NCBI RefSeq assembly: GCF_001589285.1
Contig: NZ_JEMA01000505.1
Span: forward strand, 27,151-63,788
Reading direction: 5' to 3'
Origin: Sorangium cellulosum
Lineage (GTDB): Bacteria; Myxococcota_A; Polyangia; Polyangiales; Polyangiaceae
DNA: 36,638 nucleotides
Shown here in pieces: positions 1 to 36,638 of this stretch (the first letter of the stretch is position 1; each line of letters begins with the position of its first letter). The notes under the pieces were generated by a model. That model did not search any database. It was not told the DNA's origin and saw nothing but the letters and a program-made list of their open reading frames with translations. The translations under genes were made by a program, and so were the position numbers.

Positions 1-231
1 ACGCCGAAGCGCGCCGCCGCCAAGAAGCCCGCCGCCAAGAAGGCGGCTCCGAAGCGCAAGGCGAAGGCCGCCGGCAAGCGCGCGGCTGCGCCGAAGAAGG
101 CGGCCTCGCCTCGAGGCGGGCGCGCGGCTGCCAAGCGCGCGCCGGCCAAGGGCGCGGGCACCCGCGGCGCGCGCAAGAGCACGCCGGCCCCGGCGCCTGC
201 GAGCACCGGGCCGTCCGACGAGTCGGAATAA
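1..231 (+). CDS. Histone H1-like Lys/Ala/Pro-rich DNA-binding protein, C-terminal part (5' end outside window)
   Basis: The frame is open from base 1 to a TAA at 229-231 and encodes 76 residues made almost wholly of Lys, Ala, Pro and Arg, with repeated AAKK/APKK-type units. The last 16 residues turn acidic and Ser/Pro-rich (ending SDESE). This composition is that of the disordered tail of histone H1 / eukaryote-like chromosomal proteins, which coat or compact DNA through charge. Such tails occur in myxobacteria, chlamydiae and Bordetella. The N-terminal part is outside the window, so a globular domain, for instance an HU or Rho-like core, cannot be excluded. The DNA-binding role is inferred from composition alone. 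Confidence 0.75.
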   Translation, partial: TPKRAAAKKPAAKKAAPKRKAKAAGKRAAAPKKAASPRGGRAAAKRAPAKGAGTRGARKSTPAPAPASTGPSDESE

Positions 232-604
232 GCCGCCAAAGGCGACGCGCCTCGCGCCGTCCACCCGGTGAGGCGCCGCGAGCAGGCCCGCCGGCCGCGA
301 CGAGAAACTCTGTCCTACAGGTCGCTTCTACAGGACGCCCGAGGGTGAGCACGCCGCGGAGCCGGCGCGCTGGTCCAGGCTGGGGGCGCGCGCGGGTTGA
401 TGATGTCCCCGCGACCGCGCCGCCGCGCGACGATCGCGACCGACGCGCGCGCGCAGGTCGCCGCGCTGGATCGGCGCGGCGCTGGACCGCCGCGCGGCGC
501 GTACGTTCGCCTGCCTTGCGCCGCCGAACGGCGCGCGCCGGGAGCCGCGCTCGGCGCCTCGGCGCCTCGGTGGTGGAGCGGCGGCGCGGCGCCGAGAGGG
601 GCGC
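232..604. other. Intergenic region between convergent genes, no gene seen
   Basis: 373 nt between the end of the histone-like gene and the stop of the minus-strand 536-aa gene. Open frames here are by-products of extreme GC content: Arg/Ala-rich with no recognisable domain. Apart from the hairpin described at 558-596 nothing else is evident. Confidence 0.6.
558..596 (-). terminator. GC-rich hairpin, candidate terminator
   Basis: CTCGGCGCC at 558-566 pairs perfectly with GGCGCCGAG at 588-596 (9-bp stem, 21-nt loop), just past the stop of the minus-strand gene ending at 605. A second copy of the left arm lies at 550-558. There is no T-run, so this is either a non-canonical terminator or a 3'-end stabilising structure. 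Confidence 0.35.
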
Positions 605-2215
605 TCAGGTGCGCTCGCCGAGGTAGAGCCGGAGGGCGCGCGCGGCGCCCTTGCGATCGAACGGCACGCCCACGAGGTCCTCGCGCTTCGAGATCTGCTC
701 GAACAGCTTCATCAGGAACTCGAAGAACGCCTCGCACTCGCGGATGGCGGCGTCGAGCCGCTGGGGGTCGAGCAGGTCGCTGTCCTCGAGCGCCGTCATC
801 GCCGAGACGAACGCGTCGACGCGGGGGTAGTCGCCCACGCGGAGCAGCGGGTAGCCCATCGCCCGGAAGTACGAGAGGAACTCGCGGACGAACGCGAAGC
901 TCGCGATGCCCGTCCACCGGTCGGGCGCGGGGCCGGTTGTGCGCGCCTTGCTCGCGAACGCGCGGGCGATCTGGGCGAACATCCACACGTCGCGGCGGAG
1001 GCGATCGCTCGTCGCCCGCCGCGCCGCGTGGTCGTCGAAGACGCGACCCTCCTCGAGCTTCGCGCCGAGCGATCTGCCGAGGAACAGGATCGCGTTCTGC
1101 AGCGCGGGGCGGAGGCCGTGCGACACGGCGCGGAGGCGGAGGCGGTACTCGGACTCGCTCACCAGCGCGTCGGCGGGCGGGAGGTCGTGCTCGAAGGCGC
1201 GGCGCATCTCGAGCCGCAGGTTCGCGGCGAGCCCGGTCAGCGCGGCCTTCGTCGAGAGGAGGCGGTGGCCCTCGGCGGCGAGCTCGTCGTGGCGCGCGAC
1301 GAGCTCGCTCGCGGGCACGCGCAGCAGATCCCGCTCGAAGCTGTCCGCGAGCAGCGCTCCCGCGCGGCGGCGGAGGTAGTTCGAGAGCGCGCGCGCGTCG
1401 CTGCGAAGGACGGCGAGCACCAGGTAGCCGCGCCCGGCGACGCGGTGATCCGAGTGGTCGAGCGCGATCGCGTCGAGCAGCCGGAGGTACCGGAGCATCC
1501 GGAACAGCGCGAGGAACGTGAGCGCCACGAGGCGGTGCGCATGCTCGCCGGGCACGCGGTGGATCAGCTCGAGCACCTGCGTCGACGCGATGCGATCGAA
1601 CTCCGGGCGAAACTCGAGCGCGTGGAGCGGGTTGAAGAACGTGCTCTGCGCGATCTCGCGCATCGCCGTCGCGAGGTGCGCGTAGAAGAGCCTGAAGCTG
1701 ACCCGCGGCAGCCGGAGCAGCCCGCCCGCGACCTCGATGAGGTTCGTGAACCCGTGCCGCAGCACGAAGAGGCTCGACTCCGGCGACTCCTGCGCCATGG
1801 TCGCGTGCAGGAGGCGCGTGCGCGCGGTGTCCTCCGGGAGCACCGTCTCCAGGTACCGCTGGAAGACGAAGGCGCGGTCGCGATCGCCGAGCATGGTGCG
1901 CGTGAGCTGGACGACGCGCGCCATGCCGTCGCGGGCGTGCTGGAGGTGCTCGTGGAAGTCGTGGCTGACGATCGTCTGGCGACGCCCGGCGCCGGGGTGG
2001 TTCCGCGGGTTCGCGAAGCAGGCGACGCCTTTCAGGAGGATCTCGAGCTCGAAGAGCGTCTCGTCCTTCTTGTCGGCCGCGAGCCGCGCGAACCACGCCT
2101 CGCGGGCTTGCTGCTGCTCCCGCCGCAGGCCGCGCGTGTCGCGGAGCAGCTCGGCGTAGGCGTTGCGGCCGGGGTGGCCCGAGCCGCGCAGGATCCCCGA
2201 AGCGTCGCTCGACAC
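605..2215 (-). CDS. Conserved-looking hypothetical protein, 536 aa, function unknown
   Basis: I do not recognise the family. The 536-aa product is predicted cytoplasmic: no signal peptide and no convincing membrane segment. It is rich in Leu/Arg/Ala heptad-like stretches that suggest a mostly helical fold. Distinctive features are an N-terminal charged segment, a Cys/Phe/Asn/Pro/His patch around residue 65-75 and several Phe/His/Arg-rich helices around 190-230. The GTG start at 2213-2215 is supported by GAGGAG nine bases upstream. The gene begins 28 nt after the stop of the AgmX/PglI-type lipoprotein on the same strand, so the two are probably cotranscribed. Codon usage is strongly GC3-biased, supporting real coding. 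Confidence 0.75.
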   Translation of the reverse strand: MSSDASGILRGSGHPGRNAYAELLRDTRGLRREQQQAREAWFARLAADKKDETLFELEILLKGVACFANPRNHPGAGRRQTIVSHDFHEHLQHARDGMARVVQLTRTMLGDRDRAFVFQRYLETVLPEDTARTRLLHATMAQESPESSLFVLRHGFTNLIEVAGGLLRLPRVSFRLFYAHLATAMREIAQSTFFNPLHALEFRPEFDRIASTQVLELIHRVPGEHAHRLVALTFLALFRMLRYLRLLDAIALDHSDHRVAGRGYLVLAVLRSDARALSNYLRRRAGALLADSFERDLLRVPASELVARHDELAAEGHRLLSTKAALTGLAANLRLEMRRAFEHDLPPADALVSESEYRLRLRAVSHGLRPALQNAILFLGRSLGAKLEEGRVFDDHAARRATSDRLRRDVWMFAQIARAFASKARTTGPAPDRWTGIASFAFVREFLSYFRAMGYPLLRVGDYPRVDAFVSAMTALEDSDLLDPQRLDAAIRECEAFFEFLMKLFEQISKREDLVGVPFDRKGAARALRLYLGERT

Positions 2216-2243
2216 AGACGTGCTCCTCGCCGGCGATGCGCTG

Positions 2244-2888
2244 CTAGTTGTGTCTCTTGAAATCGAAGGGGTAGGTCAGCACCGTCTCCTTGCCGCTCGG
2301 CGAGCGCGCCCACGTGACCGACTTCGCGAGCTCCGCCATGCAGGACTCGATCTGCGGCGCGGTCACGTCGCTCTTGTCGCGCACGATGGTGGCCTCCTCG
2401 AAGGTCCCGTCGGGCTTCAGCTTGAGCTGCCAGGTGACCCTGCCCTGCGCGCCCGGGTGCTTGCGCGCGTAGAGGTCGAAGCAGCAGCGGAAGCCGTCGC
2501 GCCGCGCCTTGATCGCGTCGACGAGCGGCTGCAGACGATCGCTCGATCCCGCGTCGGCGGAGGTCATGGCGTTGTTCATCACGACCCCGCCGTCCGGCGG
2601 CTCGTTCGTGATCTCGGAGGCGATCGCCTTGCAGTCCTCGACCGTCTCCGGGGTCTTCCCGCGGCTCGCTGGTCTGTCCGCCTGGGCCGGCGCCGCGGCG
2701 CCCGGGTTGGGGGCGGCGGGATCGGCGGCGGCCGGCTGCGACGCGGGCGGGGGCGGAGCGCCGGGCGGCGCGCTCTCCGGCGGCGAAGGTGGCGCGGTGC
2801 CGCTCGAGCAGGCCACGAACAGGGTCGCGGCGACGAGGACTCCGGTGAACACGGCGCTGGCAGTGGCGCAGGGACGCATGGCGCGCAT
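2244..2888 (-). CDS. Lipoprotein with AgmX/PglI-type C-terminal domain
   Basis: 214-aa product. The N-terminus has a short basic region, a hydrophobic stretch and a lipobox-like FVAC followed by SSG, so it should be exported and lipid-anchored. Next comes a long Pro/Ala-rich linker, about residues 30-80. The C-terminal ~90 residues contain a CCFDLY segment, then GRVTWQLKLKPDGTFEEATI, and end with a conserved Cys (ESCM) and YPFDF. This pattern resembles the AgmX/PglI C-terminal domain, a TonB-C-like fold of myxobacterial gliding-motility proteins, in which two cysteines bracket a G-R-V-x-hydrophobic strand. ATG 2888 is used; ATG 2879 is equally possible, because TTTAGT at 2889-2894 looks like a -10 box nine bases before it. 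It is the first gene of a pair with the unknown 536-aa protein. Confidence 0.7.
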   Translation of the reverse strand: MRAMRPCATASAVFTGVLVAATLFVACSSGTAPPSPPESAPPGAPPPPASQPAAADPAAPNPGAAAPAQADRPASRGKTPETVEDCKAIASEITNEPPDGGVVMNNAMTSADAGSSDRLQPLVDAIKARRDGFRCCFDLYARKHPGAQGRVTWQLKLKPDGTFEEATIVRDKSDVTAPQIESCMAELAKSVTWARSPSGKETVLTYPFDFKRHN

Positions 2889-2973
2889 ACTAAACGGTTC
2901 GGCAGAGCGGAGGCGAGGTGCCTCGTGTTTTTCTCCCCTCCCGCCGGCGATCCGAGCTCTCCTCACGGCTGTC
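2889..2973. promoter_or_regulatory. Divergent promoter region between two lipoprotein genes
   Basis: 85 nt separate the two divergent lipoprotein starts, so promoters for both strands must lie here or overlap the genes. On the minus strand TTTAGT (2894-2889) resembles a -10 element immediately before the start codons. No clear plus-strand promoter was found. Confidence 0.35.
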
Positions 2974-3441
2974 GTGAAGATCCCGCTGCTTTTCATGGCC
3001 GGCACCGCTCTCGCCGCCCTCGCGCCGGCAGGCTGCGATCCCATCGCCGAGCCGCTGCTTTGCGGGGAGATCCCCGAGGGAGGGTGCCCGGTCGGCCGGG
3101 GGGGGACCTGCGACGATGACGCGTGCAGCGCTCTGTACGATTGCAGCGACGGGGCGTGGACGAGGGTCGCGCGCTGCGATCGGCCCGGCGAGCCCGCGCC
3201 GGACGCGGGGGCGGGCGGCGGTCCGGAGGACGGCTGCGAGGTCGTGACGCTCGATCGCAGCGGCGAGGCGTCGGGCTGCGCGCCCGCGCTTCAGGAGCCG
3301 GACTGCCCGGCCGACGCCGCCGAGACGTGCGCGGAGGCAGCGTGCCGGACGGGCTGCGTCGAGTTCTTCCTCTGCACCGAGGAGGGGTGGAGCGCGGTCG
3401 CGTACTGCGACGAGCAGGGGCGAATCACCGTGGCGCCGTGA
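2974..3441 (+). CDS. Small secreted cysteine-rich lipoprotein with duplicated module
   Basis: 155-aa product from a GTG start. The first 20 residues form a signal peptide (KIPLLFMAGTALAALAPAG) ending in a Gly-Cys that could be lipidated. The mature part carries 14 further cysteines. Two copies of one module are visible: CP-x6-TC-x3-AC, then (Y/F)-x-C, then a GxWxxVAxCD-type end, separated by an Asp/Gly/Pro-rich linker near residues 70-85. The regular cysteine spacing implies disulfides, hence a cell-surface or periplasmic location. I know of no assigned function; such small Cys-rich lipoproteins are common in myxobacteria. The frame stays open upstream, but the signal peptide fixes the start. 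Confidence 0.65.
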   Translation: MKIPLLFMAGTALAALAPAGCDPIAEPLLCGEIPEGGCPVGRGGTCDDDACSALYDCSDGAWTRVARCDRPGEPAPDAGAGGGPEDGCEVVTLDRSGEASGCAPALQEPDCPADAAETCAEAACRTGCVEFFLCTEEGWSAVAYCDEQGRITVAP

Positions 3442-3475
3442 GCCGCCCGCCCTGTCGCCGGCGGCTCCGGGCGGC
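3442..3475. terminator. Stem-loop between convergent genes
   Basis: GCCGCCCG (3442-3449) pairs with CGGGCGGC (3468-3475), an 8-bp perfect stem with an 18-nt loop, directly after the TGA of the Cys-rich lipoprotein and before the stop of the convergent HNH gene at 3502. It could serve both strands. No T-tract follows. Confidence 0.45.
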
Positions 3476-3501
3476 GTCGCTGTGCGCCTGGCGAGGGGGC
3501 G

Positions 3502-4203
3502 TCAGCCGGCCTTGAGGAAGGGGCTCCACTCGTCGAACGAGTGCGGCAGCCCGAGCAGGATCTGCATGGTCGCCGACCACCGAGGAGGCACCGGCTGGCG
3601 GATGAGCCGCATGCTGGCCTCGTCGGGCGTGCGCCATCCCTTGCGGAGGTTGCACGTGCGGCAGGCGGTCACGAGGTTCTCCCAGGAGTCCTCGCCGCCG
3701 CGCGACCGGGGGAGCACGTGGTCGATGTTGAGGTCGCGGACGGGCGGGCGGCGCGCGCAGTACTGACACTGGTGCGCGTCGCGTAGCATCACGTTCTTCC
3801 GTGTGAGCCGGATGGTCGGGCGCCGCATGCGATCGTAGCGGCGGAGGTGCAGGACGCGCGGCACGCGGAGCGAGCCGCCGACCACAGGGAGGCCGTCGTC
3901 CTTGTCCCGTACGGGCAAGCTCCGCCAGGCCGAGAAATCGTGAAGCTCGCCGGCCTCGTCGATGGCCAGGGCCGCGCCGCCGAAGAGCAGCAGGAAAGCG
4001 CGGCGCGCCGTCGTGATCTGAACAGGCTGGAAGAAGCGGTTCACGACGAGGACGGGGAGGTCGAGCGGCTCGGCCTTGCGGTCACGGCGGAACCCAGAAA
4101 ACTCGTCGCCGAGATCGAGCTCCTCATGCGCAGAGCCCCCCGGGACTGTGGCTACCCCGTCCGGCACGCCCGGGAGTGTAGCAACGAAAGCTCCCGTGAA
4201 CAT
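3502..4203 (-). CDS. HNH endonuclease family protein
   Basis: 233-aa product. Residues ~50-75 (VLVVNRFFQPVQITTARRAF) match the N-terminal region typical of a widespread bacterial HNH family. The C-terminal HNH/beta-beta-alpha-metal domain shows C146-x2-C149, the IDHVLPRSRGG core (D161, H162), N177 in ENLV and C181-x2-C184-N185. The four Cys should bind structural zinc, and D161/H162 and N177 form the nuclease centre. The family is a predicted metal-dependent DNA nicking or cleaving enzyme; its cellular role is unknown. The frame remains open further upstream, but that extension would overlap the divergent exonuclease gene and lacks family similarity, so ATG 4203 is chosen. Confidence 0.88.
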   Translation of the reverse strand: MFTGAFVATLPGVPDGVATVPGGSAHEELDLGDEFSGFRRDRKAEPLDLPVLVVNRFFQPVQITTARRAFLLLFGGAALAIDEAGELHDFSAWRSLPVRDKDDGLPVVGGSLRVPRVLHLRRYDRMRRPTIRLTRKNVMLRDAHQCQYCARRPPVRDLNIDHVLPRSRGGEDSWENLVTACRTCNLRKGWRTPDEASMRLIRQPVPPRWSATMQILLGLPHSFDEWSPFLKAG

Positions 4204-4491
4204 CCGGCGCTTTGCGGCAGAAATCCTGCTGTGCTGTGTGTGGGCGCGGCGCGGGAACAGCGCGGGACGAGCTCGTTGCGCCCCCTCGGGGCTCGCCGCA
4301 AGCTCGCGCACCCAGCGCGGCCTCCGGGGCGCGGGGCCGGCGAGATGAGGCCGGCTCCCCCCGCGGGCCGGGGGCGCCGCCCGACATTGCGCGGCGAGCG
4401 CTTTCGGTCGGGCGCGGGTTTCGCTAAGACCCGTCCATGTCGAGGGACGGCCGCCCCCAGGGCAGCGCCGTCGTGGTGGGGAACCGATCGG
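4204..4491. promoter_or_regulatory. Divergent intergenic region between HNH nuclease and exonuclease-WYL genes
   Basis: 288 nt between two divergent nuclease genes. It must contain promoters for both directions. The less GC-rich patch around 4428-4436 (TTTCGCTAAGA) is the most promoter-like stretch for the plus strand, but I could not define -35/-10 boxes with confidence. Confidence 0.3.
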
Positions 4492-5388
4492 ATGACAGAG
4501 CAGCGCGAAGGAGCGGAGCCAGAGCGGACGACCGGCGCAGAGCCCCCCGCCGGCTCGCCCTGGGATGATCCGATCGAGCGCGCGCCGCTCGTGTTCCTCG
4601 ATCTCGAGATGACGGGGCTCCGCCCCGAGAGCGACCGCGTCATCGAGGTCTGCGCCGAGCGGATGCGGGGGGATACGTGCGAGGACGCGATCACGTCGCT
4701 CGTGCGGCCCGAGCCGGACGTGTTCGGCAACGCGCACGTGCACGGCATCGATCCGCGGGAGCTCGCGGGCGCGCGCACGTTCCCCGAGCTCTGCGATCGC
4801 ATCGAGCAGGTGATGGAGGGCGCGGTGATCGTCGCCCACGCGGCCGCATGGGATGTCGCGTTCCTCGAGGCCGAGCTCGAGCGGGCAGGCAAGGCGAAGC
4901 GCATCCCGCACTACCTCGACACGCTGGTCCTGTCGCGCCGGGCCTTCGCCCTGCCGAGCCACAGCCTCGCCTCGCTGTGCCGGGAGCTCGGCGTGCACCG
5001 CGAGCGCGCCCACCGCGCCGAGGACGACGTCCACGCGCTGCGCGCCGTGTTCCGCAAGATCGTGGAGGTCCTCGCCCCGCGGACGCCGCGCGACCTGTGG
5101 CACGTCCGGATCGGCGAGCGCCACGCCCGTCCGGCGCTCGTCGCTGCGGCGGTGCGCGCGGCCGAGCACTCCGCCACCGTGCGGATGCGGTACCGCCCGG
5201 CGCGCCGGGGGCCGGAGGAGCTCGTGGTACGGGTAACGGGGGTGCGAACGGACCTCGACCCACCCCGGGTTCTCGGCTATCTGCTCCCGTCGCGCAGCCG
5301 TCGTGAGCTACGGGCCGATCGCATCCTGGCGATCGAGCCGATCTCGCCGGGAGAGCTCGCCCCGGACGGCACGGCGCGAAGGGCCTGA
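4492..5388 (+). CDS. DEDDh 3'-5' exonuclease (DnaQ/RNase T-like) with C-terminal WYL-like domain
   Basis: 298-aa product. Residues 32-192 form a DnaQ-type exonuclease: Exo I FLDLEMTG with D37 and E39, Exo II AHAAAWDVAFLEAE with D121, and Exo III H174-x4-D179. All four acidic metal ligands and the general-base His are present, so it should remove nucleotides from DNA or RNA 3' ends. After a linker, residues ~228-284 read as a beta-rich domain (VRMRYRP... then VRVTGV, LGYLL, ELRADRILAIEP) that resembles the WYL ligand-sensing fold. The length is unlike DnaQ epsilon, which has a polymerase-binding tail instead. It lies 8 nt upstream of the retropepsin-like lipoprotein gene and is divergent from an HNH nuclease. 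A proofreading role is less likely than a regulated repair, RNA-turnover or defence role. Confidence 0.82.
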   Translation: MTEQREGAEPERTTGAEPPAGSPWDDPIERAPLVFLDLEMTGLRPESDRVIEVCAERMRGDTCEDAITSLVRPEPDVFGNAHVHGIDPRELAGARTFPELCDRIEQVMEGAVIVAHAAAWDVAFLEAELERAGKAKRIPHYLDTLVLSRRAFALPSHSLASLCRELGVHRERAHRAEDDVHALRAVFRKIVEVLAPRTPRDLWHVRIGERHARPALVAAAVRAAEHSATVRMRYRPARRGPEELVVRVTGVRTDLDPPRVLGYLLPSRSRRELRADRILAIEPISPGELAPDGTARRA

Positions 5389-5395
5389 GATCCAC

Positions 5396-6847
5396 GTGCG
5401 AATCCACTCGAACCGTACCGCGCCGACGCGACGCTCCCCTCTTGCTGTTCGCCTCGGCGGCCTGCTTGCCGCGACACTCCTCGCCTCGTGCTCGACCATG
5501 ATGGGCCCGGAGACGGCCCGTCCGCCGGCGGCGGAGAAGTGGCTCGCCCGCGCTCGGCAGGAGTTCCAGTCCGCCGACGTCGACAACGCGCGCGACGCTG
5601 TCGCGAAGGCGCTGACGATCGTCCCGACCGACACCGAGGCGCGGCTGCTCGCGGGGCGCATCGCGCTGGCGCGGCTCGACTACGCCGAGGCGCTGCGCCT
5701 CCTCAAGGGGGTCGCCGGCTCCGAGGCGGCCGGGCTCCGCGGGCGCGCGCTCTGGTACAAGGGCGATCTCGACGCCGCCGCGGACGAGCTCGAGGCGATG
5801 CTCGACGATCCCGATGTGGTCGACGACTGGGCGAAGTCGATCGCCAAGCTGGCGCGGCGCGGGGCGGGGCGGGCGCCGTTCACGATCTCGGGCGCGCTCC
5901 TGGCGGCGATCGAGATGCCCCACGTCAGCCCGGCGGCGCCCTTCTTCGTCGTCGAGGTCGAGATCGACGGCGAGTCGGCGCTCGCCATGGTGTCGACCGG
6001 CACGGGCGAGGTGGTCCTCGACAGCAGCACGCGCAAGGAGCCGAGCTGGGTCTCCCTCCGCTTCGGCAAGAAGCTCGAGGTCAACGACGTGCCGGCGCTC
6101 ACGCAGGACCTGTCGGGCATCTCGAAGCAGATGGGCGCGCCGATCAAGGCGCTGCTCGGGGTGAACCTGCTCCGCCACCTCAACGCCACCATCGACTACA
6201 GCGGCCGGCAGTTCGTGGTGCGCAGCTTCTCCCCGCCGGCGCCGCCCGACGCGACGCGCGTCGACCTCGCCTTCATCAAGGGCGGCGGCATGGTGCTGCG
6301 GAGCAGCGTCGGCCCCGACAAGACGCTGCAGGGGCCGATGCTCATCGACACGTCGATGACGTTCCCGATCGCGCTCGACAAGGAGGGCTGGAAGAAGGCC
6401 GGCTTCGAGGCCGACGGGCTGAAGCGGGTCGAGCAGGATCCGGAGCAGAAGCTGAAGCAGGGCGTCGTGCCGATGCTGCGGCTGGGCGCGCTGGAGATCC
6501 CGAAGGTGCCGGGCGTGTACGGGGCGCCGCTCCAGGCGGTCGAGAAGCAGCTCCAGCTCGATCTGGACGGGGTGATCGGCGCGGGGCTGCTCGCCTACTT
6601 CCGCATCACCTTCGGCGACGGCGGTCGGCTCATGTGGATCGAGGATGACGTCGCCATGAACAAGGTGCTTCAGGGCAGCGAGCCGGCCCCCGCCAACGAA
6701 GGGCAGGCGCCCGCCCCGGCGGGCGAGACCGGCTCACCGGCGCCCCAGGCGCCTGCGCCGCAGGCGCCCGCGCCCCAGACCGCGCCGCCGCCGCCGCCTG
6801 CAGCGGCGCCGCCCGCGGGCGCGCCCCGACGGACGCCCGACCGGTGA
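5396..6847 (+). CDS. Lipoprotein with TPR-like and retropepsin-like (aspartyl protease fold) domains
   Basis: 483-aa product from a GTG start 8 nt after the exonuclease gene. A twin-Arg n-region, hydrophobic core and clear lipobox LASC (C32) make it a lipoprotein. Residues ~45-155 are helical TPR-like repeats. Residues ~178-275 look like a retropepsin-type domain: VEVEIDGESALAMV, then STG where the catalytic DTG belongs (S200), then ALLGVNLLRHLNATIDY, which matches the LLGxxxL...IDY ending of aspartyl protease folds. A second half (about 290-455) has IDTS at 317-320 and a degenerate repeat of the fold. The tail is Pro/Ala/Gln-rich. With Asp replaced by Ser it may be a binding protein rather than an active protease. 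Its TGA overlaps the GTG of coaD. Confidence 0.72.
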   Translation: MRIHSNRTAPTRRSPLAVRLGGLLAATLLASCSTMMGPETARPPAAEKWLARARQEFQSADVDNARDAVAKALTIVPTDTEARLLAGRIALARLDYAEALRLLKGVAGSEAAGLRGRALWYKGDLDAAADELEAMLDDPDVVDDWAKSIAKLARRGAGRAPFTISGALLAAIEMPHVSPAAPFFVVEVEIDGESALAMVSTGTGEVVLDSSTRKEPSWVSLRFGKKLEVNDVPALTQDLSGISKQMGAPIKALLGVNLLRHLNATIDYSGRQFVVRSFSPPAPPDATRVDLAFIKGGGMVLRSSVGPDKTLQGPMLIDTSMTFPIALDKEGWKKAGFEADGLKRVEQDPEQKLKQGVVPMLRLGALEIPKVPGVYGAPLQAVEKQLQLDLDGVIGAGLLAYFRITFGDGGRLMWIEDDVAMNKVLQGSEPAPANEGQAPAPAGETGSPAPQAPAPQAPAPQTAPPPPPAAAPPAGAPRRTPDR

Positions 6848-7350
6848 CCGCCATGTCCAAGGAACTGCTGGCGGTCTACGCAGGGAGCTTCGATCCGATC
6901 ACGTTCGGCCACCTCGACCTGATCCAGCGGGCGTCGAAGCTGTTCGATCAGGTGATCATCGCCGTCGGTCGGCACCCGACGAAGCACCCGCTCTTCACCT
7001 ACTCGGAGCGGCTGGAGCTCCTGCGCCAGACCACGAGCGAGGTGACGAACGCGCGGATCGACTCGTTCGAGGGGCTGCTCATCCAGTACTGCCAGCGGGT
7101 CGGCGCGCGCGTGATCGTCCGCGGCCTGCGCGCGGCGACCGACTTCGAGTACGAGCTGCAGATCGCCCACGCGAACGCGGACATGCTCCCCAGCGTCGAT
7201 ACCGTCTTCCTGCCGACGCGCACCCACTACGGCTTCGTCTCGGCGTCGCTCGTGCGCGAGATCGCGAGCCACGGGGGTGACGTCAGCCACTACGCGCCCG
7301 CCGTCGTCTGCGACGCGCTCCGGGCGAAGTTCGCCGCCGCGAGGCCCTGA
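6844..7350 (+). CDS. coaD: Phosphopantetheine adenylyltransferase
   Basis: 168 aa (165 if ATG 6853 is used), the usual CoaD length. It transfers AMP from ATP to 4'-phosphopantetheine, the penultimate step of coenzyme A synthesis in the cytoplasm. Visible motifs are YAGSFDPITFGH near the N-terminus (nucleotidyltransferase T/HxGH site), RGLRAATDFEYELQ in the middle (substrate-binding Arg) and the C-terminal SASLVREIA (ISSxxVR-type ATP-binding motif). GTG 6844 overlaps the preceding stop in a GTGA junction, suggesting translational coupling to the lipoprotein; ATG 6853 gives the more typical N-terminus. It is convergent with the M50 protease gene, 16 nt away. Confidence 0.95.
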   Translation: MTAMSKELLAVYAGSFDPITFGHLDLIQRASKLFDQVIIAVGRHPTKHPLFTYSERLELLRQTTSEVTNARIDSFEGLLIQYCQRVGARVIVRGLRAATDFEYELQIAHANADMLPSVDTVFLPTRTHYGFVSASLVREIASHGGDVSHYAPAVVCDALRAKFAAARP

Positions 7351-7366
7351 GCGGCGGCCGTCGTCT

Positions 7367-8401
7367 TCAGTAGGTCCCGAACGGGGTCGGCATCAGCAGC
7401 AGCACGAAGAAGAGCAGCGTCACCACGGCGACCGCCTTGCGCGCCGGCGACAGCTCGCCGGGCTCCGTCGGAGGGTGCTCCCGGCCGCCCACGCGCAGCA
7501 TCGCGTAGACCACGCCGAACCACGTGAGCCACGGCATCCCGTTCGCGACCGCGGCGCGGAGCGCGTCGGGCAACCCCTCGGCGATGAAGTACCGCGTGAA
7601 GTAGGCGACGTTGCCGAGGAAGAGGGCGAGCATCAGGTAGTGCGCGGCGCGGCTGTAGCGGTCCTGCTTCCTGCCGAACAGCGCGTACGCGACGTGCCCC
7701 CCGTCGAGCTGGCCGACCGGGAACAGGTTGAGCGCCGTGATCAGCAGCCCGGCCCAGCCGGCCATCGCCGTGGGGCCGAGGAAGACGTCCTGGCCCTCCG
7801 GGATCGGGCCGACCGCGAGCCACCTCAGCAGGAGATAGAGCAGGCTCCGCCCCTCCTGCAGCGCGGGGCCCGACGTCGCGTGCACCTCGGAGTGCATCAG
7901 GCCCACGAAGAGGACCGGGAGCGCGACAGCGAGGCCGGCCAGCGGCCCGGAGGCGCCGATGTCGAGCAGCGCGTTGCGCGACTTGATCGTCCCCTTCATC
8001 GAGATCACCGCGCCCATCGTGCCGAGCGGGCTCACGACGGGGAGCGGGATGAAGTAGGGGAGCGACGCCTCGACCCCGTGCGCGCGCGCCGCGAAGTAGT
8101 GCCCGAACTCGTGCGCCAGCAGGATCGCCAGGAACGGCACGGCGAACGGCCACGCCTGCGGCAGCGCCTTCACGAAGGAGAGCACGCTGTCGTCCTCTGG
8201 CGTGATCGGAGCCCAGAGGGTGCCGGCGACGAACACCGAGACGACCGTCAGGCAGAAGAGCGCGAGGTTCTTCTTCCAGCGGAGCGGGGCCCGCCGCGGC
8301 ACGGGCCTGGCGCTCGGCCCCGCGGAGCTCGTCGCCGCTGGAGCGAGCTCGACATCGAGGTCGAGCGTGCTCGGGGAGGAGAATCGACGATCGTCGGTCA
8401 T
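7367..8401 (-). CDS. Site-2 protease family (M50) intramembrane metalloprotease
   Basis: 344-aa multi-pass membrane protein. The cytoplasmic N-terminus (about 45 residues) is disordered and Pro/Ala-rich; transmembrane helices start near residue 45. The zinc site is complete: HEFGH at 97-101 in a membrane helix and NLFPVGQLDGGH at 225-236 with the third ligand D233. PLGTMGAVISMKG at 125-137 fits the beta-hairpin of the family. The organisation without a PDZ domain resembles EGY-like or cyanobacterial/myxobacterial S2P proteins rather than RseP. Such enzymes cut membrane-bound anti-sigma factors or precursors within the bilayer; the substrate here is unknown, with no anti-sigma gene adjacent. 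Confidence 0.9.
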   Translation of the reverse strand: MTDDRRFSSPSTLDLDVELAPAATSSAGPSARPVPRRAPLRWKKNLALFCLTVVSVFVAGTLWAPITPEDDSVLSFVKALPQAWPFAVPFLAILLAHEFGHYFAARAHGVEASLPYFIPLPVVSPLGTMGAVISMKGTIKSRNALLDIGASGPLAGLAVALPVLFVGLMHSEVHATSGPALQEGRSLLYLLLRWLAVGPIPEGQDVFLGPTAMAGWAGLLITALNLFPVGQLDGGHVAYALFGRKQDRYSRAAHYLMLALFLGNVAYFTRYFIAEGLPDALRAAVANGMPWLTWFGVVYAMLRVGGREHPPTEPGELSPARKAVAVVTLLFFVLLLMPTPFGTY

Positions 8402-8827
8402 GCGCCGCTAAGCGTGGCCGCCTCCTCGCCGCCGCTCAAGCGATCCGCGCACGCTTGCGCTCAGGCCGGTCGCTGGCTGCTCGTCGCGCCGCCGGAGCGC
8501 GCGCCGCGCGCAGGCGCCGACGGCATGCCGAGCGGTCCTGCTCCGTGGCCCACGATGACGCACGGGCGGCGTGGCCAGACCCTGTGCGGCGTGGATGACT
8601 TCGCGCGTCATCCCCTGCATCGCGAGCCTGGAGGAGCCAGGCGATCCGACTCGAGACGCCGCGGCGGCTGGGCTCTTTCTCGCAGGACATCGCGCGCCCC
8701 GTTCGCCTGGCAGTGCGGCCGCAAACCTTTCGGGGGTGCGCCCGCGTCACGACGGCCGGCGCCCTCTTCCTCGGCGCCGCTGCGCGCCTTTGCCCTTTGG
8801 CGGGCGCGACTGCGCTACGATCGATCC
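8402..8827. other. Intergenic region upstream of M50 protease and Ser/Thr kinase
   Basis: 426 nt between divergent genes. I see no gene with a recognisable domain; open frames on either strand are Arg/Ala-rich and lack family features. The plus-strand end carries the TACGAT element described separately. Confidence 0.5.
8816..8821 (+). promoter_or_regulatory. Putative -10 box (TACGAT) for a leaderless kinase transcript
   Basis: TACGAT lies six bases before ATG 8828, and there is no Shine-Dalgarno sequence in between. Transcription starting 6-7 bases after a -10 box would begin at or next to the A of the start codon, giving a leaderless message. No convincing -35 box was found. Confidence 0.35.
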
Positions 8828-9790
8828 ATGCCTCCTGCTCGCGTCGCCGCCGAAGCGCTCGTGGGCAAAGTCCTCGGCAACAGGTACCGCGTCGTGCAGC
8901 TCCTGGGCAGCGGCGGGGTCGGGCACGTCTACCTCGCGGAGCGCATCGGCAGGACGCACGACGCCGCGACCGCGCGCGTCGCTGTCAAGGTCCTGCGGGC
9001 GGAGCTCCGCGACGACCCGCTGCTCGTCGCGCGGTTCGAGCGGGAGGCCGCCGCGGCCTCGCGCGTCCGGCACCCCAACGTCCTCTGCGTCGAGGCGATC
9101 GAGCGCGCCGGCGACGCGCCGTGCTTCGCGATGGAGCTGCTCGTCGGCCTCGATCTCGCCGACACGTTGACCTTCGCCCGCTCGCTCGTACCCGCGCGCG
9201 CGGTCCGGATCGCCGCCGATCTCGCGGCGGGCCTCGAGGCTGCGCACCGCGCTGGCGTGATCCACCGCGACGTGAAGCCGGAGAACGTGTTCCTTGTGCA
9301 TGCCGCCGACGGGCGCGAGATCGTCAAGCTGCTCGACTTCGGGCTCTCGTTCATCCAGGATCAGGGCGCCGACGCATCGCTGCTTTCCCGCGTCGTCGGG
9401 ACGCCCGAGTACATGGCGCCCGAGCAGGCGCACGGCGCTCCGGCGGCGCCCACCGCCGACGTCTACTCCCTGGGCATCGTGCTCTACGAGATGCTCGCGG
9501 GCCGTGTTCCATTTCAGGGTCCGTACCCGGCCATCGCGGCGAAGCACGGGCGCGAGCCGCCGCCGCCGCTGCACCGGTTGCACCCAGGGCTCCTCATGTC
9601 GCGTGAGCTCGACGCTGTCGTGCGCAAGGCGCTCGTGAAGGATCCTCGCGGCAGGTTCCCGGCGATGGCGGAGCTGCGACAGGCGCTTCTCGCGACGCCG
9701 GAGGCGAGCGCCGGGGCGCCGTTCGCTGCCCAGCCGGACACCGCCGCGCCGCCGACCTCCGGGATCCGGCACTGGGGCACCAAGCCGTGA
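8828..9790 (+). CDS. Serine/threonine protein kinase (soluble, PknB-like catalytic domain)
   Basis: 320-aa eukaryote-type kinase that phosphorylates Ser/Thr on target proteins in the cytoplasm. All subdomains are present: glycine loop GSGGVG (27-32), ATP-anchoring K54 in VAVKVL, catalytic loop HRDVKPEN (146-153, RD type), DFG (170-172), activation-segment end GTPEYMAPEQ (191-200) and DVYSLGIVLYEM (211-222). The kinase domain fills nearly the whole chain; the last ~30 residues are a Pro/Ala-rich tail. Unlike PknB there is no transmembrane helix or sensor domain, so input probably comes from a protein partner or from phosphorylation. The start is fixed by the VGKVLGNRYRVV kinase N-terminus. Kinases of this type are very abundant in myxobacteria. 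Confidence 0.95.
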   Translation: MPPARVAAEALVGKVLGNRYRVVQLLGSGGVGHVYLAERIGRTHDAATARVAVKVLRAELRDDPLLVARFEREAAAASRVRHPNVLCVEAIERAGDAPCFAMELLVGLDLADTLTFARSLVPARAVRIAADLAAGLEAAHRAGVIHRDVKPENVFLVHAADGREIVKLLDFGLSFIQDQGADASLLSRVVGTPEYMAPEQAHGAPAAPTADVYSLGIVLYEMLAGRVPFQGPYPAIAAKHGREPPPPLHRLHPGLLMSRELDAVVRKALVKDPRGRFPAMAELRQALLATPEASAGAPFAAQPDTAAPPTSGIRHWGTKP

Positions 9791-10191
9791 AGCCCGCTCG
9801 CTCCGGAGACTTCCGTCGACCTCCGTGCGCTCGGCTTTGCTCTCGCGGCGAAGCCCTGCTAGACGGCCGTTAGCATCTCTTGTTCCGGGCGACAGCCGGA
9901 TCCGTTCGCCAGGCCGCTCCAGGCCGAGGGGAGCGAGCCGGCACGGTTCGGGGGTCCGCGGGCGCGGGCCTCATCAGCGCGGTCGGTTCTCCAGGGGAAC
10001 TGGAACCCTGCATCGCGCGCCAGTCGCCCTCCACTCCCTCCAGGCTCAGCCTGGCCGCTTTTTCGGTCGTGATTATGGGTCGCGCGACCCCATCTCCTGA
10101 CAACGGCACAGCGGCGTTTCAAGACGCCGAACTCCCGATTTACGAGAGCCGCAGCGCCCCCGGGCTACGCGCTCCGCCCGAGGGCGAGCTC
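9791..10191. other. Leader/intergenic region upstream of poly(A) polymerase
   Basis: 401 nt. The frame of the downstream gene is open through much of it, but third-position GC falls well below that of the confirmed coding part, so I treat it as mostly untranslated. It contains the hairpin-plus-T-run at 10040-10063. No independent gene seen. Confidence 0.45.
10040..10063 (+). terminator. Hairpin followed by T-run in the pcnB leader (terminator or attenuator)
   Basis: CCAGGC (10040-10045), loop TCA, GCCTGG (10049-10054), then CCGC and five T (10059-10063). This is the window's closest match to a classical intrinsic terminator. It lies ~130 nt upstream of the chosen pcnB start, and either ends transcription from the kinase gene or acts as an attenuator. 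Confidence 0.45.
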
Positions 10192-11442
10192 ATGCCGACG
10201 GACGCTGGCAACCTCGACGAGGATCCGTTCCGGATCGAGCTCGTCGCTGAGGACATCCCCACCCCGCGCCGCTACCAGGTGGTCTTCGATGAGGCGCGCA
10301 TCGATCCGGACGTCCAGAAAGTCGTGCGACGCCTCGTCCGCCATGGCTTCCAGGCCTATCTGGTCGGCGGCTGCGTGCGAGATCTGCTGCTCGACCGGCG
10401 CCCGAAGGACTTCGACGTCGCCACGAGCGCCCGGCCGGAGGAGGTCCGCGAGCTCTTCCGCAACTCGCGCATCATCGGTCGGCGGTTTCGCCTGGTGCAC
10501 GTCCTCTTCCAGGGCGGGAAGGTCATCGAGGTGGCGACCTTCCGCCGCAACCCGAAGGAGGACTCCGACGACGGGAGCGAACTGCTCATCCGGAGCGACA
10601 ACGCGTTCGGCGTCGCGCACGAGGACGCCCTCCGCCGCGACTTCCGGATCAACGCGCTCTTCTACGACGTGGAGGCGCGGCAGATCCTCGACTGGGTCGG
10701 CGGCATGGATGACGTGCGCCGCCAGGTGGTCCACACGATCGGCGAGCCGGAGACGCGCTTCCGCGAGGATCCGATCCGCATCCTGCGCGCGCTCAAGTTC
10801 GCGGGCCGGCTGGGCTTCGCGATCACCCCCGACGTGTACGATGCGGTCGTTTACTGCCGCGACGCGCTCGCCCTCGCGGCGCGCCCGCGCCTCTCCGAGG
10901 AGATCCTGCGTCTCCTGCGCGGCGGCCAGGCGCGCCGCACCATCTACCTCGCGTGGGAGACCGGCGTGCTCGACGTGCTCTTGCCGGAGGTCTCGGCGCT
11001 GCTCTACGACGACCGGGGCGACGACGGCCCGGGCCAGCGCCTCTGGCGCGTGCTCGACTACGTCGACAGGCGCACCGCCGCGGACCGGCCGCTCGACGAC
11101 ACGGTGCTCTGGACGCTCCTGCTCCTCGAGCCGATGAAGGAGGCATGCGACGGTGTCCGCGATCGCGCTGCGGCTGTGGCCGACTTCCTCGAGCCGCTCA
11201 TCGACCGGCTGGCCATCTCCCGCCGCTACGCCGACGGCATGCGGCGCATCGTCGCCGTCCTGCCGAGGTTGGCCGGCGGTCGCGCCGGCCGCTTCGCGCG
11301 GACCGACATCTTCCAGCCCGCCCTCGACGTGCTCGCGGCCGAGCTGACCGCCCGCGGAGAGTCCACCGAGGCGATCGACCGGCTACGCTCGGCCCCGCAG
11401 CCGCGGCGCCACCACGCCGACGCCCCGCAGTACCGGCGCTGA
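10192..11442 (+). CDS. pcnB: Poly(A) polymerase / CCA-adding enzyme family, class II nucleotidyltransferase
   Basis: 416-aa product. The head domain carries the family signature LVGGCVRDLLLDRRPKDFDVAT, with the two metal-binding Asp in DFD, then RRDFRINALFYD, the template-binding motif, and REDPIRILRALKFAGRLGF at the start of the neck domain. These features and the extended C-terminal helical part fit PcnB-type poly(A) polymerase, which adds 3' A-tails that promote RNA decay. A CCA-adding function cannot be ruled out from sequence alone. ATG 10192 is chosen because GAGG lies 8 bases upstream and GC3 rises there; ATG 10075 in the same frame would add 39 residues of atypical codon use. The C-terminus is Arg/His-rich, as in RNA-binding tails. 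Confidence 0.85.
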   Translation: MPTDAGNLDEDPFRIELVAEDIPTPRRYQVVFDEARIDPDVQKVVRRLVRHGFQAYLVGGCVRDLLLDRRPKDFDVATSARPEEVRELFRNSRIIGRRFRLVHVLFQGGKVIEVATFRRNPKEDSDDGSELLIRSDNAFGVAHEDALRRDFRINALFYDVEARQILDWVGGMDDVRRQVVHTIGEPETRFREDPIRILRALKFAGRLGFAITPDVYDAVVYCRDALALAARPRLSEEILRLLRGGQARRTIYLAWETGVLDVLLPEVSALLYDDRGDDGPGQRLWRVLDYVDRRTAADRPLDDTVLWTLLLLEPMKEACDGVRDRAAAVADFLEPLIDRLAISRRYADGMRRIVAVLPRLAGGRAGRFARTDIFQPALDVLAAELTARGESTEAIDRLRSAPQPRRHHADAPQYRR

Positions 11443-11542
11443 CAGGCGATGGACGGTGGTGGCGGCGGATGACCGCGAGCCACGGCGATCGACCGGCCGG
11501 CATGGAACATCGACGGGGTTTCTGGTTTCATAAAGACCCCTG

Positions 11543-13189
11543 ATGTCCCCTCCGGCCGCGCGCCCGCGCCCCGCTCCTCCGCCCGATGTCTCCGCGTCCC
11601 GGCGCCGGCGCGGCGGCTGGGCCCGCAGCGCGCTCGTGTTCGCGCTCGCGTGCGCCGTGTCGCCGCTCGCCGACGCGCAGGGGTCGCTCCTGCACGAGTT
11701 CATCGCGCCCGATCCCGCGGAGGACGTGTCGCTCGCCACGACGACGCTCGACGGAGGGCTCCCGGCGGCGATCCAGACGCCGAGTGGCCTGGCCACCGCG
11801 CCGGATCCGCAGCGACCGCCGTCGCCCCAGCAGCAGGTCTACAGCAACGTCGGATCCGACGCGGGACCCGAGGCGTCGTACGAGCCGGATCGAGACACCC
11901 GCCGGCCGAACGTCGAGCGCTACGACGATCCGTTCTCCCCCGCGACCGCGCCGTTCAAGCGGCTCCAGGCCTACGACGCGGTGAGGGCGGACTACTCGCT
12001 CGTCGTCCGCGAGCGGAGCCTGAAGACCGTGAAGGCGGACGCGGCGGTCGCGGCGGGGGACGAGGCGTTCTACGGGGACATCGCGGTCGACCTCGTGCCG
12101 AACGAGCCGGTCCGCATCCCGACGGTCGGGCCGGATACGCGGCTCGTGCGGATGCACGTGAACCCCGATACGCCGGTCGTCGTGCTGCGCGATGGCGCGG
12201 ACAACTGGTTCGTGCGCGGCACGAAGAGCGCGCGCGTCCGGCTCGTCGTGCAGCTCGCGATCGCCCGCGCGACGTTCGGCAGCGAGTTCGCTGACGTCGA
12301 CTGGGCCAAGCTCGAGCGCTACCGCGCGCCGCAGGAGGCGTCCCACGAGGCGGCGTTCCGGCAGGTCGCCCAGGCGATCGGCATCTCGACAGCGATGCGG
12401 CCGCGCGACGTCGTGCAGAAGATGGTCGAGTACTTCCGGTCGTTCGCCCCGTCGGACGACCCGCCCAAGGGGCACGGCGACATCTACCTCGATCTCGCGC
12501 TCTCGCGGAAAGGCGTGTGCCGCCATCGCGCCTTCGCGTTCCTCGTCACGGCCCTGCACATCGGGCTCCCCTCGCGGATGGTCGTCAACGAGGCGCACGC
12601 CTGGGTCGAGGTCTTCGACGGCTCGCTCTGGCACCGCATCGACCTGGGGGGAGCCGCCCTCAACATGGACCAAGAGATCGATCCGAGCCGCCCGCCCTAT
12701 GTGCCGCCGCCCGATCCCTACAGCTGGCCGGAGCAGCGCGACTCGGGCCAGGATCTCGCGGACAGGGCCCGCGCCGAGCAGGCGCAGCAGGGGCCCGCGG
12801 GCCCGGCCGGCACCGGCAGCAGCCCCGCCGCGCCGCCGCCGCCGCCGCCGCCGCCCACGAGCGATCCGAACGAGCGCGCGGCCGAGCGCACCGACGTGGT
12901 CGTGACGGCGCTGGACAAGGACATCCGCCGCGGCTTCCCGCTCCGCCTCCAGGGGCAGGTCAGCAGCAACGGCGCGCCGTGCGCGCACGTCCGCGTCGAC
13001 GTGATCCTGACGGGGAGCTCGGCGCCGCAGGGCGTGACGGTCGGCTCGCTGTCGACGGACGATCGGGGCCGCTACGACGACGCCGTCATCATTCCCCGCG
13101 ACGTCGCGCTCGGCGAGTACGACCTCGCGGTGGCGACGCCCGGCGATGCCCGCTGCAAGGCCGGCCGCACGGACACGGCCGCTCCGTGA
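11543..13189 (+). CDS. Exported transglutaminase-like domain protein
   Basis: 548-aa product. An Arg-rich n-region (residues 20-28), hydrophobic segment (~28-42) and ADA-Q site near 45 suggest Sec export. A low-complexity stretch follows, then a helical region, then a transglutaminase-like core with the full Cys-His-Asp triad: C326 in [14 protein letters not shown]352 in NEAHAWVEV and D367 in WHRIDLGG. Such bacterial domains act as cysteine proteases, peptide-crosslinking enzymes or amidases; the substrate is unknown. After a Pro-rich linker with eight consecutive prolines, the last ~90 residues resemble an Ig-like beta-sandwich (carboxypeptidase-regulatory or big-domain type) often used for adhesion. 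Its TGA overlaps the GTG of the Nudix gene. Confidence 0.85.
12831..12855 (+). repeat. CCG/GCC trinucleotide run encoding polyproline
   Basis: About eight consecutive CCG codons inside the transglutaminase gene encode the linker between the catalytic core and the C-terminal beta domain. Such a run is prone to slippage, giving in-frame length changes of the hinge. Confidence 0.6.
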
Positions 13190-13632
13190 GCGACGCGCCG
13201 ATCCGCCCCCTGGAGCCTCCGCGCGTGGCTGTCGGCGCCGTCGTGCTCGAGCGCCGCGCGGACGCGTCCGGCGCGCCGCGCGTGGTCCTCGTCCGGCGCG
13301 CGCACCCTCCGCTCGAGGGCTCCTGGTCGCTCCCCGGCGGCCGCGTCGAGCCCGGTGAGCGGCTCGCCGACGCCCTCGCCCGCGAGATCCGCGAGGAGAC
13401 GGGCCTCGAGATCCGCGTCGGCCCGCTCGTGGAGGTCGTGGAGATCGTCGAGACTCCTTATCATTACGTGATCCTCGATTACCTCTGCGAGGCGGCCGGA
13501 GGCGTCCTCTCTCCAGGCGACGACGCCTCCGAGGTGGCCCTCGCGCCTGCCGCCGAGCTGCCGGCCTATGGCCTCACCGACGTCGCGCTCCGCGTGATCC
13601 GCCGGGCGCTGGCGATGGCAGCCGCGGGCTGA
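13186..13632 (+). CDS. Nudix hydrolase
   Basis: 148-aa protein with a complete Nudix box: G-x5-E-x7-REUxEExGU is read as [26 protein letters not shown], with the metal-binding REIREE glutamates in place. It hydrolyses a nucleoside diphosphate linked to another moiety. The general look (VAVGAVVLE..., [17 protein letters not shown]) is closest to ADP-ribose pyrophosphatase/MutT-like housecleaning enzymes, but substrate cannot be assigned. The GTG start sits in a GTGA overlap with the transglutaminase-like gene, so the two are translated in a coupled way although one product is exported and the other cytoplasmic. Confidence 0.92.
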
Positions 13633-13668
13633 GACAGCGCGGCTCAGGAAGAGCGCGACCTGGCGCAG

Positions 13669-13684
13669 CCCGCGCGGACGCGGG
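13669..13684 (+). terminator. Short hairpin downstream of Nudix gene
   Basis: CCCGCG, loop CGGA, CGCGGG: a 6-bp GC stem with a tetraloop 36 nt past the Nudix stop. No T-run follows, so terminator activity is uncertain. Confidence 0.35.
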
Positions 13685-13957
13685 ATGTGGCGCCGAGAGA
13701 GCGACTCTCCACGTCGCGCCTCGAGCGCCGAGCAGCAACAGTGTTATTTTACTGCTCTGTCGCCACGACATGCGCCTGCGACAGCCGGGGTGCACGGCAT
13801 CGGTGTGACCGTGGTCGGTGAAATGTGATGACGGCGGTTACTTCTGCGATAGCGGCGGTTCGGCGGAGTGATCGCGCGCGGTGCAAGCGACACCAATACG
13901 CGCTGGTCAGTTTGTATACATGCGGTGTGGTGCATTGTGTGGATTGCTTATCTTCTG

Positions 13958-13978
13958 CAGACGTCGTAAACCGGTCTG
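13958..13978 (+). promoter_or_regulatory. Inverted repeat, candidate TetR operator
   Basis: CAGAC (13958-13962) and GTCTG (13974-13978) form perfect 5-bp arms around an 11-nt spacer, ending three bases before ATG 13982. Placement at its own start is typical of TetR autorepression. The arms are short, so chance occurrence is possible. Confidence 0.35.
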
Positions 13979-13981
13979 TCT

Positions 13982-14782
13982 ATGAGCTCAACGCGAAGAG
14001 CGAGAAAGGAGGAACAGAAGGAGGAGCGTCGGAGGTTCATCATCGACGCAGCCTGGCGGCTGTTCCAGGAGACCCCGTATCCCGAGGTCACCATGGCGCA
14101 GGTCGCCGAGCGCACCAGGCTCGCAAAAGGTACGCTCTACCTGTATTTCACGACCAAAGAGGAGCTGTTCCTCGCCGTCGTTGATCAAGAGCTCGCGAAG
14201 TGGTTCGATGATGTGAATATCCATCTCGCGCATCTCGGCGACTCCCAGGGGGGCGCGGGCGCGCCGCACGCTCGGCCCTCGCGGGGGCGCCGCGGTGGCT
14301 CCTCGGCGTCCGGAGAGGACGCGGCCGCCAGCATCGCCTCGATCCTGTCGACGACCCTCGTCGCGCGCGGCGCGATGACGCGGTTGCTCACCATCGTGCA
14401 CAGCGTCCTCGAGCAGAACGTCAGCTACGAGGCCGCCCTCCGCTTCAAGCTCTCCCTGCTCGCGCACGTCGAGCGCACCGGGGCGCTGCTCGAGCGATGC
14501 CTGCCGTCGCTCGCCCCCGGTCAGGGCGGTCCGCTCCTCATCCGCATGTACGCCCTGCTCATCGGGATGCGCCAGGTCTGCGATCCCAGCGACGTGATTC
14601 GCGACATCCGCAGCCGGCCGGAGATGGGCCTCTTCCGGATCGACTTCGGCGAGGAGATCCGGGCCTCGTTCGCGATCCTCGTCAGCGGGGCGAGCGCGCC
14701 GCCGCCCCCCGTGTCCGAGCGGCTCGGCGCCCCGGTCCTGCGCGAGGTGACCTCAGTGGAGCCGCGCCGCCCGGAGGGGTGA
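13982..14782 (+). CDS. TetR/AcrR family transcriptional regulator
   Basis: 266-aa protein. Residues ~15-65 form the TetR DNA-binding domain: RRRFIIDAAWRLFQETPYPEVTM, then VAERTRLAKGTLYLYFTTKEELF, in which AKGTLYLYF is the recognition helix. The C-terminal ligand/dimer domain is interrupted by a low-complexity Gly/Ser/Arg insert at about residues 88-118, which makes the protein longer than the usual 190-220 aa. The start lies just behind a possible operator. The adjacent genes (upstream Nudix, convergent protease-hydrolase) give no obvious target; self-regulation is the safest guess. The gene ends 11 nt before the stop of the convergent gene. Confidence 0.9.
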   Translation: MSSTRRARKEEQKEERRRFIIDAAWRLFQETPYPEVTMAQVAERTRLAKGTLYLYFTTKEELFLAVVDQELAKWFDDVNIHLAHLGDSQGGAGAPHARPSRGRRGGSSASGEDAAASIASILSTTLVARGAMTRLLTIVHSVLEQNVSYEAALRFKLSLLAHVERTGALLERCLPSLAPGQGGPLLIRMYALLIGMRQVCDPSDVIRDIRSRPEMGLFRIDFGEEIRASFAILVSGASAPPPPVSERLGAPVLREVTSVEPRRPEG

Positions 14783-14793
14783 GGGGGGCTTGA

Positions 14794-16845
14794 TCACCAC
14801 GGATCCCGCGCCGACATCGGCGGAAGGCCATCGGCGAAGGGCTGGTTGAGGATGCGGGCGATCACCGACTTCCACGTGGTCGCGTCGCTGTCGAAGTCCT
14901 CGTGCCGCCGCGCCTCGGAGCCGTGGGGAGGAGGCCTCGTGTTGGGCCCCTTGATCCACTCCGCCCTCGGAAACACGGTGGGCCGATCCTCCCTGTCGTC
15001 CGTGAGGAGCGCGAGGACGTCGGCGTTCTCCGGATCGAGGAGCCCCGCCTCCATGCCGAGCAGCGAGACGCCGCTCGTCCCGGGCACCCGCGGGCGCCGC
15101 TCGAGCGCGTTCGAGACCAGGTAGAGGAGCGACCTTCCGTACACCTCGCAGTGGTCCTGGAGCTCCGCCTCGTCCGTGAGCGTGAACAGGGCGAAGCGGC
15201 GGACCATGCCGCTCTTGATCGAGGGCATGTACGTGTCGCGGAACGCGTCGATGGCGCTCGCCGGCGCGAGCAGCGCGAGCGACTCGATGGGGAGCCCGAG
15301 CCCGAGCTGGCCTCGCATCGGGCCCCCCTCGATCCGCTTGCCCTTCTCCGAGGTGACGAGCTGCACCAGCGGCGCGAGCAGGAACGTGCCGCTGGAGTGG
15401 GCGACCAGGTGGAGCTCGATCCTCGGATCCCTGTCCATCAGCGACGCGAGGCGGCCGATCATCTCGCGGAGACCGCCGTGATCGGCGTCCATCGTCGCGT
15501 CGCCCGCGGCGAGCTTCATGCGATCCCACTCGGCCTTGCCGCCCATGCGGCGGACGAGCGGCTCCAGCGCGTCGTCGCGCCGGTCGATCATGAAGCCGAA
15601 CGCCCGGGGATCGTAGCCGTCGTGGCGGCGACCCTCCGTGGCGCGGTGGAGGATCTCGAGCAGGCGCGGGTAGTGGTCGGTCTCCCAGAGGAGCTCGAGG
15701 GGGTAGATCTCGTGCCCGAGCAGCTTCGGCCGGAGGCGCGACATCCGGTTGATCGCGTCGATCTGCCGGCGCAGCCCGCCGCCCGCGATGAGAACGAGGC
15801 GGCGGCGCCTCCAGCTCTCGGTCGCGCTCATGAAGTCTTCTTCCATGATGATGCGGACGTCCTCCGAGGACGTGCCGTAGGCGCCGCGCTGCTGGAGCTG
15901 CCCGTGCATGTCGACGCTGATGAGGTGCGGCCGCAGGCTCGCGAACGTCCGGCTCGCCGACGTGAGCGGGCGCAGCGATCGCGGCTGGTTCAGGCGGATG
16001 GGGACGCCGAGGCGACCGACCCACGCGTCGAAGCCGTACTGGAGCCAGTCGTCGTAACAGAGCCGCCCGAAGCCGCTCTTGCCCCAGCCGAGACCCCAGG
16101 AGTTCTGGAGCCAGAAGCCCTCCGCGTCATACCCGACGATCGCGAAGGCGTGGCCTCCCCAGGGGGCGATGAAGGGGTTCGTCTTGTCGACCGGCGGGAT
16201 GATGCCGTTCTTCTGGGTGCCGTAGTACCAGCCGCTGAACGGGATGAGCGCCGAGGCCGCCACGATCCCGACCTCCGCGAGGGCGTTGTGCATCGCCGGG
16301 AGGTCCTTGTGGTTCACGCGCTGATACAGGCCGAGCGGGCGCAGCATCGCGTCGGCCGCGCGCTCCGGCGTGAGCGTGCCGTGGAGATCGTCCGGGTCCC
16401 ACGGCCAGTGCTCGTAGCCGCAGATACCGTGTTTGTGCCAGCCCTTCATGGCGCCCCTCAGGCTGGAGCCCCGCGCGTCGTCCTCGCCCGGGTATTCGTC
16501 GTAACGGCGCGCCATCGTATACACCATGTTCTGGCTCACGAGCCCGCCATCCGGGGACACCTTGCGCTTGCGCAGGAGGTAGTGGGCCACGGTGGCGACC
16601 GTGAAGCCGGTGCACCCGTTGTTCCTGCCCTGATCGAGCACGGGCACGCCGTAGTCCATGAAGCGCTCGGGCGGCATGACCGGAGGCACCTCCACCATCG
16701 TGGGGCGATAGAGGGTGTCCCGGAAATCGAGGACGTCGGCGCGAGCGTCGGTCGTGATGTCTCCGTAACGCTCGGAGAAACGCTCGGAATCGATCATGGT
16801 TTTCCGTCTCGTGAAGTCGCCGAGTGTCGCACGGCCCTCGCTCAT
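14794..16845 (-). CDS. Papain-like (C1) peptidase fused to alpha/beta-hydrolase-like domain
   Basis: 683-aa product. Residues ~60-285 are a C1 papain fold with all key residues: oxyanion Gln (Q72) in VLDQGRNNGCTGF, nucleophile C78, H232 in GGHAFAIVGYD and N248 in LQNSWGLGWGKSGFG. The usual prodomain is absent; only ~60 residues precede, and there is no signal peptide. A second part, about 345-600, begins RRRLVLIAGGGL and contains LHLVAHSSGTFLLAPL (S484 in AHSSG), a nucleophile elbow like that of alpha/beta hydrolases. It could hydrolyse peptides and also an ester or amide in one chain. An alternative start is the Met at 16797, which has a weak GGA-type ribosome site. Divergent from the class I isoprenoid-synthase-like gene, with 88 nt between. 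Confidence 0.8.
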   Translation of the reverse strand: MSEGRATLGDFTRRKTMIDSERFSERYGDITTDARADVLDFRDTLYRPTMVEVPPVMPPERFMDYGVPVLDQGRNNGCTGFTVATVAHYLLRKRKVSPDGGLVSQNMVYTMARRYDEYPGEDDARGSSLRGAMKGWHKHGICGYEHWPWDPDDLHGTLTPERAADAMLRPLGLYQRVNHKDLPAMHNALAEVGIVAASALIPFSGWYYGTQKNGIIPPVDKTNPFIAPWGGHAFAIVGYDAEGFWLQNSWGLGWGKSGFGRLCYDDWLQYGFDAWVGRLGVPIRLNQPRSLRPLTSASRTFASLRPHLISVDMHGQLQQRGAYGTSSEDVRIIMEEDFMSATESWRRRRLVLIAGGGLRRQIDAINRMSRLRPKLLGHEIYPLELLWETDHYPRLLEILHRATEGRRHDGYDPRAFGFMIDRRDDALEPLVRRMGGKAEWDRMKLAAGDATMDADHGGLREMIGRLASLMDRDPRIELHLVAHSSGTFLLAPLVQLVTSEKGKRIEGGPMRGQLGLGLPIESLALLAPASAIDAFRDTYMPSIKSGMVRRFALFTLTDEAELQDHCEVYGRSLLYLVSNALERRPRVPGTSGVSLLGMEAGLLDPENADVLALLTDDREDRPTVFPRAEWIKGPNTRPPPHGSEARRHEDFDSDATTWKSVIARILNQPFADGLPPMSARDPW

Positions 16846-16933
16846 GGCAAAGTCGGCGGCGCCTGCGCTGCGGACGAGGCTGCTCGTGGTAGCGTCGCGC
16901 GAGGCGGCGCCTTCCGCGCCGGCTGGAGGTGGG
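16846..16933. promoter_or_regulatory. Divergent promoter region: protease-hydrolase and terpenoid-like operon
   Basis: 88 nt between divergent starts. On the plus strand GGAGGTGGG directly precedes ATG 16934 and is a very strong ribosome-binding site. No confident -35/-10 boxes are visible. Confidence 0.4.
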
Positions 16934-18028
16934 ATGAGCGGGCAGGGAGGCGCAGCGGCAAGGTGCGAGGGCGCAAGGGGCGGTGTCGAGGCGTCGCTCG
17001 AGGCCGAGGTGCTGCGGCGGCTCGTGGCGCTCCGCGGCCGGCTCGGAGGCGAGCTCGGCGCGCTGTTCGACGAGCTCGCCGCGCGCCTCAGGCTCTTCGA
17101 GGGCGAGCCGGGCGAGGGCTACTTCTCGCACCCCATGGCGCTCCCGGTGCTCGAGCTGCCGCTCTGGGTCGCGACGCGGTTCGGCGCGCCAGCGCCGGGA
17201 GCTGGATCGCAAGGGCTCCCGTCGCTCGCCGTCGATCTCGCCGAGGCGGCGGCGGTCGGGTACCTGCACGTCCGGATCGAGGACGATCTGCTCGACGAAG
17301 GGCTGGGCGAGCCCGGCGCGGCGGTGCTCCTGTCCGGGGCGCTGTTCGCCCGACACCAGGCGCTGCTCGCCCGCTCGCTCCCCGGCGGGGGCGCCTTCTG
17401 GGATCTCTTCGAGGAGGTGTGGTTCGGGTACGGCCACGCGATGCTCCTCGAACGGCGGCTGCACCGGGGCGGCGGCCCGCGCGACGCCGAGGCGTTCCGC
17501 AGGGTGCTCGCCCGCTCTCGCCCGCTCGTGCTCCCGGCGGCCGCGGCGCTGTTCGCGCTGTCGCGGCCCGAGCGCCTCGCCGCCCTCGAGGCGTTCGTCT
17601 CCGCGCTCGCCGCGGCGCACCAGCTCTTCGCGGATCTGCTGCACGCCGAGAAGGATCGCGCGATCGGGAATGCGACGTACGTGCTCGCTCGGCTCGGCGC
17701 GCAGGTCGAACCGGGCGGCGATGGGCCGCCGCGGCCGGGTGGGGCCGCGCGAGCTGACGGCGCGCCCCCGCGTGATCCGGACGGGCGCGGCGCGACGGCG
17801 CTGCGCGCGGCGCTGTTCGCGCGCGGCGGCTTTGACGCCATCCTGGAGGAGGCGCGTTGTGAGCTCGCTCGCGCCGAGGAGGCCGCCGGGGCGCTCGAGC
17901 TACCGGAGGCCGTGCGCTTTTGCAAGGAGCGCGCGCAGTACATGACCGAGATCCAGCGGCGGGTATTCCTCGCGTTCTTCAGCGCGCTCGCCGGCGAGCC
18001 CGTCGCGAGCGCCGGCGCGCGGCGCTGA
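16934..18028 (+). CDS. Class I isoprenoid-synthase-like protein (DDxxD motif)
   Basis: 364-aa all-helical product. A DDLLD sequence at 117-121 within VGYLHVRIEDDLLDE has the form of the first Asp-rich (DDxxD) motif of trans-prenyltransferases and class I terpene synthases, which binds diphosphate through Mg2+. About 115 residues later HQLFADLLHAEKDRAIGN (229-246) sits where the second metal site would be, and resembles a degenerate NSE triad (D234, H237, D241). This spacing and helical content support an isoprenoid-synthase fold, but overall similarity to FPP/GGPP synthase is low; no chain-length region can be read. First gene of the cluster with the NHLP peptide and the class II cyclase-like protein. 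Residues 255-285 are a Gly/Pro/Arg-rich insertion. Function is inferred; substrate unknown. Confidence 0.7.
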   Translation: MSGQGGAAARCEGARGGVEASLEAEVLRRLVALRGRLGGELGALFDELAARLRLFEGEPGEGYFSHPMALPVLELPLWVATRFGAPAPGAGSQGLPSLAVDLAEAAAVGYLHVRIEDDLLDEGLGEPGAAVLLSGALFARHQALLARSLPGGGAFWDLFEEVWFGYGHAMLLERRLHRGGGPRDAEAFRRVLARSRPLVLPAAAALFALSRPERLAALEAFVSALAAAHQLFADLLHAEKDRAIGNATYVLARLGAQVEPGGDGPPRPGGAARADGAPPRDPDGRGATALRAALFARGGFDAILEEARCELARAEEAAGALELPEAVRFCKERAQYMTEIQRRVFLAFFSALAGEPVASAGARR

Positions 18029-18163
18029 GCCGACGCGGCCCGGACGCGAACCCACGCGCCGTGCGCCGCCGCGGCGACCCGATCAACGCGCGAGGATGCG
18101 CCTGCTTCCACTTGCTAGCCGTTTGGAGGTCTCCTAGCCTCCGGAGCGAGAAAGCGAGGAGTC
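18029..18163 (+). promoter_or_regulatory. Spacer upstream of NHLP-like peptide gene with nested GGAG/CTCC repeats
   Basis: 135 nt between the class I-like gene and the small peptide gene. Around 18125-18145 the sequence GGAGGTCTCCTAGCCTCCGG contains competing GGAGG/CCTCC pairings that could form a small hairpin. It could hold an internal promoter or an RNA-processing site that sets peptide levels apart from the first gene. Confidence 0.35.
18153..18160 (+). promoter_or_regulatory. Ribosome-binding site of the NHLP-like peptide
   Basis: GCGAGGAG (18153-18160) ends three bases before GTG 18164, with the GAGG core at about the right spacing. It supports the GTG start of this small gene. Confidence 0.55.
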
Positions 18164-18385
18164 GTGACAGCGAAGAAAACAGAGGCAGAGCTCATCGGTC
18201 GTGCCGTTGTGGATTCGAGCTTCCGTCAGCAGCTCCTCGCGAGCCCTGAGCGCACCATCGAGGCGGAGGGGTACGACGTCGCACCGGAGACGCTCCAGCG
18301 CATCCGGGACGCCGCGACCTCGACGCCCGAAGCGGTCGATGCGGCCATCGCGACCGCGGCGCGCGAGGGTGGAGTCGGTATGTGA
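18164..18385 (+). CDS. NHLP-clan small peptide (Os1348-like; nitrile-hydratase-like leader)
   Basis: 73-aa peptide. Residues ~10-48 show the pattern of nitrile-hydratase-alpha-like leader peptides: IGRAVVDSSFRQQLLASPERTIE, then EGYDV-x-PETLQRI. The hallmark is an 'A..D..FR..LL..P' helix followed by a short turn and a second helix. From memory this matches the Os1348-family NHLP-clan group; I could not check by search. RiPP leaders of this clan guide modifying enzymes to a C-terminal core. Here the C-terminal ~25 residues are Ala/Thr/Glu-rich, ending REGGVGM, with no obvious Cys/Ser/Thr core after the GG. GTG start with GAGG upstream; the stop overlaps the next gene (GTGA). No radical-SAM or YcaO enzyme is adjacent; isoprenoid enzymes are. 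Confidence 0.75.
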   Translation: MTAKKTEAELIGRAVVDSSFRQQLLASPERTIEAEGYDVAPETLQRIRDAATSTPEAVDAAIATAAREGGVGM

Positions 18386-20388
18386 CGCTGGCCGCTGACG
18401 CCGGGGCGACCGCCGCCTGGCCATGGCTCGATCCCGCCGACAAGGGGGTGTGCGAGCGCTCCTGGTCAGCGTTCCTGCGCGCGGGAGCCCTCTGGCGCGG
18501 CGACGCGGCGTGGGGGGCGCTCGCGATCGAGCGCAGCGTGGGCGCACCGTCGGGGCGCAGCATCCCCTGGGCTGGCTGGGCCCTGCGGATCTGCGGGCGC
18601 GTGTCGTCGCCCGCCGCGGCGTGTGACGCGGCCGTCGCGGTCGCGCTCGTCGCTGCCGGCGGCGTCGACGGCGCCCCCGACGCGCTCGCGCGCGGCGCGC
18701 TCGCCGGGCGCCTGCTGGCGCAGCACGCGGAGGAGGCGCGCGTCCACCGCTGGCTCCTCGGCCTGGCCGAGCTCTCGGAAGCGGCGTGGGAGCACAACCC
18801 GGTGGTCGCGGGCGCCGCGCTCGCGCGCGGCGAGGCGGGCGGCGCGCGCGAGGCGGTCGCCCTGTGGACGGCGGCTGCGCTCCTGGCGGGCGACGATCCC
18901 GCGCCCGCCCGCCGCTTCGGAGAGGCGGTGACAGCGCCGCTCTGGCTGCTCGACGGGCTCGTGCGCCTCTGGCTCGACCCGGCGGTGCCGGACCTCGCGG
19001 CGCCGACGCTCACGCCGCTCCTCGCGCTCTGGCTCCGCGACCCGGAGCTCGCCCCTCCGCTGCTCCGCGCCCTCGCGGGCGAGCGCGCGTCCCCCGTGCG
19101 CCGGCGCGAGATCCACAGCCTGCTCGCGGCCCGCCCGTACCGGGCCGCCCTCGCCGCGCGGGTGCGGGGCGCGCTCGCGTCGGCGCGCGAGATCGCGGCC
19201 AGCGCTCCTCGCGCGCAGCCGAGCGGGCGTGGCCTCGCCGAGGCGCAGCGCGAGTTCGTCGACGCGCTCGGAGAGCGCCTCCGCTTCTTCGAAGGGCTGA
19301 TGTCCTTCCGCGACGTGATCGGCGCCGGCGCGGCGCTCGGTCCGCCGCGCGCGCAGGGCGACCTCGCGCCGGCCGACGACGCGGGCGCGGACCTGCGGGC
19401 GGCGACCGCGTACCTCCTGGAAGCGACCCCCTGGCCGGAGTCCTGGGAAGTGCAGCGCTTCGGCGTGCTCGGATCGCGCGAGCAGCCCGTGGGGCACTGG
19501 TTCGTGCGGGCGACGATCCTGATGGCGCTGATCGAGATCGGGGAGGTCGGGCGCGACGTCCGCGCCGACGCCGCGGCGCTGCTCGACGAGATCCCGGCCG
19601 GCGAGCTCCGCTACTTCGGCGATTTCCGCGAGCTCCCGCCGGACGCGGACGACCTCGCGATCATCCTCCAGCTCATCGCGGCGACGGGCGCCGCCCGGGA
19701 GCGGGCGGAGACGTGGATCGAGGTCATGCTGGCCAACGTGGGCGACGATGGCGTCGTCCCGACCTGGTTCTACCGGGGGCCGGCGGGGCCGACCACGCCG
19801 GGCGTGGCGTGGGCCGGCGACGACTGCTCGGCGGTGCGGCTGAACCTGCTCGCAGGGCTGCTCTCGTTCGACGCGACGCGGTTCGCGCGGCTCATCGAAG
19901 CGAACGCGCGGCGCGTGCTCGACGCCGCCTCGCCGGACGAGATCCAGGGCGCCTGCTTCTATGACGGCCCGTACACGGACCTCGCGTTCCTCCGCTTCGC
20001 GCGCCTCTACCGGCAGCACCAGGAGAGATCGCTGGACGCGCCGCGCGCGGCCGAGATCGCCGCGGTCGAGGCCGCGGTCCTGTCGCGCATGCTCGGCGCG
20101 CAGCGGCTCGACGGCGGCTTCGGGACGCCGCTCTGCACGGCTGCGTGCCTCGAGGGGGCCGCGATGGCCGCGGCGCCGGACCCGCTGCTGATCGAGCGGG
20201 GGCTGCGCAACCTCGGCGAGCGCCAGCTCGTGGACGGCTCCTGGCCGGCCGAGCCGCTCTACCGGACGCCGATGAAGCACGGCCGCGAGGGGCACCACCA
20301 GGGCAGGGCGCTGACGACGGCGCTCTGCGCGCGCGGGTTCGCTGCGGCGCGGTCTCGGCTGCGGCGCGGAGGGGAGCGGCGCGCATGA
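18382..20388 (+). CDS. Class II terpene-cyclase-like protein (DxDD and QW-like motifs)
   Basis: 668-aa product. DADD at 421-424 (in LPPDADDLAIILQLIAATG) matches the DxDD acid motif with which squalene-hopene and class II diterpene cyclases protonate an alkene; the following helix also fits. QW-like repeats QRLDGGF (574-580) and QLVDGSW (615-621) are as in the alpha6-alpha6 barrels of the prenyltransferase/squalene-oxidase repeat clan. A second acidic site, AGDDCSA, lies at 478-484. The first ~270 residues are a separate helical domain that could be a degenerate isoprenoid-synthase fold (LWLLDGLVRLWLD then TLTPLLALWLRDP). Overlaps the peptide gene upstream (GTGA) and the cyclase gene downstream (ATGA). 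No signal or membrane segment. Substrate unknown. Confidence 0.7.
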   Translation: MTLAADAGATAAWPWLDPADKGVCERSWSAFLRAGALWRGDAAWGALAIERSVGAPSGRSIPWAGWALRICGRVSSPAAACDAAVAVALVAAGGVDGAPDALARGALAGRLLAQHAEEARVHRWLLGLAELSEAAWEHNPVVAGAALARGEAGGAREAVALWTAAALLAGDDPAPARRFGEAVTAPLWLLDGLVRLWLDPAVPDLAAPTLTPLLALWLRDPELAPPLLRALAGERASPVRRREIHSLLAARPYRAALAARVRGALASAREIAASAPRAQPSGRGLAEAQREFVDALGERLRFFEGLMSFRDVIGAGAALGPPRAQGDLAPADDAGADLRAATAYLLEATPWPESWEVQRFGVLGSREQPVGHWFVRATILMALIEIGEVGRDVRADAAALLDEIPAGELRYFGDFRELPPDADDLAIILQLIAATGAARERAETWIEVMLANVGDDGVVPTWFYRGPAGPTTPGVAWAGDDCSAVRLNLLAGLLSFDATRFARLIEANARRVLDAASPDEIQGACFYDGPYTDLAFLRFARLYRQHQERSLDAPRAAEIAAVEAAVLSRMLGAQRLDGGFGTPLCTAACLEGAAMAAAPDPLLIERGLRNLGERQLVDGSWPAEPLYRTPMKHGREGHHQGRALTTALCARGFAAARSRLRRGGERRA

Positions 20389-21824
20389 GCATCGAGAAAT
20401 CACCCGAGATCGTGCGGATCATCCAGGCGCAGGAGATGCGCGGCGAGCAGATCGTGAACCACGTCCGGTTCGTGTTCGCGCTGCTCAGCGTCTACACGTT
20501 CACGCACGTGTGGACGGTCAACACGCCGGCCGCCAACCAGATCTTCGCGATCCAGATCGGCGGCTACCTCGTCTACTCGCTCCTGCTCTACGCGTTCTTC
20601 CGCCTGCGCCCCGACGTCTACGTGAGCTGGCTCAAGTACGTGAGCATCTTCGTCGACCTCGCGCTCCTGACGCTCACGGCGCTGGCGACGGCGAGGAACC
20701 ACTCCGGGATGATCGAGTACTTCTCGAGCTACCTGGCGACGGTCTACGTGCTCTGGAACCTGATGTCGGGCTTCCGCTACAGCCTCGCGGCGTGCCTGTA
20801 CTCGGCGGGGCTGTCGGCCCTCTTCAACGCGGTCGTGCTCGCGGCCACGGTCTGGACCGGCGCGATCCCGATCAGCGCGGTGTCCGTCTACGGCCAGAAC
20901 GCCATCAACATCGCGGACCAGTGCCAGCAGATCCTCTTCGTCGCGCTCCCGGGCGTCGTCGCCGGCATCATCGCCCGCATCTCGCGCAACCTGCTCCTCC
21001 GCGCCGAGGTGGAGTCCATGGCCCGCGTCCGGCTCGAGCGCGAGAAGCAGGAGCTCGGCAGGTACCTCTCGAAGGACCTCGTCGACTTCGTCCTCTCCGA
21101 TCCGGGGCGGCTCAAGCTGGGCGGGACGCGCCGGCACGTCTCGGTGATGTTCACCGACATCCGCAACTTCACCCCGCTCACCGAGTCGGTCGAGCCGGAG
21201 GTCGTGGTCTCGTTCCTGAACGAGTACTTCACGGAGATGGTCGAGATCGTGTTCCGGTACGGGGGCACGCTCGACAAGTACATCGGCGACGGCCTGATGG
21301 CGGTGTTCGGCGCGCCGCTGTCGGTCGAGGACGCGCCGAAGCGCGCCGTTGTCGCGGCGATCGAGATGGTGCAGGCCCTCGAGCGCATGAACCAGCGGCA
21401 GCTCCTCGGCTGCGCCGAGATCAAGATGGGCGTCGGGATCGCGACCGGCACCGTCATCTCCGGCAACATCGGGTCGCTCCAGCGCATGGAGTACACCTGC
21501 ATCGGGGATACGGTGAACACGGCCTCGCGCCTCGAGCAGTTCAACAAGGAGCTCGGCTCCAAGATCATCATCTGCCAGGCGACGTACGCGACGCTCGACG
21601 ACTGCATCCCGGCGCAGCCGACCGGCGCCCTGAGCATCCGCGGCAAGAGCCGCCAGGTCCACCCCTACATCGTGGACTACCAGGAGCTCTCGCCGCAGCG
21701 CCTCGAGGAGCTCCGGCGAGAGTTCCTCCGGGCGCCCCGCCCCATCGAGTCGATGCCGCCGCGGGCCGAGGTCGCGCGCGCGCCGGCCGCGTGGCGCAGC
21801 ACCGATCGCGAAGGCGCTCAGTAG
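20385..21824 (+). CDS. Membrane adenylate cyclase (class III)
   Basis: 479-aa protein. Residues ~25-200 hold about six hydrophobic membrane segments of unknown sensory type; a helical linker follows (~202-245), then a class III catalytic domain to ~430. Metal-binding Asp are D258 in FTDIRNFT and D302 in YIGDGLMAVFG; K298 and D375 (CIGDTVNTASRLE) are the adenine-selecting Lys/Asp, so the product should be cAMP rather than cGMP; N378 and R382 are the transition-state residues. All are intact. The start overlaps the class II cyclase-like stop (ATGA), so the membrane sensor is translationally coupled to the terpenoid-like genes. The C-terminal ~40 residues are Pro/Arg-rich and disordered. Transcription ends in the palindrome just downstream. 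Confidence 0.92.
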   Translation: MSIEKSPEIVRIIQAQEMRGEQIVNHVRFVFALLSVYTFTHVWTVNTPAANQIFAIQIGGYLVYSLLLYAFFRLRPDVYVSWLKYVSIFVDLALLTLTALATARNHSGMIEYFSSYLATVYVLWNLMSGFRYSLAACLYSAGLSALFNAVVLAATVWTGAIPISAVSVYGQNAINIADQCQQILFVALPGVVAGIIARISRNLLLRAEVESMARVRLEREKQELGRYLSKDLVDFVLSDPGRLKLGGTRRHVSVMFTDIRNFTPLTESVEPEVVVSFLNEYFTEMVEIVFRYGGTLDKYIGDGLMAVFGAPLSVEDAPKRAVVAAIEMVQALERMNQRQLLGCAEIKMGVGIATGTVISGNIGSLQRMEYTCIGDTVNTASRLEQFNKELGSKIIICQATYATLDDCIPAQPTGALSIRGKSRQVHPYIVDYQELSPQRLEELRREFLRAPRPIESMPPRAEVARAPAAWRSTDREGAQ

Positions 21825-21842
21825 CCCCGGGACGTCCCGGGG
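21825..21842. terminator. Perfect 18-bp palindrome, bidirectional terminator candidate
   Basis: CCCCGGGACGTCCCGGGG starts on the base after the adenylate cyclase TAG and ends eight bases before the stop of the convergent radical-SAM-like gene. It is symmetric, so it would act on both transcripts. No T-run. Confidence 0.55.
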
Positions 21843-21849
21843 CGGCGCG

Positions 21850-23604
21850 TCACGAGGGCGTCGCGCGGAAGCGCCGCACCCGCGCCGAGCCGGGGCCGCC
21901 GTCCTGGGTCGACAGGCCGAGCGCCGTGCGCGCGGGCGCGTGCAGGCGCTGGAGGACGCGATCGAGCAGGCGGAGCGCGCCGTCGCTCATCTTCACGCCG
22001 CGCGGCGAGCGGTAGCCGAACGCGACGCCGTCCACGACCTTGTAGGCGTTCTCCGTGGGCGAGGCGGGGCGCATCTCGACGACCAGCGCGCCGTCGCGCG
22101 TCTTCATGATGACGACGATCTCGCCCGGGCGCGCCGAGGCCTCGACGAACGTCCAGCCGCCGGAGGTCGCCTCCTTGATCCCGAGCTCGAGCACGCGCTG
22201 CAGGTCCTGCCCCGCCGGCGCGAGCGTCGTCGCGCCCTCCACCCGGATCTCCCCGCCTGGCGGGACCACGCCGCTCCCGAGCGGCATCGCCGGCCGCCGC
22301 ATCTCGCGCGGTCCGGGGAACGACCACATGTCCGGCGTGATCTCCCCGCCCTCGCGGTACGCCATCTCGATGAGGCGGCTGCGCTCGCGGGACAGCGCGT
22401 CCTCGGACCAGCCGAGGCAGGAGCGCATCATCAGCGTGAACGGGTCGAAGCGGAGCTCGAACGACGCGGGCGCGCGGGTCATGAGGTCGTCCGGGAGGAC
22501 GAGGCTGTGCAGGATGCGGACCTTGCACGGGAGCTCGCGCGCGCGCTCGAGCGTGCGCCGGAACGTGACGGGACCGTCGCCCGGGAGGCCGAGGAGGATG
22601 TCCACCTCGATGTCCGTGAACGTCGAGAGCTCCTCGATCACCTTCGCGAACTTCGACTCGCGGAAGGGGCGCTGCGTGCCGTCGCCGGTGTCCTTGGTGA
22701 GCGGCGGCAGCCGCGCGCCGAGGGACACGCGCGCGACGCCGCGGAGGAACTCCAGGTGCTCGTCGTGCGCGTGCTCCGGATCGATCGACGCCATCAGCGC
22801 CGCCTGCTTGAAGAAGCCGACCTGCTTCTCCGCGGCCACGAGGTTCCGGAACGCCTCCGCGTTCAGGTTGAGCGGGGCGTCCACGATCTGCACGCCCGGG
22901 GCGCCCGCGGCGAGCAGCGCGCTCAGCTCCTCGACGAGGTAGGCCTCCGAGAAGACGCCGGCGCCGGCGTCGCCCGTCGAGACGCCGCAGGTCGGGCAGC
23001 TCATGACGCCGCCGCGGCTGAGCTCGAGCGGGACGATGCGATCGGTCGGGAGCAGCTTCATCCGGATCGGCGACGGGAGCTCGTCGGGCGCCACGTGGGG
23101 CGCTTCGCCCGTCGAGACCCAGCCATCGGCCGTGGGAACGTGCAGCCCCGGCACGCCGCGCAGCGCCTCGGGGGAGCGATCGCTCAGGCGGACGATGTTC
23201 CGGAACGTGAGATCGTTGCCGTGCACGAGGGCGTCGATGCTGGCGGCGGCGTCGCGCCAGGGCGCGAGCGCGAACAGCGCGGGGCGCGCGAGGGGGCCGC
23301 AGAGGACGATCGTGCGCCCTGGCCGGTTGCGCTGCAGGTGGCGCGCGACCTCGATGAACGTGGGGAAGGACCAGACGTGCGCGGCGAGGCCGACCACGTC
23401 GGCGTCCACGGTCTCGACCTCGGCGACCCACGCGTCGAGATCCCTCGTCTGCGCTTCGATCACCTGGATCGGTACGCCGGCGAGCTCCGGATCGGCGAGC
23501 AATGAGGCTTCGACACGACGGATTCCATGGCTGAACGGCGCTCCCCCTCCGTCCGGCATGGTTGGCTCCATCGCGAGTAGCGCGACGCGGCGTTCGCCAG
23601 GCAT
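21850..23604 (-). CDS. B12-binding / radical-SAM-like protein with incomplete cluster motif
   Basis: 584-aa product. Residues ~35-125 look like a cobalamin-binding Rossmann domain (DADVVGLAAHVWSFPTFIE, then PGRTIVLCGP). The region from ~190 resembles a radical-SAM TIM barrel: ELSRGG, GVQIVDAPLNLNAEAFRNLV and DIEVDILLGLPGDGPVTFRRTLERA are the expected strand motifs. The CX3CX2C cluster motif is incomplete: it reads G199-x3-C203-x2-C206, so the first Cys is Gly and normal [4Fe-4S] ligation would be missing a ligand. The C-terminal ~150 residues are an extra domain. It may be a non-catalytic paralogue or use another ligand. The frame extends upstream, but ATG 23604 (MPGERRVALLAMEP) starts the conserved part. 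Convergent with the adenylate cyclase. Confidence 0.78.
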   Translation of the reverse strand: MPGERRVALLAMEPTMPDGGGAPFSHGIRRVEASLLADPELAGVPIQVIEAQTRDLDAWVAEVETVDADVVGLAAHVWSFPTFIEVARHLQRNRPGRTIVLCGPLARPALFALAPWRDAAASIDALVHGNDLTFRNIVRLSDRSPEALRGVPGLHVPTADGWVSTGEAPHVAPDELPSPIRMKLLPTDRIVPLELSRGGVMSCPTCGVSTGDAGAGVFSEAYLVEELSALLAAGAPGVQIVDAPLNLNAEAFRNLVAAEKQVGFFKQAALMASIDPEHAHDEHLEFLRGVARVSLGARLPPLTKDTGDGTQRPFRESKFAKVIEELSTFTDIEVDILLGLPGDGPVTFRRTLERARELPCKVRILHSLVLPDDLMTRAPASFELRFDPFTLMMRSCLGWSEDALSRERSRLIEMAYREGGEITPDMWSFPGPREMRRPAMPLGSGVVPPGGEIRVEGATTLAPAGQDLQRVLELGIKEATSGGWTFVEASARPGEIVVIMKTRDGALVVEMRPASPTENAYKVVDGVAFGYRSPRGVKMSDGALRLLDRVLQRLHAPARTALGLSTQDGGPGSARVRRFRATPS

Positions 23605-24009
23605 CCATGGGAGTCTACCAGGGTGTCTCCCCTGTCGGGGAGTCCGTTCGCGCTCTCTATTTGCTCGCGCTTCCCGTCCGCCCTCCTTGCATCCGGAGCG
23701 CGATCGGGCTTTCATACTGCCAGGGGCGGGAGCGGGGAAAAGGGACGTGCCGGACCGGCGGAAGCGGCGGTCTGCCTCGCTGCGCGCTTCGTCGGCCATG
23801 GTCGACGTGGCGCGCCGCGGCGAGCGCTCCGGCGCGCGCGGATCGGCTCGCCCGGGTGATCGTCACGCCGGGCGCATGATCGAGGTTGCCCGCGCTGTGC
23901 CGGTCGCTGGCGGGGCGCGCGTCGCATCGGCGTCGCTCCTCCCGGCATGGGAGAGAGCGGCGCGCCGTCCTGGGAACGGCGCTGCTGCCAAGGAGGGGCG
24001 AGGGGAGCC
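23605..24009. other. Intergenic region upstream of radical-SAM-like and receiver genes
   Basis: 405 nt of divergent intergenic sequence. TTGCAT (23686-23691) and CATACT some 20 bases on are the only promoter-like hexamers I noticed on the plus strand, with non-ideal spacing. No gene with recognisable features. Confidence 0.4.
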
Positions 24010-24396
24010 ATGCCTGGCAAGCACGTGATCCTGGTTGCAGAGGACGACGTTGACACTGCGGCGATGCTGGAGGAGCTCCTGACGCTGGAAGGGTACGAGG
24101 TCGAGATGACCGCGACAGCGCGCGCGGCGCTGGACGCGCTCGCGGACCGGCGCTTTCACGCGGTCCTGCTCGACCTGACCATGCCGGGCATGACCACGGA
24201 CCGGTTCGTCGCCGAGCTCGCGCAGCTCGGCACGCCCTCTCCGCTCATGATCTTCTCGGCCCGCCTGCCGCACGAGATGCAGGCGATCGCCGAGCGGCTG
24301 AATGCGGCCGCGCTCATCCCGAAGCCGGTGGACATCGATGTGCTGCTGAGCACCCTCGCGCGGGTGGTGCTCGCCGCCAGGGGCGAGCGGGGTTGA
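24010..24396 (+). CDS. Single-domain response regulator (receiver only)
   Basis: 128-aa CheY-like receiver without an output domain. The acidic pocket is E11-D12-D13, the phospho-acceptor is D55 in LLDLTMPGM, S83 takes the switch Ser/Thr place and K105 (IPKP) is the conserved Lys. It should be phosphorylated by a histidine kinase and act by protein contact. No kinase is adjacent, so the partner is elsewhere. The start has GGGGAG four bases upstream. It lies 0.5 kb from another stand-alone receiver, and the two differ enough not to be a recent duplication. Confidence 0.92.
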   Translation: MPGKHVILVAEDDVDTAAMLEELLTLEGYEVEMTATARAALDALADRRFHAVLLDLTMPGMTTDRFVAELAQLGTPSPLMIFSARLPHEMQAIAERLNAAALIPKPVDIDVLLSTLARVVLAARGERG

Positions 24397-24878
24397 CGTT
24401 GCCCGGTCGAGCCGCGGCGCCCGGAGTGCCCTTCCGGCGAGCGCCGCGCTGCTGCGCTCCAGCGCGACGGTGGTACGATCACAGGGCATGACGTGGTGAG
24501 CGCGGCCGCGCCGCGCCATGCTCACCCTGGCTGGCCGCAGATCGAAGAGAGCGGCTTCGCTGGAGCGCTCCCCTGCTGTAACATCGGGCTCGCTGCCGAC
24601 GACCGACCACCGCGATGCGTATGCCCGAATTCCTCCTGCGAGCGCCGTCCGGCTCGAACGTCTCCGCCCCCCGCGCGTGTCCGGGGCGTCGGCGGCGCGC
24701 TGGTGACGCCGCACGAGCGGGCGCCGCTCCGACACGCCTTCGCGCCCATCACCGCAGAGAGACCTCCATGCGCCTCCTTCCTCGAAGAACGAGCTCGATC
24801 AAGCAGCCCCCGAGCAGGGATTCAGGGCTTTCCCTGTTTCGCCGTGACGTCAGGCTTTCGCATAGTGGTTGATGCACC
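24397..24878 (+). other. Intergenic region between two receiver genes
   Basis: 482 nt. Open frames exist but are Pro/Arg/Cys-rich and without domain features. CAGGGA (24815-24820) and TCCCTG (24831-24836) form a 6-bp stem with a 10-nt loop, followed by TTTC; it could be a weak terminator or a leader structure for the second receiver gene. No other structure seen. Confidence 0.45.
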
Positions 24879-25250
24879 GTGCCTGCAACTCCCTTGAAGA
24901 GGATCCTCGTTGTCGATGATGATCCGGATATTCGAGAGACCCTCGCCGAGCTCCTGCAGGAGGAGGGGTACGCCGTGTCCTCGGCCGCCCACGGCGGCGA
25001 GGCGCTCTGCGCGCTTCGAACGGATCCGAGGCCTGATCTCATCCTGCTTGACCTCATGATGCCCATCATGGATGGCTGGCAGTTCAGGGCAGAGCAGAAG
25101 AAAGACCCGGATCTCGCCTCGATCCCGGTGGTGATCATCTCGGCGACGGGGCGCGACGAGTTCGTGTCCTCGCTCGGCGCGGCGCAGTTCCTGAAGAAGC
25201 CGATCAACCTCGAACAGCTCCTCGCCGCGGTCGAACAGCACTGCCGGTGA
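24879..25250 (+). CDS. Single-domain response regulator (receiver only)
   Basis: 123-aa CheY-like receiver. The acidic triad is D13-D14-D15, with phospho-acceptor D58 in LLDLMMPIMDGW, T90 in ISAT and K107 in FLKKP; the fold is complete. GTG 24879 is taken as start (PATPLKRILVVDDD); a TTG three codons in is a possible alternative. No output domain, so it probably relays phosphate or binds a partner. It lies 7 nt before a gamma-glutamylcyclotransferase-like gene in the same direction, so those two may be cotranscribed. Confidence 0.9.
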   Translation: MPATPLKRILVVDDDPDIRETLAELLQEEGYAVSSAAHGGEALCALRTDPRPDLILLDLMMPIMDGWQFRAEQKKDPDLASIPVVIISATGRDEFVSSLGAAQFLKKPINLEQLLAAVEQHCR

Positions 25251-25257
25251 CGGGGCA

Positions 25258-25614
25258 ATGCGGCTGTTCGTCTATGGCACGTTGATGCGCGGCGAGCGCT
25301 CGCACGAGCTGCTCGGGCGCGCTCGCTGCCTCGGGCCCGCCTGCACGGCCCGATCGTTCGAGCTCGTCGATCTCGGCGCCTATCCGGCGCTCGTGCGCGG
25401 GGGCTCGACCGCGGTCCTCGGTGAGCTCTATGAGCCTGACCCGGAGACGCTCGCCTCGCTCGACCTCTACGAGGGGTGCCCCGACCTCTTCCAGCGGGCG
25501 CCGATCGAGCTCGACGGAGGCGCGCTGTGCGAGGCGTACCTGATGCACGAGAGCCAGGCGCGCGGGTGTCCTCGGATCGCCTCCGGGGACTGGCGGACGC
25601 GGCAGCAGCGATGA
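25258..25614 (+). CDS. Gamma-glutamylcyclotransferase-like (AIG2/GGACT-type) protein
   Basis: 118-aa protein. It opens with MRLFVYGTLMRGE, the YGTL motif that binds the glutamyl group in this fold, and has the putative catalytic Glu at E72 in LDLYEGCPD. PALVRGGSTAVLGELYE matches the conserved central strands. Proteins of this family cyclise gamma-glutamyl amines to 5-oxoproline and free amine; small bacterial members (YtfP-like) are mostly of unknown substrate. It follows the receiver gene by 7 nt and ends 5 nt before the convergent CheB/CheR gene. Confidence 0.88.
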   Translation: MRLFVYGTLMRGERSHELLGRARCLGPACTARSFELVDLGAYPALVRGGSTAVLGELYEPDPETLASLDLYEGCPDLFQRAPIELDGGALCEAYLMHESQARGCPRIASGDWRTRQQR

Positions 25615-25619
25615 GCGCG

Positions 25620-28600
25620 TCAGTCGGCGCCGGCGCGGCGCGCTGGACGTAGCCCCGGAGGCGCGGCGTCGTCCTTCTCAACGCCCGTCCTGTCCTCGAC
25701 GACGAGCAGCAGGGCCGGGAGCTCGCCCTCGTCGGCCTGGAGCCGAAAGGCAGAGATCGACAGCGTCTTTCGCCCCACGCGCGCGAGCACGGCCTCGAAG
25801 CGGAAGTCGATCAGCGAGGCGCTGCGGTGGAGCACGTCCCGGAGCCGCTGCTCGATCTGCGGGGTGTTCCAGCCCGCGTCGATGGCCGAGATCGGCAGCC
25901 CCTCGAGGTCCCCGAGCGAGATCATGAACATGTCGCAGTAGCGTCGGGTGGCCGTTCGGATCCGGAGCTCGCCATCGAGCAGGAGGAACGGGTGGCGCAG
26001 GACCTCGAAGACGGCGGAGATGCGGCCGCGCGCGCCGGCGATCTCGCGCGCGGCGCGCCTCAGCGCGTCGCCCTCCAGCCAGCAGATCACCGCGCCGTCG
26101 ACCTCGTTTCCGGCGGTCGGGGAGGGGCGCACCCGCATCACGTAGGAGCGGCCGTCGCGATCCTCGACCTGTCGCTCGACGGTGCTCCTCGTGGCGAGCG
26201 CCTCGGCGACGATCGGCGCGATGTCGGCCCAGCCCCTCGGCTTCACGTCGAGGATGGACCTGCCCACGTCGCTCGCGGCGAGGCCGAGCAGCCTGTCCGC
26301 CGCGCCGGTGAAGCGGCGGATCCTGAGGTCCGCGTCGACCATCACCATCGGGATGTTGACGCTGGCGAGGAGGTCCCGCAGGTCGTCGTTCGCGAAGCCG
26401 AGCGTGACGTTGCTGCTGTGGAGCTCCTCGTTGATGGTCGCCAGCTCCTGGTTCGCCGATCGGAGCTCCTCCCGGGAGGCCTCGAGCGCGTCGTTCATCC
26501 TGTGCAGCTCGTCGTTGCTCGCGAAGAGCTCCTCGTTCGTCGCCTCGAGCTCATCGATGATCGACTGGAGGTACTCCCTCGTGGTGACGAGCTCCCTCCG
26601 GAGCTGGACGATCTCCAGGTCCTTCTGGGGGGCGCCCTGGGGCGGGTCGCTGCCCGCGTCGAGCCTAGCCGCGCCCGAGTCGGAGAAGACGACGAGGAAG
26701 CAGCGCCCCTGAGGGAGCCGCACCTTGAGCGGCCACACCTCGATGTCGACGTACCGGAGCTTCTCTCCCAGCCTGACCTTGATCTGCTCCTTCCGCGCCA
26801 TCGTCCACGAGCTCATCGCCGCGTCGATGGCGGCCCGGAGGCCGAGCAGGAGCCCTTCCCGGGCCATCTTGAAGAGGTGCAGGCTGGCGTCGCCCGGCGC
26901 CGGCTCGAGGTAGGGCCCGGTCTTGCCCCGGAACTGGACGATCTGCATGTCCTCGTCGACCACAACGCCGGCAGGGGCGTAGTGCGTCATGACGATGGCG
27001 TCCGCCTCGCTGCGCACCGCGTCCATGCCGAGCCCCTCGGAATACCGCTGCTTCTCCGCCATGGGCGCGGGAGCGCTCGGCTGGGCGGGCGCGGCGAGCC
27101 CGAGCGAGTAGGCCGCGTCGGGCGCGGCGCGCTTGCAGAAGATCCTGTGGGTCCTGTCCACGATCCCGAACAGGTCGGGCACCGTGCTGATGCTCTCGGA
27201 CGAGCCGAGGAGCAGGAAGCCCGTCGGCTTGAGGGCGTGGTGGAACGTGTGCAGCAGCCGGCGCTGCAAGCTCGGCTCCAGGTAGATCATCAGGTTGCGG
27301 CAGCTGATCAGATCGAGCTTCGAGAGGGGCGGGGCGGTCGTGGCGTCGTGGCGCGAGAAGACGCAGAGATCGCGGACCGATCTGTTGACCTGGAAGCCGC
27401 CTTGCACCCGGACGAAGAAGCGGCGCAGCCGGCTGGGCGAGACGTCGACCGACAGGCCCTCGACGTAGATCCCGGCCCGCGCTTGCTCGATGGCGGCCTC
27501 GCTCAGGTCGGTGCCGAAGATCTGGACGGCGCTGTCGCTCGCGTCGGCTTCGAGGAACTCGAGCAGCGAGATCGCGAGCGAGTAGACCTCCTCGCCCGTC
27601 GAGCACCCCGGCACCCAGACGCGAACAGGGGAGTCGTGCGGCCTGTTGTGCATGAGCACCGGGAGCACATGGGTCTTCAGCGCGGCGAACGCCCCCGGAT
27701 CGCGGAAGAACGTCGTGACCTTGATCAGGAGATCCTGGTAGAGCGCCTCGATCTCGCCCGGGTGCGCCTGCACGTGATCCAGGTACTCCTGGAGGCTCCC
27801 GATCCTGTGGAGCGTCATCCGCCGCTGGATGCGGCGCTTCAGCGTGTTCTTCTTGTAGTGGCTGAAATCCACGCCCACTGTCGCGTGCAGCAACCTGAAG
27901 AGCTTGCCGAGGACCGGGTCGACGCCGAGGGACGGGCCCTGCGTGAGCCACGGCGCGAGCGCGTGTCCGGGGCGGCCCATCCTCACGAGCTCCGCCGCGA
28001 TCTCCTCGACGCCGAGGATGAAATCGATGCCCCCGGCGGCGATGGCGTTGCGCGGGAGCGCCGGTCGGTCGGCCGTGCGTGGGTCCTCCGCGAACGTGAC
28101 CCCGCCCTCTGCCTTCACGTCCTTCATGCCGACGGCACCGTCGCTCCCGGCGCCGGATAGCGCGACGGCGACTGCGCTCGAGCCCAGCTCGCTCGCGAGC
28201 GAGCGCAGGAAGATGTCTGCGGGGCTCGGGCCGCCGTCGCCCCTCGGCGCGACCTCGACGGTCACGCCGTCCAGCGTCGCTCGCGCGTCCGGCGGGAGGA
28301 CCTGGACGTAACCAGGCATGAGCCTCGTCCCGGATCGAAGCTCGGCCACGGGGAGCGGGCTGCTCTGCATGGCGAGCTCGAGGAGCGGCGTCTCCCCGGG
28401 ATCCGCGTTGTAGATCAGCACGAGGGAGAGCCACGTATCTCGGCTCGGCAGCCGCCGGAGGAGCTCCGCGACGGCGCCGCGCCCACCGGCCGCTGCGACG
28501 ACGCCGACGACGAGACAGCGCTGCTCACCCCCGGGGTGCTGCTCGCCCGCTCTGGACGACGCGCCGGCGCCCCGGGACGGCTCGAGCGCGCGCCTCGGCG

Positions 28601-28685
28601 CGGCCGCCCTGCCCGGCGGGTGCGCGGCGTCGCTCTGGGCCGTTGCCCTGAGTTGCGTCCGGCGTGACTTCTTGTGTTCGGGCAT
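25620..28685 (-). CDS. CheB-CheR-coiled-coil-PAS-PAS signalling protein with inactive-looking CheB domain
   Basis: 1021-aa product. A charged N-terminal tail is followed by a CheB-like methylesterase domain (~55-235), in which the catalytic Ser of GASAGG is Ala (A65, in GVVAAAGG) and the His of QHL is Asn (N93); only the Asp of LSGAGSDG (D182) remains. Next is a CheR methyltransferase (~255-520) with an intact SAM site VWVPGCSTGEE (356-366) and SCRNLMIYL (461-469), a further region to ~690, a coiled coil (~690-775) with ELEATNEELFASNDEL-type repeats, and two PAS domains (~775-870 and 885-1000). No histidine kinase follows. It likely methylates glutamates in receptors or regulators in response to PAS ligands. 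ATG 28685 is chosen; AAGGAG lies rather far upstream. Confidence 0.88.
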   Translation of the reverse strand: MPEHKKSRRTQLRATAQSDAAHPPGRAAAPRRALEPSRGAGASSRAGEQHPGGEQRCLVVGVVAAAGGRGAVAELLRRLPSRDTWLSLVLIYNADPGETPLLELAMQSSPLPVAELRSGTRLMPGYVQVLPPDARATLDGVTVEVAPRGDGGPSPADIFLRSLASELGSSAVAVALSGAGSDGAVGMKDVKAEGGVTFAEDPRTADRPALPRNAIAAGGIDFILGVEEIAAELVRMGRPGHALAPWLTQGPSLGVDPVLGKLFRLLHATVGVDFSHYKKNTLKRRIQRRMTLHRIGSLQEYLDHVQAHPGEIEALYQDLLIKVTTFFRDPGAFAALKTHVLPVLMHNRPHDSPVRVWVPGCSTGEEVYSLAISLLEFLEADASDSAVQIFGTDLSEAAIEQARAGIYVEGLSVDVSPSRLRRFFVRVQGGFQVNRSVRDLCVFSRHDATTAPPLSKLDLISCRNLMIYLEPSLQRRLLHTFHHALKPTGFLLLGSSESISTVPDLFGIVDRTHRIFCKRAAPDAAYSLGLAAPAQPSAPAPMAEKQRYSEGLGMDAVRSEADAIVMTHYAPAGVVVDEDMQIVQFRGKTGPYLEPAPGDASLHLFKMAREGLLLGLRAAIDAAMSSWTMARKEQIKVRLGEKLRYVDIEVWPLKVRLPQGRCFLVVFSDSGAARLDAGSDPPQGAPQKDLEIVQLRRELVTTREYLQSIIDELEATNEELFASNDELHRMNDALEASREELRSANQELATINEELHSSNVTLGFANDDLRDLLASVNIPMVMVDADLRIRRFTGAADRLLGLAASDVGRSILDVKPRGWADIAPIVAEALATRSTVERQVEDRDGRSYVMRVRPSPTAGNEVDGAVICWLEGDALRRAAREIAGARGRISAVFEVLRHPFLLLDGELRIRTATRRYCDMFMISLGDLEGLPISAIDAGWNTPQIEQRLRDVLHRSASLIDFRFEAVLARVGRKTLSISAFRLQADEGELPALLLVVEDRTGVEKDDAAPPGLRPARRAGAD

Positions 28686-28908
28686 TGTGGCTGGAACGGT
28701 TGGCTCCTTCTCAGGCGCCTTGGAGCCGCAGGGGACTGATGGCGACGAAGCTATGGTTGCGGTGCGCGATCGGTCAACGGGGCGATCATCGGCTGTTCTC
28801 GTGCGCGCTGAGCGCTGGTCATAGCGTCCGACGGCCTCAACCACCTTTCATGAGGCCAGGAGGGCGCAGGGAGAGGCGCGGAGTGGCGGTGTGCGCACCT
28901 CGCTCCCG
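28686..28908 (-). promoter_or_regulatory. Region upstream of CheB/CheR gene
   Basis: 223 nt between the unknown 221-aa gene and the CheB/CheR gene on the same strand. It holds the 7-bp inverted repeat at 28833-28857 and the AAGGAG ribosome-site-like sequence near 28704-28709. A promoter for the large gene probably lies between them. Confidence 0.35.
28833..28857. terminator. Inverted repeat GGCCTCA/TGAGGCC
   Basis: GGCCTCA (28833-28839) and TGAGGCC (28851-28857) flank an 11-nt loop: a perfect 7-bp stem, 52 nt past the stop of the unknown 221-aa gene. It could be a terminator for that gene or an operator for the CheB/CheR gene. No T-run. Confidence 0.4.
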
Positions 28909-29574
28909 TCAGCTCGCGCCTTCGAGGCGCGCGAGGAGCCGTTCGAGCTGCTCCAGGATGTGCGTCGATTGCTCCGACACCGCACGGGCGGAGTCGCTGA
29001 TCCTGACCAGCGTCATCTCGTCCATCCTCCCGGTGGGCTGGAGTCTGCTCAGGGCTTCCAGCGCGGCGTCGTGGCGCGCTCGGGCGACCCGGGCTGCCGC
29101 CATCGCGCGGCGGAGGCGTGTGCGCGGGGGCTCCAGGCTCTCGATACTGGACCACCTCCTCTCTGTCCCGTCGCGCCGGTCTTCGCCGTCCGCGCGGGCC
29201 TCGTGAACGGCGGGCGCCGCGGGGGCCTCGTGCGCTTCGAGCAGCGCGGGCGCCTTGCCCCCTCGCAGCGCACGGACCGCCTCGCTCCCCGCGCGGTGCG
29301 CTCGCTCCCTGCGCGGGTCGTCCGCGCGAACTCGGATGCTGACGCTGATCTCCCGGTCCGCCGCCGGCTCCGGGCCGCCCTCCGATCGCCCCTCGTCGAC
29401 GATCTGCTTCGTCGCGTCGTTGACGAGGAACACCTGATCGGCGTCGTGGAACCGCTCTGCCCGCAGGGCCAGCAGCGCGGAGCGCGCCGCGTCGAGCGAG
29501 CGGATGTGCTTCATGAGCGCGAGCCGCCTGCCCCTGAAACGAACGTAGATGCTGTAGCTGATCTGGGGCGCCAT
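28909..29574 (-). CDS. Hypothetical protein, 221 aa
   Basis: I do not recognise a family. The first ~60 residues form a compact-looking domain (ISYSIYVRFRGRRLALMKHI, then AERFHDADQVFLVND), followed by a long charged, Glu/Arg/Ala-rich middle and a C-terminal helical part (~150-221) with heptad-like Leu spacing (TLVRISDSARAVSEQ, THILEQLERLLARLE) that could be a coiled coil. No signal peptide. ATG 29574 is supported by GAGG eight bases upstream. It lies between another unknown protein and the CheB/CheR protein, all on the minus strand, so it may belong to that signalling unit; this is inference. Confidence 0.65.
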   Translation of the reverse strand: MAPQISYSIYVRFRGRRLALMKHIRSLDAARSALLALRAERFHDADQVFLVNDATKQIVDEGRSEGGPEPAADREISVSIRVRADDPRRERAHRAGSEAVRALRGGKAPALLEAHEAPAAPAVHEARADGEDRRDGTERRWSSIESLEPPRTRLRRAMAAARVARARHDAALEALSRLQPTGRMDEMTLVRISDSARAVSEQSTHILEQLERLLARLEGAS

Positions 29575-29758
29575 CTGCTTCGCCTCGTGGGCCCGGTCGC
29601 GTCATGCCGTGGTCAGCGTTCCTCTGGAGCGATCAACCTTGAGGCTCGGCTCGCCCATGACGTCGGGTCGGAGCAGGCGGTTGACTTGCCGTCCTCGTTC
29701 CCGCGGATCCCTCGTCGAGCGCGCGTGGCGCGCAGCCTCGGCGCGTCCTGCTCTGGGC

Positions 29759-30142
29759 TCACGCCTCCGGCACCGTCGTCAGCAACACCAGGCTCCCGGC
29801 CGTCCGCTCGGCCGTCCTGCACGCGGTGCGCACGAGCTGCCACTCTGCCTTCACGAGCTCCGCCATGAGCGATCTGTCGTCACAGAGGGCTTTGCTCAGC
29901 GACTCCTCGGCGTCGTCCCCGAAGGAGAGCACGCGTATCGCGATGGCGAGCGCGAAGTCGTTGGTCAGCCGGACGCGCAGATCGACGTCCGGCGTGCAGA
30001 CGTGGAGCGCTTGCTCGTCGAGAGCGACCTCGATCCTCTCCGCGATCGACCGCTCGGCGTCAGCGCTCCACTGGATCGAGCGGCAGGTCCGCCGGAGCAG
30101 CTCCTGGAACAACCGTCTATCGCAACCCAACCGTGTGCTCAT
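29759..30142 (-). CDS. Hypothetical protein, 127 aa
   Basis: Not recognised. The 127-residue product is predicted soluble, with helices near both ends and a central beta-like segment (EQALHVCTPDVDLRVRLTND). It is not low-complexity, and codon use is GC3-rich but somewhat weaker than in neighbours. ATG 30142 is preceded by GAGGGG at suitable spacing. It is 184 nt upstream of the 221-aa unknown gene on the same strand. Confidence 0.6.
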   Translation of the reverse strand: MSTRLGCDRRLFQELLRRTCRSIQWSADAERSIAERIEVALDEQALHVCTPDVDLRVRLTNDFALAIAIRVLSFGDDAEESLSKALCDDRSLMAELVKAEWQLVRTACRTAERTAGSLVLLTTVPEA

Positions 30143-30551
30143 GCAGCCCCCTCGACAGCGCCCGTTCCCCGGCGGAGAGCCGCCCAGCGAGCGCCCGCCA
30201 TCGACCGGAGCGCGCGGCGGCCGGCGTGATGCGGCGGAACGATCAGACCGCCCCCCAAAGCTGCGCGCCTCCGGAGATCGCCCAAGCGGCTCCCTCCGCT
30301 CCCCGACCCCACCCCCTGGTTGTCCCGAAGCTGGAGTCCGTTGACAGCTAGCTGTACCTCAGATGGAGCCCGACCGGCCGCTAGGGTGATGAGGAATCGC
30401 GCATCAGGGAATTCCTGTACAAGGGCCCTCCTTCTGCGCCGGGCGCTCCAAGCCTCCCCCGGGAAGGTCCTGATTCCGCCAGCGCTGACCCGCCGACTGC
30501 GACTCGGCCCAGGGCCGCGGAGGCCGGCGCATGGACGCGCCGGCGCGCGCG
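30143..30551. other. Intergenic region upstream of unknown gene, downstream of TetR gene
   Basis: 409 nt. It contains the 12-bp palindrome at 30344-30355 overlapping a TTGACA hexamer, and a near-palindrome around GGGAATTCC (~30408-30420). No gene with recognisable features. Confidence 0.45.
30341..30355. promoter_or_regulatory. 12-bp palindrome ACAGCTAGCTGT overlapping a TTGACA box
   Basis: TTGACA (30341-30346) is a consensus -35 hexamer; the perfect palindrome 30344-30355 overlaps its last three bases. The -10 position 17 bases on reads TGGAGC, which is poor. It may be an operator site, but no plus-strand gene follows closely. Confidence 0.35.
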
Positions 30552-31313
30552 TCAGGTCGCCTTGGCCCTCGAGCGCCTGCGCTCGCCGCCGGCGCGCTCG
30601 CCGCTGGCGCGCTCGCCGCCCGAGCCTGCGGCCGAGGCGGCGCCGGCGGTCTGCTGTGCGCTGCGCGGCGGCGCCTCCATGACCGACGGGTCAGCGACGG
30701 CGCGCACCTCCGGGGCGAGCAGGCCGTGCGTGAAGAGCTGGAGCACCTGCCCGCACCAGGCGCCGATGTCTGGCCTCGACGGCGCGTCGATCAGCTTGCG
30801 CACCAGCCGATCGAAGGCGCCCGAGATGAGCGCGGCGATGACGCTGGACTCGATATCGCGCCGGTAGAGCCCGATATCCATCGCGTACCGGACGCGGCTC
30901 TCCACCTGGCGCGCGACGCGCTGGGCGAACTCGTCGATCAGGTAGGCGTAGGGGGCCCCGCCGCCGCCCGCGAGCATCATCTTGAGCAGCGCCCGGTTCT
31001 GCCAGCAGAACTCGAGCACCTCGACGTCGTGCGCGAGGACCCGCTTCAGGTACTCGTTGATCGACGCCCGCTCGCTCTCGAAGACGATGGGCGGCGGCTC
31101 CACGCACCCGGCCAGGCGCGCGATGAAGGTCTCGACGATCTGCTTGAAGCAGTCGTCCTTGCTCTGGAAGTGCAGGTAGAAGGCGCCCTTCGAGACGCCG
31201 GCCCGCTCGGTGATGTCCTCGACCCGCGCCGCGGCGAGGCCGCGCTCGGTGAACGCTGCCTCGGCGGCGCGGAGCAACTCGATCCTGGCGCGGCGATCGG
31301 CGAGGCGGGGCAT
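30552..31313 (-). CDS. TetR/AcrR family transcriptional regulator
   Basis: 253-aa protein. The DNA-binding domain occupies residues ~8-55: RIELLRAAEAAFTERGLAAARVED, then ITERAGVSKGAFYLHFQSKDDCF with recognition helix KGAFYLHF. The C-terminal ~120 residues of the ligand domain are helical (EYLKRVLAHDVEVLEFCW, FDRLVRKLID). The last ~40 residues are a low-complexity Arg/Gly/Ser/Glu tail (GERASGERAGGERRR), unusual for the family. An inverted repeat of the usual TetR kind lies immediately upstream of its ATG, so it probably represses itself and possibly the divergent UdgX gene 155 nt away. Confidence 0.92.
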   Translation of the reverse strand: MPRLADRRARIELLRAAEAAFTERGLAAARVEDITERAGVSKGAFYLHFQSKDDCFKQIVETFIARLAGCVEPPPIVFESERASINEYLKRVLAHDVEVLEFCWQNRALLKMMLAGGGGAPYAYLIDEFAQRVARQVESRVRYAMDIGLYRRDIESSVIAALISGAFDRLVRKLIDAPSRPDIGAWCGQVLQLFTHGLLAPEVRAVADPSVMEAPPRSAQQTAGAASAAGSGGERASGERAGGERRRSRAKAT

Positions 31314-31316
31314 TCT

Positions 31317-31330
31317 GACTGGTCGGTCAA
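31317..31330. promoter_or_regulatory. TetR-type operator TGACTGGTCGGTCA
   Basis: An imperfect palindrome with TGAC/GTCA arms, of the TGACYGRYCRGTCA type seen at many TetR/AcrR-controlled promoters. It begins four bases upstream of the minus-strand TetR start codon and lies between the divergent TetR and UdgX genes. Confidence 0.6.
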
Positions 31331-31467
31331 CGTCCGGGGACTGAGCCACTATGGGAAGGCCGTCATGGGCCGTCAAGCCGGCTCGGCCGTGCGCCTCGCG
31401 ACGCGCCGCGTTCGAACGCCATCGAGCTGCTGGCATGCGCGATGCTCCCGGTGGGCTCGAGGAAACC

Positions 31468-32136
31468 ATGGTGACCGTGGCGAGGCGAAATGCAGCAGGG
31501 CGTGACGCCGTGGCCGGAGCGGCGACGGCGGCGGCGCTCGTACCCAGCCATCCTTCCTTGCCGAGCCTGCGCGAGGCCGCCGCAGGCTGCCGGGCGTGCC
31601 CGCTGTGGGAGCGCGGCACGCAGACGGTGTTCGGCGAGGGCGCGGCGCGATCCGACGTGCTCCTCGTCGGCGAGCAGCCGGGCGACAAGGAGGACCTGGC
31701 CGGCAAGCCGTTCGTGGGCCCGGCGGGGCAGCTCCTCGATCGCGCGCTCGAGGAGGCGGGGATCGATCGACGCCGGGCGTACGTGACCAACGTGGTCAAG
31801 CACTTCAAGTGGGAGCCGCGCGGCAAGCGGCGCATCCACAAGAAGCCCGACGCGCGCGAGATTCGCGCGTGCCTCCCCTGGCTCGCCGCGGAGATCGCGG
31901 CGGTAGAGCCGCAGATCGTCGTGTGCCTCGGCGCGACGGCGGCGCAGGCGCTGCTCGGGAGCTCGTTCCGGGTCACGCGCGATCGCGGCCGGATCGTCGC
32001 CTCGCCGCTCGCGCCGCGCACGCTCGCCACCGTACACCCGGCGTCGATCCTCCGCATGCCGGACGAGGCCTCCAGGCAAGCCGAGCTCTCCCGCTTCATC
32101 GACGATCTCACCGCGGTGGCGCGCGTGCTCGGCTGA
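31468..32136 (+). CDS. udgX: UdgX-type uracil-DNA glycosylase (4Fe-4S)
   Basis: 222-aa protein of the UDG superfamily that removes uracil from DNA. Motif A is GEQPGDKED (68-76); the loop KRRIHKKP (120-127) carries H124, which in UdgX attacks the deoxyribose and stays covalently bound to the abasic site. This KRRIH loop separates UdgX from family 4 enzymes. Motif C is TVHPASILR (188-196). Four cysteines, C41, C44, C135 and C153, fit the 4Fe-4S cluster of family 4/UdgX. ATG 31468 has GAGGA upstream; two further in-frame ATGs lie upstream (31435, 31351) but add unrelated residues. It is divergent from a TetR gene whose operator could also govern it. Confidence 0.9.
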   Translation: MVTVARRNAAGRDAVAGAATAAALVPSHPSLPSLREAAAGCRACPLWERGTQTVFGEGAARSDVLLVGEQPGDKEDLAGKPFVGPAGQLLDRALEEAGIDRRRAYVTNVVKHFKWEPRGKRRIHKKPDAREIRACLPWLAAEIAAVEPQIVVCLGATAAQALLGSSFRVTRDRGRIVASPLAPRTLATVHPASILRMPDEASRQAELSRFIDDLTAVARVLG

Positions 32137-32189
32137 GCGGTCGCCGCCCGGCGCGCTCCGCCTCCTCGCGGCGCGCGCTCGCGATGGAG

Positions 32190-32195
32190 TAGGAT
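32190..32195 (+). promoter_or_regulatory. Possible -10 box TAGGAT upstream of kup
   Basis: TAGGAT ends nine bases before ATG 32205. Alternatively the AGGA within it serves as a Shine-Dalgarno site 11 bases from the start. The two readings cannot be separated by eye, and no -35 is clear. Confidence 0.3.
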
Positions 32196-32204
32196 TCGCC
32201 CCCG

Positions 32205-34142
32205 ATGACCACAAGCCCACAGCCGGTCCCGGGCGCAGAGCAACGCGCGCCGCCCCCGTCGGCCGAGCACGCCCACGGCGCGAAGAAGATGTGGCCGCTG
32301 ATGCTCGCGGCGCTCGGGGTCGTCTACGGCGACATCGGGACGAGCCCTCTCTATGCGATGAAGGAGTGCTTCAGCCCGGCGAGCCCGCACCACGTCGCGC
32401 TGACGCCGGCCAACGTGCTCGGCGTGCTCTCGCTCATGTTCTGGGCGCTGATGCTGGTGGTGACCATCAAGTACGTGACGTTCATCACGCGGGCCGACAA
32501 CGAGGGGGCGGGCGGCATCCTCGCGCTCCTCGCGCTCGTGCCGAACAGCGAGCGCAAGGGCGACGGCCGCGGCCTGCTCGTGCTCCTCGTCCTCTTCGGC
32601 GCGTCGCTCCTCTACGGCGACGGCGTGATCACGCCCGCGATCTCGGTGCTGTCAGCGGTGGAGGGCCTCGAGGTAGCGACGTCGACCCTGAAGCCCGCGG
32701 TCGTGCCGATCACGTGCGCCTTGCTGCTCGCCCTGTTCCTCGTGCAGAAGCGCGGCACGGCCGGGATAGGGACGGTCTTCGGGCCGGTGACGCTCGTCTG
32801 GTTCATCGCGCTCGCGCTGCTGGGAGCGAAGGAGATCGTCCACAGCCCGGGCGTGCTCCGGGCCGTCTCGCCGGAGTACGCGGTGAGCTTCTTCATCGAG
32901 AACAAGGTGCACGGCTTCCTCATCCTCGGCGCGGTCGTCCTCTGCATCACCGGCGGCGAGGCGCTCTACGCCGACATGGGCCATTTCGGCCGCGAGCCGA
33001 TCAAGTACACCTGGTACACGATCGTCTGGCCGGGGCTGCTCATCAACTACTTCGGCCAGGGCGCGAAGCTCCTCGAGGACCCGACCGCCGCGGCGAGCCC
33101 CTTCTACGCGCTGGTCCCGTCGTGGGCGCTCTACCCCACGGTGGCGATCGCGACAGCGGCGACCGTCGTCGCGTCACAGGCGCTCATCTCCGGGGCCTTC
33201 TCGCTGACGCAGCAGGCGGTGCAGCTCGGCTATTTCCCGCGCGTCACGGTGATCCACACGTCCAAGGACGAGGCGGGGCAGATCTACATCCCCGAGGTGA
33301 ACAGCGGGCTCCTGATCTCGTGCCTCGTGCTCGTGATCACCTTCAAGAACTCGAGCGCGCTCGCGGCCGCCTATGGCATCGCCGTCACGGGGACGATGGG
33401 GATCACGACGGTGGTCTATTACGTCGTCACCCGGAAGACGTGGGGATGGCCGCTCTGGAAGTCGCTCCCCCTGGCCGGGCTCTTCCTGGTGATCGATCTC
33501 GCGTTCTTCGCGGCGAACAGCGCCAAGTTCTTCCACGGGGGCTGGGTGCCCATCGTGATGGGGGCGGCGACGTTCACGGTGATGACGACCTGGAAGACGG
33601 GGCGCAAGCACCTCGCGACCGCGATCAAGTCGGCGATCCTGCCGCTCGACGTGTTCCTCGAGGACGTGAAGCGCACGAAGCCGCACCGGGTGCGCGGGAC
33701 GGCGGTCTTCATGGCGTCGAGCCCGGAGGGCACGCCGCCGATCCTGCTGCACCACGTGAAGCACAACCAGGTGCTGCACGAGCAGGTGGTGCTCCTCTCG
33801 ATCCAGGTGCTGAACGTGCCCGAGGTGCCGGCGGAGCGGCGCACGACGGTGATCCCGCGGGGCGAGTGCATCTACCAGGTCACGGCGTGTTACGGCTTCA
33901 TGCAGACGCCGAACGCCCCCTCGGTGCTGGAAGGGTGCAAGCGGCACGGGCTCATCATCGATCTCGGGAGGACGAGCTACTACCTCGGCAGGGAGACGCT
34001 GCTGACGACGGGCAGCTCGAAGATGTCCCGGTGGCGAAAGGCGCTGTTCGCGTTCATCTCGCGAAACGCGCGGCCGGCGACGGCCTATTTCGGGCTGCCG
34101 CCGAACCGGGTGGTCGAGCTCGGCATGCAGGTCAATTTCTAG
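32205..34142 (+). CDS. kup: Kup (KUP/HAK/KT) family low-affinity potassium transporter
   Basis: 645-aa inner-membrane protein, close to the usual ~620-630. After a Pro/Ala/His-rich cytoplasmic N-terminus the family signature GVVYGDIGTSPLYAMKE (~38-54) opens the first membrane helix. About 12 transmembrane segments run to ~460, including GGEALYADMGHFG and the SQALISGAFSLTQQAVQLGYFPR stretch, both strongly conserved in Kup. The cytoplasmic C-terminal domain (~470-645) has GTAVFM-x4-GTPPILLHHVKHN and ends FGLPPNRVVELGMQVNF, a full-length end. It imports K+ with H+. No potassium-related regulator or c-di-AMP element is visible nearby. Convergent with the HTH-citrate synthase gene. Confidence 0.96.
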   Translation: MTTSPQPVPGAEQRAPPPSAEHAHGAKKMWPLMLAALGVVYGDIGTSPLYAMKECFSPASPHHVALTPANVLGVLSLMFWALMLVVTIKYVTFITRADNEGAGGILALLALVPNSERKGDGRGLLVLLVLFGASLLYGDGVITPAISVLSAVEGLEVATSTLKPAVVPITCALLLALFLVQKRGTAGIGTVFGPVTLVWFIALALLGAKEIVHSPGVLRAVSPEYAVSFFIENKVHGFLILGAVVLCITGGEALYADMGHFGREPIKYTWYTIVWPGLLINYFGQGAKLLEDPTAAASPFYALVPSWALYPTVAIATAATVVASQALISGAFSLTQQAVQLGYFPRVTVIHTSKDEAGQIYIPEVNSGLLISCLVLVITFKNSSALAAAYGIAVTGTMGITTVVYYVVTRKTWGWPLWKSLPLAGLFLVIDLAFFAANSAKFFHGGWVPIVMGAATFTVMTTWKTGRKHLATAIKSAILPLDVFLEDVKRTKPHRVRGTAVFMASSPEGTPPILLHHVKHNQVLHEQVVLLSIQVLNVPEVPAERRTTVIPRGECIYQVTACYGFMQTPNAPSVLEGCKRHGLIIDLGRTSYYLGRETLLTTGSSKMSRWRKALFAFISRNARPATAYFGLPPNRVVELGMQVNF

Positions 34143-34164
34143 GTAGAGCGCGGCCGGACGGCGA

Positions 34165-35454
34165 TCAGGGCCCGGTGTACCGGGCGCGCGGCCGCAGCAT
34201 GTAGCCCGCCTCCCGCTGCTCGAACGCGTGGGCGATCCACCCCGCGGCGCGCCCCACCGCGAAGAGCGCCGCCGCCGCGCCGGCGGGCAAGCCGAGCGCG
34301 GCCGCGATCGCGACGAGGCCCACGTCGAGCGACGGCGGATCGTGGCCGGCGTCGCGCAGCGCGTCGACCAGCGCGAGCACGGTGCGCAGCGCCGCGCTCT
34401 GCGGCGCGAGCGCGCGGGCCGTGTCGAGCAGCACCTGCGCGCGCGGGTCGCCGTCCGGGTACAGCCGGTGCCCGAAGCCGGCGATGGGCTCGCCGCGGCG
34501 CAGCCGCTCGTGGACCGCGGCGGCGGCGCGCTCGGGTCGGCCCGCCTCGGCGACCAGCGCCTCCACCCGGTCGGTGGAGCCGCCGTGCCGCGGGCCGGAG
34601 AGCGCCGCGAGCCCCGCGCTGACGCAGGCGTAGAGGTCGGCGCCGGTGGAGGCGGCCACCCGGACAGCGAACGTCGAGGCGTTCAGCTCGTGATCGGCCG
34701 ACACGAGGAGCGCCCGGTTCACGGCGCGCTCGGCCTTCTTCGACGGGTTCGCGCCGAGGGCGACGAGCAGGCGCCGCGCCGTCCCCTCGGCCTCGAGGGC
34801 GGCGGTCGCCTTGCTCGCGTCGCGCCCGAGGCCGACGAGCGCCGCGAGCGATCGCACGAGCGCGCGCGCCCGGGCCCGCTCCGCGTCGCTCGTGGGGATG
34901 CGCCCGTCGCCCGACGTCGCGCCCACGTGGCGGGTCGCGTCGTGCGCGCCGATCGCGGGCACCGCGAGCGCGAGCGCGGTGAACGGCGGCGCGCCCTCCG
35001 GCAGGAGCGCCGCGAGCTTCGCCGGCCGGACGCTCAGCCGGCCCGGCCGCGCGGCCGGCGCGCCCTCCGCGGGCAGCTCGCCGGTCCACAGGAGCTCGGC
35101 CACGTCCTCGAACGGCGCGTCCTCGAGCGCCAGCGCGACCGCCTCCTTGCCCCTGTAAAGTGGGCCGCGCTGCCCGATCGCGGTGAGCGCCGATTCGAGC
35201 ACCGGCTCGCCCCACCGGAGCGCCTCGGCGGCGACGGGGCCGTGGCCCGCCCGCGCGTCGTGCCGCGCCTTGAGCCGCTCGATGTCCGCCCTGAGGTAGA
35301 GCCGCGCGCGCCCTCGCCCGCCGGGCACGCCCCGGAGCACGCCCCGGCTCGCGTACGCGTAGAGCGTCTCCCGCTTCACGCCGAGCAGCTCCGCGGCCTC
35401 GGCGCCGGTCACATACGCCGAGGGCCGCTGCTCCGGACCAGGTAGATCAACCAT
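34165..35454 (-). CDS. Citrate synthase family protein with N-terminal helix-turn-helix domain
   Basis: 429-aa protein. Residues ~13-60 are an excisionase/MerR-like HTH: YVTGAEAAELLGVKRETLYAYASRGVLRGVP, then RARLYLRADIERLK. The rest is a citrate-synthase fold with most catalytic positions: H255 in SADHELNASTF, H290 in GPRHGGSTD, H329 in GFGHRLYPDGDPRA and D377 in SLDVGLVAIA. It could condense acetyl-CoA with oxaloacetate (or propionyl-CoA), and the HTH suggests it also binds DNA as a metabolite-responsive regulator. It is divergent from a second, HTH-less citrate-synthase gene; a perfect 16-bp palindrome near that gene's start is the likely operator. Such pairs occur in Proteobacteria; function is not settled. 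Confidence 0.9.
   Translation of the reverse strand: MVDLPGPEQRPSAYVTGAEAAELLGVKRETLYAYASRGVLRGVPGGRGRARLYLRADIERLKARHDARAGHGPVAAEALRWGEPVLESALTAIGQRGPLYRGKEAVALALEDAPFEDVAELLWTGELPAEGAPAARPGRLSVRPAKLAALLPEGAPPFTALALAVPAIGAHDATRHVGATSGDGRIPTSDAERARARALVRSLAALVGLGRDASKATAALEAEGTARRLLVALGANPSKKAERAVNRALLVSADHELNASTFAVRVAASTGADLYACVSAGLAALSGPRHGGSTDRVEALVAEAGRPERAAAAVHERLRRGEPIAGFGHRLYPDGDPRAQVLLDTARALAPQSAALRTVLALVDALRDAGHDPPSLDVGLVAIAAALGLPAGAAAALFAVGRAAGWIAHAFEQREAGYMLRPRARYTGP
34170..34185. terminator. Hairpin at the kup / citrate synthase convergence
   Basis: GCCCGGT, loop GT, ACCGGGC: a 7-bp stem 27 nt past the kup stop and inside the last codons of the convergent gene. It could terminate kup transcription. 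No T-run. Confidence 0.35.
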
Positions 35455-35732
35455 GAGAGCCCATCAACGTCAGATCCATCCTGTCCACCATCGAGGCGTC
35501 GTGGGTCGAGGATCGCCGGACGACCTCTGTCCCTCCTAGCACCGCGCTCCTCGGTCCATCTCGGGATTTTTGGCGCGGCGCGCCCCTCGGCCGCTGTCCG
35601 AGGCGGCCCTCCGCTCCCCGCGTCCCGAGCCCTGGAGGGGCGCGCCTCACGACCGCCTGCCGGGGGCGCCCTCGACGCGCTTCGATAGCGTGCATAGTTG
35701 ATTGTACAATCAAGATTGATCAACCATTCACG
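35455..35732. promoter_or_regulatory. Divergent promoter region of the citrate-synthase pair
   Basis: 278 nt between the two genes. The right end is AT-rich and holds the palindrome described at 35698-35713 plus a further TTGATCAA at 35716-35723. GATCAACCAT occurs twice, at 35445-35454 (over the start codon of the HTH gene) and at 35718-35727 (near the other start), as a direct repeat. Confidence 0.5.
35698..35713. promoter_or_regulatory. Perfect 16-bp palindrome TTGATTGTACAATCAA, operator over a -10 box
   Basis: The central ATTGTACAAT reads TACAAT, a good -10 hexamer, on both strands. A TTGATCAA site follows three bases later, giving repeated TTGAT half-sites. The site is 20 nt from ATG 35733. 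A regulator bound here would block the promoter, and the adjacent HTH-citrate-synthase is the obvious candidate. Confidence 0.6.
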
Positions 35733-36638
35733 ATGCCCAACATGTCCTCGGTGGAGGTGATCGGGATGAAGGACGTGACGGCGCCGCTCGCGAGCGGCCT
35801 GGAGGGCGTGGTGGTGGCGGAGACGCGGCTCTCGGAGGTCGAGGGGGAGCGGGGGAGGCTCACCCTCGCCGGGCACGACGTCGAGGCGCTGGCCGGCGAC
35901 GGCGGGGTGACCTTCGAGGACGTGTGCGGGCTGCTCTGGGGCGGCGCGTTGCCCGCGGCGGCGGAGCGCGAGGCGCTCCGGGGAGCGCTCGCCGAGGGCA
36001 GGGTGCGGGCGTTCGCGCTCCTCGGCCGGCTCGGGGGCGCGCTGGAGGCGCGCGACGGCATGGACGCGCTCCGCGCCGCTGTCGCGCACCTCGGGAGCGA
36101 CGCGCCGCCGGCGGCGATCGCCGGGGCGATCGCGACGTTCGCGGCGGCGTGGGCGCGGCGCGCGGCGGGCGAGGCGCCGGTCGCGCCGGATCCGGCGCTC
36201 CGGCTCTCGGCCGACTACCTGCGGATGGCGCGGGGCGCGGCGGCGAGCGAGGCCGAGGCGCGCGAGCTCGACACGTACCTCGTGACGGTCTCGGACCACG
36301 GCATGAACGCGTCGACCTTCGCCGCGCGCGTGGTCACCTCGACGGGGTCGGACGCGATCTCGGCCGTTGTCGCCGCGATCGGCGCCCTGAAGGGGCCGCT
36401 CCACGGCGGCGCGCCCGGGCCGGTCCTCGACATGCTGGACGCGATCGGCGCGGCGGCGGGCGCGGGGGGCGCGCCGTCGCCCGGGAGCGCCGAGCGGTGG
36501 ATCCAGGCGGAGCTCGCGGCGGGCCGGCGGATCATGGGCATGGGGCACCGCATCTACCGGGTACGGGATCCGCGGGCGGCGGTGCTCGAACGGGCGATCG
36601 AGCGGCTCGCGCGGACGGCCGGCGGAGCGCGGGGCGCC
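35733..36638 (+). CDS. Citrate synthase family protein, truncated by window end
   Basis: 302 codons are visible and the frame is still open at the right edge. Catalytic motifs are in order: H189 in VSDHGMNASTF, H224 in GPLHGGAPGP and H272 in MGMGHRIYRVRDPRA; the final Asp motif lies beyond the edge. There is no HTH. It is the probable enzyme of the pair, condensing an acyl-CoA with a 2-oxoacid (citrate or 2-methylcitrate type). Three in-frame Mets (35733, 35742, 35766) are possible starts and none has a good ribosome-binding site; the first is used. The palindrome 20 nt upstream probably controls it. Confidence 0.88.
   Translation, partial: MPNMSSVEVIGMKDVTAPLASGLEGVVVAETRLSEVEGERGRLTLAGHDVEALAGDGGVTFEDVCGLLWGGALPAAAEREALRGALAEGRVRAFALLGRLGGALEARDGMDALRAAVAHLGSDAPPAAIAGAIATFAAAWARRAAGEAPVAPDPALRLSADYLRMARGAAASEAEARELDTYLVTVSDHGMNASTFAARVVTSTGSDAISAVVAAIGALKGPLHGGAPGPVLDMLDAIGAAAGAGGAPSPGSAERWIQAELAAGRRIMGMGHRIYRVRDPRAAVLERAIERLARTAGGARGA

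Follow-up and report, generated by a model that had tools for sequence, protein, structure and literature searches.

A four-gene operon of Sorangium cellulosum, which encodes a predicted class I isoprenoid enzyme, an NHLP-type peptide, a predicted class II terpene cyclase, and a membrane nucleotide cyclase, is real and conserved. By analogy, we see about an even chance that it specifies a terpenoid-RiPP autocrine signaling system that would work like PalQ/PalX/PalP and ComQXPA.

Organization of the operon

The window, i.e., the whole stretch of 36,638 nucleotides that was analyzed, corresponds to positions 27,151 to 63,788 of the forward strand of contig NZ_JEMA01000505.1 (assembly GCF_001589285.1). 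The operon comprises four plus-strand genes at 16934 to 21824 of the window (Table 1), with 4-nt overlaps between genes 2 and 3 (GTGA, 18382 to 18385) and between genes 3 and 4 (ATGA, 20385 to 20388). The DDLLD motif of gene 1 spans residues 117 to 121, and the DADD motif of gene 3, in which QW-like repeats were recognized by reading, spans residues 421 to 424. Every feature that an earlier note on this DNA had stated, namely, the gene order, the overlaps, both motifs, and the cyclase domain, was found to be present. Comparison of five Sorangium sequences per gene (four for gene 3) yielded dN/dS values of 0.37, 0.22, 0.48, and 0.45 for genes 1 to 4, respectively, indicating that purifying selection acts on these ORFs within the genus. 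Two receiver-only response regulators are encoded farther downstream of gene 4.

Table 1. Features of the operon and its surroundings in window coordinates
Feature	Position	Strand	Description
Gene 1	16934..18028	+	Class I enzyme, predicted trans-isoprenyl diphosphate synthase fold, 364 aa; likely prenyltransferase/terpene synthase
Gene 2	18164..18385	+	Small peptide of 73 aa, NHLP clan (PF14407, Os1348-type)
Gene 3	18382..20388	+	668 aa; C-terminal half, predicted class II terpene cyclase with DADD; N-terminal half, probably degenerate prenyl-synthase-like domain
Gene 4	20385..21824	+	Membrane class III nucleotide cyclase, 479 aa
Divergent papain-like (C1) protease	14794..16797	-	667 aa; probable fifth component
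Conserved 32-bp noncoding element	18110..18141	+	Before the peptide gene; possible regulatory site

Recurrence in other genomes

Searched alone, gene 1 was detected in 14 and gene 3 in 15 of the 183 genomes of the order. Gene 1, the peptide, and gene 3 lie within a few kilobases of each other in 12 genomes, the window's own included, which is a grouping beyond chance. Lack of co-occurrence of the peptide and cyclase-like genes would have refuted the earlier note, but these genes do co-occur. The four-gene set recurs in Sorangium, is rearranged in Polyangium, and has the same order in a distant family of Myxococcota. The combination of gene 1, peptide, and cyclase is more widely spread, and the tailoring enzymes, peptidases, and cNMP-binding proteins that accompany it are exchanged between loci.

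Among 377 Myxococcota genomes, 36 gene-1 places were found at E<1e-20, and a PF14407 peptide lies within ~2 kb of 23 of them (17/30 without the six places, L082, L083, L085, L086, L089, and L095, that had been included in the gene-1 profile and chosen for adjoining PF14407 peptides). No such peptide is near the other 13 places, and a wider peptide profile, to which peptides adjoining gene 1 had contributed, gave no match at the 12 of them that were inspected. Conversely, gene 1 is missing from the vicinity of 35 of the 58 PF14407 places. Both counts argue against the signaling explanation. Where PF14407 places score above the curated cutoff, gene 3 adjoins 10/10 (one broken) and gene 1 adjoins 9/10. 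Gene 3 was found at 17 places at E<1e-30 (including G320:C89 and G429:C90, whose neighborhoods were left out of the reading), and 10 of these adjoin a PF14407 peptide; matches weaker than ~1e-13, for the most part confined to short stretches, were left out of the count.

In a collection of named genomes, 24 gene-1 loci were inspected over ±10 kb, with the peptide present in 20, a class III cyclase in 19, and gene 3 in 8. This collection overlaps the 377-genome set; in the loci that were not matched (L187, L189, L193, L194, L195, and L204), the peptide occurs in 5/6 and the cyclase in 4/6. Genes in fetched loci were predicted with a simple codon-usage caller, and L093/L094, taken to be a different PF14407 system, were excluded.

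Components of the system

The AlphaFold2 model of gene 1 (pLDDT, 86.8; pTM, 0.88) predicts an all-helical isoprenoid synthase fold of the trans-prenyl diphosphate synthase type, in line with the class I isoprenoid enzyme proposed in the earlier note. The 16 Foldseek matches at E<=1e-3 were 15 prenyl or polyprenyl diphosphate synthases and the prenyltransferase Ord1, with TM-scores to the target of 0.49 to 0.70 for these best 16. The profile comparison with polyprenyl synthetases was less favorable: PF00348 was not listed at E<=10, and the sequence profile matched such enzymes only weakly (E=0.2 and above). Gene 1 had no significant Pfam match and no NCBIfam match of its own. D117, D121, D234, and D241 are retained in all 25 alignment rows, a GGKRxRP-like motif occurs in none of them, and RRG occurs in one. 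An ordinary prenyl synthase was rejected as the sole reading, given the lack of PF00348 and of canonical elongation motifs.

Gene 2 exceeded the cutoffs of PF14407 (88.1 bits; cutoff, 48; E=4.8e-25) and NCBIfam NF038399 (46.8 bits; cutoff, 40) but not that of TIGR03793, leader_NHLP (26.5 bits; cutoff, 50.9). The gene 2 profile also matched 6lk7 (annotated as nitrile hydratase alpha chain, 85 aa; E=4.4e-6), which we take to be the Os1348 structure. Trp and Cys are absent from the 73-aa peptide, ruling out prenylation of either residue, and reading of the last 15 aa revealed no obvious core residues. Trp was found in 1 (L198) and Cys in 8 of 36 tabulated peptides, four of the latter having Cys as the last residue. 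The peptides of L089, L169, and L180 end in Cys, and that of L198 ends in Trp-Cys. The tail is the most constrained part of the peptide in Sorangium (residues 45 to 73; dN/dS, 0.10; five loci), unlike the variable ComX, which also counts against the signaling explanation.

The C-terminal half of gene 3 is predicted to be a class II terpene cyclase domain with an alpha-alpha toroid fold and DxDD. The gene 3 profile matched 7xq4 (E=2.4e-11), squalene-hopene cyclase (E=1.7e-7), and drimenol synthase (E=2.8e-7) in the PDB, and fold matches were obtained to 8pak (E=3.2e-8), 8paj (E=3.4e-7), and MstE (6sbc; E=4.7e-7). Profile and fold both support the class II enzyme previously proposed for gene 3, located in this half, and the suggested comparison with squalene-hopene cyclases gave a match. 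DxD is retained in 17/17 aligned family members, and the fourth residue varies. None of the 12 unfused gene-3 proteins scanned, the window's included, has a DDxxD-like motif in its first 300 residues, whereas all 5 proteins fused to a prenyl synthase have one, which suggests a division of labor between genes 1 and 3.

Gene 4 matched PF00211 over residues 250 to 424 (100 bits). It has a hydrophobic N-terminal part (~25 to 205) with four hydrophobic segments according to a simple hydropathy scan. D258, K298, D302, D375, N378, and R382 are invariant in 11/11 sequences and correspond to residues with roles in adenylyl cyclases. Gene 4 would make cyclic AMP.

The divergent papain-like protease matched PF00112 (30.7 bits; cutoff, 20.7; scored on the ORF with the 16845 start) and showed a dN/dS of 0.16 in Sorangium. 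In a 160-genome sample, long homologues were found in 4 of the 159 other genomes, in three of which they lie beside the peptide (G243 and G282) or a gene-1 homologue (G206), and the protease domain alone was matched in four more. It is probably a fifth component. The earlier note did not include this neighbor of the operon.

Variant loci

The gene-1-like domain is fused to radical SAM in L165, L174, and L176 and overlaps the RiPP maturase TIGR03975 in L173 (E=2.8e-98). M50 peptidases adjoin the set in L082, L085, L040, and L089, two of them with a PqqD-like region below cutoff. Together, these arrangements point to RiPP logic. In L161 to L164, genes for a 38- to 45-aa peptide, an enzyme fusing prenyl synthase with class II cyclase, and a histidine kinase follow one another; these loci are the gene-3 places of G237, G212, G229, and G273, and in G003 (L047) a histidine-kinase-like gene lies two genes on from the fused enzyme. 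The earlier note, made from the sequence alone, could not have seen this kinase variant. cNMP-binding proteins adjoin the set in L040, L088, and L195 and, together with the kinases of the fused-enzyme loci, point to signal logic. Among the other partners are methyltransferases and, in L091, a WelO5-family protein. In L088 and L095, the cyclase domains are parts of large proteins that also contain an AAA ATPase domain.

Comparison with known systems

The PalQ/PalX/PalP cluster of Paenibacillus alvei combines a trans-IDS-fold prenyltransferase, the NHLP peptide on which it acts, and a histidine kinase (PMC10853753). An isoprene-synthase-fold prenyltransferase, an NHLP-type precursor, and a signaling gene are thus clustered in both, which provides a precedent for autocrine signaling, PalQ being likened to gene 1 by fold and gene content. 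PalX has Trp as its last residue and PalP is of the histidine kinase type (PMC10853753), whereas the window peptide retains the NHLP part without the conserved C-terminal Trp and a class III cyclase would serve as the sensor. The class II terpene cyclase and the papain-like protease are additional in the window.

An older parallel is ComQXPA, in which a prenyl enzyme, a 52- to 73-aa precursor, and a membrane sensor are encoded in the same order as here; none was recorded outside Firmicutes in the 2014 census (PMC4008528). In contrast to ComQXPA, gene 1 lacks PF00348, the sensor is a PF00211 cyclase rather than a histidine kinase, and no ComA-like gene follows. ComX PF05952 was not listed for the window peptide at E<=10.

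ChrPC/NctPC join a peptide prenyltransferase domain to a terpene cyclase domain, and the C domain of NctPC has been likened to MstE (PMC13290415), one of the fold matches of gene 3. The motif-bearing class I enzyme of the window is instead a separate gene, the N-terminal half of gene 3 being devoid of the DDxxD-like motif that the fused relatives L161 to L164 and L047 carry. The window peptide also lacks a Trp acceptor, unlike ChrPC/NctPC, with the fusions compared by description rather than by sequence (PMC13290415). Os1348-type proteins belong to the same PF14407 family as gene 2 and have a predicted peptidase nearby, but their context includes a GNAT acetyltransferase and transporters, and the words terpene and cyclase are absent from the paper (PMC7726476). 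The earlier statement that no described pathway has this set needs qualification: the exact gene set was not recognized in the literature searched, but PalQ/PalX/PalP, ComQXPA, and ChrPC/NctPC come close.

Proposed function and alternatives

The peptide is best read as a substrate or carrier and the cyclase as a signal output. In the sequence of steps that we infer, gene 1 would bind the NHLP-type leader and transfer an isoprenoid diphosphate onto the peptide, or activate it, and gene 3, through its class II domain, would protonate and cyclize the isoprenoid. Trimming of the peptide would fall to the papain-like protease (in relatives, to an M50 or another peptidase), and the membrane part of gene 4 would sense the product. 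A more specific version is tentative and somewhat doubtful: the split class I/class II pair would attach a cyclized terpene to the Trp- and Cys-free peptide at a terminus or a different side chain, and the adenylate cyclase would be the receptor, with cyclic AMP as the signal, in Myxococcota and a small number of further phyla. Counting against the autocrine explanation, no transporter was found among the 12 neighboring window genes scanned, and the characterized trans-IDS-like peptide prenyltransferases described in PMC13290415 all use Trp.

Genes 1 and 3 could alternatively make a small terpenoid, either diffusible or located in the membrane, without its ever being attached to the peptide. 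The cyclase would sense this terpenoid, and the folded NHLP-type peptide would serve the enzymes as an adaptor, a scaffold, or a regulator. We regard this as unlikely, though deserving of serious weight. The peptides have no conserved Trp or Cys, and WelO5-family proteins and methyltransferases are kinds of enzymes able to act on small terpenoids. Os1348, a PF14407 protein, is reported to form a dimer in its crystal structure (PMC7726476). The radical SAM fusions, maturase overlap, and M50 peptidases point instead to a processed precursor, and PalQ targets an NHLP peptide (PMC10853753). The product could also be a secreted terpenoid-peptide, e.g., an antibiotic, whose production the cyclase merely regulates on another cue. 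The antibiotic activity linked to Os1348 (PMC7726476) and the AAA ATPase-associated cyclase domains would fit, but the cyclase is a frequent partner of gene 1 and is replaced by a histidine kinase in fused-enzyme loci, making this account quite improbable. That ordinary hopanoid or polyprenyl metabolism genes neighbor the peptide and cyclase by accident is very improbable: the folds do belong to common isoprenoid enzyme families, but the set recurs in different gene orders and distant families, gene 1 lacks the chain-elongation motifs, and four PF00348 polyprenyl synthases sit on other contigs of the genome.

Compared with described systems, the Trp- and Cys-free peptide, the separate class II cyclase, and the nucleotide cyclase as sensor would be new. 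If the autocrine signaling explanation is true, prenylated-peptide signaling of the ComX/PalX kind, described for Firmicutes with histidine kinases, would extend to Myxococcota and to cyclic AMP, with terpene cyclization by a separate enzyme added. It would also provide a testable function for PF14407 peptides without an obvious core, and terpenoid-peptide hybrids would be available from the sets in which WelO5-like, methyltransferase, and radical SAM partners are exchanged.

Upstream element and N-terminal half of gene 3

The 32-bp element before the peptide gene is identical in 4/5 Sorangium loci, including the window, and has one mismatch in the fifth, within an otherwise variable spacer. 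It was not found in the other loci then fetched, allowing up to 9 mismatches, and a consensus search gave no internal sigma-70 promoter at this site. RNA folding of the spacer between gene 1 and the peptide is weakly unusual (z=-1.84; 7/200 shuffles as good). Judged by its conservation, the element is a possible regulatory site; comX is preceded by a putative promoter (PMC4008528).

The N-terminal half of gene 3 initially resembled prenyl synthases (window profile E=1.4e-7; 4/12 proteins below 1e-4; hhalign probability, 97.5 per cent, E=8e-12). In a separate hhalign comparison, the gene-1 profile against the whole gene-3 profile gave a probability of 0.3 per cent. As a control, the comparison with the PF00348 half of the fused relatives was repeated after the shared beginning of the class II region had been trimmed away. 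The window protein then scored E=1.1e-6 to 2.8e-6 (best reversed decoy, 1.5), three of the 11 others scored 0.00014 to 0.016, and the rest scored 3 or worse or were unlisted. The reverse search was weak (1/5 at 0.002 with one cut, none with the other), as was hhalign (25 to 55 per cent), and the case from untrimmed profiles was weakened accordingly. A decaprenyl diphosphate synthase at rank 50 of the Foldseek matches of gene 3 (E=0.11) was not counted as evidence, and the reading of the N-terminal half was left out of the odds given to the main explanation. From sequence comparison, this half is probably a worn-out prenyl-synthase domain, with independent support from the Anaerolineae locus L195, in which the gene-3 ORF is gene-1-like over 13366 to 14190 (E=1.2e-15 and 1.9e-20).

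Conservation of the four-gene set

The earlier note had described four genes in one operon: gene 1, encoding a class I isoprenoid-enzyme-like protein with DDLLD; gene 2, an NHLP-type peptide; gene 3, a class II isoprenoid-enzyme-like protein with DADD and QW-like repeats; and gene 4, a complete class III cyclase. All four are present in the window sequence as described, together with both 4-nt overlaps and all of the motifs. The four-gene set is real and conserved. The genome carrying the window is 11.9 Mb, the closest named relatives at the locus are Sorangium, and purifying selection acts on all four genes across five Sorangium loci. In these five loci, peptide dN/dS was 0.10 for residues 45 to 73 and 0.21 for residues 9 to 44; among Sorangium loci, gene 4 gave 0.53 for the membrane part versus 0.31 for the catalytic part.

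With each window protein as sole query against 183 genomes of the order, 15 genomes gave gene 3 and 14 gave gene 1. The full set of gene 1, peptide, gene 3, and cyclase is kept in four other Sorangium-like genomes, gene 3 being two-framed in one. In a second genus (six genomes, two named Polyangium), cyclase and gene 1, overlapping by 4 nt, face peptide and gene 3. In one such locus (L040), an acyltransferase gene lies in divergent orientation to the cyclase, about 480 bases off. In genome G165, of the window's genus, peptide, gene 3, and gene 1 are accompanied by an ATP-grasp protein and by an M78-like protein that scored below cut-off, and the 18 kb read contained no gene 4 homolog. G092 (locus L198) has gene 1, peptide, and cyclase domains; gene 3 was not found there. 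The remaining matches in the order were weak or lacked a partner (gene 3 only in G079, G003, and G008; partial gene 1 in G086). The window gene order recurs in three loci of a distant Myxococcota family, f34 (L082, L083, and L085). Two further f34 loci differ: L081 shows no gene 1 in a sequence starting only 641 bases 5' of the peptide, and stops interrupt genes 1 and 3 in L084.

Across 377 Myxococcota genomes, PF14407, the peptide family, occurred in 49 (58 places), gene 1 in 41, and gene 3 in 60, the last mostly as weak partial matches. The peptide lay within about 2 kb of gene 1 at 23 of 36 places (gene 1 E<1e-20), or 17 of 30 when six places put in the gene 1 profile for their neighborhood were left out. 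A wider peptide profile, applied to 12 of the 13 gene 1 places without peptide, detected none. At the ten PF14407 places above the curated cut-off, gene 3 was always present (once broken) and gene 1 at nine. A named collection, overlapping this Myxococcota set, contained 24 gene 1 loci, with peptide at 20, cyclase at 19, and gene 3 at 8. Among the 24 are metagenome-assembled genomes (MAGs): L187, labeled Acidimicrobiia; L193, labeled Armatimonadota; and L195, labeled Anaerolineae. In the phylum of the Anaerolineae genome, 11 of 151 genomes gave any match, mostly weak. One gene 1 relative, L184, comes from a contig whose record names it a Klebsiella pneumoniae MAG, probably by mislabeling (compare Myxococcota G336:C23). 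Another recurrent PF14407 set, at L093 and L094, encodes, in order, a protein of about 158 amino acids, the peptide, and proteins of about 350 and 800 amino acids. HExxH was read in the largest at L093, and no gene 1 or gene 3 homolog was found at either locus.

Assignment of the individual proteins

Gene 1 had no significant Pfam or NCBIfam assignment, and its profile matched prenyl synthases in the PDB weakly (E=0.2 and above), ranked under chance thioesterase matches. In a structure model built from 25 sequences (pLDDT 86.8, pTM 0.88), prenyl diphosphate synthases were the top fold matches, accounting for 15 of the 16 at E<=1e-3. The other was the prenyltransferase Ord1, the substrate of which is tryptophan (PMC13290415). 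In the first aspartate motif, D117 and D121 are present in all 25 aligned rows, as are D234 and D241 further on; position 118 is D in 16 rows and N in 9. GGKRxRP, the motif of chain-elongating synthases, appears in none of the 25 rows and RRG in one.

Gene 2 encodes a PF14407/Os1348-family NHLP-clan peptide without Trp or Cys. Among 36 tabulated peptides, 8 contain Cys, which is the final residue in L089, L169, L180, and L198, the last ending VVQWC. Gene 4 combines a hydrophobic N-terminal part with a class III catalytic domain, the adenylyl cyclase residues of which are invariant in 11 of 11 aligned rows.

The gene 3 sequence alone gave no family match. Its profile matched 7xq4 (E=2.4e-11), squalene-hopene cyclase (1.7e-7), and drimenol synthase (2.8e-7), all class II terpene cyclases; DADD aligned to DVDD of 7xq4 in a sub-alignment weak on its own. 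The model (mean pLDDT 65.7) was mostly confident for about residues 370 to 660 and poor for the first 150; the monodomain cyclases 8pak and 8paj plus MstE were its best fold matches. In the relatives L161 and L163, the N-terminal half is a PF00348 polyprenyl synthetase domain (45 and 39 bits versus a cut-off of 27), and L164 and L047 fall under that cut-off (26.7 and 19.7 bits). The N-terminal half of the window protein matched a profile of these fused relatives' N-terminal halves, trimmed of the shared class II start, at E=1.1e-6 with Z=20000, and reversed decoys reached 2.7 at best with the same cut; most other unfused N-terminal halves and the reverse comparisons were weak. The L195 gene 3 reading frame is itself gene 1-like (E=1.2e-15, and 1.9e-20 in a second search). 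A DDxxD-like motif is present in 5 of 5 fused relatives and missing from the first part of all 12 unfused proteins scanned (11 from sets with peptide, plus stand-alone L046). This pattern of domains and motifs suggests that gene 3 probably descends from a bifunctional class I/class II protein, the class I activity of which would now come from gene 1. In Sorangium cellulosum So0157-2 (L038/L182), gene 3 extends across two frames, as a pseudogene or through sequencing error.

Proposed function and relation to known systems

Gene 1 would act with the gene 3 class II domain to build a cyclized isoprenoid on the peptide, the divergent papain-like protease encoded beside the operon would trim it, and gene 4 would report the product as cAMP. 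We consider this the most likely scheme, at about even odds. The main evidence against the putative attachment is the Trp- and Cys-free window peptide, because Trp is the acceptor for all characterized trans-IDS-like enzymes (PMC13290415). PalQ/PalX/PalP (PMC10853753) is the closest set and ComQXPA (PMC4008528) the older model, but the Trp and histidine kinase features of both are missing from the window set. ChrPC and NctPC (PMC13290415) provide precedent for prenylation followed by terpene cyclization on a peptide, but their fusion is likewise missing. The window set is therefore not classed as a member of any of these systems, although by analogy it may plausibly work like them. In searches of published papers, mainly from open-access journals, we recognized no description of the whole set; its parts have family or fold assignments, and the predicted function is plausible.

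At loci L161 to L164, a peptide of 38 to 45 amino acids (identified in L164 by reading the frames) is followed by a prenyl synthase-class II fusion protein and then by a histidine kinase (481 to 491 amino acids). The three kinases scanned have hydrophobic segments at the N terminus. Each peptide carries RTVTL(F/Y) one or two residues before its C terminus. This set parallels ComX, ComQ, and ComP in function, with an added cyclase domain, and is possibly a second, kinase-coupled terpenoid-peptide system.

Varying partners and flanking genes

Partners include methyltransferases (L088, L091, L095, and L189) and, in L091, a WelO5-family protein (E=1.5e-57). Three relatives join a gene 1-like domain to a radical SAM domain (see table), and in L173 a TIGR03975 RiPP maturase and a gene 1 relative overlap by 4 nt. 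M50 peptidase scored above cut-off in L085 and L089, barely so in L040, and just below it in L082; L082 and L089 also have a PqqD-like region scoring under its threshold. Among 160 sampled genomes, the papain-like protease of the window had long homologs in four others: G260 and the three whose neighborhoods were read, where it adjoins the peptide (G243 and G282) or gene 1 (G206). Its protease domain alone was matched in four more. Cyclic-nucleotide-binding proteins adjoin the set in L040, L088, and L195.

Coordinates of partner and flanking features
Locus	Position	Strand	Feature
L165	7071-8981		Gene 1-like class I domain plus radical SAM domain, one protein
L174	6800-8788		Same
L176	6700-8541		Same
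L091	883-1752		WelO5-family (halogenase-like) protein, between NHLP-clan peptide and methyltransferase
L040	4720-5901		GNAT-type acyltransferase (PF13480)
L093	7524-11749		Recurrent PF14407 set
L094	1047-5146		Recurrent PF14407 set
Window	21850-23799	-	B12-binding/radical-SAM-like protein
Window	24010-24396	+	Receiver-only response regulator, 3' of operon
Window	24894-25250	+	Receiver-only response regulator, 3' of operon
Window	25620-28685	-	CheB/CheR/PAS protein, 3' of operon

No transporter was seen among the 12 neighboring window genes scanned. The B12-binding/radical-SAM-like protein falls short of the PF02310 cut-off (24.8 bits versus 32.1) and is HemN-like at E about 7e-4; its CxxxCxxC appears incomplete. 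Five Sorangium loci keep it in this position, with a dN/dS of 0.20. The response regulators and the CheB/CheR/PAS protein also occur in most Sorangium loci read.
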